Source: Posidonia oceanica
Taxonomy: Eukaryota > Streptophyta > Magnoliopsida > Alismatales > Posidoniaceae
Direction: 5' to 3'
Length of the DNA: 64,000 nt
NCBI GenBank assembly: GCA_037176725.1
Contig: JAZBRS010000014.1
Span: forward strand, 77,234,501 to 77,298,500
The position numbers and the translations under genes are program-made. The stretch's first letter is position 1, and every line of letters starts with the position of its first letter. Below, piece by piece: positions 1-64,000 of this stretch. Below the pieces are notes generated by a model. It did no database searches. It saw only the letters and a list, made by a program, of their open reading frames with translations, and was not told where the DNA came from.

Positions 1-3000
1 AAATACTGAAAAGCACAGATATTCAGAGCAATTTAGCATGATATTTAATTAAAAACTAAGCTGATTAAATGAACAGAGGATTAAAACGCAAAAATGAAAT
101 AACTCAAGGCAGACATGCAATATTCACACAGAAACTTTATACTTAGAAAAATAAAGGAACAGTGTTTGGCCGGCGGTGGCTGGCACTGTAGCAGTGAGCC
201 ACCGGCGCTCACCACCACCGGCACAGGAGGGCTGCGGGCGTCCGGACCGGCGGAGGACGATGTCGGCGATCGTGCGGAGCTCCGGAGACCAACTGGGGAC
301 CATTCTGCTAGCCAGAGCGCGCGGAGAGCAGGAGACCGGCGCCGGAGAAGAAGGGAAGACCGGCGAGTCGAGGACGGAGCAGGAAGGCCAGAGATGCTAA
401 TCTAAAGGGTGGGGAAGCATCGCGGGAAGAAAAGAAGACTAAGGGAGCAAGAATATACCTGTTTCCGTGGCTGAGATGTCCTCCCGACGCAGGTGGTTTC
501 AGAGGTCGCCGGCGGGGCTCGTCCGGTCGCTGTGGACGCTATCTGCTGCTCGCGAGGATTAGGATCGCCTCAGAGCGACCCTCCGGAGCTTCCTGGATGG
601 TTGGACGGCTGTTGCGAAGACTGGAGGAAGATCCGGCTGATCGTGGGTTCACAGAGGCAGCCGGAGGTCAGGGGAGTTGTCTACTGCTCCTCAGGCCGGA
701 CGGGGACCTCTGGAAGATTGCTGGAGGTCCGGTGAGGGGTTCTGGGCGGTCGAATTGTGGTTCTGGAGGCTGTGGAGAAGATTTGGAGGTTGGGTCGGTT
801 TCTAATCAGAGGGTGATGCAGGTGTTTGTGGTGGCGTTTGGGGTCTGTGGTGAGGGAAAGGGCTGAAGATCAGGTGGCCTGGAAAGGTGAAGTGCAGGCG
901 AGTGTCGGGGAAGGATTTGGGGAGATGCAGTGGACTGTGGTGAAGGCAATTTCAGGAAGGAAAGTGTTGGGTTGCAGTTGGTTTCAGTGATGGGAATTCG
1001 GTTGAACTGGTGGTGTTTCTGGGTGGTGAAAGGCCGGGAAATGGTGGAGGGGAGGTACTGGGTTTCTGGGTGATCTTGGGGGATCAATTGGGAGAGGAAT
1101 GATGGCTGGAACGGGCTTGGTTTCTGAGGAAAAAGAAGAGAGAATTTCACTGGATTTTCAGAGGGTGGAGGAGGAGATTTCGGTGGGGAATTCTCTGGAT
1201 TTCTCTCGCTCTCTCTCTCGGATGGCAAAAGGAGTCCTGAAGGAGGTCGAATGCTGAGGCTTTATCAGCTGCTCTCCGGCTTGCTCGCGCGTTCTGGAAT
1301 TCGAATTCCACCGGTGCGATCCACTGCTGCTGAGGGAGACAAGCAGCCGGCGAGACGACAGGCCATTAAAGCCTCCTGGAATCGGTGCTGAGATAGGAGA
1401 GAGCGGCGAGACGCTGTAGATGAAAGGATTGGAGAGCTTGAAATTTAAACGAAGGAGGGAGAGCTGTAGCTGCCGCGGGAGAGAAAAGCTGAGAAGTTGA
1501 AGGAGGAAGAAGAAGGGTGGAGGAAGGCGGGCCGGACCGCTGCGGGCCGAGAAAAAGAAGGAAAAAATGAAGGAAAAAGAGAAATGGGCTGACGGGCCCA
1601 GTAAGGAAAAGGAAGAAAGAAAAAAGAGAAGGAAGAAAGAAAGAAAGGGAAAAGAGGAGAAATAAAATAGGAAAAAAACAAATTAAAAATAAGTAAAAAT
1701 ATTAGGGTGCTTGTGCTGTGAATTAGGATCTTAATCAGATTTTTTAATGACTTCTTTTGGTTAATTAGTGTGGTTTAAATGGGTTTTGGGCTTGATTAGG
1801 GTTTTAGGGTTTTGGTTTTGCTTTTAATTAGTTTTCACTTGATTAAATGTTTGTTAAACCTTTTTTAAATTGTTTTAAAAATTGTGTTTCCCTTGTTGGA
1901 CACTTAGGATATTGATTAGGATTTTTTAGGATTTATTTTTGTATTAATCAGGGTTGTTTTTGGGTTTTTAAGTCTTAGTCTTCTTAGGTTTTTTCCTTTC
2001 TTAAGTCTTTTATATTATGCTTTGATTTTTATTTGCTGATTTTTCTTGGAGTTTTTAATTAGATTTTTCTGGTTTGATAGGGTGTTTTTAAGTCTTTTAG
2101 ATGTGTTTTTCTTTTCCTTTTAATTAAGTTTTTTAACTTACTTTTTCCTATGTTTATTAGGTTAAGTCTTTTGTTTCTTTAATTATTTGTTTTAGTGTTT
2201 GATTTTTAATTCTTCTTTTTAGGGTTTGTCTTTTAATTCTTTTGATGGGGTTTTTACTTTTGGTAGGTTTTGGTTTTATTTTAGTTTTTTCCTTGATTTT
2301 TCAGTGTTTTCTTTTGATTTGTTTTGCATTTTTTAGTTTGTATGTTTGATTTCCCTTTTAGTTTGATTTAGTCAAGTTTAGGTTTGTTAATTGCTTGTTT
2401 AATGTTTTTTAATTGTTTTTTCTTAGGGTTCTGATTTGTTTCTTTTATATTTTGGGGTTTTACAGATTTTTAGGGGTTTTCATGGATTTTTGCAAAAGGG
2501 AGAAAAGGAAAAGAGAAGGAGGAAAGAAATGGAAAAAAAGGGAGATAAAAGGAAAAAGGATAGGTCGGAGGAAAACGATTTTTAAAAATTCAGAAAAAGT
2601 GTTAAAAATAAAGTAAAAATAGGGATAAGATAGAGGAAGGATAGAAGCACAGAGGGGGCCCACAGTTAGACCAGAACAAGGATAAGAAAGGGATGAAAAG
2701 AGAGATGATAATCAGGAGAGAGAGAGGAGAGAGAAAATGATAATCCCGGAGAGAGAAAAGGATAATTTGGGTGAAAGAGGGTCTTAATGGTCTTGGAATG
2801 GGGTGAAAATTGGTGAGTGGGTAGTCTAGGATTTGAAGTCTTGGGTCTGAAGTTTTGGTTTGATTTTAAGGGGGTTTTGGAGGGGTTTCAAGGTGTAGAA
2901 AAAGGGTAGTTTCACCTAAGTTTTCTAGGGTTTTTGGGAATGGGTCAGGTTTGGAAATTTCTAAGTTTTTGGGTAGGTTTGTTGAGTGGATAGTGGTGGG

Positions 3001-3178
3001 TTTTCCTATGGATTTTGGTTAGGTTTTGAGGTTGGGAAGGGGGGCAAAGGTTTAGGTCAAAATGGGTTGTTTCTGAAGGGTAGAGAGGAGGATTAGGGTT
3101 AGGGTTTGGTTGGGGTTTGATCCAGCAATCACCAGGAGGGCTCCAAGGGTCCGAGCCTGCCAAGATGGGGTGTCAACA
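1..3178 (-). repeat. 3' LTR of element A (truncated by window edge)
   Basis: Same sequence as 22440-25618 at an offset of 22439-22440, with about twelve substitutions, all transitions, and one 1-bp indel seen by eye. In element orientation the LTR begins TGTTGACACC (complement of 3178 leftwards), matching the starts of LTRs B, C and D. Zones: telomere-like TTAGGG runs near 3087-3110; a T-rich block 1690-2470 (A-rich in element sense); a purine tract 1480-1680 (pyrimidine in sense); a TATA-like GATAAAG on the minus strand near 1256-1266; then GC-rich U3/R-type sequence leftwards. The rest of the LTR is outside the window. Open frames here lack conserved coding features. Confidence 0.95.
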
Positions 3179-3245
3179 GATGCCCCTCCCTGAGCGAGGG
3201 CAAGCGGAGCGCGGCCGCTGCTCAGGGTTGACAAGACACCCCATC
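3164..3245 (-). promoter_or_regulatory. Polypurine tract and LTR-border double inverted repeat of element A
   Basis: In element sense the internal region ends with the purine-rich AGGGAGGGGCATC directly before the LTR TGTTGACACC, the expected site for plus-strand priming. Two perfect inverted repeats flank it: GATGGGGTGTC at 3164-3174 (inside the LTR) with GACACCCCATC at 3235-3245 (11 bp), and CCCTGAGC at 3188-3195 with GCTCAGGG at 3220-3227 (8 bp). Together they could fold the tract and the LTR edge into one snap-back stem. The same arrangement lies at 37932-38013 before LTR C. The tract assignment follows retroelement biology; the fold is an inference. Confidence 0.75.
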
Positions 3246-3725
3246 TGACTGGCGGGAGCAGCGGGTTGCTATGGGCGTGAGCTACTTATTCGGTGGATGC
3301 ACCGAAGATCGTAGCCCGTTGCCGCAATGCAAGATGCCAGTGTAGATGGATGCTGTGCTGTGTGTGATATGCTAAATGCAATGCAAGAGTTAGTATAAAA
3401 GTTAGTGCAGCTGTAAGAAAATGCTGATGCTGTGCTAGTAATGCTTGATGATGCTAAAGTGATATGCGGTGCTAGCTAAGAAAGTGCTGAGATGATGCAA
3501 AGAAAATGATAAAAAGGCGCGATGTGGTGCGAATGTCCGGCAGGGAGGCCAGACTTGCACGACAAAGCGAAGGAAAACAGGGTGCAGCTGGTCCCCGCCC
3601 GGGGAGCGAGCTAGCAGGAAAGAAGGGTGCGAGGGGAGAGAGGCCAACTCTCCTATCGCAGAAAGGGGGTGCGTGACTTCGTCTTCCTGGGACAAGGTCA
3701 CGCCGAAAAGGAGAAAAAAAATGAT
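3246..3725 (-). other. Distal 3' UTR of element A, no gene seen
   Basis: Non-repetitive stretch conserved in order with 37430-37930 of the B-C element. It contains AT-rich ATGC-rich sequence near 3330-3490 and a GC-rich part near 3530-3720. Open frames on either strand are short and are not shared in length between the two copies, so I see no gene here. Confidence 0.7.
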
Positions 3726-4522
3726 AAGGTGACGGGCTTATCATCCAGATAGTTTACGGTCCTATCAACCGGGAGTGACAGTTTACGGTCCTGTCAACCG
3801 GAGCAGTTGTGAGTGATAGTTACTGGATATCAGCCGTATAACATGGTTGTGGGTGATAGTTTAGGAGTATCAGCCTAACGACAGTTTACGGTCCTGTCAA
3901 CCGGTGGATAGTTTACAGACCTATCAACTGGAGGATAGTTTACAGACCTATCAACTGGAAACCACAAACCATGAGGGATAGTTACTGGATTTCAGCCGTA
4001 TAACATGATTGCGCGTGGTAGTTTACAGTCCTACCAACTGGCGGATAGTTTACAGACCTATCAACTGGAGCGACAGTTTACGGTCCTGTCAACCGGCAGA
4101 TAGTTTACAGACCTATCAACTGGAAACGCGCAATGATGAGGGATAGTTACTGGATATCAGCCGTATAATGCAATTGCTGGTGATAGTTTAGGAGTATCAG
4201 CCTAACGACAGTTTACGGTCCTGTCAACCGGTGGATAGTTTACAGACCTATCAACTGGAGGATAGTTTACAGACCTATCAACTGGAAACCGCAATTGCAA
4301 GGGACAGTTACTGGATGTCAGCCGTATAACGTAATTGCACGCGATAGTTTACAGACCTATCAACTGGAGCGACAGTTTACGGTCCTGTCAACCGGTGGAT
4401 AGTTTACAGACCTATCAACTGGAAAAGTGCAATTACGAGGGACAGTTACTGGATGTCAACCGTATAACACAACTGCGGGCCGACCATGGATCGACCAGAA
4501 GATAGTTTAGGAATATCAGCCT
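3726..4522 (-). repeat. Structured repeat domain: about two dozen covarying hairpin/pseudoknot units in nested inverted repeats
   Basis: Units of about 25 bp recur, each with a pair of arms GATAG/CTATC, GACAG/CTGTC or GGTAG/CTACC (or four-base GATA/TATC, GACA/TGTC), and a second pair in which the loop triplet matches a triplet just outside: CAG/CTG, CGG/CCG or AGG/CCT. This is H-type pseudoknot topology. Four sets of units are enclosed by inverted repeats: 3842-3852 with 3962-3973; 4004-4015 with 4127-4138; 4169-4177 with 4291-4299; 4330-4340 with 4427-4437. All are enclosed by GCAGTTGTG 3803-3811 with CACAACTGC 4468-4476. Between sets lies a conserved spacer unit ending GCCGTATAA. Homologous domains are at 36624-37425 and 55385-55988. 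Confidence 0.85.
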
Positions 4523-4524
4523 GA

Positions 4525-4697
4525 GATAGTTTCGGATATCAGCCTAGCACGAGTGATTGATAGATTGATAGTTTCGGATATCAGCCTAGCACGAGTGATT
4601 GATAGATTGATAGTTTCGGATATCAGCCTAGCACGAGTGATTGATAGATTGATAGTTTCGGATATCAGCCTAGCACGAGTGATTGATTGATTGATAA
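4525..4697 (-). repeat. 42-bp tandem repeat, four units
   Basis: Unit starts at about 4525, 4567, 4609 and 4651, almost identical copies. Each contains GATAG, TTTCGG and ATATCAGCC, so it still has the GATA/TATC arm pair and a GG/CC second pair of the neighbouring structured domain; it looks like a local amplification of one such unit. The open frame across it on the minus strand is only the repeat read in frame. Confidence 0.9.
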
Positions 4698-4721
4698 GAG
4701 GCGGCAAGATCATGATGAGAA

Positions 4722-4756
4722 TGATAAGATATCGGACTTATCGGCCGGCAAAGAGG
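4722..4756 (-). repeat. GATAAG/CTTATC unit
   Basis: A single copy of the longer-armed unit: GATAAG at 4723-4728 pairs with CTTATC at 4737-4742, and CGG in the loop can pair with CCG just outside. The same unit forms two copies at 5607-5690 and a long array in E1 at 29590-30470. Confidence 0.75.
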
Positions 4757-5598
4757 AGATGAGGTAATGATGAGAAGTTGATCTAAGGAAGGGGGTGAGA
4801 TCATGATGAGAAATTAATCTAAAGAGGGGGATGAGATCATGATGAGAAATTAATCTAAAGAGGGGGATGAGATCATGATGAGAAATTAAGCTAAAGAGGG
4901 GGATGAGATCATGATGAGAAATTAATCTAAAGAGGGGGATGAGATCATGATGAGAAATTAATCTAAAGAGGGGGATGAGATCATGATGAGAACTTAAGCT
5001 AAAGAGGGGGATGAGATCATGATGAGAAGCTAAACTAAAGAGGGGGATGAGATCATGATGAGAACTTAAGCTAAAGAGGGGGATGAGATCATGATGAGAA
5101 ATTAAGCTAAAGAGGGGGATGAGGTCATGATGAGAATGTTAAGCTAAAGAGGGGGATGAGATCATGATGAGAAATTAAGCTAAAGAGGGGGATGAGATCA
5201 TGATGAGAAATTAATCTAAAGAGGGGGATGAGATCATGATGAGAAACTAAACTAAAGAGGGGGATGAGATCATGATGAGAAATTAATCTAAAGAGGGGGA
5301 TGAGATCATGATGAGAAATTAAACTAAAGAGGGGGATGAGATCATGATAAGAAATTAATCTAAAGAGGGGGATGAGATCATGATAAGAAATTAAGCTAAA
5401 GAGCGGGATGAGATCATGATGAGAAGTTAAGCTAAAGAGGGGGATGAGATCATGATGAGAAGTTAAGCTAAAGAGGGGGATGAGATCATGATGAGAAATT
5501 AAGCTAAAGAGGGGGATGAGATCATGATGAGAAGCTAATCTAAAGAGGGGGATGAGATCATGATGAGAAGCTAAGCTAAAGAGGGAGATGAGGGAATG
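4757..5598 (-). repeat. 36-bp tandem array (GATGAGATCATGATGAG type), about 23 units
   Basis: Head-to-tail 36-bp units, each with GATGAGATCATGATGAG followed by a variable AAATTAATCTAAAG-like stretch and a purine run. Units differ by few bases, with scattered variants such as TTAAGCTAAAG. ATCATGAT at the centre is palindromic. A homologous but diverged array of opposite orientation, as expected for a plus-strand copy, is at 54530-55370. It sits between structured units, in the 3' UTR position where Tat/Ogre elements are known to carry variable tandem repeats. Confidence 0.92.
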
Positions 5599-5700
5599 AT
5601 GAGAATGATAAGATATCGGACTTATCGGCCGGCAAAGAAGGGGTAAGGGAATGATGAGAATGATAAGATATCAGACTTATCGGTCGGCAAAGAAGGGGTA
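5599..5700 (-). repeat. Two GATAAG/CTTATC units
   Basis: Two copies of about 52 bp. Each has GATAAG, a loop with ATATCGGA, CTTATC, and CGG or CCGG just beyond, giving a six-base stem plus a CGG/CCG second pair. Confidence 0.8.
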
Positions 5701-5790
5701 AGGGAATGATGAGAAGAAATCATCCCATGACGCCAGGAACGTCATGGGGGAAAGGGGGAAGGAATGATACCAAGGGGCGATCAAAAGATG

Positions 5791-5817
5791 CCCCTGGTGT
5801 CGGGATGACACCAGGGG
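5791..5817 (-). other. Conserved perfect 11-bp hairpin in 3' UTR
   Basis: CCCCTGGTGTC and GACACCAGGGG are separated by five bases. The same hairpin stands at the same place in E1 (29473-29499, one mismatch) and in the C element (54438-54464, one mismatch). A looser copy is at about 6600-6640. It is G/C rich and not followed by a T run. Function unknown; folding in the RNA is an inference. Confidence 0.75.
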
Positions 5818-5879
5818 TTGGCCAGCGCGTCCTTGGCATCGAAAGCAGAGAGTGATGACAAGAGTGTCGTGCTTGTCAG

Positions 5880-6860
5880 ACGAGTAGTTTGGGGTACCAG
5901 CCCGCAAGGGACTCAGCTGAGGGCGATCAGCTGGGGACTCTGCCGGGGATGACCAGTCGAGAAGAGTGTCAGGTTGACGGACTTTTCGCCGAGCAGTTTG
6001 GGGTGCCAGCCCGCAAGGGATTCAGCTGAGGGCGATCAGCTGGGGACTCAGCTGGGGTGACCAGCCGAGAAAAGTGTCAGGTTGACAGACCTTTCGCCGA
6101 GCAGTTTGGGGTGCCAGCCCGTAGAGATGATAATCTAGTTGGGGGCGACCAACTGGGGACACGACTGGGGATGACCAGTCGAGAAGAGTGTCTGGTTGAC
6201 GGACCTTTCACCGAGCAGTTCGGGGTGCTAGCCCGCAAGGGATTCAGCTGAGGGCGATCAGCTGGGGACTCAGCTGGGGTGACCAGCCGAGAAAAGTGTC
6301 AGGTTGACGGACCTTCCGCCGAGCAGTTTGGGGTGCCAGCCCGCAGAGATAATGATCCAGCTGGGGGTGACCAACTGGGGACTCGACTGGGGATGACCAG
6401 TCGAGAAGAGTGTCAGGTTGACGGACCTTTCGCCGAGCAGTTCGGGGTGCTAGCCCGCAAGGGATTCAGCTGGGGACTCAGCTGGGGTGACCAGCCGAGA
6501 AAAGTGTCAGGTTGACGGACCTTCCGCCGAGCAGTTTGGGGTGCCAGCCCGCAGAGATAATGATCCAGCTGGGGATGATACCACAGGGTGGCCAAACGAT
6601 GCCTCTGGTATCAGGATGTTACCAGGGGATGGCCGATGCGCCCCTGGCATCAGGATGCAAAGACAGATAAGCGAGTGGATGGATGATAGGTTGACGAACC
6701 CATCGCCGAGCAGTTTGGGGTGCCAGCCCGCAAGGGACTCAACTGAGGATGAACAGCTAAGGAGGATGACAGGTTGACGGACCTTTCGCCGGGCAGTTTG
6801 GGGTGCCAGCCCGCAAGGGACAGTGGTCCAGCCGGGGATGACCAGCTGGAGACGCCGGAC
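5880..6860 (-). repeat. About 222-bp tandem repeat with covarying hairpins (GGGCTGG units)
   Basis: Roughly four tandem units with a period near 222 bp, the last ones shortened. Each holds hairpins with six-base loops GGGCGA or GGATGA closed by different stems: CAGCTGA/TCAGCTG at 6023-6042, AGTTGG/CCAACT at 6137-6154, CGACTGG/CCAGTCG at 6162-6181, and a nine-pair stem at 6382-6405. About nine smaller units contain GGGGTGCCAGCCC or GGGGTACCAGCCC, where GCA/TGC switches with GTA/TAC while GGG/CCC stays paired. Small open frames here (for example 6057-6251, 6279-6515) recur with the repeat and are not genes. Confidence 0.82.
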
Positions 6861-7126
6861 GGCAGAGCTTGGTGTCGCGGGCCCGCAGATGCTCTGGGCT
6901 CCGGATTGGGTGTTGAGGACTTCGCCGCGTTGGGGTGTCTGCAAGTCTGATTAGAGGGCCCAAGATAATGATGATTATGATATGCAATGCAGCAAAGAGT
7001 CTTGATGTGCAAGCAGAAAGCAAAAACAGTTTCCATTGATATGATCTTGATAAGTACAATGCCTGCGGCAGGCCAGAAATGTACAGCACAATTTGAAAGA
7101 AGACCACATGATGGTCGCACAAGGGC
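6861..7126 (-). other. Spacer between PMD ORF and 3' UTR repeats
   Basis: Immediately downstream of the PMD stop codon in element sense. Similar sequence follows the PMD genes of E1 (29036-29330) and C (53904-54200), including a GGGCCCTCTGGCCAGACTTGC-like stretch. It may be the end of the PMD 3' UTR; no gene seen. Confidence 0.55.
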
Positions 7127-8329
7127 CTAGTCAACCCGGGCCTTCTTTGGCCGCCTGGAGTCGGGGAATAAGGGGCTGCCTGGCGGGATTTCAGTAATTG
7201 GCCAGAGTTGTCGGACTTCAGCTTCATAATCAGGAGTGCATCCAGTACCTCTCACAACTGCAACGTCTGTAGATCGGACCCCATGCTGCATCAGACTAGC
7301 AAGCTTCTTGGTCGAGGCAGTGGTGCTGAGAGGATAAGTCTGTAGAAGCTCGGGCGCTGTACTGTCAATGAAGTCGCCCTGCTGGAAGCCGAACTGGCGC
7401 ATGACCCTGATTGGATGGTGCTCTACGCCTGCTGTGAAGCCTGGAAGTATGATCAGCCGCGTGTCACGCGCGCTGAAGAAGATTGTGAATGGCTCTGCTG
7501 CAGAGGGAACGATGCGCCAGATCACAGCGTCGTCAGTCAGTGCTGACAGCCTCTCGTACTCGTCTTTGACGCTCTTGTTTGCTCTGGTACGGGCGCTGCT
7601 ACAGTAGGCTTCGAAAGCATGCACTTGAGGGCGCAGGATGTCCATCTCTAAGTGCGCGGTCAGCCAGACTTGTATAAGTGCTCCGCAACCATGGAAGTGG
7701 CGGCAGCGATGAGAAATGCGGTCCAGCCCGCGATAAGTCTCTGCCAAGACAACTGGTGCCAGATCTATGTGCTGGGTCACTACAGCTAATGCAATCTCTG
7801 CGACCTCGATGGCCACTGTCAGTCGGCCATGAGTAAAGATTAGTTCGCCCAGAAAGCGGATGACGAACCCTCGGAGCCACAGCTCATCTCCGAGGTCAGC
7901 ACGCTTGTTCAAGATATCATCAAAGTATGCAAGGCGAAGCATAGGTTCTGGTCCACTGGTGCAGATCAGGTGCTGTTGGCAGGCTTGAGTGGAGAGACCA
8001 GTCAGTTGGTTCAAGACCCGGAGATATCCGTCGCGCCTCATGAAAACAGGTGGCCCCAAGATCTTTGAAAAGCCGCATATCCGACGCACCTCTTCTAGTG
8101 TAGGTGTCAGCTCAGTTTTGTTGAAGCAGAAGACATGATGTGCCGGCTTCCAGAATCTCGCGGCGGCACACAGAAGGTGGCGGCTGACCTCCACATCAGC
8201 AGCCTTTAGCAGCTTGGTTGGTATGCCCCACAGGCGCAACTTTTCACAGTCTACCTGAGTGAGCTTGCCGATCCATTCTCGCAGGGTTTCCGAGCAATGT
8301 GCGGGAGTCAGCAGAGTAGGAAAGCCCAT
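7127..8329 (-). CDS. Extra ORF of element A: plant-mobile-domain (PMD) like protein, intact
   Basis: A 400-residue frame from ATG, same start and length as the copy at 52701-53903. Features of the PMD family (the 'aminotransferase-like, plant mobile domain' proteins such as MAIN/MAIL1 relatives): residues 60-87 contain HHVF, TELTPTLEEV and CGF; residues 150-225 contain RGFVIRFLGELIF, a helix-rich stretch and GCGALIQVW; residues 305-316 contain PIRVMRQFGFQQ. The C-terminus is basic (RRPKKAR), a possible nuclear localisation signal. PMD proteins of plants act in the nucleus in gene and transposon silencing and genome stability; the role inside a retrotransposon is unknown. It lies downstream of integrase in sense orientation, about 1.5 kb after the pol stop, so probably needs a separate or spliced RNA. 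It has no stop codons, unlike the adjacent gag-pol. Confidence 0.85.
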   Translation of the reverse strand: MGFPTLLTPAHCSETLREWIGKLTQVDCEKLRLWGIPTKLLKAADVEVSRHLLCAAARFWKPAHHVFCFNKTELTPTLEEVRRICGFSKILGPPVFMRRDGYLRVLNQLTGLSTQACQQHLICTSGPEPMLRLAYFDDILNKRADLGDELWLRGFVIRFLGELIFTHGRLTVAIEVAEIALAVVTQHIDLAPVVLAETYRGLDRISHRCRHFHGCGALIQVWLTAHLEMDILRPQVHAFEAYCSSARTRANKSVKDEYERLSALTDDAVIWRIVPSAAEPFTIFFSARDTRLIILPGFTAGVEHHPIRVMRQFGFQQGDFIDSTAPELLQTYPLSTTASTKKLASLMQHGVRSTDVAVVRGTGCTPDYEAEVRQLWPITEIPPGSPLFPDSRRPKKARVD

Positions 8330-9845
8330 TACGCTGATTTGCAGAGGGACAGGCAGATAGCTGCAGAAACTTGAAAGTACCTGCTATCAATAAACAGTCA
8401 GATCTCGCAGGCATATAATCTTTGACAACAAGCAGAAGCTGAGACTGAAAATGTAGTTCCATATGCATTCAGCAGTTGATAACAGAACATAGCAATTAAG
8501 CACAAATAAACAAAGGGAATTGGCAGCAGTCCGGCGAATGCGGGGGCGAGGGCCGGCAGGTGATCTGGACCGGCGCAGCTTGAGTGTCGTCGATGCGCTC
8601 TGCTGGGGAGGAGTACTGTCTCAGGGCCAAAGCGCGTTGCAGAGCGGGAGAGATTGATGGAAGAGGAAAGGAATGAAAGAGGATGCATGTATGCATGATG
8701 CAGGTGATATGCTTATGAAGATGAGTAGTACGCTTAGATGGATGAGTATGCTTGGGTGGATGCTTGAGTGCCCTCAGCGTACGGAGTGTTTTGGTGCCTG
8801 CTGCAGAGGAAGGGAGTGGTCCTTGACTCACTGGGCCCTACTCAGACTCTCGGCTTATTGGTGGCGCTCCGGAACAGGTTGTTGGCATTATAGGTGGTGA
8901 TATGGTGAGGACAGGCTACTGGCTGCACTCTCAGGACCTACACCTATTCTTTCAGCTCTCTCTTTTTTTGAAAGGTTTCTCCCTCATAGGTATGCAGTCT
9001 TTCTCTGCCCCTAGCTAGGAGAAGGTATGTGTTTGCTTTTGGGAGGATGTGGTAGACCCCTTTTTCAGGCTTGACATGCTGGGGATCTCTGGTAAAGTAT
9101 GGGGGATAACGGTGCCTTGTGTTTTTTGGGCTAGCTTTGCCCTTTTCTTCTCTTTTTTTTTTCTTTTTTTTTTGTTTTGCTTGCTTTTCTCCCTTTTTGT
9201 TTTTGTTTTTGTTGTATCTCTTTTTTTTCCTTTTTTTTTTTTGCTTGGTTTTCTTTTTCCCCTTTTTTTTCAGGCTTTTGCTATCCCCATTCTGGTGGCA
9301 AAAGAAGGGTGCTTGAATTGTAATGGATTTAGGCTTTGGGTCTGCTGTGTGATGGGTAGAAGGAGCAGGGTTAGACTGCACACCCCTATCTCTAAGGCCG
9401 GCTTCTGTCTTCGTCTTCTGTTCCTTGGATGTGCCCAAACCTAGATGTCTATTCTCACTTTTTTTCAAGCTCACATCCTAACATTTTTTCCTCCCTCAGA
9501 GGTGTATGTCCTTGCGAGATTGGGCAGTTCGCCTGTCCTTATTGGTGGTAGCTCCCTCACTTGCTAAGACATCTAAGTAGTGCCAGGTGAGGCAGGGTGA
9601 CTCTTTCCAGAGCAGGCAAGCACTTCCGGTTGTCATCACCGGGCAAAAGATGTGATGTTTGAGAGGATGACGATGATGATTTGAAAAGAAAGGGTGCAAG
9701 AGCTGAAAGGATGACGATGATGATTTGAAAAGAAAGGGTGTAAGAGCTGAGAGGATGATGATGATGATTTGAAAAGAAATGAAGTAAGGAGGCGAGAATG
9801 CAAGTATAGGTGGGAGAAGGGCATCTGCAACGGGGCCGCTTTCGG
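8330..9845 (-). other. Region between integrase and PMD ORF, with homopurine tract
   Basis: No conserved frame. In element sense the order is: integrase stop, a variable CATC/CGTC repeat area (9650-9790), a conserved block, a long A-rich purine tract (complement of 9125-9275), a second conserved block near 8830-8960, then a stretch ending in candidate splice acceptors (TTGATAGCAG and TTTCTGCAG, complement of about 8360-8400) before the PMD ATG. The same layout is found at 26443-27834 and 51280-52700. A purine tract outside the 3' PPT could be an internal priming site, or simply a tolerated low-complexity run. Confidence 0.55.
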
Positions 9846-10904
9846 CTACTGATAGTATTTCTTCAGATAGCAGAGGTTGACGGGCTCAAACTGCTCGACC
9901 TGGTCCATATCCTCAAGGGTTACAGCGCCTCCCGAAAAGATCCGCTTGACCACAAAGGGGCCACGCCAATTGGGTCGGAATTTCCCTCGACCGTCAGGCA
10001 AATGAATGGCGCGCAAGACAAGGTCCCCTGGCTGGAAGCTTCTGGGCTGGACCTTCTTCAAGAATCCTCTGGCCATCCGCTTCTGTTAGCAGTGAGCGTT
10101 GTGCATGGCTTGCAATCTGTGCTCATCAATCAAGTTCAGTTGGACGCAGCGGTCTTCGACCCATTCTGCTTCTTCCAACTCAGCTTCCCGCAGGATCCTC
10201 AGGGAGGGAATCTCCACTTCAACCGGTAACACCGCTTCCATGCCGTACACCAGAGAGTACGGGGTGGCTCCTGTAGAGGTCCGGATTGATGTCCTGTACG
10301 CCCAGAGCGCGTACGGGAACTTGTCGTGCCAATCCTTGTGGGTTTCTGCCATTTTCTTCAGGATCTTGACAATGTTCTTGTTTGCAGATTCCACTGCTCC
10401 GTTCATCTAAGGCCGATAGGGCGAGGATCGATGGTGCTTGATCTTGAGACTTTGCAGGTATTCTTCGATCCTTTTGGCAACAAAGTTTGAGCCGTTATCA
10501 GAGATGACTGAGTGCGGGACCCCATATCGGGCAACAATATTGTTTCTGATAAATTTTTCTATTGCCGCAGCGGTGACTGTCCTGTAAGAGGCTGCTTCCA
10601 CCCACTTGGTAAAGTAATCGATCGCTACCAGAATGTAACGATGACCATTTGAAGCAGCAGGGTGGATGGCGCCAATGACATCGATCCCCCAGGTGGAGAA
10701 AGGCCATGGCGAAGACATGTTGTGCAGCTGATGTGGAGGGGCCTTGATGAAGTTACCATGGATTTGACAGTTGTGGCATCTACGCACGAACCGGCAGCAG
10801 TCGGCTTCCATGGTCTGCCAGAAATAACCTTGCAGCATGATCTTCTTGGCCAGGAGGACGCCGTTCATGTGCGGGCCACAGGTCCCCGCATGCACTTGAA
10901 GCAT
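9846..10904 (-). pseudogene. INT: Element A integrase
   Basis: Zinc-binding H-H-C-C: HAGTCGPH and CHNC; catalytic D-D-E: WGIDVIG, ISDNGSNF and MNGAVE; C-terminal GPF-type module NWRGPFVVKRIF. No chromodomain follows; the frame ends YLKKYYQ. It would insert cDNA into the genome. Stops at 10407-10409 (TAG, C copy has CAG) and 10086-10088 (TAA, C copy has TAC) break it. Confidence 0.92.
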
Positions 10905-11192
10905 CAGCGTGTCAGCCTCCGATTTGTTCAGGCAGCACAGTAGCATCTGATTGTATGACCTTCTGTACAGCTGCCCGGCCCCTAACACATATTTTGACGC
11001 CAGACGCGCCAGAGTCCTCATGTCTGTTGCTGTGGTATCAGGAGGGAAGCTTCCAGACTCCAGGAAGGATTTTATGTCCCGATACCAGGGCTGCTCCTCT
11101 GCGGGATCCGCTTCCTCTATGCTCATGCAGTATGCAGGCTGTTCAATGCGAGTAACTGATACATCCACAGTGCTGTCTTCTGAGATGGTGAG

Positions 11193-11570
11193 CCAGGATG
11201 CCAGAGTTGCTAGTGCGTCTGCATACGCGTTCTTTGCTCTGTTCAGGTACGTGAAGCGGATGCTCTTGAATTCTTCCATCAGCCTCAGCAGGTGTTCGTG
11301 ATACGGCACAAGCTTGGGATCTTTTGTCTTCCAATCGCCGTTCACTTGAGAAATCACCAGCATGGCATCGCCGTGTACATGCAGCTTCTGCGCCTCATGC
11401 TCGAGGGCGACTTTCAACCCCAGGATGCACGTTTCGTACTCTGCTTCGTTGTTTGTGCAGGTGAAAGTCAGCTTCCTTGCGAAAGGAGTCATCTGTCCTT
11501 GGGGCGTGGTCAGCACTGCGCCTACGCCTCGGCCCTTCTTGTTGACTGCACCATCAAAGTAGAGCTGCCA
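11193..11570 (-). pseudogene. aRH: Second, archaeal-type RNase H (aRH)
   Basis: Residues WQLYFDGAVNKKGRGVGAVL, TNNEAEYE, HGDAMLVISQ and NAYADALATLA supply a full D-E-D-D set for cleaving RNA in RNA/DNA hybrids. This extra domain between the RT-linked RNase H and integrase is a hallmark of the Tat/Ogre branch. The domain itself has no stop codon. Confidence 0.9.
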
Positions 11571-11756
11571 TTCCTCTGCTTCTTCAGGGTCTTTCTGCTC
11601 AGAGTCCTCCATTGCAAAGAGAATGTCTTCATCAGGGAACTGCGTCTGGAGGGGTTGGTATTCAGGCAGAGGGAGGTCAGCAAGATGGTCTGCCATTGCT
11701 TGACCCTTCATGGACTTCTGTGTGACAAAGGTGATGTCGTACTGGGATAATAACAT

Positions 11757-13343
11757 CTACCACTTAGCACATCTGCCCACCATGGCCGGCTTCTGAAAGA
11801 GGAATTTGATGGGATCATGCCGGCATAAGAGCTGCACTGGGTATGCCATCAGGTAGTGCCTTAGCTTCTGTGCAGCCCAGACAAAGGACAAGCAGGTCTT
11901 CTCTAGTGTACTGTACCTGGCTTCACATTCATTAAACTTCTTGCTCAGGTAGTAGATGGCGCGCTCCTTTCTACCAGATTCGTCATGTTGGCCCAAGACG
12001 GCGCCCATGGAATGCTGCGTGGTAGAAAGGTAGAGAAGCAAAGGTCTCCCCGACGTAGGCGGGACCAGGACAGGAGGCTTGATCAATAGCTGCTGGATCT
12101 TGGCAAATGCAGCCTGACACTCCTCGCTCCAGTGAATCTGTGCATTCTTCTTCAAGAGCTTGAAAATGGGTTCACAGATGGGCGTAAGCTGTGCAATGAA
12201 GCGACTGATAAATTGTAAACGCCCAAGCAAACTTCTGACTTCTTTTTCAGTCTTGGGGGGTGGCATGTCCACGATGGCTTGTGCTTTCAACGGGTCCACC
12301 TCAATCCCCCTTTGGCTAACAATGTAGCCGAGCAATTTGCCAGAAGATACCCCGAATACACACTTCTTGGGATTCAAGCGCAGCTTGTACTTCCGTAGAC
12401 GGTCAAAGAGCTTTCTGAGGCAGGCAAGATGATCCTCGGGCTCTTTGGTTTTGGCAATCATATCGTCTACATAGACCTCCACTTCTTGGTGCATGAGGTC
12501 GTGGAATAGCGCAGTCATGGCCCTTTGATAGGTTGCACCAGCGTTCTTCAGACCGAACGGCATGACTTGGTAGCAGAAGACTCCCCAAGGGGTGATGAAT
12601 GAAGTCTTTTCCATGTCTTCTTCTGCCATCTTGATCTGATTGTATCCAGAGAAGCCGTCCATGAAGGAGAGCATTTTGTGGCCCGCTGTATTGTCGATTA
12701 GGACGTCAATGTGGGGCAATGGAAAGTCGTCCTTGGGACTTGCCTTGTTCAGGTCCCTATAGTCGATGCAGATCCGGATTCGGCCATCTTTCTTGGGCAC
12801 AGGTACAATGTTTGCCAGCCATTCAGGATTAAGAACGACCTTCAGAAAGTTGACTCCAAGCTGCTTCATTATCTCTTCTTTGATCATGAGCAGCCACTGC
12901 GGTCGCCATCTTCTTAGCTTCTGCTTTACTGGCTTGGCATCTGGATTTAATGGCAGATTGTGCACCACTATCTCTATGTCAAGGCCGACCATATCTTCAT
13001 AACTCCAGGCGAAGACATCCGCATATTCCCTCAGGAATGCAATGAATTCTGCTCGAGCCTGGGCGGACAGCTGGGCGCTGATGCAAACTTCTCTTACTTC
13101 CTCAGTTGTGCCAATGTTAACAACCTCCGTTTCTTCTTCAACATGGAGGTTGGGGCCTTCTGAGTCGTCGTCATAGGGCCGGAACTCGGGCAAAGGTTCA
13201 TCAGTCTCATCTATGCCCGTATCATCCTCTTCTCCATAAGCAACAAGTTCTGAGAGGATCTCTTTCTCGAAGGAAGGGCTTGTGATGTCGAAAGAGTGCA
13301 TGTGTTCCGCTGCTTGACCCTGGTGACGCTTCAGGATGGTCAC
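11757..13343 (-). pseudogene. RT: Element A reverse transcriptase and first (degenerate) RNase H
   Basis: RT motifs are complete: RICIDYRDLNKASPKDDFPLP, SFMDGFSGYNQI, FCYQVMPFGLKNAGATYQ, and the catalytic YVDDM at about 12459-12473. It copies element RNA into cDNA. The connected RNase H (about 11760-12146) keeps YSTLEK and AAQKLRHYL, but the first catalytic aspartate position reads LLLYLS with serine, so this domain is probably inactive and serves as a tether, as known for elements with a second RNase H. The segment is open; it is bounded by TAG codons at 13593-13595 upstream and 11757-11759 downstream. Confidence 0.93.
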
Positions 13344-14339
13344 GCTTACTCGAGTATTCTTGTAGCCTCGGTGCGCGACCTCTGTCCCAGCAACTCCTTC
13401 TGCTGTTTGCTCTAGCCTGACTGACTCTGCTGAGTGCTTTGCTGATTCTGCTGAGGGCTCAACTGACTCTGCTGCTGACTGCTCTGCTGACTGTGCTGCT
13501 GAGGCTGCTGAGGCATTCTGCTCTGCTGCTGCTTCTACTGCTGATGCTCCCTCCTCTGGATCTTCTAGTGCGCTCGTGGAGGATATGCCGGACTAGCGGC
13601 TGATCTGGTCACTGCCGCTTGATGCATTGCTCAGGTGAGGCATGGGTTGCACAAACCACCTAGACCCGCCTTCTGGTTGAAGAGTGATGAGCTCATCTGG
13701 TCTAGGGGAGTCCGGCGCTGCTGAGTCTTCTAGAACCATGATAGAAGCATGGTCCTCTTGCAGAGGAGGATCCGTGACTACGGCTTTTCCTTTCCTTTCT
13801 GCAGCTTGATGGTCTGCCAGGTTTTCTGCCATTGACTGGAGTTGTTCTTGATAAAGCAACTCTAAGTCGGACATCCAAGAATCGACCTGGGCTTCTATCG
13901 CCACTCCTTCTTCTTCGTCTGAGGGGGAGTCGACGTAGTAGGCGCCGGGGGCCTGCGGCACTGGCCCGGCTGCGAGACGGATCGCCGCTCTTGGAGTCTG
14001 CATGATCTGGTTCACGGGCGCGTCCGCTGATGGCAGTTCAGATGTAGAAGGCCCAAATGGACAAGTCAGCGGTGCTACTGATGAATAAGCTTCCAGGGTC
14101 ACTGTGGAAGAGTAAGCAGGGGTGCTCTTCATAGGGCTCAAGGGCCCGGAGAATGTAGTGCTCAGTTGGCCTTTTGTATCGGGCCGTAACTGAGGGAGCG
14201 CAGCCTCTGACACCATAGGGTCTTGCCATGAGAGCTGCAGGTGGTTGTCAGGAGAATGCGGAGCGGACTGCGCCAGCTGCATTCCTGAAGATGATGCTGA
14301 AGGAGCGGGCTGGGCCACGCTGCTGACTGAGTTGATAGA
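13344..14339 (-). pseudogene. Low-complexity linker between protease and RT
   Basis: In frame with both neighbours, rich in Ser, Ala, Glu and Pro; one more recognisable stretch (VDSWMSDLELLYQEQL) is shared with the C copy near 49930. It contains the stop at 13593-13595. In Ogre elements the protease-RT interval is the site of an intron; here the frame is otherwise open throughout, so splicing is not required to join the frames. Function not recognised. Confidence 0.6.
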
Positions 14340-14783
14340 CTACCCCTCCAGAGATGGGGGCAGTGGCACTGATGTGTCTGTGACCACTGGTAGCATACTT
14401 GGTTCTGCCAAGGGGAGTGTCTCTGTCTCCTGCACTGCTGCTGACTGTTCTTGGAGAACTGGTGTGGCTGCAAAAGGATGAGAACTTGCATCTGCCACAG
14501 GGCCTGCTGAACTGCCTGCTGTTTCTGCCAGAGGGGGAGCTAAATAAACTGACTGTGGGGCCTCTGCTCTGACCACTGTTTCTGCTGAGTTGATTGGGAC
14601 TGCCTCTGTTGCATCAGACTGCTCCTCATCCGAGTAGTAGTCCTCAATACACACCCAATCCTCTGCCGGCGCTGTGGCTTGGTGGTCGGTTGATCCCAGA
14701 ATTCCTGCACTGGTAAAGTTAGTGAGGTCTCTGGGGATGGCTGGTGCACGATCTCTGAGCTGGAAGCAGTGATCTTCGTTGAG

Positions 14784-14900
14784 CTTTGGTTCGTAGCCGA
14801 GACCTTCAGACTTCCTTCGCTCCACTGCTATGATCGGCTCCGCGATCCCTTGGCCGTGACGCCCGAGCGGCGTACCCTTTGTGTAACCCCACCTGTGACA
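14784..14900 (-). other. G-patch-like motif after protease
   Basis: After the protease the frame reads WGYTKGTPLGRHGQGIAEPI and then GLGY, with the glycine spacing of a G-patch (an RNA-binding glycine-rich motif also found next to the protease of betaretroviruses and in some plant retroelements). The C copy keeps the same residues at about 48900-49015. It is short and degenerate, so this is a similarity by pattern only. Confidence 0.5.
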
Positions 14901-15128
14901 TACATTCTCGACTATTCGAAAGGGGTTGCTGTGAACGGTCAAGGAGTTGACACGTTCAAGATCAGGAACGAAGTTAACTGGCTCACACCGGTTAACGCGA
15001 TATAGGGCTTCAGAAGTCTCGGGGTCAAACGGGATAGATTGCGAAGACACGGGAGAGACTGCTTCAATCCGCTCCTTCTCAAAGTTCTCCGCCATGACGA
15101 CAATGACATCATCGCCACGACGGTACTT

Positions 15129-15470
15129 TATCATTCGATGGAGGGTCGAAGGAAGGACCTGATGCTTGTGAAGCCAAGGGCGCCCAAGCAGAAGATTGAA
15201 GTTAGGCTTCAAGTCGACGACATAGAATTCTACGTCGAAGACGACCGGACCGATAGCCAGAGGGATAATCAGAATCCCCAGAGCGTCATGGTGAGTGTTG
15301 TCAAAAGCAGTCATTCCCTTCACGGCTGGCGTGATATCCTCGGCTTTGAATCCGAGCTTGGTTGCTGTACGCAAGGGGCAGACGTTAAGGCCTGACCCGT
15401 TATCAACCAGCGTTAGGGGAATGCGAAAGCTTTTGAACTGCACCGTGACGAATAGGGGCTGGTTGTGATT
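15129..15470 (-). pseudogene. pro: Element A aspartic protease domain
   Basis: Shows the retropepsin active-site pattern LVDNGSGLNV (catalytic Asp codon at 15402-15404; family usually D-S/T-G, here D-N-G-S) and the later flap/terminal motif NLLLGRPWLHKH. It would cleave the polyprotein. The catalytic triplet is read as D-N-G in A and C alike, so it is not an isolated mutation. About 600 codons of proline-rich, low-complexity sequence with repeated HLLGRP motifs separate it from gag. Confidence 0.85.
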
Positions 15471-16559
15471 AATCCCTGCCGGAGGCAGCTCATCGCTCGT
15501 AAAAGAGATGACCTGGGGCTCCGCGATTAACCCAACCATGCTCTCCAAGGCAGAAGGCTCAATGGACTGGGACACACGAGCAGCCTGGAACACGCGAAGA
15601 AAAGCCTCGCGGTGCTCGACAGAAGTGTGGATCAAATCCCAGATGGAGATGTCGGCTTTAACCTTCTTAAGCTGGGAGGTTAGGTCTGCTTTAGGTTGGC
15701 TTCTCCTAGCAGCTGGAGGGGTGATTCTAGCAGGTTCTAAAGGGGTAGTGGCAGGAAGCTGGGTTACTACGGGTTGGCTAGGGATTTGGCTAGCTACGGG
15801 CTGATCTGGGGTTGGATCTGCTAAGGGTTGGCCCGAGGGTGGGGGTATAACAGGTCCAGGGTGAGTTGGCCTAGTTGCTGGTGCTGGGGGCCTATAAACC
15901 CTCCCCGATCGCGTTACTTCCGCGTACATTTCTGTGGCGTAGCTGTAAGGGACGTGATGGGTGTCCAGGGTCAAATTAACGACGACTGGAGCATGTGCTA
16001 CGAACACAGGAGGGGTTACAGGGGGACCTACAGGATGTTGAGGTCTATCCAGTGGGTATGGTTGTTGGGGTGGGAAGGCTGGGGCAGGTTGAGGTCTGCC
16101 TAGAAGGTGTAGCCGAGGCTGCCCTAAAAGGTGGATGGGAGAACTAGGCTGGGCTCTAGCTAAGAGGTGTACAGGGGATTGAGCCTGAGGGAGCACTGTG
16201 GGAGGCGCGAGAGGGCGCTCCGGCCTAGCACGCGGTCGGATCAAATGGATTCCCGACTCGGAGCCGGCAACTGCCGCCAGATAGAGACTAACTGGGAAAG
16301 GCTCAGAGATGTCAGAGATAAGATCAGAAGGGTCTACTACAGAAGTAGCAGGCCCAAAAGGAAAGATAGAGTGGACGCCTGAGGTTCCCGCCCCTCCCGG
16401 ATAAGAGTGCTCCGGTAAAGGTTGGCGGACGATGCCAGAATGCGGGGGAACAGCTGGAGATGCAGATGCATGAGTGTGTGCTCGAGTGGGTGCCTCGTGC
16501 GTGTCGATCACAATCGTTCCCGATTCGATCAAATCCTGAATTGCGTTCCGCAGGGAGAA

Positions 16560-18611
16560 GCAATTATCCGTCGAATGCCCGACGCTTCGATGGAAATTGC
16601 AGAAGAGGTCCGGCCTAAACCAAAGCGGCAGAGGGCTTGGCGACGGACGGACCTCCGGGAACTTCAGGAGCGATGCCACCTTCGGCAAGATGTCCGTGAG
16701 TGGTTCCACCAGTGGGGTGAAATTCCTCCTCTCAGCGGGTGGTCTTCTTTGCCTTGGGTGCGAGCCTTGCTGGACCGGTGCGGCAGGATAGACCGGTCTA
16801 GCGGTGGTAGTGATGTGCGGTGTGTGCGGGTTCCTAGGTGCAGGAGCGTACACCATCTGAGCTGGAGCAGGCCGAGACGGCAAGCGAACAGGCACAGTAG
16901 GAGAATCGACGAATGCAACAGCGGGTTTCGGCGAATCCTTCCTCTTCGGGCGGTTGTTGTTGCTGCCGCTGTTGTTGTTGTTGGAGGTGCTGCTGTTGAC
17001 ACTGTTGCTGCTGATCACTGCCTGCTTAGCGAACACAGAGAGAGCCGGGAAGTTGCCACTCCGCAAAGAACTCTCCACGCGCGCTCCAGCTCTGATGAGT
17101 GCCGCAAAAGTAGTGACTGGCTGAATGCTAAGCAGAGCTCTGAGAGACGGCTGCGGCCCTTTGATAACGATCTCGATAGACTCCTCGTCAGAGGGTCTAT
17201 CTCGAACCTGGGAGGCAAGGACGCGCCAGCGGCCGACGTACTCCCCGAACGGCTCGCCAGAGTTCTGCTTGATGGCGATCAAGTCCGCCCTCTTTGGGAC
17301 AAGATCGAGGTTGAAGGAGTATTGCTCCAGGAACGCCTGGCTGAGGTCGTTCCAAGTCTTGATGGCTGACATATCGAGTGATGTGAACCACTTGAGTGCC
17401 GGCCCGGTCAAACTCTTCTGGAACAAGCGGATCAGCAACCTCTCGTCAGCCTGAAGCTGAGCGAGATCACCGCAATACGCCTTCAGGTGTGCTTCGGGGC
17501 AGCCCCTACCATTATACTTCTCGAAGTCCGGGATTTTGAACTTCGGAGGGAGTACCGCCTCTGGAAAGCAACAGAGGTCTCGGAATTGGTAGGTCTGGTG
17601 CTCGGTACCCTGCACTAGTCGTAGTGCCTTCTCCAAGACGTCCATCCGGTTATTGATGGGGTCTGGGATTGCTGCTGTAGGAGAGGGATCAACAGGGGTA
17701 GTGAGCACATACGCCGAATGGGTCGCACCTAAGTGCTCCTCCGGATCTACCATAGCGTCGCCTGGTGGAGCAACGGGATGGCCGGCGTATCCGTGCTGGG
17801 GGATAGTGTATGCAGGAGTGTATGCAGGATGCTGGACCTGAGGGAGAGGAGAAGAATAAATGCCATGCTATGCTGGGATAGGGGGAGGATGACGGAGCGC
17901 CAGTTGCTGTATAGGCGGGGTGCCAGACAGCGAGCCAGCAAGATACTGGGCTCCAGCCGATCCAAAGGATTGACCACCAGGAGGAAGTGGAGCATGCTGT
18001 GCCAAGTGTTGTGCAGGAGGCAGTAGACGGGCCCCCACCGTCGGTACCGTGAGCAGTTGCGACGATGGTCGAGGCAGAGGTGCAGAGGTTGATGCATGAA
18101 ATGCAGGAACTGGCCTCGGGGGAACCTCAGGGACGACAGAGACAAGAGAAGGACGAACTGATAGAGCCATGCCCTGCAGTCTCTGGGCGAGCTCCATCAG
18201 GTGCTGGTACTGCGCCTCGGGCGTCTCGCCAGTGGGGACGCTGAAGTGCAGTGCCGGCGGGGATTGAGAGGCAAGTGGCACGGACACAGACTGTCCGGGA
18301 GGGAAGGATTCTACAGAAAGTGCCGCAGCAGCGGTGGAAGGGATGTCGAAAGCGACGTATCCCTGGGACGGAGGGGGCAGTGGCGTCTCCGGAGCGCGAG
18401 TAACGGTCGTCAAGATAGACTCGGCGACCGGATCCAGAGGAAGGGAGGCTTGCCACTGTCCCGGGGTGTACTGAGAACCTAGAGACGTTAGAGGAGGAAA
18501 CCCTGGCGTCGGAGGGGGAACAAGAGGGACAGAGATAGCAACCGGGGGGGCCAGAACGGAAACACCCTCCGTGACAGGAGTAAGAGAAGGCTCATTAACG
18601 TACTGGGCCAT
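16560..18611 (-). pseudogene. gag: Element A gag portion
   Basis: N-terminal 290 codons are proline/serine rich and low complexity. The retrotransposon gag core lies at about 17060-17576, with the ARLDxW-type helix region visible as LKWFTSLDMSAIKTW and AFLEQYSF. A zinc-knuckle variant follows at 16560-16601: C-x2-H-x4-H-x4-C (CNFH...GH...C) instead of the usual C-x2-C, a form seen in this retrotransposon branch. Gag would form the particle and bind element RNA. One nonsense codon (17868-17870) separates the proline-rich N-terminus from the core; C and D carry CAG there. Confidence 0.88.
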
Positions 18612-19943
18612 CGCTGACCTAGAGCGTGTGAGAACAGGGCTGCGACGGGTATTCAAGCGGTGAGTCCTACGAGGAGCTATCGTCACAAGTGCGGATAGCT
18701 CAGAAGGGGAATGGTCGCGAACTAGGTCGCAAAAAGGGCGTCAACGAGGGTCGATACTCGAGCTCTGGCAAAGGGAAACTCGCTTACCGATCACGCTGAC
18801 ACAACAGAAGGAAATTAGGGTTAGAAACTAAAAGATGAATGCAAATGAGTTAGTTAAGTGGCATGAATGATGTGCATGCTTTCTAGTATGCCCCCCCTTT
18901 CCTAGCTAGTGTTTCCTAGCAAGGCTGTCTACTCCGGGTATCCCTGGGTGTACGGGTCACCGACTCAGGTCAGAAAAAGTAGGTCCCCTGTCTAACTCCC
19001 GGCCCAAAGCTCAGGTAATGACAGGGTGGTGCGTTGGTGGCCTCTACCCCGCCAAAGCGTGGGTGGTACCCTCTACTAACACCGACACGACCCCCGGACA
19101 AGGAGGGGACGGACCGACCAACTTATGCCACGCCCAAAGCAGTGGAACAAGAGGCCGGAACCGTCCTTCGCAGACTAGTAGGTGGACTCAGAGGAGAAGA
19201 GTGCATGCCCTATATGATGCTTATGCAAATGATTAGAGTTTTTTATCTTGCACATTTTATTAACCAAAGGGGGTGAAGGATTGTTTGTAGTCTCTAGTTA
19301 CCCCTAGAAGTTCTTTTTACTTGCACTTTTTAGTTAACCATGGGGGAAGCAGGCAAGTTTCTACTATCCTAAGCATGGCAAGTGCAAAAGGGAAGAAAAT
19401 CAGTTAAGCATGGCAAGCAACCATCATACAACACAACAAAAGGCATGTTCATGGCATGTGCGAGTGTTTGTGAATATGATGGTGAAAAAGAAACATTCAT
19501 CAAGTCAAAAGGCAGGTAAGCATAGCATGTGCGTGTGTAGTGACATAGCAAGGGTGTAAAAGAAGCATTCAACATCCAAAAAGCATGTATTTAGCCAAAC
19601 AAAGTATGTAGACATGTAATGTGCGAGAATTAAAGCAGTAATAAGCAAGTAAGGTAAAGTAAGGTAAAAGTAAGCAGACTGTAAAAGAAATAGGAGCATA
19701 AGCAAGACAGTAAGTAAATAAACAGGCAAAGGAGCAAAGCCAGGCAGAAGAAAGCGCAAACCGAGACAAAAGAGGTGCAAAACCTAAGCAAAGTAGCTAC
19801 GAAGCGACTCGCTAGGAGTTTGCACGGAAAAGCGAGCAAAACGGGCGAAGAAGGCACACAAGGCAGACAAGGCTGCAAAACAAGCGAGCGAAAAGCCGGG
19901 AACGAAAGCCGGAGTCTAGTCTTTTCCCCAGCAGAGTCGCCAC
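18612..19943 (-). other. Element A 5' leader with primer-binding site and predicted splice acceptor
   Basis: In element sense, one base after the LTR end, TGGCGACTCTGCTGGGGA (complement of 19925-19942) is the primer-binding site, identical in position in B, C and D; tRNA-Arg is the primer reported for the Ogre group, which I could not check. Further on come ATGC-rich sequence with many ATGs, then a strongly conserved block (complement of about 18900-19230) with CCACGCTTTGG-type hairpins, then branch-like CTAACCCTAAT and acceptor TTGTGTCAG (AG at 18796-18797). From there to the gag ATG there is no ATG. Confidence 0.7.
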
Positions 19944-22900
19944 TGTAGCGATCCCGATCGGAATCAGGCTCGCTATCTAGCGGCGATTGAGATCCGAGGA
20001 AGAGGCTCAACTCGAAAACACTTGAAATCGAGGAGAAAAAGGAAAGATAAGACAAATCAGAGTCGCCACCACGTCTATTAACGGAAGACGAGGAAAACTG
20101 GGGTAATGCGTGAATTAACGCGCAAAACCGAGCAAGAAATGCAGAGCAAAGCAATGCAAAGGAAAACAAATGCAAACAAATGCAAATGAGATGACTCTAG
20201 CCTAGGATAAGGGCAGTACGGTCATTGCGGGCCAAAAGACAGGGTAAGGACTCCTGTTACGTGCGGGGAAGGTATTAGGCACCCCCGACATGCCCGAAAA
20301 TCGGTCTTTCTAGGCTCACGCTCGCATACGCAGGGAAATGCAGGATTGAATGCCTATGTGCCTATAAGTGCCTGAATGAATGCTCAAGGTGTGCTCTAAG
20401 TGGGAAGAAACGAAGCAAGGAAGTAAACGTGCTCTCTAAGTGCTCAGCTACACTGTCCGTGTTCCGAATTAGGCGAAACCTAACTCGTGAGAACACCAGA
20501 CAGTAAGCATCACAGCTCTATATGCAAATGCAAGCGAAAAAGTGAAACAGCGAGAAAACCATGCAATGCAATCGACATGCAAGGGAAAACGGCGCAAAAC
20601 ACGCAAAACGAGACGAGAAATGAGCAACGCACGCAAAACGATGCAAAAGAGCGAAAACGGCACGCAAAACAAACGAGAAAGCAAGACAGCACGCAAAACA
20701 AGACAAGGGAGCAAAGGGGCACGCAAAACGAGACGAGAAAACATAATGGCATGCAAAACAGAGCGAAAGAATAAAAACGGCACGCAAAACGAGCGAGAAA
20801 GCGAGGCAGCACACAAAATAAGGCAAGAAGACAGATGGGCACGCAAAACGGCGCCAAAACAGCGAAGCAAAAACCTCGGAAAAGCCATGCAAAAGCAAGA
20901 ATGCAGGAAAAGATTAGAAGGGGCCAAAGGGGAGTCAAACAACGTGTGTGTAAAAACAGACGTCGTTTAGGACCACTCAGGGTAGGTGTGAAGACCTACA
21001 GAGGGGAGAGTGTGCAAACGGAGGGATTACCACCTCTTTGCGACTGTTTCCCGCTAAACCGTTCCACGGTGTGTCTCGCACGCTGCCCAAAGCTCGCGAT
21101 GCGATCGGATCGTGGAAAAGGGGGAAGAAAGTCACATTAAGTGGCAAATCTAGGGAAAACACAACACAAAACACACAGGAACACGTGAAACGGAGATTGG
21201 AAGATACAAGCAGAAGGGGGAGACCCTATTCTACATGCTCAAAGAGACAGAAAGCGAAAACAAGAAAAACCGTGCAAATGGCATGCAAATGGATGCAATG
21301 CAAAGGTTCAGGAGGACATACCTGGAAATCCGAGAGCCTGATCTGAAATCTGTCTGGTCCATGCTGAAGAGCGTTTTGCTGCGATCGCCTGGGCAGCTTA
21401 CTTGAGAAGATCCAACGGCCGGATTGGAAGATATCGCAGCTTCAAGGCAGGAGGGCCAGAACAGGGGAGAAGAACAGATCTAGGTGTTCAGGAGGTCCTA
21501 GGGATGTGCAAGAAGGTCCTCCCAAGTGAAAGGGAGCTAAAAGTGCTTAGTGTATGCAGAAAGATGCTAGAATGCAAGACTAAATGAATGCAGGATGCAT
21601 GCAAAAGCAAGAAAAGGCAAAGAAAAGAAACTGGGAAAAACCAGGATTTCAGAAGGCATTTTGAAAAAGAAAGGGGCTAAAAATGCAAATTTTCAAGAAA
21701 ACAGGGGCCCACAGGAAAGGATTTCGAAAACAGGGGAGGACAGAGGTCTATTCGGCGAAAAACTAGGCTCAGAGTGGTGTTTTAAAAAGAGGGTATGCTT
21801 TAAAAGGGGTTTTAAAACCAAAAGGAAGGCAGAATGCAATTTTAAGAAAACTGGGGTCTAAAATGCAATTTTTCCAGAAAACAAGGTTCCAGGGAGTCTG
21901 GGAATACTAGTGGAGGGTCTGTATGAAATTTGGTAGGCATAGGAGCTAGAATGCAACCTAGGGGCAAAATGGTCTTTTCACATGATTTTTTAAAAGATGC
22001 AAGGCCCTATGTGTGATTTTGAAATCATGCAGGGGCTGAAAATGCAATTTTATATGGTAAATATGCTCTGAAAACACTGAAAAGGACTGACATGCAATTT
22101 CTAAAGAAAACAGGGGCCAAAATGCAATGTAGTAAGCAAAAATACATAGGGAACAGTTACTGTCCATTTAAAATGGACCTAAATGCAAGTATGCAAAAAC
22201 AGGGGGGAAAATATGCAATGCAGTATGCAAAAATAAAAAATAAAACCTAAGTTTCTGCAGTGTATGGACCTATATGCAAAATCAAAAACATGCAGGGATG
22301 CAGAATGCAATTTCATATGGTAAACTACATGCAATTAAATGAACTGATTTACTGGGGGACCTAAGTGCAAAAATCGAAAACAGAGGGGCTGAAATGCAAA
22401 ATAATACAACAGCACAGCACAGTAAAGGGACTGAAAAGCAAATACTGAAAAGCACAGATATTCAGAGCAATTTAGCATGATATTTAATTAAAAACTAAGC
22501 TGATTAAATGAACAGAGGATTAAAACGCAAAAATGAAATAACTCAAGGCAGACATGCAATATTCACACAGAAACTTTATACTTAGAAAAATAAAGGAACA
22601 GTGTTTGGCCGGCGGTGGCTGGCACTGTAGCAGTGAGCCACCGGCGCTCACCACCACCGGCACAGGAGGGCTGCGGGCGTCCGGACCGGCGGAGGACGAT
22701 GTCGGCGATCGTGCGGAGCTCCGGAGACCAACTGGGGACCATTCTGCTGGCCGGAGCGCGCGGAGAGCAGGAGACCGGCGCCGGAGAAGAAGGGAAGACC
22801 GGCGAGTCGAGGACGGAGCAGGAAGGCCAGAGATGCTAATCTAAAGGGTGGGGAAGCATCGCGGGAAGAAAAGAAGACTAAGGGAGCAAGAATATACCTG

Positions 22901-25618
22901 TTTCCGTGGCTGAGATGTCCTCCCGACGCAGGTGGTTTCAGAGGTCACCGGCGGGGCTCGTTCGGTCGCTGTGGACGCTATCTGCTGCTCGCGAGGATTA
23001 GGATCGCCTCAGAGCGACCCTCCGGAGCTTCCTGGATGGTTGGACGGCTGCTGCGAAGACTGGAGGAAGATCCGGCTGATCGTGGGTTCACAGAGGCAGC
23101 CGGAGGTCAGGGGAGTTGTCTGCTGCTCCTCAGGCCGGACGGGGACCTCTGGAAGATTGCTGGAGGTCCGGTGAGGGGTTCTGGGCGGTCGAATTGTGGT
23201 TCTGGAGGCTGTGGAGAAGATTTGGAGGTTGGGTCGGTTTCTGATCAGAGGGTGATGCAGGTGTTTGTGGTGGCGTTTGGGGTCTGTGGTGAGGGAAAGG
23301 GCTGAAGATCAGGTGGCCTGGAAAGGTGAAGTGCAGGCGAGTGTCGGGGAAGGATTTGGGGAGATGCAGTGGACTGTGGTGAAGGCAATTTCAGGAAGGA
23401 AAGTGTTGGGTTGCAGTTGGTTTCAGTGATGGGAATTCGGTTGAACTGGTGGTGTTTCTGGGTGGTGAAAGGCCGGGAAATGGTGGAGGGGAGGTACTGG
23501 GTTTCTGGGTGATCTTGGGGGATCAATTGGGAGAGGAATGATGGCTGGAACGGGCTTGGTTTCTGAGGAAAAAGAAGAGAGAATTTCACTGGATTTTCAG
23601 AGGGTGGAGGAGGAGATTTCGGTGGGGAATTCTCTGGATTTCTCTCGCTCTCTCTCTCGGATGGCAAAAGGAGTCCTGAAGGAGGTCAAATGCTGAGGCT
23701 TTATCAGCTGCTCTCCGGCTTGCTCGCGCGTTCTGGAATTCGAATTCCACCGGTGCGATCCACTGCTGCTGAGGGAGACAAGCAGCCGGCGAGACGACAG
23801 GCCATTAAAGCCTCCTGGAATCGGTGCTGAGATAGGAGAGAGCGGCGAGACGCTGTAGATGAAAGGATTGGAGAGCTTGAAATTTAAACGAAGGAGGGAG
23901 AGCTGTAGCTGCCGCGGGAGAGAAAAGCTGAGAAGTTGAAGGAGGAAGAAGAAGGGTGGAGGAAGGCGGGCCGGACCGCTGCGGGCCGAGAAAAAGAAGG
24001 AAAAAATGAAGGAAAAAGAGAAATGGGCTGACGGGCCCAGTAAGGAAAAGGAAGAAAGAAAAAAGAGAAGGAAGAAAGAAAGAAAGGGAAAAGAGGAGAA
24101 ATAAAATAGGAAAAAAACAAATTAAAAATAAGTAAAAATATTAGGGTGCTTGTGCTGTGAATTAGGATCTTAATCAGATTTTTTAATGACTTCTTTTGGT
24201 TAATTAGTGTGGTTTAAATGGGTTTTGGGCTTGATTAGGGTTTTAGGGTTTTGGTTTTGCTTTTAATTAGTTTTCACTTGATTAAATGTTTGTTAAACCT
24301 TTTTTAAATTGTTTTAAAAATTGTGTTTCCCTTGTTGGACACTTAGGATATTGATTAGGATTTTTTAGGATTTATTTTTGTATTAATCAGGGTTGTTTTT
24401 GGGTTTTTAAGTCTTAGTCTTCTTAGGTTTTTTCCTTTCTTAAGTCTTTTATATTATGCTTTGATTTTTATTTGCTGATTTTTCTTGGAGTTTTTAATTA
24501 GATTTTTCTGGTTTGATAGGGTGTTTTTAAGTCTTTTAGATGTGTTTTTCTTTTCCTTTTAATTAAGTTTTTTAACTTACTTTTTCCTATGTTTATTAGG
24601 TTAAGTCTTTTGTTTCTTTAATTATTTGTTTTAGTGTTTGATTTTTAATTCTTCTTTTTAGGGTTTGTCTTTTAATTCTTTTGATGGGGTTTTTACTTTT
24701 GGTAGGTTTTGGTTTTATTTTAGTTTTTTCCTTGATTTTTCAGTGTTTTCTTTTGATTTGTTTTGCATTTTTTAGTTTGTATGTTTGATTTCCCTTTTAG
24801 TTTGATTTAGTCAAGTTTAGGTTTGTTAATTGCTTGTTTAATGTTTTTTAATTGTTTTTTCTTAGGGTTCTGATTTGTTTCTTTTATATTTTGGGGTTTT
24901 ACAGATTTTTAGGGGTTTTCATGGATTTTTGCAAAAGGGAGAAAAGGAAAAGAGAAGGAGGAAAGAAATGGAAAAAAGAGGGAGATAAAAGGAAAAAGGA
25001 TAGGTCGGAGGAAAACGATTTTTAAAAATTCAAAAAAAGTGTTAAAAATAAAGTAAAAATAGGGATAAGATAGAGGAAGGATAGAAGCACAGAGGGGGCC
25101 CACAGTTAGACCAGAACAAGGATAAGAAAGGGATGAAAAGAGAGATGATAATCAGGAGAGAGAGAGGAGAGAGAAAATGATAATCCCGGAGAGAGAAAAG
25201 GATAATTTGGGTGAAAGAGGGTCTTAATGGTCTTGGAATGGGGTGAAAATTGGTGAGTGGGTAGTCTAGGGTTTGAAGTCTTGGGTCTGAAGTTTTGGTT
25301 TGATTTTAAGGGGGTTTTGGAGGGGTTTCAAGGTGTAGAAAAAGGGTAGTTTCACCTAAGTTTTCTAGGGTTTTTGGGAATGGGTCAGGTTTGGAAATTT
25401 CTAAGTTTTTGGGTAGGTTTGTTGAGTGGATAGTGGTGGGTTTTCCTATGGATTTTGGTTAGGTTTTGAGGTTGGGAAGGGGGGCAAAGGTTTAGGTCAA
25501 AATGGGCTGTTTCTGAAGGGTAGAGAGGAGGATTAGGGTTAGGGTTTGGTTGGGGTTTGATCCAGCAATCACCAGGAGGGCTCTAAGGGTCCGAGCCTGC
25601 CAAGATGGGGTGTCAACA
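19944..25618 (-). repeat. 5' LTR of element A (5,675 bp)
   Basis: Bounded by TGTTGACACC (complement ending at 25618) and the CA before the primer site at 19943. Nearly identical to 1-3178 over the shared part. Contains on the minus strand: a TATA-like box near 23696-23706, a first splice donor CAG|GTA near 22895, a second CAG|GTATGT at 21320-21321, a hairpin GTAGGT/ACCTAC at 20982-20999, short repeats with CACGCAAAAC at 20570-20870, and a palindromic GGGGAAGGTATTAGGCACC block at 20265-20286 near the U5 end. Confidence 0.95.
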
Positions 25619-26442
25619 CCATCCACCCGGCTGCTTCAAATGGTCATCGTTACATTCTGGTAGCGATCGATTACTTTACCAAGTGGGTGGAAGCAGCCTC
25701 TTATAAGACAGTCACCGCTGTGGCAACAGAAAAGTTTATTAGGAACAATATCGTTGCCCGATATGGGGTCCCGCACTCTGTCATCTCTGATAATGGCACA
25801 AACTTCATTGCCAAAAGGATCGAGGAATACCTGCAGAGTCTCAAGATTAAGCATCATAAATCCTCGCCCTACCGGCCACAGATGAACGGAGCGGTGGAGT
25901 CTGCAAACAAGAACATTGTTAAAATCCTGAAGAAGATGGCAGAAACCCACAAGGATTGGCATGACAAGCTCCCGTACGCGCTCTGGGTGTACAGGACATC
26001 AATCCGGACCTCGACGGGAGCCACCCCGTATTCTCTGGTATACGGCATGGAAGCGGTGTTACCTGTCGAAGTAGAGATCCCCTCACTGCGGATCCTACGA
26101 GAAGCTGAGTTGGAAGAGGCAGAATGGGTTGAAGACCGCTGCATCCAACTGAATCTGATTGATGAGCACAGACTGCAAGCTATGCACAATGCTCACTGCT
26201 ACCAGAAGCGGATGGCCAGAGCATTCTTGAAGAAGGTCCAGCCCAGAAACTTTCAGCCAGGGGACCTTATTTTGCGCGCCATTCATTTGCCTGATGGTCG
26301 AGGGAAATTCTGACCTAATTGGCATGGTCCCTTCGTGGTCAAGTAGATCTTCTCGGGAGGCGCTGTAGCTCTTGAGGATATAGACCAGGTTGAGCAGTCT
26401 GAGCCTGTCAACCTCTGCTATATCAAGAAGTACTATCAGTAG
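25619..26442 (+). pseudogene. INT: E1 integrase fragment, cut by element A
   Basis: Begins abruptly at the codons for HPAASNGHRY, directly at the terminal TGTCAACA of element A, so the upstream half of this integrase lies outside the window beyond A. It keeps ISDNGTNF and MNGAVE. Stops at 26311-26313 (TGA, where C reads CGA) and 26344-26346 (TAG, C reads CAG) precede the natural end after KKYYQ at 26440-26442. This is the oldest visible host of the nest. Confidence 0.9.
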
Positions 26443-27834
26443 CCGAGGGCGGCCCCGTTGCGGATACCCTTCTCCCACCTACACACTTGCATTCTCGCTC
26501 CTTACATTCTCGTCCTACCTGCGTCTTCTATCTATCCTACTCTTGCATTCTCTCTTTTCAAATCATCATCGTCATCCTCTCAAATCATGCATTGCATCTT
26601 CGGCCCGGTGATGAGAACCGGAAATGCTTGCTTGCACTGGAAGGAGTCCGCCTTACCTCACCCGGCACTACTTAGATGTCTTAGCTAGTGAGGGAGCCAC
26701 CACCAATCAGGACAGGCGAACTGCCTAAACTCGTAAGCACATACACCTCTAAGGGAGAAAAAATGTTAGGATGTGAGTTTGAAAAAAAGTGAGAGTAGAC
26801 ATCTAGGCTTGGGCACGTCCAAGGAACAGAAGACGAAGACAGAAGCCGGCCCTAGAGATAGGGGTGTGCAGTCTAACCTTGCTCCTTCAACCCATCACAA
26901 CTCAAACACCCTTCTTTTGCCACCAAAATGGGGATAGCAAAAGCCTAAAAAAAAAAGAGGGAAAAAAGAAATCAAACAAGCAAAAAAAAAGAGATAGAAC
27001 AAAAACAAAAAAAAAACAAAAAAAGGAGAAAAAGCAAAAAAAAGAAAAAGAAAAAGAAAAAGGGCAAGATTCAGCCCAAAAATGCAGGCACCATCATCCC
27101 CCGTACCTTACAAGAGACCCAAGGGTGTTAAGCTTAAAAAGGGTCTACCACTTCCCTCCAAAAGTAAACACTTACCCTCTCCTAGCTAGGGGCGGAGAAA
27201 GACTGCATACCTATGAGGGAGAAATAAAGAAAAGAGAGAGCAGAAAGAATAGGTGTAGGTCCTGAGAGTTCGGCAAGTAGCCTGTCCTCACCACACCACC
27301 ACCTGTATAGTGCCAACACCCGTTCCGGAGTGCCACCAGCGAGCCAAGAGTCTAAGTAGAGCCCAGTGAGTCGGGGACCACTCCCTTCCTTTGCAGCAGG
27401 CACCAAAGCACTCCGTATGCTGAGGGCACCCAAGCACACTAATCATTTCATAAGCATACCAGCCTGCATCATGCATACATGCATCCTCAATTATCCTTCT
27501 TTCTTATCAATCGTTTCGCTCTGCGACTCGCTTCGACTCTGAGACAGTACTTCTTGCCTAGAACGCATTGACGCTGCTCGAGCTGCGCCGGTCCAGACCT
27601 CCTGCCAGCCCTTGCCCCTGTGTCCACAAGACTGCTATAGATTTCCTTTGCTTATCTATGCTTAACTGCTATATTCTGACATTAACTGCTGGATGCATGT
27701 TGAACTACATTATCAGCCTCAGATTCTGCTTTCTATCAGAGATTATATGCCTGTGTGATCTGACTGTTTACAATGATGATAACAGGTACCTTCAAGTTCT
27801 GCAGCTATCTGCCTGTACCCCTGCAATCCGCGCA
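26443..27834 (+). other. E1 region between integrase and PMD gene
   Basis: Same layout as 8330-9845 (reversed) and 51280-52700: variable CATCGTC-type sequence near 26520-26590, a conserved block, a purine tract of A runs at 26940-27065, conserved sequence near 27180-27440, then acceptor-like TGATAACAG and TTCTGCAG shortly before the PMD ATG. No gene seen. Confidence 0.55.
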
Positions 27835-29035
27835 ATGGGCTTCCCTACCCTGTTGACTCCAGCACACTGCGGAGACCCTGCGAGAATGGATCGGCGAGCT
27901 TACCCAAGAAGACTGCGAAAAGCTGCGCCTGTGGGGCATTCCAACCAAGCTGCTGAAGGCTGCTGATGTGGAAGTAAGCCGCCATCTTCTGTGTGCCTCC
28001 GCAAGGTTCTGGAAACCGACACACCACATCTTTCGCTTTGGCAGAACTGAGCTAACACCCACACTGGAAGAAGTGCGTCGGATCTGTGGCTTCTCCAAGA
28101 TCATGGGGCCGCCTATCTTCATGAGGCGTGATGGATATCTCGAGGTCCTGAGCCAACTGACTAGGCTCCCTACTCGAAGCTGCCAACAAAGACTGATCTG
28201 CACCAGCGGACCTGAACCTATGCTTCGCCTAGCGCACTTTGATGATGTCATGAAGAAGCGCGTCGAACTCGGAGATGAGCTGTGGCTCCGAGGGTTTGTC
28301 ATCCGTTTCCAAGGCGAGCTGATCTTTACTCATGGCCGACTGACAGTGGCCATTGAGGTTGCAGAAATAGCACTTGCTGTGGTGACCCGGCACATAGACC
28401 TGGCACCAGTTGTTCTGGCAGAAACATACCGCAGGCTGGACCGTATCACACATCGCTGCCGCCACTTCCATGGCTGCGGGGCACTTATACAAGTCTGGCT
28501 AGCTGCGCACTTAGAGATGAACCTTCTACACCCCCAGGTGCATGCCTTTGAAGCCTACTGCAGCAGCACCCGTGCCCAGACAGTCAAGAGCGTCAAAGAA
28601 GAGTACGAAAGGCTATCAGCACTGACTGATGACGCAGTAACCTGGCGTATCATCCCCTCCGTAGCCGAGCCATTCACTGTCTTCTTCAGCGCACGCGACA
28701 CCCGGCTGATTATACTACTAGGACTCACGGCAGGTGTTGAATACCATCCCATCAGGGTTGTGCGCCAGTTTGGCTTCTAGCAGGGCGCCTTTGTTGACAG
28801 CACAGTGCCCGAGCTTCTTCAGACATACCCTTTCAGCACAACTGCCCCAACAAAGAAGCTGGCCAATCTGATGCAGCATGGGGTGCGATCAATAGACGTT
28901 GCAGCTGTGAGAGGTGTAGGATGCACCCCTGAGTATGTGACTAAGGTCCAAGAGCTCTGGCCCATCAATGAAATACCGCCAGGCGGCCCTCTATTCCCCG
29001 ACGCTAGGCAGTCAAAGAAGGCCCGAACCGGCTAG
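27835..29035 (+). pseudogene. E1 PMD-like gene, broken
   Basis: Homologous to the intact ORFs at 7127-8329 and 52701-53903. Two bases are missing near 27868 compared with the C copy, shifting the frame after about 12 codons; the proper frame resumes for residues from about 45 onwards (27968-28780). A TAG stands at 28778-28780 where C has CAG, after which the same frame stays open to 29035. PMD landmarks TELTPTLEEV, GCGALIQVW and RVVRQFGF are still readable. Confidence 0.88.
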
Positions 29036-29589
29036 GGCACTTGTGCAGCCGATATGAAGTTTCCTTTCAAGTTGTGCTGTATATTTCGGCCTGCCACAAG
29101 CATGTACTCAGCAGTTCTTTCAATGAAAAAGTGTTTTCTGCTGTCTGCTTGCACTTCAGGACACTGCTTAATGCATTGCATAATCATTGCCAAACTATCA
29201 TCTTGGGCCCTCTGGCCAGACTTGCAGCTAACACAACGCAGGAAAGTCCTCAGCAGCCAATCCGGAGTCCAGAATCTCTGCAGACACGCGCCGTCAAGCC
29301 AAGCCATCTAGCGTCCCCAGCTGAGTCTCTGCGGGCTGGCACCCCCAACTGCTCGGCGATAGGTCCGTCAACCTGTCATCATCTTCGGGCTGGTACCCCA
29401 AACTACTCGTCTGGCAAACACGACAGTTTTGTCTTCACCCTCTGCTTCTGATGCCAAGGACGCGCTGGCCAACCCCTGGTGTCATCCCAACACCAGGGGC
29501 ATCTTTTGATCGCCCCTTGCTATCATTCTCTCCCTCTTTCCCGCATGATATTCCTGGTATCAAGGGATGATTCGCTCTCGTGAAACCTC
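29036..29589 (+). other. E1 proximal 3' UTR
   Basis: Follows the PMD stop. Contains GGGCTGGCACC and GGGCTGGTACC units at about 29330-29445, in which the distal arms are TGC and TAC respectively, matching the GCA and GTA of each unit. The conserved hairpin CCCCTGGTGTC/ACACCAGGGG lies at 29473-29499. No gene. Confidence 0.7.
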
Positions 29590-30470
29590 TTTGCCGGTCG
29601 ATAAGTCCGATATCTTATCATCTCTTTCCCCTTGCCGGCCGATAAGTCCGGTATCTCATCATTCTCTCATCCCCTCTTTGCCGGCCGATAAGTCTGATAT
29701 CATATCATCTCTTTCCCTTTGCCGGCCGATAAGTCCGGTATCTCATCATTCCCTCATCCCCTCTTTGCCGGCCGATAAGTCCGATATCTTATCATCTCTT
29801 TCCCTTTGCCGGCCGATAAGTCCGGTATCTCATCATTCCCTCATCCCCTCTTTGCCGGCCGATAAGTCCGATATCTTATCATCTCTTTCCTTTTGCCGGC
29901 TAATAAGTCCGGTATCTCATCATTCCCTCATCCCCTCTTTGCCGGCCGATAAGTCCGATATCTTATCATCTCTTTCCCTTTGCCGGCCGATAAGTCCGGT
30001 ATCTTATCATTCCCTCATCCCCTCTTTGCCGGCCGATAAGTCCGATATCTTATCATCTCTTTCCCTTTTGCCGGCTGATAAGTCCGGTATCTCATTATTC
30101 CCTCATCCCCTTTTTGCCGGCCGATAAGTCCGATATCTCATCATCTCTTTCTCTTTGCCGGCCGATAAGTCTGGTATCTCATCATTCCCTCATCCCCTCA
30201 TTGCCGGCCGATAAGTCTGATATCTTATCATCTCTTTCCCTTTACTGGTCGATAAGTCCGGTATCTCATCATTCCCTCATCCCCTCTTTGCCGGCCGATA
30301 AGTCCGATATCTTATCATCTCTTTCCCTTTTGCCGGCCGATAAGTCCAGTATCTCATCATTCCCTCATCCCCTTTTTGCCGGCCGATAAGTCCGATATCT
30401 TATCATCTCTTTCCCTTTGCTGGCCGATAAGTCTGGTATCTCATCATTCCCTCATCCCCTCTTTGCTGGC
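29590..30470 (+). repeat. Dimeric 87-bp tandem array of GATAAG units, interrupted by LTR B
   Basis: Two alternating monomers of about 41 and 46 bp form an 87-bp higher-order unit repeated about ten times. Both carry CCGGCCGATAAGTCCG; one continues with ATATCTTATC (perfect six-base partner of GATAAG), the other with GTATCTCATC (imperfect partner). CGG/CCG gives the second pair. Because 87 is divisible by three, the array reads as open frames (29567-30127, 30114-30389), which are not genes. The array stops at 30470, where LTR B begins. Confidence 0.92.
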
Positions 30471-33400
30471 TGTTGACACCCCATCTTGACAGGCTCAGAT
30501 CATTTGGGACCTTCTGGTGATTGCTGGATCTAAACCTAGGTCAAAACAACCCCCAACCCTCTTCATCTCATCCTTCAAAACAAGCCTAACTTGACCTAAG
30601 CCTACACCTCCTTCCCAAGCCCAAAACCTGCCCAAAAACCATAGGAAAACCCATCAACCCCTGCTTAGCAAACCTACCCAAACACTTAAAAACTTTCAGC
30701 CCAAAACTATTCCCAAAAACCCTATTAAACTTAGGTGAAACCACTCCTTTTCTACACCTTAAAATCCTTCCAAAACTTGCTCAAAATCAGACCAAATCTC
30801 TAGAACCAACACTAGAAACCCTAGGCTACACACTCCCCAATTTTCACCCTATTTCAAAACCTTTAAGCCTTCCTTTTACCTAAATTATCCTTTTCTCTCT
30901 CTTGGATTATTCTTTTCTCTCTCCTCTCTCTCTCCTGATTATCCTCCCTCTTTTCATCCCCTTCTCTCTCTTTTTCTTGCCTGGCTGTGGGCCCCCTTTG
31001 TGCTTCTATCTCTTCTCTATCTTATTTCTATTTTTACCTTATTTTTAGCATTTTCCCTGACTTTTAAAAAATTGTTTTCCCCCAACTCATCTCTTTCCCC
31101 TTTATTCCTCCTTTTTCCCTTTTCTTCTTCCTTCTCTTTTCCTTTTCCTTCTTTTGCTAAAATCCATAAAAAAACTCTTAAAAATCTCTAAAACTCTAAA
31201 ACAAAAGGAAAACAAACCAAAACCCTAAGAAAAATAATTAAAAATATTAAACAAACAACTAAAAACCTAAACCCAACTAAAATTAGCTAAAATAGAAAAT
31301 CAAGGAGTGTAACCTAAAAAATACAAAATAACCAAAAGAAAATGCTGTAAAATCAAGGAAAAAACTAAAATATAATCAAAACCAACCAAAAGTGAAAACC
31401 CTATCAAAATAATCTAAGAACAAACCCTAAGAAGAAGTAAAATAATTAAAAAACACTAAGACAAATAATTAATGAAAAAGCTTGACTTAACAAACCTAAG
31501 AAGGACAACTTAAGAACTTAATTAAAAAGAAAATGAGAAGCAAATTAAAAAGATTTAAAAACACTTAACCCATCAAGAAGAAACTTAACTAAAAAACATC
31601 AAGAAAACTTAACAAATAAAAAATCAAAAGTATAATTTAAAGAAGACTTAAGAAGAATCCTAAAAAGACTAAAATCAAAAGACAAAACTCACTCTAATTA
31701 ATCCAAAAATAAATCTTAAAAAATCCCAATTAAAATCCCAGATACTTAACAAGAAAAACACAATGGAAAAATAATTTAAAAGGCTTAACAAACACTTATT
31801 CAAAATGGAAAACAAATTAAAAACAAAGAAAACCCTTAAAACCCTAATCAAACCCAAAACCCCTCTAAAATCAGAATTAATCAACTAAAAACAGCCATTA
31901 AAAATTTAATCAAGATCCTGACTCACAACATGATCATTCTAATATTTTTACTTATTTTTATTTTATTTTTACCTAATTTATTTCTCCTCTTTTTCTCCTC
32001 TCCTTCTCCCTTTCTTCCTATTCTTTTCCTTTTTTCTGCTGGGCCCAATCCAGCCCGTCCACCCCTTCCTTCTTTCTTTTTTCTTTTTTATTTTCTGGTT
32101 CGCGGCCCGGCCCGCTGCCCTCCTTCTTCCTCTTCCTTCTTCTTCCTCAGCTTCTTCCTTCTCCTCCCGCGAAGCTGCACAGCACTCCCTCTCCGTTTTT
32201 TTAAAATTCAAGCTCTCCCTCTCCATCAAATCAGCACCAGTTCGCCTCGGCCTCCTCTTCTCTCAGCACCTTTTCCGGGAGGCATTAACTGCCTGTCGAC
32301 TCGCCGGCCTCCTCTCAACTCCAGCTCCAGTGTTCGGCGCCGACAGGATTTGAAAATCCTCTACGCGCCCAGCTCCGCTGAAGCCTTCTGATAAAGCCTC
32401 AGCATTCGACCTCCTTCAATGCCTTTTTGCCATCCGAGAGAGAGAGCCAGAGATCCAGATAGAATTCCCAAGCAAACTTCTCCTTCTTCTCCCTCTGATT
32501 TTCAGCAACACTTCCCTTTCTTTTTCTCCCTGAAACCAAGCCCGTTCCAGGATCCAATTCTCTTCCATTTCATCCCCCAAATCCACCCAGAGTCCCAGCA
32601 TCCCTCCTCCATCATTTCCCAGCCTTTCCACCCCTATAAACACTCCCATTCACTCGAATTTCCACCGCAGATGCCAACTGCAACCCTTCACTTCTCATTT
32701 CAGAATTGCCTTCACCACAAACCTCCTTTTCGTCCCAAAACTTTCCCAGTCACTCGCCTGAACTCCACCTCTCCAAGCCATCCGACCTTCACCCTTCTCC
32801 CCCCTCACAGCCCGAACCTTCCACCACAAACAGTTACCTCCCTCTCTGACCAGAAAGTCGACCGGCTTGCAACTCCACCCACAGCCTCCCAAAACCCAAT
32901 TCGACCGCCCAGAACCCTTCTCCAGACCTCCAGCAGTCTTCCAGAAGACCCCATCCAGCCTGAGGAGCAGCGGACAGTCCCCCCGATCTCCGGCTGCCTC
33001 TGTGAACCCACGATCAGCCGGATCTTCCTCCGGTCTTCGCAACAGCCGTCCAACCATCCAGGAAGCTCCGGAGGGTCGCTCTGAGGCGATCCCAATCCTC
33101 GCGAGCAACAGACGGCGCCCGCAGTGACCAGACGAGCCCCACCGGCGACCTCTGAAACCACCTACGTCGGGAGGACATCCCAGCCACGGAAACAGGTAAA
33201 CTCTTGTTCCTTTAGTATAATCTCCTTCTCCTCTTGCTTTTCCCCCCTTAGAGTAGGTCTTCCTTCGCTCCTGCGCCGAATCAGCTCCGGCCAGAGTCGT
33301 CTTCTCTAGCGAGACTCTCCGCACGTCCCTCCGCTTCGGTCAGCAGAACGGCCTTCCAGCAGCACCCTCCGGTCCGCACGAGCCTCAGGAGCACGCTCCG

Positions 33401-36400
33401 GTCTTCAGATCGCCGCGTCATCGCGCCGATCGCCCGGAATGCGTTTCTGAAGCTCTGCAGACCTCCGGTGGCTTCTCCGGCTCGCTCCAGCCCGCGTCAA
33501 GCCCTGCCGAGCATCGCTCGACCTCCGTCAGGACCTGGAGATGCCTCCCCGCCGGTCTACGCTGCTCCAACACCCCCGTGCCGGCGTTCATGGACACTGG
33601 CAACTTGCTGCTACAATGTCCATGGCCGTCGGCCATAGCACTGTTCATTTATTTTTCAGTTATCTAAGTTTTTTGTTAAATATTGCATTTCTGGTCTGAG
33701 TTTTTATTATTTTGCATTCCAGTCCTTTATTTGACTTAATCTACTGATTTTTGAACTGAAACCATGTCAAATTGCATGAAATGTTTGTAATTTTCCTTAT
33801 TTGCATGCTGATCCATTTACTGTGCTTTCCTTCGTTAATAAGTTAGACTTTGGCCCTCCTGCTTTTGATTTTTGCACTTAAGTCCTGCAGTAGTTTAATT
33901 AGATTTGATGCATGAACTTTGCCATATAAAATTGCATTCCAGGTCCCTTTTGTTTGCTGTATTTTTCTTCTGGTCCTCTGTCCTATAGAACTTAGGTTTT
34001 ATTTTTTATTTTTGCTTGTTGCAATGCATTTATCCCCCTCTGTTTTCTGATTTTTGCATGTAGGCCCTTTCTAATGCACAGTAGTCTTTTAAATGCATAT
34101 TTAGCTTATTAAATTGTATTTTTGACCTTGCATATTTTAAAAATTGCATGTCAGTCCTCTGTCTGCCTCTTTAATGCATATTTTGCTTCAAAAATTGCAT
34201 TTTTGACCTTGCATGATTTGAAAATTGCACATAGGTCCTCAGCATGCTTATAAAAATCATTTAAATGCATATTTTGCTTCAAAAATTGCATTTTAGCCCC
34301 GCATGTTTGAAAAATTGCATGTAGGTCCCCCATTTGCATTCCCAGACTACTTAGGACCCTGTTTTTTTTGGAAAAATTGCATTTTAGACCCTAATGATTT
34401 TAAAATTGCATTTCAACTTGCCACATGTTTTCAAAACTTGTCCTGACACATACCCATTTTGAAAATGCATTTTAAACCCTGACCTTTGCAAAATTGCATC
34501 CAGACCCTCCTTTTCTCAAAATCCTTGCATGAAAGCCCCAAACTTTTCAAAACTTTTGCATTTAGACCCCCATCTTTTCAAAAACTGCATTTGACCCCCA
34601 ATTTTCTGAAAAATCCCCCTGAGTCTTTTCTTGCTTTCTGCATGCATTTGCATTCATGCTTTCTTGCTTTTTGCATCCTCTGCACACACTTAAAGCTTTA
34701 TTAGCTCCCATTCACGAGGGAGGACCTGTTTGCACACCCCTAGGACCTCCTGAACATTTAGATCTGTTCTTCTCCCCTGTTCTGGCCCCTCTGCCTTGAA
34801 GCTGCGATATCTTCCAATCCGGCCGTTGGATCTTCTCCAAAAAGCTACCCAGACGACCCCGGCGGAGCGCTCTTCAGCATGGAGCAAGCAGATTTCAGAT
34901 CAGGCTTCAGATTTCCCAGGTATGTCCTCCTGAACCCCTGCACAGCATTCATTTACACATCATTTGCATTGCATGCATCGTTTTCGCTTTTTGCTTCTTC
35001 GAGCATGTAGAATAGGACTTCCTCCTCTCATCCATCAACTCCGTTCCTCGTTTCGCGTATTCTCAAGTGTTTTGTGTTGTGTTTCCCCTGCATTCACCAC
35101 TTATTGCGACTTTCTTCCCCCTTTTCCACAATCCGATCGCACCGCGAGCTTTGGGCAGCGTGCGAGACACATCGTGGAGCGGTTTAGTGGGAAACAATCG
35201 CAAAACGGTGGTAATCCCTCCACTTGCTTGTTCTCCCCAGTGTAGGTCTTCACACCTACTTTGCGTGGCCCTTAAATAGTGCCTGTTCTCACACATGCAC
35301 TGTTTGCTTCTCCTTTCGCTTTTCTTATCCTCTCTCTTTGCATTTGCGTCTGCATGGTTTTGCCGAGGTTTTATTCCGTCTTTTGGCACCGTTTTGCGTG
35401 CCCGCTCTGTTTTTTTGGCACCGTTTTGCGTGCCCGCTTCGCTTTTGGCACCGTTTTGCGTGCTCGCTTCGTTTTTGGCGCCTTTTTGCGCGCTCGCCCT
35501 GCTTTTGGCACCGTTTTGCGTGCCTGCTTTGTCTTTTCCACCGTTTCACGTGCCCGCTTTGTTTTTGGCACCGTTTTGCATGCCCGCTTCGCTTTTGGCA
35601 CAGTTTTGCGTGCCCGCCTCGCTTTTGGCACCGTTTTGCGTGCCCGCTTCGCTTTTGGCACAGTTTTGCGTGCCTGCCTCGCTTTTGGCACCATTTTGCG
35701 TGCCCGCTTTGTTTCTGGCACTATTTTGCGTGCCCGTCTTGTTTTCTTGCACCGTTTTGCATGCCGCTCTCGTTTCTTGCATTGTTTCGCGTGTTTTGCG
35801 CCGTTTTCTCTTGCATGTCGCTTGCATCTGCATGGATTTACCGTTGTTTTGCTTTTTCGCTTGCATTTGCATATAGGGCAGTGATGCTTACTGCCTGGAG
35901 TTCTCACGAGCCAGGTTTCGCTCGGTTCGGAACACAGACAGCGCTGCTGAGCACTTAGACAGCATGTTTACTTTCTTGCATTGCATCCCACCACTTAGAG
36001 CACACCTATGAGCATTCATTCTGGCATTCATTGGCATTTAGGCATTCAGATCTGCATTTCCCTGCGTATGCGAGCGTAAGCCTAGAAACACCGATTCTCG
36101 GGCGTGTCGGGGGTGCCTAACACCTTCCCCGTGTGTAACAGGAGTCCTTGCCCAGTCTTTTGGCCCGCAATGACCATATCGCCCTTATCCTAGGCATGAG
36201 CCATCTCATTTGCATGTATTTGCATTTGTTTTCCTTTGCATTGCTTTGCTTTGCTTTGCATTTCTTGCTTGGTTTGGCGTGTTAATTCACGCATTTCCCC
36301 TGGTTTTCCTTGTCTCCCGATAATAGACATGGTGGCGACTCTGATTTGTCTTATCTTCTTCTTTTCTTCTTTTTAAGTGTTTTCGAGTTGAGCCCTCCTC

Positions 36401-36449
36401 CTCGGATCGCCGCTAATAGTAAGCCTGATTTCTGATTAGGATTACGACA
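30471..36449 (+). repeat. LTR B (5,979 bp)
   Basis: Starts TGTTGACACCCCATCTTG and ends ACGACA one base before a primer site. No polypurine tract precedes it; it begins inside the E1 array, as a 5' LTR inserted there would. Contains AAACCCTA-type telomere-like sequence, an A-rich block 31180-31910, a pyrimidine tract 31980-32200, TATA-like GATAAAGCC at 32389-32397, donors CAG|GTAAAC at 33195-33197 and CAG|GTATGT at 34919-34921, hairpin GTAGGT/ACCTAC at 35242-35259, an expanded 30-bp repeat 35385-35780, and GGGGGTGCCTAACACC at 36109-36130. Clearly diverged from LTR C. Confidence 0.93.
35385..35780 (+). repeat. 30-bp tandem repeat within LTR B
   Basis: About thirteen units containing GGCACCGTTTTGCGTGCC, each with a five-base GGCAC/GTGCC hairpin. 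One unit has GGCGC with GCGC, changing both arms. C (43074-43160), D (60725-60960) and A (20570-20870) have fewer copies, so the array has expanded in B. Open frames of about 200 codons across it are only the 30-bp unit read in frame. Confidence 0.88.
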
Positions 36450-37998
36450 GTGGCGACTCCGCTGGGGATGCTAGACTTCGGCTTTCGCCTCCGCTTTCGC
36501 TCGCTTGGGATTTGCTTGCTTTGTTTGCCTTTTGTGCCTCCTTTGCCTGTTTTGCTCGCTTTTCTGTGCAAACTCCTAGCGAGTCGCCTCGTGGCTACTC
36601 TGCCTAGGTTTTGCACCTCCTTGGCACTCTCAAGCTAATAACCTAAACTATCATCTAGGCCGATCCATGGTCTGCCCACAGTTGTGTTATACGGCTGACA
36701 TCCAGTAACTGTCCCTTGCAATTGCGGTTTCCAGTTGATAGGTCTGTAAACTATCCTCCAGTTGATAGGTCTGTAAACTATCCGCCAGTTGATAGGACTG
36801 TAAACTATCGCTAGGCTGATATCCTAAACTATCACCAGCAATTGCATTATACGGCTGATATCCAGTAACTATCCCTCATCATTGCGCGTTCCAGTTGATA
36901 GGCCTGTAAACTATCCGCCAGTTGATAGGACTGTAAACTATCGTTCCAGTTGATAGGACTGTAAACTATCGCTAGGCTGATATCCTAAACTATCACACGC
37001 AATCATGTTATACGGCTGACACTCAGTAACTGTCCCTCGCAAATGCCATTTCCAGTTGATAGGTCTGTAAACTATCCGCCAGTTGATAGGTCTGTAAACT
37101 ATCCGCCAGTTGATAGATCTGTAAACTATCGCTCCAGTTGATAGGACTGTAAACTATCTGGCATTTGCGTTATACGGCTGATACCCAGTAACTATCACTC
37201 ATGGTTTGTGGCTTCCAGTTGATAGGTCTGTAAACTATCTGCCAGTTGATAGGTCTGTAAACTATCCGCCAGTTGATAGGACTGTAAACTATCCCACACA
37301 ACCATGTTATACGGCTGATATCCAGTAACTATCACTCACAACTGCTCTAGGCTGATAACCTAAACTATCGCTCCAGGCTGATAACCTAAACTATCACTCC
37401 CGGTTGATAGGACCGTAAACTATCCGGACGATAAGCCCGTCACCTTATCACCTTTTTTTGGCGTGGCCTTGCCCCAGGAAGGCAAAGTCATGCACCTCCT
37501 TTTTTGCGATAGGAGAATTGGCCTCTCTCCCCTCGCACCCCTCCTTTCTCTTCTGCTAGCTTGCTCCCTGGGCGGGGACGAGCTGCACCTTGTTTTTCCT
37601 TGCTTTGTCGCGCAAGTCTGGCCTTCCTGCCAGATCCTTGCACCACATCGCGTCCTTTTAGCATTTTCTCTTGCATCATCTCTGCATCTTCTCGGCTAGC
37701 ATTGCATACTACTTTAATATCATCGGCATCACTTGCACAGCATCAGCATTTTCCTCTAATTGGCTAACTTTTGTACTAACTCTTGCATTGCATTTGCATT
37801 AGCATGCATTGCACACTTAGCATCATCCATCTGCACCCTGCATCTTGCATTGCGGCAACAGGCTATGATTTTCGGTGCATCCGCCGAATAAGTAGCTCAC
37901 GCCCATAGCAAACCGCTGCTTCCGCCGGTCAGATGGGGTGTCTTGTCAACCCTGAGCAGCGGCCTCGCTCCGCTTGACCTTGCTCAGGGAGGGGCATC
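36450..37998 (+). other. Gene-less internal region between LTR B and LTR C
   Basis: Primer site TGGCGACTCCGCTGGGGA at 36451-36468 and about 170 bp of leader (to about 36624) are joined directly to the 3' UTR. Gag, pol, PMD and most repeats are missing; the junction lies at GGC before ACTCTCAAGCTAAT. The 3' UTR part has the structured domain (36624-37425), tail sequence, and a normal polypurine tract before LTR C. It is a deletion derivative that could only move with proteins from other copies. Confidence 0.85.
36624..37425 (+). repeat. Structured repeat domain (B-C copy)
   Basis: Sense-strand version of 3726-4522. Units have CAG or CGG, then GATAG, then CTG or CCG, then CTATC; AGG/CCT variants occur (GGCTGATATCCTAAAC). 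Enclosing stems: TGCAATTGC 36717-36725 with GCAATTGCA 36838-36846; CATCATTGCGCG 36877-36888 with 36996-37007 (two mismatches); CGCAAATGCCA 37038-37048 with TGGCATTTGCG 37159-37169 (perfect); CATGGTTTGTGG 37200-37211 with 37294-37306 (one bulge). Outer pair CAGTTGTG near 36681 with CACAACTG near 37335. Confidence 0.85.
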
Positions 37999-38013
37999 TG
38001 TTGACACCCCATC
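37932..38013 (+). promoter_or_regulatory. Polypurine tract and LTR-border inverted repeat before LTR C
   Basis: AGGGAGGGGCATC directly precedes TGTTGACACC. GATGGGGTGTC 37932-37942 pairs with GACACCCCATC 38003-38013 inside the LTR, and CCCTGAGC 37950-37957 with GCTCAGGG 37982-37989. The same design as at 3164-3245, though the loop sequence differs. Confidence 0.75.
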
Positions 38014-41000
38014 TTGGCAGGCTTGGACTTTGGAGCCCTCCTAGTGGTTGCTGGACTCAAACCCTAACCTAAAACCAAACCCTAATCCTCTTCTTTACCT
38101 TTCGAAACCAAGCCAACTTGACCTAAGCCTTTACCCCTCTTCCCAAACTCAAAACCTGACCAAAATCCATAGGAAAACCCACCAGCACCCACTTAGCAAA
38201 CCTACCCAAGAACTTAGAAACTCTCAAACCTAGGCCATTCCCAAAAACCCTAGAAAACCTAGGTGAAACTACCCTTTTTCTACACCTTGAAACCCCTCCA
38301 AAACCTTCTTAGAATCAAACCAAAACCTCAGAACCAACACTAGAAACCCTAGGCTACCCACTCTCCAATTTTCATCCCAATCCAAGACCTCTAAGCCTCT
38401 CATTTGCCCTAATTATCCTTTTCTCTCTCCAGGATTATCATTTTCTCTCTCCTCTCTCTCTCCTGATTATCGTCTCTCTTTTCATCCCTTTCTTGCTCTT
38501 TTTCCTGCCTGGCTGTGGGCCCCCTTTGTGCTTCTATCCCTTCTCTATCTTATTCCTATTTTTACTTTATTTTTAACATTTTCCCTGAATTTTAAAAAAT
38601 CATTTCCCTCCAACTCATCTCTTTCCCTTTTATTTCCCCCTTTTTCCATTTCCTTCCTCCTTCTCTTTTCCTTTTCTTTCTTTTGCTAAAATCCATAAAA
38701 AGCCCTAAAAAATTTGTAAAACTCCAAAACATAAGAGAAACAAACCAGAACTCTAAGAAAAGTAATTAAAAACATTAAACAAACAATTAAAAACCTAAAC
38801 TTAACTAAATCAAGCTAAAAAGAAAATCAAACATGCAAACTAAAAAATGCAAAACAAACTAAAAGAAAATACTGAAAAATCAAGGAAAAAACTAAAATAA
38901 AATCAAAACCCACCAAAAGTGAAAACCCTATCAAAAGAATTAAAAAACAAACCCTAAAAAGAAGTAAAACAATTAAAACACTAAGATAAGTAATTAATGA
39001 AAGAAAAAAGCCTAACTTAGCAAACCTAAGAAAAAACAACCTAAGAACTTAATTAAAAAGAAAATGAAAAACACATTAAAAAGACTTAAAAACTCTCCAT
39101 CAAATCAGAGAAACCCAATTAAAAAAACATCAAGAAAAATCAACAAGTAAAAATCAAAAACCTAATTCAAAAGACTTAAGAAAGAAAGAAACCTAAAAGA
39201 CTAAAACTAAAAGCCCAAAACCCATCCTAATTAACCTAAAAATAAATCCTAAAAATCCTAATTAACATCCTAAAATGCTTAACAAGAAAAACACAATTAA
39301 CAAAACAATTTAAAAGATTTAACAAACACTTAATCAAATGGAAAACAAATTAAGAACAAAACAAAACCCTAAAACCCTAATCAAGCCCAAAACACACTAA
39401 TTAACCCAAAACAGTCATTAAAAAATCTAATTAAAATCCTAACTCACAACACAACACCCTAATATTTTTACTTATTTTTAATTTATTTTTTCCTAATTTT
39501 ATTTCCTCTCTTTTCCCTCTCTTTCTTTCTTTCTTCCTTCTCATTTTTCTTTCCTATTTCCTTGCTGGGCCCATCAGCCCGTTCCTCTCCTTCTTCTTTA
39601 TTTTTTCTTTTTCTTTTTTTTTCTTTCGCCCGTGGCCCGGCCCAACCTTCTCCACCCTTCTTCTTCCTCAACCTTCTGCGCTTTCCTCAGCTTTTTCTCC
39701 CACGAGCGGCCAGCTACAGCCCTCCCTCCATCGTTTAAAATTTGAAGCCCTCCATCCAATCACCTACAGAGCTTGCCGCCTCTCTTCCATTTCAGCACCT
39801 TTTCCGAGAGGCATTGAATGCCGGTCGCCTCGCCGTCTCCTGTCTACTGCGGTGACTGCTGATTGAATTCAAATTCAGCAGCGCGCCAGCAGCCAGCACC
39901 TCCTCATATAAGCTCCCGTTCTTTCCACCAGCATGGAGTTTTCATAAAAAAGGATCCTCAGTTGGCAATCAGTGTGAGCAATCAGAGAGAACCAGCAGTT
40001 AGCGAACCAGAGACCCATTCCATTGCAATTTCCTCCACCTGAGCGACCTTCCTCCTTTCTTCCTCCTCTTCACCCTCCAATTCCAGAGAAGAAAGAGCAG
40101 TAAGAGAGAGTCTGAGAGAGTCCTTGGCGTCCCAGAGAGAGATCCCAATCCCAGAGCATTCCCACACCCAAATCCTTCTCCTTTTCCTTCTGAAATCCAC
40201 AGCAAATCCTCCTCTTTCTTTTCCAGTAACCCGACACCTTTCCTAGCCTCAGAACCTCTCCCAATCAATCCCCCAAACTCACCCAGCAACCCTGCATCCT
40301 CCCTTCACCATTTCCCGGCCATTCCACCACTAAAACACCACCTGATCACCTGCAGAAAGCCAACAGCAACCCAACACTGATCCCTCCAGAATTCCCTTCA
40401 TCACAGCTCGCTACTTCCTCCCAAATTCCACCCAGAAATCCACCTAACCTCCACCTTCCAAAAGCACTTAACCTTCAGCCCTCTCCCTCGCCACCGGCCA
40501 AGAACTACACCACAAACACCTGTGTCACCTTCAGACCAGAAGATCGGCCAACCTCCAATCTCTCTCCACACTCTCCAGAAAGCCAACCCAGCTATCCAGA
40601 ATCATCCACCGGACCTCCAGCAATCCTCCGGAAGGCTCCATCCAGTCCGACGAGCAGCAAACATCCTCTCCGGCCTCCGGTTACATTTCTGAACCCACAA
40701 ATTGCCAGATCTCTCTCCAAGCTGTGAAGCTTCCATCCGATCGATCGGGAAGCACCGGAAGAACCTTCTGAAGCAGCTCCAACCCTCGCGAGCGGCCGAC
40801 GACGTCCGCAGCGACCGGACGACCTCCGCCGACGATTGCTGAAGCCATCGACGTCGGGAGGACGACTCAGACGCGGAAAAAGGTGACTCTTTACTCCCTT
40901 AGCTTCCTCTTCTCCCCCTGTTGCTTCTCCGCCCTTCAGAATGGCATCTCCGGTCTTCCTGCTCCGAAGTCAGTCGCCGGTCAGGTCGTCTTCTCCAGCG

Positions 41001-43851
41001 AGGTTCTCCGTTCGTCACGCCGCTCCGGCCAACGGAACGTGGCTCTAGCGACCGTCCGAGCTTCGCACGAACATCAGGAAGCTTCTCCGGCCCTTAGAAC
41101 GTGGCGTCGCTGCGTCGAACGGCCGGACCAAGCTCCTGAACCTCTGCAGAGCTCCGGCGAGCGCTCCGGTGCGTTCCAGGCTGCGTCGTCCTCCGCCGAT
41201 CGCCGCCCGACCTCCGTCAGCTCTGGGAGCACCTCCCCCGCCGATCAGCTCGTCTCCAGCAGCCCTATGCCGGCGGTCGCGAGCACTGGTAGCCAGCTGC
41301 TACAGTGCTCACGGCCGTCGGCCGTTACTGTAGAATTATTTTTACATCTGTATAGTTTTTAGGTAAATATTGCATGCTTAGTCTAAGTTTTCTTATTTTT
41401 GCGTTTCAGTCCTTATGTCATTTAATCTGCTGTCTTTTTGATTTAAAACCATGCTAAATCGCATAAAGTATTTCTGTTTTTCTGTATTTGCATTCCAGTT
41501 CGTTTACTGTGCTTGCCAGTTATAAAAAAATTATGCTTTAGCCCTTCTGGTTTCATTTTTTGCATCTGAATCCTGCAGTAGATTATTTAATTTTAATGTA
41601 TTAAGTTTGCCTTATTATATTGCAATCCGGACCCCTGTTTTTTCTCATTTTTACTGTCTGATCCATTGCACTGTAGAACTTAGGTTATATTTTTAATTTT
41701 TGGTTGCTGCATTGCATTTTACCCCTTCTGCTTTCTTATTTTGCATCTAGGTCCTTTTTAAATGCACAGTAGTCATCTTGCATGCATTTTAGCTTATTAA
41801 ATTGCATTCTTCCCCCTGCATCTTTTAAAAATTGCATGTCAGTCCTTCGTTCATGATTTCAGTGCATACTTTGCATATTAAATTGCATTTTTGACCCTGC
41901 ATGATTTGAAAATGACACATAGGTCCTTTGCATCCTTATAAAATCATTTAAAAATGCCTGTTTTGCCCTTGAAATTGCATTTTAGTCTCCCGTGTTTGCA
42001 AAATAGCATGTAGGCCCTCCCCTTGCATTTCCAGACCCCAGAACCCTGATTTCTGGGAAAATTGCATTTTAGACCCCAATATTTCCAAAATTGCATTCTG
42101 ATTTGCAACTTGTTTTCAAAACCTCCCCTGATGCATACCCTTTTTCAAAATTGCATTCTAAAACCTATACTTTGCAAAATTACCCTTTATCCCCTCCTGT
42201 TTTCAAAACCCCTGCCTGTAGGCCCCAATCCTTTTCAAAACTTTGCATTTAAGCCCTCCCGCCTTTTTAAAAATAGCATTTGAATCCCAGTTTTTCCAAA
42301 AATTTCCCCCTTGTGTTCTTTTTGCACTCTACATGCATCTTGCATTCATGTAGCTTTGCACTTAGCATCCCTTTTGCACACACTAAAACCCCCTTAGCTC
42401 CCATTCACCTGGGAGGACCTTTTGCACACCCCTAGGACCTCCTGAACACTTAGATCTGCTCTTCTCCCCTGTTCTGGCCCTCCTACCTTGAAGCTGCGAC
42501 ATCTTCCAATCCAGCCGTTGGATCTTCCCAAACAAGCTGCCCAGACGACCGCGGTGAAGCGCTCTTCAGCATGGACCAAGCAGATTTCAGATCAGGCTCC
42601 AGGTTTTCCAGGTATGTCCTCCTGAACCCTTCCATCGCATTCATTTGCATGCCATTTGCATTGTTTGCCTTGTTTTCGCTTTTTGTTTCTTCGATCATGT
42701 AGAATAGGACTTCCTCTTCTTATCTATCAACTCCGTTCCTCGTTTCGCGTATTCTTGAGTGTTTTGCGTTGCGTTTCCCCTAGATTCACCACTTATTGCG
42801 ACTTTCTTCCCCCTTTTCCACGATCCGATCGCGCCGCGAGCTTTGGGCAGCGTGCGAGACACATCTTGGGGCGGTTTAGTGGGAAACGGTCACAAAGCGG
42901 TGGTAATCCCTCCATTTGCACATTCTCCCCATAGTAGGTCTTCACACCTACTCTGTGCGGCCATCAAACAGTGTCTGTTCTCACACACGCACTGTTTGCC
43001 TCTCCTTTAGCTTCTTCTGATCTTTTTCCCTGCATTTGCATTCGCATAGCTTTTTCGAGGTTTTATTTCGCTGCTTTTGGCACCATTTTGCATGCCCGCT
43101 TCGCTTTTGGCACCGTTTTGAGTGCCCGTCTTGTCTTTTTGCACCGTTTCACGTGCCGTTTTCGTTTCTTGCCTCGTTTTGCGCATTTTACGTTGTTTTC
43201 TCTTGCATGTCGCCTGCATTGCATGGTTTTCCCGTTGTTTTGCTTTTTCGCCTGCATTTGCAAGTAGGGCAGTGATGCTTACTGCCTGGTGTTCTCACGA
43301 ATCAGGTTTCGCCCGGTTCGGAACACAGACAGCGTTGCTGAGCACTTAGACTGCACGTTTACTTTCCTGCATTGCATTCTCTCCACTTAGAGCACATCTT
43401 GAGCATTCATTTAGGTATTCATTGGCACATAGGCATTCAAATCTACATTTCCCTGCGTATACGAGCGTAAGCCTAGAAAGACCGATTCTCGGGTGTGTCG
43501 GGGGTGCCTAACACCTTCCCCGAGCGTAACAGGAGTCCTTGCCCAGTCTTTTGGCCCGCAATGACCATATTGCCCTTATCTTAGGCTAGAGTCATCTCAT
43601 TTGCATTCATTTGCATTTGTTTTCCTTTGCATTGCTTTGCTTTGCTTTGCTTTGCATTTCTTGCTTGGTTTTGCGTGTTAATCCACGCATTTCCCCCGGT
43701 TTTCCTTGTCTTCCATTAATAGACATGGTGGCGACTCTGATTTGTCTTATCTTCCTCTTTTCTCCTCGATTTTAAGTATTTTCGAGTTGAGCCTCTTCCT
43801 CGGATCAAATCGCCGCTAATAGTAAGCCTGATTCCGATTGGGATTACTACA
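37999..43851 (+). repeat. LTR C (5,853 bp), shared between two internal regions
   Basis: Preceded by a polypurine tract (so a 3' LTR for the B-C unit) and followed by primer site and full leader (so a 5' LTR for the next unit). Internal order as in the other LTRs: telomere-like repeats, A-rich block 38690-39450, pyrimidine tract 39480-39700, TATA-like CATATAAGC near 39905-39913, GC-rich part, TTGCAT-rich part 41360-42330, donor CAG|GTATGT at 42611-42613, hairpin AGTAGGT/ACCTACT 42933-42952, 30-bp units 43074-43160, GGGGTGCCTAACACC at 43500-43521. Confidence 0.93.
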
Positions 43852-45190
43852 GTGGCGACTCTGCTGGGGATGCTAGACTCCGACTTTCGTTTCTGGCTTT
43901 TTGCTCGCCCGCTTTCGCAATTTTGCTTGCCTTTGCTTACCTCTTTTGCCTGTTTTGGTCGCTCTTCTGTGCAAACTCCTAGCGAGTCGCCTTATGGTTA
44001 CTCTGCTTAGGTTTTGCACCTACCTCGGCTGCTTTGCCTTGGCGTTTGCTCTGTCTTGCTCTGCTTTGCCTCTGTTGCTTGTTTACTCGCTCATTCCCTT
44101 GCTTCTGCTCTTACCTGCTTTACAGCTTACCTGTCTTTATTTTCGTTATCTTGCTTGCTTATTATTGCTTTATTTCTCGCACAATGCATGTCTACATACT
44201 TGTTTGGCAACAATGCATGCTTTTTGAATGATGAATGCTTCTTTTACACACTTGCTATGACACTACGCACGCACATGCCCTGTATATATGTCTTTTGACA
44301 TGATGAATGCTTTCACTTCACTATCATGCTCACAAACACTTGCACATGCCATGCACTTGCCTTTTGCTGTGTTGTATGTTGTTTGCTTGCCATATTTGGT
44401 TGATCTTCTTCCCTTTCGCACATGCCATGCCTAGGATAGTAGAGACTCGTTTGCTCCCCCCCATGGTTAACTAAAAACAGCAAGTAAAAAGAACTTCTAG
44501 GAGCAACTAGAGACTTCAAACAATCCTGCACTCCCTTTGGTTAATAAAATGTGCAAGATAAAAGACTTTAATCATTTGCATAAGCATCATATAGGGCATG
44601 CATTCTTCTCATCTGAGTCCACCTACTAGTCTGCGAAGGACGGTCCCGGCCTCTTGTTCCACCGCTTTGGGCGTGGTGCAAGTCAGTCGGTCTGTCCCCC
44701 CTTGTTCGGGGGTCGTGTCGGTGTTAGTAGAGGGTACCACCCACGCTTTGGCGGGGTAGAGGCCACCAACGCACCACCTTGTCATTACCTGAGCTTTGGG
44801 CCAGGAGTTAGGCAGGGGACCTACTTTTTCTAACCTGAGTCAGTGACCCGTACACCCAGGGATACCCGAAGTAGATCACCTTGCTAGGAAACACTAGTTA
44901 GGTAAGGGGGCATACTAGAAAGCATGCATATCATCCATGCCATTTAACTAACTCATTTGCATTCATCTTTTTAGTTTCTAACCCTAACCTCCTTCTGTTG
45001 TGTCACCAGCGATCGGTAAGCGAGTTCCCCTTGCTAGAGCTTGAGTACCGACCTTTGTTGGCACCCCTGTTGCGACTTTATTCGCGACCATTCCCTTTCT
45101 GAGTTATCCGCCTTTGCGACGATAGCTCCTCTTAGGAATTACCGTTTGAATACCCGTCGCAGTCCTGTTCTCACGCGCTCTAGGTCAGCA
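43852..45190 (+). other. C element leader with primer-binding site and predicted acceptor
   Basis: Primer site at 43853-43870. Then ATGC-rich sequence with an imperfect repeat (about 44190-44380), a conserved block 44580-44890 with hairpin-like CCACCGCTTTGGGCGTGG, branch-like CTAACCCTAAC, and acceptor GTGTCACCAG (AG 45008-45009). There is no ATG between that acceptor and the gag ATG at 45191, while many occur upstream. Confidence 0.7.
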
Positions 45191-48100
45191 ATGGCCCAGT
45201 ACGTTAGTGAGCCTTCTTTTACTCCTGTCACGGAGGGTGTTTCCGTTCCGGCCCCTCCGGTTGCTCCTTCTGTCCCTCTTGTTCGCCCTCCGACGCCAGG
45301 GTTTCCTCCTCTGACGTCTCTAGGTTCTCAGTATGTCCCGGGACAGTGGCAAGCATCTCTTCCTCCGGATCCGGTCGCCGAGTCTATCTTGACGACCGTT
45401 ACCCGCGTTCCGGAGACACTACTGCCCCTTCCGTCCCAGGGATACGTCGCTTTCGACATCCCTTCCACCGCTGCTGCGACCTTTTCTGTAGAATCCTTCC
45501 CTCTCGGACAGTCTGTGTCCGTGCCCCTTGTTTCTCAACCCCCGCCGGCATTGCACTTCAGTGTCCCCGCTGGCGAGACGCCCGAGGCACAGTACCAGCA
45601 CCTGATGGAGCTTGCCCAGAGACTGCAGGGCATGGCTCTATTAGTTCGTCCTTCTCCTATTCCCGTCGTACCTGAGGTTCCTCTGAGGCCAGTTCCTGCA
45701 TTCCATGCATCGACCTCCACACCTCTGCCTCGACCATCGTCTCAACTGCTCACGGTTCCGACGATGGGGGCTCGTTTACCGCCTCCTGCTGCACAACACT
45801 TAGCACAGCATGCTCCACTTCCCTCTGGTGGTCAGTCTTTTGGACCGGCTGGAGCCCAGTACCTCACTGGCTCGCTGTCTGGCACTCCGCCTGTACAGCA
45901 ACTGGTGCTCCGTCATCCTACCCCTGTCACAGCACAGCATGGCATCTACTCTTCTCCTCTGCATCAGGTCCAGCATCCTGCATACACTCCTGCATACACA
46001 GTCCCCCAGCACGGATACGCCGGCCATCCCGTTGCTCCACCAGGTGACGCTATGGTAGATCCGGAGGAGCACTTAGGTGCGACCCATTCGGCGTATGTAC
46101 TCGCTACCCTTGCTGATCCCCCTCCTACAGCAGCAATCCCCGACCCCATCAATAACCGGATGGACGTCTTGAAGAAAGCACTACGACTAGTGCAGGGCAC
46201 TGAGCACCAGACCTACCAATTCCGAGACCTCTGCTGCTTTCCAGAGGCGGTACTCCCTCCGAAGTTCAAAATCCCGGACTTCGAAAAATATAATGGTAGG
46301 GGCTGCCCCGTAGCACACCTGAAGGCGTATTGCGGTGATCTCGCTCAGCTTCAGGCTGACGAGAGGTTGCTGATCTGCCTGTTCCAAAAGAGTTTGACCA
46401 GGCCAGCACTCAAGTGGTTCACATCGCTTGATATGTCAGCCATCAAGACTTGGAATGACCTCAGTCAGGCGTTCCTAGAACAATACTCCTTCAACCTCGA
46501 TCTGGTCCCAAAGAGGGCGGACTTGATCGCAATCAAGCAGAATTCTGGCGAGCCGTTCGGGGAGTACGTCGGCCGCTGGCGCACCCTTGCCTCTCAGGTT
46601 CGAGATAGACCCTCTGACGAGGAATCTATCGAGATCGTTATCAAAGGGGCGTAGCCGTCTCTCGGAGCTCTGCTTAGCATCCAACCAGTCACTACTTTTG
46701 CGGCACTCATCAGAGCTGGAGCGCGCGTGGAGAGTTCTTTGCGGAGTGGCAACTTCCCGGCTCTCTCTGCGTTCGCTAAGCAGGCAGTGATCAGCAGTAA
46801 TAGTGCCAACAGCAGCGCCCCCAACAACAACAACAGCAGCAGCAGCAACAACCGCCCAAAGAGGAAGGACTCGCCGAAAACCGCTGTTGCATTCGTCGAC
46901 TCCCCTGCTGTGCCTGTTCGCTTGCCATCCCGGCCTGCCCCAGCTCAGATGGTGTATGCTCCTGCACCTAGGAATCCACACACACCATAAATCACAACCA
47001 CCGCTAGACCGGTCTACCCTGCCACACCGGTTCAGCAAGGCTCATACCAGAGGCAAAGAAGGCCACTCACTGAGAAGCGGAGATTCGCCCCACTGGTGGA
47101 ACCGCTCACGGTCATCTTGCCAAAGGTTGCATCGCTCCTGAAATTCCCAGAGGTTCGTCCGCCGCCAAGTCCTCTGCCACATTGGTTTAGGCCGGACCTC
47201 TTCTGCAATTTCCATCGAAGCGCCAGGCATTCGATGGACAATTGCTTCTCCCTGCGGAACGCAATTCAGGATCTGATCGAATCGGGAACGATTGTGATCG
47301 ACACGCACGAGGCATCCACTCAAGCACACACACATGCATCTGCTCATTCAGCTGTTCCCCCTCATTCTGGCATCATCCGCCAACCCCTACCGGAGCACTC
47401 TTATCCAGCGGGGGCTGGAACCTCAGGCATTCACCCTGTCTTCCCTTCTGGGCCTGCTACCTCTGTGGTAAACCCTTCTGAACTCATCTCTGATGTTTCT
47501 GAGCCTTTCCCAGTCTGTCTCTATCTCGCGGCAGTTGCCGGCTCTGAGTCGGGAATTCACTTGATCCGACCGCGTGCCAGGCCGGAGTGCCCTCTCGCGC
47601 CTCCCGCTATGCTTCCTCAGGCTCAATCCCCTGTGCACCTCCTAGCTAGGGCCCAGCCTAGTTCCCCCATCCACCTCTTAGGGCGACCTCAGCTGCACCT
47701 TCTAGGCAGACCTCAACCTGCCCTAGCCTTCCCACCCCAACAACCATACCCTTTAGACAGACATCAGTATCCTGTAGGCCCCCCTGTAACCCCTCCTGTG
47801 CTCGTAGCACGTGCTCCAGTCGTCATTGATTTGACCCTGGACACCCATCGCGTCCCTTACAGCTACGCCACGGAGATGTGCGTAGAAGTAACGCGATCGG
47901 GGAGGGTTTACAGGCCCCCAACACCGGCAATTAGGGCAACTCACCCTAGACCTGTTATGCCCCCACCCTCTAGCCAACCCATAGTAGATCCAACTCCAGA
48001 TCAGCCTGTAACTAGCCAAATCCCTGCCCAGCCTATAGCGGCCCAGCTTCCTGCCACTACCCCCTTAGAGCTTGCCCAAGTAACTCCTCCTGTTGCCAAA

Positions 48101-50376
48101 AAGAACCAACCCAAGGCAGACTTGACCTCCCAGCTTAAGAAGGTCAAAGCTGACATTTCCATTTGGGACCTAATCCACACATCTGCCGAACACCGCGAGG
48201 CTTTTCTTCGCGTGTTCCAGGCTGCCCGCGTGTCCCGGTCCATTGAGCCTTCAGCCTTGGAGAGCATGGTTGGGTTGATTGCGGAGCCCCAGGTCATCTC
48301 TTTTACGAGTGATGAGTTGCCCCCGGCGGGGATTAATCACAACCAGCCCCTATTCATCACGGTGCAGTTCAAAAACTTTCGCATTCCCCTAACACTGGTT
48401 GATAATGGGTCAGGCCTTAACGTCTGCCCCTTGCGTACAGCAACCAAGCTCGGATTCAAAGCCGAGGACATCACGCCAGCCGTGAAGGGAATGACAACCT
48501 TTGACAACACTCACCATGATGCTCTAGGGGTCTTGATTATTCCTCTCGCTATTGGCCCGGTTGTCTTCGACGTAGAATTCTATGTTGTCGACTTGCAGCC
48601 GAACTTCAATCTTCTGCTTGGGCGCCCTTGGCTCCACAAGCATTAGGTCCTTCCTTCGACCCTCCATCGAATGATAAAGTACCGTCGCGGCGACGATGTC
48701 ATTGTCGTCATGGCGGAGAACTTTGAGAAGGAGCGGATCGAGGCAGTCTCCCCCGTGTCTTCACAAGCTATTCCGTTTGATCCCGAGACTTCTGAAGCTC
48801 TTTATCGCGTTAATCGGTGCGAGCCGGTTAACTTCATTCCTGATCTTGAACGCGTCAACTCCTTGACCGTTCACAGCAACCCCTTTCGAATGGTCGAGAA
48901 TGTATGTCACAGGTGGGGTTACATAAAAGGTATGCCGCTCGGGCGTCACGGCCAGGGGATCGCAGAGCCGATCGTAGCAGCGGAACGAAGGAAATCTGAA
49001 GGCCTCGGTTACAAACCAAAGCTCAGCGAAGATCACTGCTTCCAGCTCAAGGACCATGAACCAGCCATTCCCAGAGACCTCACTAACTTTACCAGTGCAC
49101 GAATCCTGGGGTCGACCGACGATCAAGACACGGCACCGACAGAGGATTGGGTGTGTGTTGAGGGCTACTACTCGGATGAGGAGCAGTCTGGCACAACAGA
49201 GGCAGTCCCAACCGGCACAGCAGAGACAGTGGTCAGAGCAGAGGCCCCACAGTCAATTTATTCAGCTCTCCCTCTGGCAGATACAGCAGGCAGCTCAGCA
49301 GGCCCTATGGCAGAACTAGCAAGTTCCCACTCTTTTGCAGCCACATCTGCATCTCAAGAATAGGCAGCAGCAGTGCAGGAGTCAGAGACACTCCTTCTGG
49401 TAGAACCAAGCATGCTACCAGCGGTCACAGTTACATCAGTGCCACTGTCCCTCTCTCTGGAGGGGCAGTTAATCAACTCAGTCAACAGCACGGCTCAGCC
49501 CGCTTCAGCAGCCACATCTCCAGGAATGCAGCCGGCGCAGTGCGCTTTGCATCCTCCTGACAACCAGCAGCAGCTCTCATGGCAAGACCCCATGGCGTCA
49601 GAGGCTGCACTCTCTCAGTTTCGGCCCGATACAAAAGGCCAACTGAGCACTACACTCTCCGGGCCCTTGAGCCCTCAGAAGAGCGTCTCTGCTTACTCTT
49701 CACCCGCAACAGTGACCCTGGCAGCTTATCCATCTGTGGCACCGCTGACCTGTCTATCTGGGCCTTCTACATCGGAGTTGCCGCCATCGGACGTGCCCAT
49801 GAACCAGATCATGCAGATTCCAAAGGCAGCAATCCGTCTTGCAGCCGGGCCAGTGCCGCAGGCCCCTGGCGCCTACTACGTCGACTCCCCCTCAGACGAG
49901 GAAGAAGGAGTGGCGATAGAAGCTCAGGTCGATTCTTGGATGTCCGACTTAGAACTACTTTATCAAGAACAACTCAAGTCGATAGCAGAAGACCTAACAG
50001 AGCATCAAGCTGCAGAAAGGAAAGGGAAAGCCATGGTTGCGGACCCCCCTCTGCAAGAAGACCATGCCTCTATCATGGTCCTGGAAGAAGACTCAGCAGC
50101 GCCGGACTCCCCTAGACAAGATGAGCTCATCACTCTCCGACGAGAAGGCGGGTCTAGGTGGTTTGTGCAACACATGCCTCACTGGGGCAGCACAGCGAGT
50201 GGCAATGTCCAGATCAGCCGCCGGTCCGACATAACCTCCCTAAGCACACTAGAAGACTCAGAGGAGGAAGCGCTAGTAGTCCAAGCAGCAGCAGTAACAG
50301 AGCAGAAGGCCGAATCAGTAACAGAGTTGTTAGCAACCTCAGCAGTAGGGCCGCCAGCGGTATCAACAGCAGAATC
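45191..50376 (+). pseudogene. gag-pro: C element gag-pro, four stops, pol deleted
   Basis: One frame homologous to the A gag-pro. Stops: 46652-46654 (TAG for CAG), 46988-46990 (TAA), 48644-48646 (TAG for CAG), 49361-49363 (TAG for CAG). Retains the gag core, C-x2-H-x4-H-x4-C knuckle (CNFH...GH...C), protease LVDNGSGLNV near 48390-48420 and the G-patch-like motif. Near 50376 the linker joins integrase sequence in another frame, removing RT, both RNases H and the integrase zinc finger (about 2.7 kb compared with A). Confidence 0.9.
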
Positions 50377-51279
50377 ATCAAGGCCCCCCCGCAACAGCTG
50401 CATAACATGTCTTCGCCATGGCCTTTCTCCACCTGGGGGATCGATGTCATCGGTGCCATCCACCCAGTTGCTTCAAATGGTCATCGTTACATTCTGGTAG
50501 CGATCGATTACTTTACCAAGTGGGTCGAAGAAGTTTCTTATAAGACAGTCACCGCTGTGGCAACAGAAAAGTTTATCAAGAACAATATCGTTGCCCGATA
50601 TGGGGTCCCGCACTCTATCATTTCAGATAATGGCACAAACTTCATTGCCAAAAGGATCGAGGAATACCTGCAAAGTCTCAAGATTAAGCATCATCGATCC
50701 TCGCCCTACCGGCCACAGATGAATGGAGCAGTGGAGTCTGCAAACAAGAACATTGTCAAAATCCTGAAGAAAATGGCAGAAGCCCACAAGGATTGGCATG
50801 ACAAGCTCCCGTACGTGCTCTGGGCGTACAGGACATCAATTCGGACCTCTACAGGAGTCACCCCGTACTCTCTGGTGTACGGCATGGAAGCGGTGTTACC
50901 TGTTGAAGTAGAGATCCCCTCTCTGCGGATCCTACGAGAAGCTGAGTTGGAAGAGGCAGAATGGGTCGAAGACCGCTGCGTCCAACTAAATTTGATTGAT
51001 GAGCGCAGGCTGCAAGCCATACACAACGCTCACTGCTACCAGAAGCGGATGGCCAAAGCATTCTTGAAGAAGGTCCAGCCCAGAAACTTCCAGCTAGGGG
51101 ACCTTGTCTTGCGCGCCATCCATTTGCCTGATGGTCGAGGGAAATTCCGACCCAATTGGCGTGGCCCCTTTGTGGTCAAGCAGATCTTCTCGGGAGGCAC
51201 AATAACTCTTGAGGATATGGACCAGGTCGAGCAGTCTGAGCCCGTCAACCTTTGCTATCTCAAGAAGTACTATCAGTAG
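50377..51279 (+). pseudogene. INT: C element integrase core and C-terminus
   Basis: Open from the deletion junction to the normal end after KKYYQ. Contains WGIDVIG, ISDNGTNF, MNGAVE and the GPF module. The H-H-C-C zinc finger and everything before it in pol are gone, and the frame is out of phase with gag-pro, so it is a remnant despite being open. Confidence 0.88.
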
Positions 51280-52700
51280 CCGAAGGCGGCCCCGTTGCAG
51301 ATGCCCTTCTCCCACCTACACACTTGCATTCTCGTCCTACCTACATCGTCTATCTATCCTACTCTTGCATTCTCTCTTCTCCAAATCATCATCGTCATCC
51401 TCTCAAATCATCGCATCTTCGGCCCGATGATGAAAACCGGAAGTGCTTGCCTGCTTTGGAAAGAGTCCGCCCTACCTCACCCGGCACTACTTAGACGCCT
51501 TAGCTAGTGAGGGAGCCACCACCAATCAGGACAGGCAAACTACCTAAACTCGTAAGGACATACACCTCTGAGGGAGAAAAAATGTTAAGATGTGAGTCTG
51601 GAAAAAGTGAGAGTATACATCTAGGCTTGGGCACGTTCAAGAAACAAAAGACGAAGACAGAAGCCGGCCCTAGAGATAGGGGTGTGCAGTCTAACCCTGC
51701 TCCTTCTACCCATCACACAGCAGACCCAAAGCCCAGATCTATCACGACTCAAGCACCCTTCTTTTGCCACCAAAATGGGGATAGCAAAAGCCTGAAAAAA
51801 AAAAGAAAAAAAAAGAAATCAAACAAGCAGGAAAAGAGATAGAACAAAAACCAAAAAAGGGGGGAAAAGCAAAAGCAAAAAAAAAAAAAGAGAAAAGAGA
51901 AAAAAAAAGGCAAGTTTCAGCCCGAAAATACAGGCACCATCATCCCCCGCACCTCACTAGAGACCCAAAGGTGTTAAGTTTTAAAAAGGGTATCCCCCAC
52001 TTCCCTTTAAGAGCAAACACTTACCCTCTCCCAGCTAGGGGGAGAGAAAGACTGCATACCTATGAGGGAGAAATCAAAAAAAGAGAGCTGAAAGAATAGG
52101 TGTAGGTCTTGAGAGTTCGGCAAGTAGCCTGTCCTCACCACACCACCACCTGTATAATGCCAACACCTGTTCCGGAGCGCCACCAGCAAGCCAAGAGTCT
52201 AGGTAGGGCCCAGTGAGTCAGGGACCACTCCCTTCCTTTGCAGCAGGCACCAAAGCACTCCGTATGCTGAGGGCATCCAAGCATACTCATCCATCAAAGC
52301 ATACTAACCACTTCATAAGCATATTAATCACTGCATCATGCATACATGCATCCTCTTCTATCATTCCTCTTCTATCAATCATTCCGCTCTGCAACTCGCT
52401 TCGACCCTGAGACAGTACTTCTCCCCAGCAGAGCGCATTGACGCTGCTCAAGCTGCGCTGGTTCAGATCTCCTGCTGGCCCTCGCCCCCGTATCCGCAAG
52501 ACTACTGCAGATCCACTTTGCTTATCTGTGCTTAACTGCTATGTTCTGTTATTGACTGCTATGATGCATATGGAACTACTTTATCAGCCTCAGATTCTGC
52601 TTTCTATCAAAGATTATATGCCTGCGAGATTTGACGGTTTATTGATAGCAGGTACCTTCAAGCTCTGCAGCTCTTAGCCTGTACCTCTGCGATCTGTGCA
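51280..52700 (+). other. C element region between integrase and PMD ORF
   Basis: Same layout as in A and E1: CATCATCGTC-type sequence near 51385-51410, conserved block 51420-51780, purine tract 51795-51910, conserved block 51920-52290, then acceptor-like TTGATAGCAG and CTCTGCAG before the ATG. The segment just before the purine tract, with CCAAAATGGGGATAGC, is nearly identical in all three copies. No gene. Confidence 0.55.
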
Positions 52701-53903
52701 ATGGGCTTCCCTACTCTATTAACTCCAGCACACTGCTCGGAAACCCTGCGAGAATGGATCGGCAGGCTCACTCAAGAAGACTGTGAGAAGCTGCGCCTCT
52801 GGGGGATCCCAACTAAACTGCTGAAGGCTGCTGATGTGGAAGTCAACCGTCACCTTCTGTGTGCTGCCGCAAGATTCTGGAAACCGGCGCACCACGTCTT
52901 TCGCTTTGGCAAAACTGAGCTGACACCTACACTAGAAGAGGTGCGTCGGATCTGCGGCTTTTCCAAGATCATGGGGCTACCTGTTTTCATGAGGCGAGAT
53001 GGATTTCTCAAGGTCCTAAGCCAGCTAACTGGGCTCCCTACTCGAACCTGCCAACAAAGACTAATCTGCACCAGTGGGCCTGAACCTATGCTTCACCTTG
53101 CGCACTTCGGTGATATCGTGAACAAGCACGCAGAACTCGGGGACGAGCTGTGGCTCCGAGGGTTTGTCATCCGCTTCCTGGGCGAGCTGATCTTTACTCA
53201 TGGCCGACTGACAGTGGCCATCGAGGTTGCAGAGATTGCACTAACTGTGGTAACCCAGCACATAAACCTGGCACTAGTTGTTTTGGCAGAGACTTATCGC
53301 GGGCTGGACCACATCTCACATCGCTGCCGCCACTTCCACGGTTGCGGAGCACTCATACAAGTCTGGCTAACGGCGCACTTAGAAGTGGACCTTCTGCGCC
53401 CCCAGGTGCATGCCTTCGAAGCTTACTGCAGCAGCGCCCGTGCCAAGATAGACAAGAGCGTCAAAGAAGAATACGAGAAGCTATCAGCACTGACTGACGA
53501 CGCTATAACCTGGCGTATTGTCCCCTCTATAGCCGAGCCATTTACTGTCTTCTTCAGCACGCACGACGCGCGACTGATTATTCTTCCGGGCTTCACAGCG
53601 GGCGTAGAGTACCACCCCATCAGGGTTATGCACCAGTTCGGCTTCCAGCAGGGCACCTTCATCGACAGTACAGCGCCTGAGCTCCTTCAAATGTACCCTC
53701 TCAGCACAACTGCCCCAACCGAGAAGCTCGCTAGTCTGATGCAGCATGGGATCCAATCGACAGACATTGCAGCTGTGAGAGGTGCGGGATGCACCCTAGA
53801 ATATGAAGCTGAAGTCCGAGAGCTCTGGCCTATCACTGAGGTCCCGCCAGGCGGCCCCCTATTCCCCGACTCCAGGCAGTCGAAGAAGGCCCGAACTGAC
53901 TAG
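52701..53903 (+). CDS. Extra ORF of C element: PMD-like protein, intact
   Basis: A 400-residue frame of the same length and start as 7127-8329, with substitutions throughout but no gap. PMD signatures: HHVFRFGKTELTPTLEEV and CGF (residues 64-87), RGFVIRFLGELIF (153-166), GCGALIQVW (214-222), HPIRVMHQFGFQQ (305-317), basic C-terminus RQSKKAR. It is a nuclear-type domain known from plant silencing factors and mobile elements; the biochemical role is unknown. It stays open although gag-pro beside it has four stops and RT is deleted. The ATG is chosen because it is shared by all three copies. Confidence 0.85.
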   Translation: MGFPTLLTPAHCSETLREWIGRLTQEDCEKLRLWGIPTKLLKAADVEVNRHLLCAAARFWKPAHHVFRFGKTELTPTLEEVRRICGFSKIMGLPVFMRRDGFLKVLSQLTGLPTRTCQQRLICTSGPEPMLHLAHFGDIVNKHAELGDELWLRGFVIRFLGELIFTHGRLTVAIEVAEIALTVVTQHINLALVVLAETYRGLDHISHRCRHFHGCGALIQVWLTAHLEVDLLRPQVHAFEAYCSSARAKIDKSVKEEYEKLSALTDDAITWRIVPSIAEPFTVFFSTHDARLIILPGFTAGVEYHPIRVMHQFGFQQGTFIDSTAPELLQMYPLSTTAPTEKLASLMQHGIQSTDIAAVRGAGCTLEYEAEVRELWPITEVPPGGPLFPDSRQSKKARTD

Positions 53904-54529
53904 GCCCATTGCAACCGTCATCTGGTCTTCTTTCAAGTCATGCTGTACATCTTTTGGCCTGCCACAGGCATTGTACTCATCAAGCTTTATCAATGAAAAA
54001 CTGTTTCTGCTATCTGCTTGCACTTCAAGACTGTTCAATGCATTGCATATTCATTATCATCATCATCTCGGGCCCTCTGGCCAGACTTGCAGCCATCACA
54101 ACACAGCAAAGTCCCTAGCACCCAATCCGGAGTGCAGAACACCTGCGGACCCGCGTCGTCAAGCTACGCCACTCGGCGTCCCTCAGCTGATCATCCCCAG
54201 CTGAGTCCTCGGCGGGCTGGCACCCCAAACTACTTGGCGAAAGGTCTGTCAACCTGTCATCCTCCTCAGCTGATCATCCCCAGCTGAGTCCCCAGTGGGC
54301 TGGCACCCCAAAACTGCTCGGCGATAGGTCCGTCAACCTGTCATCACCTTCGGGCTGGTACCCCAAACTACTCGTCTGACAAGCACGACAATCTTGTCTT
54401 CACCCTCTGCTTTCGATGCCAAGGACGCGCTGGCCAACCCCTAGTGTCATCCCGACACCAGGGGCATCTTTTGATCGCCCCTTGGTATCATTCTCCCCCT
54501 CTTTCCCCTATGATATTCCTGGCGTCATA
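53904..54529 (+). other. C element proximal 3' UTR
   Basis: Begins after the PMD stop. Contains CTCAGCTG/CAGCTGAG hairpins at about 54174-54197 and 54268-54291, GGGCTGG units at about 54214-54370, and the CCCCTAGTGTC/GACACCAGGGG hairpin (one mismatch) at 54438-54464. No gene. Confidence 0.7.
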
Positions 54530-55384
54530 AGATGATTCATCTCATCATTATCTCACCCCCCTCTTTAGCATAGATCTCATCATGATCTCATCCCCCTCTT
54601 TATCAATCAATCTCATCATTATCTCACCCCCCTCTTTAGCATAGATCTCATCATGATCTCATCCCCCTCTTTATCAATCAATCTCATCATTATCTCACCC
54701 CCCTCTTTATCAATCAATCTCATCATTATCTCACCCCCCTCTTTAGCATAGATCTCATCATTATCTCACCCCCTCTTTAGCAATAGATCTCATCATGATC
54801 TCATCCCCCTCTTTATCAATCAATCTCATCATTATCTCACCCCCTCTTTAGCAATAGATCTCATCATGATCTCATCCCCCTCTTTATCATTCAATCTCAT
54901 CATTATCTCACCCCCTCTTTAGCAATAGATCCCATCATGATCTCATCCCCCTCTTTATCAATCAATCTCATCATTATCTCACCCCCCTTTTTATCAATCA
55001 ATCTCATCATTATCTCACCCCCCTCTTTATCAATCAATCTCATCATGATCTCATCCCCCTCTTTATCAATCAATCTCATCATTATCTTACCCCCCTCTTT
55101 AGCATAGATCTCATCATGATCTCATCCTCCTCTTTATCAATCAATCTCATCATTATCTCACCCCCTCTTTAGCAATAGATCTCATCATGATCTCATCCCC
55201 CTCTTTATCAATCAATCTCATCATTATCTCACCCCCTCTTTAGCACTAGATCTCATCATTATCTCACCCCCACTCTAGCAATCAATCTCATAATTACCTC
55301 ATCCCCTCTTATCAATCAATCAAGCAATCAATCTCATCATGATCTCATCCCCTCTTATCAAGCAATCAATCAATCAACAATCAC
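54530..55384 (+). repeat. Tandem array of about 36-bp units (C element)
   Basis: Alternating units of ATCTCATCATGATCTCATCC and ATCTCATCATTATCTCACCC type, each followed by CCCTCTTTA and AGCATAG or TCAATCA. Homologue of 4757-5598 in opposite orientation, but in a two-unit alternating form. More than twenty units. Confidence 0.9.
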
Positions 55385-55988
55385 AGCACTCTAAGGCTGA
55401 TAACCTAAACTATCATCTGGGCCGATCCATGGTCTGCCCATAGTTGTGTTATACAGCTGACATCCAGTAACTGTCCCTTGCAATTGCGGTTTCCAGTTGA
55501 TAGGTCTGTAAACTATCATCCAGTTGATAGGTCTGTAAACTATCCGCCAGTTGATAGGACTGTAAACTATCGCTAGGCTGATATCCTAAACTATCACCAG
55601 CAATTGCATTATACGGCTGATATCCAGTAACTATCCCTCATCATTGCGCGTTCCAGTTGATAGGCCTGTAAACTATCCACCAGTTGATAGGACTGTAAAC
55701 TATCGTTCCAGTTGATAGGACTGTAAACTATCGCTAGGTTGATATCCTAAACTATCACGCGCAATCATGTTATACGGCTGACACCTAGTAACTGTCCCTC
55801 GCAAATGCCATTTCCAGTTGATAGGTCTGTAAACTATCCGCCAGTTGATAGGTCTGTAAACTATCCGCCAGTTGATAGGTCTGTAAACTATCGCTCCAGT
55901 TGATAGGACTGTAAACTATCTGGCATTTGCGTTATACGGCTGATACCCAGTAACTATCACTCATGGTTTGTGGCTTCCAGTTGATAGG
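55385..55988 (+). repeat. Structured repeat domain (C element), cut by LTR D
   Basis: Very close to 36624-37240. Enclosing stems include GCAATTGC pairs, CATCATTGCGCG with CGCGCAATCATG (one mismatch; better than in the B-C copy), and CGCAAATGCCA with TGGCATTTGCG. It stops in the middle of a unit, after GTTGATAGG, where LTR D begins; the fourth set, outer stem and polypurine tract are missing. Confidence 0.88.
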
Positions 55989-58900
55989 TGTTGACACCCC
56001 ATCTTGGCAGGCTTGGACCACTTGGAGCCCTCCTAGTGATTGCTGGACTCAAACGCAAACCAAAACCAAACCCTAACCCTCTTCTTTACCCTTCAAAACC
56101 AAGCAAACTTGACCTAAGCCTTCACCCCTCTTCCCAAGCTCAAAACCTAACCAAAACCCATAGGAAAACCCACCAACACCCACTTAGCAAGCCTACCCAA
56201 GAACCCAGGAATTTCCAAACCTAGACCATCCCCAAAAACCCTAGAAACCTAGGCAAAACTCTCCTTTTTCTACACCTTGAAACCCCTCCAAAACCGTCTT
56301 AGAATCAAACCAAAACTTCAGGACCAACACCTCAAACCCTAGACTACCCACTCACCAATTTTCACCCCATTCCAAGACCCTCAAGACCCCCTTTCATCCA
56401 AATTATCCTTCTCTCTCTCCGGGATTATCATTTTCTCTCTCCTCTCTCTCTCCTGATTATCATCTCTCTTTTCATCCCCTTTTTGCCCTTTTTCTGGCCT
56501 GGCTGTGGGCCCCCTTTATGCTTCTATCCTTCCTCTATCTTATTCCTATTTTTACTTTATTTTTAACACTTTCCCTAATTTTCAAAAAATCCTTTTCCTT
56601 CAACCTATCTCTTTTCCTTTTATCTCCCTCTTTTTTCCATTTCTTTCCTCCTTCTCTTTTCCTTTTCCCTCTCTTGCAAAAATCCATGAAAACCCCTAAA
56701 AATCTGTAAAACCCCAAAATATAAAAGAAACAAATCAGAACCCTAAGAAAAACAATTAAAAAAAACATTAAACAAGCAATTAAAAACCTAAACTTAACTA
56801 AAACAAACTAAAAGGAAAACCAAGCATGTAAGCTAAAAAATGCAAAACAAATCTAAAGAAAACACTGAAAAATCAAGGAAAAAACTAAAATAAAACCAAA
56901 ATCTACCAAAAGTAAAAACCCCATCAAAAGAATTAAAAAACAAACCCTAAAAAGAAGAATTAAAAAACAAACACTAAAACAAGTAATTAAAGAAACAAAG
57001 AGACTTAACCTAACAAACCTAAGGAAAAAAACAAATTAAAAACTTAATTAAAAGGAAAAGAAAAACACATTTAAAAGATTTAAAAACACCCTATCAAACC
57101 AGAAAAATCTAACTAAAAACTTCAAGAAAAATCAACAAGTAAAAATCAAAGCATAATTTAAAAGACTTAAGAAAGAAAAAACCCTAAGAAGACTAAGACT
57201 TAAAAACCCAAAACCAATCTTGGTTAATACAAAAATAAATCCTAAAAAATCCTAATCAATATCCTAAGTGTCCAACAAGGGAAACACAATTTTTAAAACA
57301 ATTTAAAAAAGGTTTAACAAACATTTAATCAAGTGAAAACCAATTAAAAGCAAAACCAAAACCCTAAAACCCCTAATCAAGCCCAAAACCCATTTAAACC
57401 ACACTAATTAACCAAAAGAAGTCATTAAAAAATCTGATTAAGATCCTAATTCACAGCACAAGCACCCTAATATTTCTACTTATTTTTAATTTATTTTTTC
57501 CTATTTTATTTCTCTTCTTTTCCCTCTCTTTCTTTCTTCCTTCTCATTTTTATTTCTTTTTTTCTTACTGGGCCCGTCAGCCCGCTTCTCCCTTTCTTCC
57601 TTATTTCTTTTTCTTTTCGGCCCACAGTCCGGCCTCCTTCTTCCTTCTTCTTCCTCAACCTTCTGCGTTTTTCCTTCCACCGGTTTTCTCCCGCGGCCAG
57701 CAACAGTCCTCCCTCCTTCATTTTTGAATTCAAGCTTCCATCCTTTCATCTACAGCAGCTCGCCGCTTCTCCTCTATCTCAGCACCATTTCCGGGAGGCA
57801 TTGAATGCCAATCGCCTCGCCGACGCCCGTCGTTTCTGCTGCAGTGCCACCGGTGGAATTCAAACCTCCAGCGCGCCCAGCAGCCTCCGTCCTCTGATAA
57901 AAAGCCAGCCCTTCAATCCTCCTTCATCGCTTTTTGACGCTCCGAGAGAGAGAGAGCTGAAATCCAGAGAATTCTCCAGCAAAGCCTTCTTCTTCTCCCT
58001 CTGAAAATTCAGCAGAACTTCCCCTTCCTTTTCCAGCAATCCAAGCCCCTTCCAAGCCTCGAATTCCCTTCCATTTTGATCCCCCAAGTTCACCCAGAAA
58101 CCCAGCAGTCCTCCTCCACCATTTCCCAGCCTTTTCCTTCCCTGAAAACGCTCCAGCCCACCCGAACTTTCACTTGAAAAGCCAACTGTAACCCAACACC
58201 TCATCTCCTGAAATTACCTTCACCACAGTCCACCACATCTTCCCAAATCCTTCCCCAACACTCACCTGCACTCCACCTTCCAGAAACACCAGACCTTCAA
58301 CCCTATCTCTCACCACCGCCTGAGATTTCCACTACAAATACCTTGCCTCACTTCTGTCCAGAATCAGCCCGTCCTTCCAATTTCTCGCCACACCCTCCAG
58401 AACACCAATTCAACCACCTAGAATCCTTCCCCAGACCTCCAGCAATCTCCCCGAAGGCTCCGCTTCGCCGGACGAGCAGCGGACAAGGCCCCCCACCTCC
58501 GGCTGCTCACTGTCAACCCAAAAGACCCAATCTTCCGCTCGAGCTGCAGAAGCATCATCCGATCATCCGAGGAGCTCCGGAGCTTCGTCCTGAAGACGCT
58601 CGAACCACCGTGAGCCGCCAGCATCCACCGCAGCGACCAGACGACCATCGCCGGCCAGCCCCGACACTGCTAAGGTCGGGAGGACGCTCCAGACACAACC
58701 ACAGGTATTTCCTTACCTTCCCCGCTCTCTCTCCTCCTCCTCCTGCTTCCCCGCCGATCAGAGTCAGCTTCCAAGCCTTCCTGCTCCGTCCTCGACTCGC
58801 TGGTCTTCCTGTCTTCTCCGGACGCTCCGCCCAGCAGAACGGACTCCCGACGATTCCCAGAGCTCCGCACGGTCGCCGGCTACGTCCTCCGCCATCTCGC

Positions 58901-61606
58901 GCCTCCCCAAGCTCCCTGTGCCGGCGGTGCTGAGGTCCGGTGGCTCACTGCTACAGTACCTCTCACCGCCGGCAGATTACTGTGCTTTTATTTTTCTGTT
59001 TATATAGTTTCTGTGCTAATATTGCATGTTTGCCTTAAGTTTTTTAATTTTTGCGTTTCAGTCCTCTGTCCATTTAATATGCTTAGTTTTTAATTAAAAA
59101 TCATGCTAAATTGCTCTGAATATCTGTGCTTTTCAGTATTTTCTTTTCAGTCCTTTTACTGTGCTGTGCTGTTGTATTATTTTGCATTTTAGCCCCTCTG
59201 TTCTTGATTTTTGCACTTAAGTCCTGCCCTAAATCAGTTCATTTAATTGCATGCATTTTACCATATGAAATTGCATTCTACATCCTTTCATGTTTTTGAT
59301 TTTGCATATAGGTCCATGCACTGTAGTAACTTAGGTTTTATTTTTAATTTTTGCATACTGCATTGCATATTTTCCCCCTTGTTTTTGCATATTTGCATTT
59401 GGGTCCATTTTAAATGGACAGTAACCATTTGCATGCATTTTTGCTTACTGCATTGCATTTTGGCCCCTGTTTTTTCCAGAAATTGCACACCAATCCTTCA
59501 TCAGTGTTTTCAGAGCATATTTACCATACAAAATTGCATATTTGACCCCTGCATGATTCAAAAATCACACATAGGTCCTTGCATCTTTTAAAAACCATGT
59601 AAAAAGACTGTTTTGCCCCTAAAGTTGCATCTTAGTTCCTATGCTTACAAAATTGCATGTAGACCCTCCACTTGCATCCCCAGACTCCCCAGGACCCTGT
59701 TTTCTGGAAAATTTGCACTTTAGACCCCAGTTTTTTCCAAAATTGCACTCTGATTTCTTTTTGTTTTCAAAACTTCTTCCAATGCATACCCTCTTTTCAA
59801 ATTAGCTTTCTGAGCCCAGTCTTTTGCAAAATAACCCTCTGCCCTCTCCTGTTTTCAAAACCCTCCTCTGTGGACCCCATCTTTTGTGAAAATTTGCATT
59901 TTAGCCCCTTTTCTTTTTCAAAAATGCTTTTGAACTCCTGTCTTTTCCAAGTTTGTTCCCCTTGTTTCCTTTTGCTTGTGCATGCATTCTGCATTCATTT
60001 AGCTTTGCATTTTAGCATCCCTTTGCACACACTAAGCACCTTTAGCTCCCCTTCACTTGGGAGGACCTTTTGCACGCCCCTAGGACCTCCTGAACACCTA
60101 GATCTGCTCTTCTCCCCTATTCTGGCCTTCCTGCCTTGAAGCTGCGATATCTTCCGATCCGGCCGTTGGATCTTCTCAAGCAAGCTGCCCAGGCAACCGC
60201 AGCGAAGCGCTCTTCCGCATGGACCAAGCAGATCTCAGATCAGGCTCCCGGATTTCCAGGTATGTCCTCTTAAACCTCTGCATTGCATTCATTTGCATGC
60301 CATTTGCATAGTTTTCCTCGTTTTCGATTTCTGTCTCTTTGAGCATGTAGAATAGGACCTCCCGTTTCTGCTTAGCAACTCAGATCTCTGTTTTGCGTTC
60401 CCCTGTGGACTTTGTGTTGTGTTTTCCCTGGATTCACCACTTAATGTGACTTTCTTCCCCCTTTTCCACGATCCGATCGCATCGCGAGCTTTGGGCAGCA
60501 TGCGAGACACACCGTGGAACGGTTCAGTGGGAAATGGTCGCAAAAAAGGTGGTAATCCCTCCGTTTGCTCACTCTCCCCTTTGTAGGTCTTCACACCTAC
60601 CCTGGGCGGTCCTAAACAATGTCTATTCTTACACATACATTGTTTTGCTCCTCTTTGGCATCTTCTGATCTCTTCTTTGCATTTAGCATTCGTGCAGTTT
60701 TTCGAGATTTTATCTCGCAGCTTTTGGCACCGTTGTGCGTGCCCGTTCTCGTTTTGGCACCGTTTTGCGTGCCTGCTTTGTCTTTCGCGTTGTTTTGCAC
60801 GCTCGTCCTGTTTTTGGCACAGTTTTGCGTGCCCGTCACCGTCTTTTGCACCGATTTGCTTGCCGCTTTGCTTTCTTGCCCGTTTTACGTGCCGACCTTG
60901 TCTTTTTGCACCGTTTTGCGCGCTTTCTTGTTTTTCGCCTCGTTTTGCGTATTTTACGCCGTTTTCTCTTGCATGTCGATTGCATTGCATGGTTTTACCA
61001 TTGTTTTGCTTTTTCGCCTGCATTTGCATATAGGGCTGTGATGCTTACTGTCTGGAGTTCTCACGAGCTAGGTTTCGCCCGGTTCGGAACACAGACAGCG
61101 CGGCTGAGCGTTTAGAAAGCACGTTTACTTCCCTTGCTTTGCCTCTTCCCACTTAGAGCACACCTTGAGCATTCATTTAGGCATTCATAGGCACATAGGC
61201 ATTCAATCCTGCATTTCCCTGCGTATGCGAGCGTAAGCCTAGAAAGACCGATTTTCGGGCGTGTCGGGGGTGCCTAACACCTTCCCCGCACGTAACAGGA
61301 GTCCTTGCCCTGTCTTTTGGCCCGCAATGACCATACTGCCCTTATCCTAGGCTAGAGTCATCTCATTTGCATGAATTTGCATTTGTTTCCCTTGCATTGC
61401 TTTGCTTTGCATTTCTTGCTTGGTTTTGCGTGTTAATTCACGCATTTCCCTCGGTTTTCCTTGTCTCCCGTTAATAGACATGGTGGCGACTCTGATTTGT
61501 CTTATCTTTCTCTTTTCTCCTCGATTTCAAGTGTTTTCGAGTCGAGCCTCTTCCTCGGATCCAATCGCCCTAAATAGCGAGCCTGATTCCGATCGGGATC
61601 GCTACA
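55989..61606 (+). repeat. LTR D (5,618 bp)
   Basis: Starts TGTTGACACCCC without a polypurine tract and ends GCTACA before a primer site. Zones: telomere-like AAACCCTAACCC near 56067-56080, CT-rich 56410-56475, A-rich 56690-57470, pyrimidine tract 57490-57720, TATA-like GATAAAAAG near 57895-57903, GC-rich to 58960, TTGCAT-rich 58980-60000, donor CAG|GTATGT 60259-60261, hairpin GTAGGT/ACCTAC 60583-60600, 30-bp type units 60725-60960, GGGGGTGCCTAACACC 61266-61287. Confidence 0.93.
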
Positions 61607-62943
61607 GTGGCAACTCCGCTAGGGACACTAGACTCCGGCTTTCGTTCCTGACTTTTTGCTCGCCTGTTTTCGCAGTTTTGCTTGCCTTGTGTGCCTTCTT
61701 TACCTACTTTGCTCGTTTTTCTGTGCAAACTCCTAGAAAGTCCCTTTGTGGCTACTTTGCTTAGGTTTTGCACCTCTTTTCATCTCGGTTTGCGTTCCCA
61801 TTCGCTTGGCTTTGCTTCTCTGCTTGTTTGCTTATTTGTTGTCTTGCTTATGCTCTTACTTCCTTTACAGCTTACTTGTCTTTATTTTCTTTGCCTTACT
61901 TGCTTATTACTGCTTTAGTTATCGCACATTGCATGTCTACATACTTGATTGGCAACAATACATGCCTTTTGAATGTTGAATGCTTCTTTTACACCTTTGC
62001 TATGTCACTATGCACGCACATGCCTTGCATACATGCCTTTTGACTCGATGAATGTTTTTTTTCTTCTTCACCATTATGCTCACAAACACTTGCACATGCC
62101 ATGCGCTTGCCTTTTGTTGTGTTGTATGATTGTTTGCCTGCCATGCTTGACTGATTTTCTTCCCTTTCGCACATGCCATGCCTAGGATAGTAGAAACTTG
62201 TTTGCTCTCCCCATGGTTAACTAAAAACCGCAAGTAAAAAGAACTCCTAGGAGTAACTAGAGACTCTGAACAATCCTTCACTCCCTCTGGTTAATAAAAT
62301 GCACAAGATAAAAGACTTTAAGCATTTGCATAAGCATCATATAGGGCATGCATTCTTCTCATCTGAGTCCACCTATTAGTCTGCGAAGGACGGTCCCGGC
62401 TTCTTGTTCCACCGCTTTGGGCGTGGCACGAGTTGGTCGGTCTGTCCCCCCCTCGTCCAGGGGTTGTGTCGGTGTTAGTAGAGGGTACCACCTACGCTTT
62501 GGCGGGGTAGAGGCCACCAACGCACCACCCTGTCATTTCCTGAGCTTTGGGCCGGGAGTTAGACAGGGGACCTACTTTTTCTGACCTGAGTCGGTGACCC
62601 GTACACCCAGGGATACCCAGAGTAGACAACCTTGCTAGGAAACACTAGTTAGGTAAGGGGGGCATACTAGAAAGCATGCATATCATTCATGCCATTTAAC
62701 TAACTCATTTGCATTCATCTTTTTAGTTTCTAACCCTAATTTCCTTCTGTTGTGTCAGCGTGATCGGTATAGCGAGTTTCCCTTTGCCAGAGCTCGAGTA
62801 CCGACCCCCGTTGACACCCCTTTTGCGACTTCATTCGCGACCAATCCCCTTCCGGGCTATCCGCACTTGCGACGATAGCTCCTCTTAGGACTCACCGCTT
62901 GAACACTCGTCGCAGCCCTATTCTCACGCGATCTAGGTCAGCA
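61607..62943 (+). other. D element leader
   Basis: Primer site at 61608-61625 reads TGGCAACTCCGCTAGGGA, changed at several positions relative to A, B and C. The leader otherwise matches C: ATGC-rich part, conserved block 62340-62650, branch-like CTAACCCTAAT, acceptor TTGTGTCAG (AG 62757-62758), then no ATG until gag at 62944. Confidence 0.7.
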
Positions 62944-64000
62944 ATGGCCCAGTACGTTAGTGAGCCTCTTTTCACTCCTGTCACGGAGGGTGTTCCCGTT
63001 CCGGCCCCTCCGGTTGCTCCTTCTGTCCCCCTTGTTCCCCCTCCGACGCCAGGGTTTCCTCCTCTGACGTCTCTAGGTTCTCAGTACATCCCGGGACAGT
63101 GGCAAGCATCTCTTCCTCCGGATCCGGTCGCCGAGTCCATCTTGACGACCGTTACTCGTGTTTCGGAGATGCCACTACCCCCTCCATCCCAGGGATACAT
63201 CGCTTCCGACATCCCTTCCACCGTCGCTGCGACCTTTGCTGTAGAATCCTTCCCTCCCGGACAGTCTGTGTCCGTGCCACTTGTTTCTTAGCCTTCACCG
63301 GCACTGCACTTCAGCGTCCCCACTGGCGAGACGCCCAAGGCACAGTACCAGCACCTGATGGAGCTTGCCCAGAGACTGCAGGGCATGGCTCTATCAGTTC
63401 GTCCTTCTCCTATTCCCGTCGTACCTGAGGTTCCTCTGAGGCCAGTTCCTGCATTCCATGCATCGACCTCCACACCTCTGCCTCGACCATCGTCTCAACT
63501 GCTCACGGTTCAGACGATGGGGGCTCGTTTACCGCCTCCTGCTGCACAACACTTAGCACAGCATGCTCCACTTCCCTCTGGTGGTCAGTCTTTTGGACCG
63601 GCTGGAGCCCAGTACCTCACTGGCTCGCTGTCTGGCACTCCGCCTGTACAGCAACTGGTGCTCCGTCATCCTACCCCTGTCACAGCACAGCATGGCATCT
63701 ACTCTTCTCCTCTGCATCAGGTCCAGCATCCTGCATACACTCCTGCATACACAGTCCCCCAGCACGGATACGCCGGCCATCCCGTTGCTCCACCAGGTGA
63801 CGCTATGGTAGATCCGGAGGAGCACTTAGGTGCGACCCATTCGGCGTATGCGCTCGCTACCCCTGCTGATCCCTCTCCTACAGTAGCAATCCCAGACCCC
63901 ATCAATAACCGGATGGACGTCTTGGAGAAGGCACTACGACTAGTGCAGGGTACTGAGCACCAGACCTACCAATTCCGGGACCTCTGCTGCTTTCCAGAGG
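62944..64000 (+). pseudogene. gag: D element gag, partial (runs off window)
   Basis: Proline-rich N-terminus beginning MAQYV, with a TAG at 63289-63291 where A and C have CAA; the frame is otherwise open to the window end, reaching the start of the gag core (FRDLCCFPE). Positions 63396-63850 are identical to 45643-46097 except for one base, while flanks differ by about 6-7%. Confidence 0.85.

Follow-up and report, generated by a model that had tools for sequence, protein, structure and literature searches.

The stretch of DNA analysed in this study (64 kb, hereafter the window) carries at positions 3726-4697 a tandem array of short units with interleaved complementary arms, and the question raised by this locus is whether these units fold as RNA pseudoknots, on which strand they would do so, and what the folded array would bring to the element that carries it.

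Host retrotransposon and orientation of the array

After self-comparison, the window was found to contain nested Tat/Ogre-type LTR retrotransposons, with several related copies that are partly nested or in tandem and lie in the opposite orientation. The array belongs to element A, of which the left end lies outside the window; the part of its 3′ LTR within the window occupies positions 1-3178 (minus strand; 99.6% identical to 22440-25618). Pfam matches at 10407-18740 on the minus strand identified gag, G-patch, RT, RNase H, a second RNase H (RVT_3) and integrase, all in a single frame with four internal stops; a protease match was below the Pfam cut-off, and the first 290 codons were without a Pfam match. 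The final long ORF ahead of the 3′ UTR (7127-8383, minus strand) encodes a plant mobile domain (PF10536) and also indicates the sense strand; a second PF10536 match is located in the window at 52635-53903, and 15 homologues of this ORF were found in ENA contigs. Since the genes of element A are on the minus strand, the segment 3726-4697 represents 3′ UTR, and the array RNA is the reverse complement of the plus strand. On this sense strand the array is followed by approximately 540 nt, then by a AGGGAGGGG tract and the LTR start TGTTGACACC. A preliminary description of this DNA had correctly proposed a 3′ UTR setting, the array being located between the last ORF and the 3′ LTR, but it took the plus strand as the RNA, and neither the antisense orientation of the array nor the longer stems enclosing groups of units appeared in it.

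The second RNase H (RVT_3), which we take to be the archaeal-type enzyme, sits after RT/RNase H and ahead of the integrase. The Tat clade and its Ogre-type elements are characterized by an additional RNase H of archaeal type, placed between the first one and the integrase, and an extra ORF with the plant mobile domain, present in 57% of Ogre elements, is a frequent though not strictly defining Ogre-type feature (PMC6317226). These criteria agree with an assignment of element A to the Ogre branch of Tat. For Retand, an antisense ORF with TRP28 between pol and the 3′ LTR is described for 97% of clusters (PMC11963269); between 3178 and 10407 of element A, no plus-strand ORF of at least 200 aa was detected.

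Two further kinds of repeat were noted in the same 3′ UTR. Between its structured parts stand about 24 copies of a 36-nt repeat (4750-5605, minus strand), pyrimidine-rich on the sense strand and with no obvious pairing, and long ordinary inverted repeats were recognized by eye at 6570-6720 and 5740-5850 (minus strand), for example GATACCAGAGGC...GTGGTATC and CACCAGGGGC...GCCCCTTGGT. Judged from the sequence, a large share of the 3′ UTR may be structured.

Predicted pseudoknot units and enclosing stems

Using a template search, we detected 116 units in the whole window, 27 of them in the array of element A between 3748 and 4674 (types I-IV, minus strand); together with a V-like unit at 3723-3749, which overlaps the last type-I unit, the number becomes 28, in good agreement with the approximately 28 units reported before. 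The type-I unit reads in the sense direction C-CAG-TT-GATAG-GT-CTG-TAAA-CTATC, in which stem S1 is CAG/CTG or CGG/CCG (up to 4 bp), loop L1 is 1-2 nt, stem S2 is GATAG/CTATC, GACAG/CTGTC or GGTAG/CTACC, 1-2 nt stand between the stems, and loop L3 is 4 nt. For types II-VII the order is unchanged and the letters differ (AGG/CCT, GGG/CCC, GATAAG/CTTATC, GCA/TGC). Two interleaved complementary arm pairs, the mark of an H-type pseudoknot, are thus present as had been claimed, and 22 of the 27 units are paired at every assigned position; the other five are a unit in which one S2 pair is broken, at 3977, and four identical type-IV units whose outer S1 pair is A.G. A strict pseudoknot scan of the span, with one rule for both strands, found 18 pseudoknots for the minus (sense) strand, compared with 6 for the plus strand; in 100 dinucleotide shuffles, the sense scan gave 1.99 on average and never more than 5. 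Consecutive units within clusters are joined by linkers of 0-4 nt, and the unpaired letters are invariant, with L1 TT and L3 TAAA in 39/39 type-I units of the three window arrays. The one unit pattern tested had no exact match in viral and prokaryote collections, and Rfam gave no match over 3600-6900, even at E up to 5.

The related units with GATAAG/CTTATC, GTA/TAC and GCA/TGC that had been noted elsewhere were all recovered within the window. A further part of the 3′ UTR of element A (5881-6853, minus strand), identified by the template search, carries type-VI (GGG/CCC with GCA/TGC) and type-VII units, with 6 pseudoknots in the strict scan against a shuffle maximum of 5, and six of the eight type-VII units are short of two or more S2 pairs. 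Element B (29593-30470, plus strand) contains 20 type-V units, in which CGG/CCG is combined with GATAAG/CTTATC; this array has an 87-bp double period, and 10 of its units have an A.C in S2. The arrays C2 (36625-37449) and C1 (55386-55988), both on the plus strand, are homologous to that of element A.

Some observations on these other elements may be added. LTR starts with the sequence TGTTGACACC lie directly within repeat arrays of other elements at 30471 and 55989 (plus strand), the latter cutting array C1, which suggests LTR insertion into the arrays at both positions. Near 50375-50384 (plus strand) of element C, the counterpart of positions 10750-13436 of element A, from RT to integrase, is missing, so that element C looks non-autonomous. 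A 30-nt 5′ UTR repeat with inverted arms GGCAC-N8-GTGCC was found at 35380-35765 (plus strand) and also at 43073-43157 and 60721-60920, with about 13 copies in the longest array; the opposite end of the RNA may thus carry a structured repeat of its own.

In the array of element A, stems of 8-12 bp, each of different sequence, close clusters of three or four units, and one of them closes the whole domain (all coordinates on the minus strand). This master stem, P0, is formed by a 5′ arm GCAGTTGTG (4468-4476) and a 3′ arm CACAACTGC (3803-3811). Inside it, P1 (CGTAATTGCAC, 4427-4437, with GTGCAATTACG, 4330-4340) encloses three type-I units, while four units each are enclosed by P2 (TGCAATTGC, 4291-4299, with GCAATTGCA, 4169-4177), P3 (ATTGCGCGT, 4126-4134, with ACGCGCAAT, 4008-4016) and P4 (CATGGTTTGTGG, 3962-3973, carrying one bulged T, with CCCACAACCATG, 3842-3853). 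The linkers carry these arms: one follows each type-III unit, another precedes the type-III unit that comes next, and the two match over the intervening three or four units. Array C2 has a domain stem, CGCAAATGCCA/TGGCATTTGCG, without a counterpart in element A; in other copies this stem is CGCAATGCCG/CGGCATTGCG, with one pair replaced and one whole pair missing from both sides.

Unconstrained RNAfold draws P0-P4 in element A and the matching stems in C2, and in both arrays, when 120 assignments of the arms were compared, the summed energy was lowest for the true partners. The comparison was extended to 58 of the 59 arrays examined (56 loci fetched from the genome plus the three window arrays; the master stem P0 not counted), and the mean energy for 263 domains was -15.9 kcal/mol with the true partners against -6.0 with swapped arms, the true partner being the best in 261 of the 262 domains tested. 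The same architecture was found in all five loci picked by the ORF and not by the array, one of which (L069) holds part of the array only; in these five loci, 105 of 120 units are fully paired and 878 of 893 pairs are kept.

In each of the three window arrays (4475-4500, minus strand; 36655-36680 and 55417-55442, plus strand), a short predicted hairpin with GATCCATGGTC is located directly ahead of the master stem. The palindrome CCATGG beside P0 was considered as a kissing loop and rejected, because in all three window arrays its letters pair inside a short hairpin instead.

The many recurrences of GATAG and GATAAG cores could also be taken as double-stranded DNA sites, either palindromes or GATA-like motifs, for a transcription factor, but the units with GACAG/CTGTC and GGTAG/CTACC lose the GATA core and keep the pairing, and neither interleaved arms nor enclosing stems would be necessary for such sites, so that we consider DNA binding highly improbable.

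For the strand, loop lengths were compared with a simple A-form model of groove crossing, based on A-form helix parameters and on a groove direction chosen to place the minimum for crossing the deep groove at 6-7 bp. In this model the loops can span both grooves in each of the seven unit forms when these are read as sense, whereas in the antisense reading L3 falls short in every one of them; type III, which is bulged, is outside these forms. As the loop lengths fit on the sense strand only, the model favours folding of the sense RNA. The earlier proposal that the connecting pieces fit the grooves of a compact pseudoknot thus holds on the sense strand and fails for the units as they were written, since in the plus-strand form GATAG-ttta-CGG-..-CTATC-aa-CCG the 2-nt connector would have to cross the shallow groove of a 5-bp stem, for which the model requires 3 nt. 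The antisense reading of the units is accordingly disfavoured by the loop lengths, although the nested folding energies are compatible with it (z of -2.30 and -2.75 for sense and -3.61 for antisense, with 20 shuffles each), giving no advantage to the sense strand. The strict scan gave sense/antisense counts of 18/6, 19/14, 13/9, 8/10 (the element B array) and 6/4 for five array stretches, with shuffle maxima of 3-5 (30 plain shuffles each), and because the antisense count is above the sense count in one stretch, the scan alone cannot fix the strand everywhere. A rough pseudoknot energy, which uses a Dirks-Pierce penalty and leaves neighbour stacking and proteins outside the model, was better than that of the best hairpin in only two of six units.

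Paired changes in the window and among genomic copies

For the three window arrays, all 39 type-I units are paired at 8/8 positions, and three of the eight pairs are changed on both sides among 7 distinct sequences, confirming the claim that the arms change together, with few events. The percentage paired and the covariation score were reached in 0 of 500 shuffles, the count of double-changed pairs in 4 and the count of pair types in all 500; the paired changes of type I are real, though few events stand behind them. Among the 14 units of type III, a change from GATA/TATC to GACA/TGTC is added, with S2 broken in one unit and one A.C in S1. In a mixed-type MAFFT alignment, where S1 is out of register (51.8% paired, against 97.4% for S2), the whole structure was no better than shuffles in percentage paired (46/500) and double-changed pairs (250/500), and better than shuffles in double-changed cells (2/500). 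Units are homogenised within an array. The possibility that the paired changes go back to one or two duplicated unit types, which had been named in advance as a refutation, is partly borne out for type I with its three double-changed pairs, but does not extend to the whole, which includes type III, types VI-VII and six different enclosing stems.

In order to compare copies, the genome (2.96 Gb, 80 contigs) was searched, and the first look gave 2802 candidates with the A array as query, 2020 with the C2 array, 15672 with the mobile-domain ORF and 7423 with a stretch of locus L056, of which the best 40 were scored per query; the retrotransposon family seems very abundant. The variant test used 56 loci with 1,699 units, corresponding to 55 copies because L030 and L048 belong to a single copy as separate pieces; L030, L048 and L045 are incomplete spans. 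We counted distinct variants and defined as common those seen in six or more loci, those in 2-5 loci belonging to neither the common nor the private group. At paired sites, the steps between common variants were 3 double and 4 single, and those of private variants 2 double and 71 single (Fisher p = 0.004); the sites changed were 10 paired and 21 unpaired for common variants against 75 paired and 45 unpaired for private ones (p = 0.004). The variants in 2-5 loci comprised 28 single changes at paired sites, 12 at unpaired sites and no double change, and an earlier run with 20 loci and a threshold of 4 loci gave 1 double and 31 single private changes. The 71 private single changes consist of 29 G.U, 22 A.C and 20 others, and the G.U and A.C counts pick no strand. 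With distinct variants as the unit of counting, and with two common forms linked by an A.C intermediate that is present in six loci, the independent events are few. This distribution suggests random decay in resident copies as opposed to pairs kept in the spreading lineage. Since double changes take a larger share among common than among private variants, the pairing was either selected or copied in the active lineage, and we consider it very probable that pairing on the sense strand has been selected or copied in this way.

The array might also be a by-product without RNA function, in which abnormal strand transfer in reverse transcription makes the tandem repeats and template switching within them mends imperfect inverted repeats, so that paired changes arise in the absence of selection. 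Such strand transfers have been hypothesised as the origin of the 3′ UTR tandem repeats of the Tat lineage (PMC7004042), and the homogenised units and the small number of independent double changes agree with it. Against it, common variants change less at paired than at unpaired sites, only one strand has loop lengths that stay inside the limits modelled for a pseudoknot, and the enclosing arms, 86-113 nt apart in element A, and their counterparts elsewhere are the best-matched partners in nearly all domains. The ratio of 71 private single breaks to 2 double changes further indicates that resident genomic DNA is rarely mended in this way, whereas such mending may still take place in the course of reverse transcription. 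Taken together, we judge a mere by-product rather improbable.

Three further propositions were discarded in the course of this comparison. Stronger conservation of the array than of the coding sequence appeared in loci picked by array similarity, a biased first sample, in which the mean pairwise identity fell from 98.6% in the array (16 loci) through 93.8% in the stretch that follows (15) and 92.3% in the ORF (13) to 91.4% at the LTR start (14); the claim was dropped because the five ORF-picked loci (ORF 97%) gave best array segments of 91.4-99.0%. Three domains common to elements A and C of the window have ungapped identities of 96.8, 88.3 and 93.3%, compared with 85.3-89.1% in four other stretches, which is suggestive only. 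A candidate non-coding derivative that keeps the array, L056, was rejected as evidence for a function in cis because, of the best 40 of 7,423 candidates for its 751-base junction query, none but L056 itself matched over the full length, the other 39 scored places ending near base 471-491. Element C2 was likewise rejected as a non-coding derivative, its flanking LTRs being about 81% identical over 1.9 kb.

Proposed role of the array and relation to known systems

Near-identical repeated sites with invariant unpaired letters would suit repeated binding of a protein. We propose that the array units fold on the sense RNA as H-type pseudoknots, grouped by the longer predicted closing stems, that the folded array would serve as a multivalent docking platform for an RNA-binding protein, probably the Gag of the element itself, and that this docking would pick out the full-length RNA for packaging. 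To this reading as a whole, in which we infer the formation of both stems together in vivo, the binding of a protein, the identity of that protein and the packaging outcome, we assign a probability of about 0.37. In more general terms, and still at less than even odds, the 3′ UTR tandem repeats of the Tat/Ogre retrotransposons in this genome may constitute an RNA scaffold of approximately 28-36 pseudoknots per copy, clustered on covarying stems within a master stem, that acts as a selected grip marking the element's own genomic RNA. Packaging by Gag would be the first choice, with export and translation or stability close behind.

As an RNA transport element comparable to the musD MTE and other retroviral examples, the array would recruit host export factors and allow long unspliced RNA to leave the nucleus, and its location between the coding region and the 3′ LTR is in agreement with such a role. 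To our knowledge, however, known transport elements use far fewer units than about 28. In addition, the protease-RT frame of element A is open with only two isolated stops, so that no intron is indicated there, and an intron between protease and RT was discarded on this ground as a rationale for an export element. In the musD MTE, export depends on a pseudoknot together with a kissing loop (PMC5767303), and for plant LTR elements, RNA export is described as without direct study so far (PMC12786077). We regard export as unlikely.

The array might instead enhance translation or stability in the manner of the tobamovirus upstream pseudoknot domain, with eEF1A or a similar protein bound near the 3′ end of the RNA, as would be in line with the consecutive units, the 0-4-nt linkers, the short L1, the 4-nt L3, the plant host and the 3′ UTR position. 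The pseudoknot units of TMV have a similar geometry. The TMV domain, consisting of three consecutive pseudoknots, binds eEF1A (PMC4683447). On the other side, ARAGORN detected no tRNA-like structure in the window, Rfam gave no match at E up to 5, and the array is not at the RNA end because about 540 nt and then the LTR follow, leaving an enhancer of this type doubtful.

The array shares with the Tat/Ogre 3′ UTR tandem repeats the element type, the position before the 3′ LTR and the tandem units (PMC7004042, PMC6317226, PMC11963269), but those repeats are presented as hypervariable and of unknown function, whereas the units here covary and are nested in larger stems. Such repeats seed satellite DNA (PMC7004042), and a survey of 2025 states that their origin and function remain unknown, its main text containing no occurrence of 'secondary structure', 'RNA structure' or 'hairpin' (PMC11963269). 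Pseudoknots likewise occur in the genomic RNA of the LTR retrotransposons Ty1 and Ty3, the two predicted for Ty3 being in GAG and POL, neither tandem nor in a 3′ UTR (PMC11381356). The musD MTE likewise acts in cis as a structured RNA of an LTR retrotransposon and includes a pseudoknot, but belongs to a mouse element, and a repeated pseudoknot array is not among the features described for it in the part of PMC5767303 available. Close to the present array in its architecture is the tobamovirus domain, with consecutive small pseudoknots likewise in the 3′ UTR of a plant RNA; there, three units adjoin a tRNA-like structure (PMC4683447), while here about 28 predicted units are nested and no such structure was found. 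The statement of the preliminary description that no family of this kind is described therefore holds as far as Rfam matches and titles are concerned, no title among those listed in searches of the open-licence PMC literature reporting a pseudoknot array of this kind, but passes over this close parallel in plant viruses. Tat-lineage elements are common in plant genomes, and if the pairings and the matched outer stems are kept, their repeats would have been shaped by selection on folded RNA as well as by accidents of replication. From the sequence comparisons, the array of element A would thus belong to a known kind, a structured cis-acting 3′ UTR RNA of consecutive pseudoknots, and would be new in its nested arrangement and in its location within a retrotransposon.
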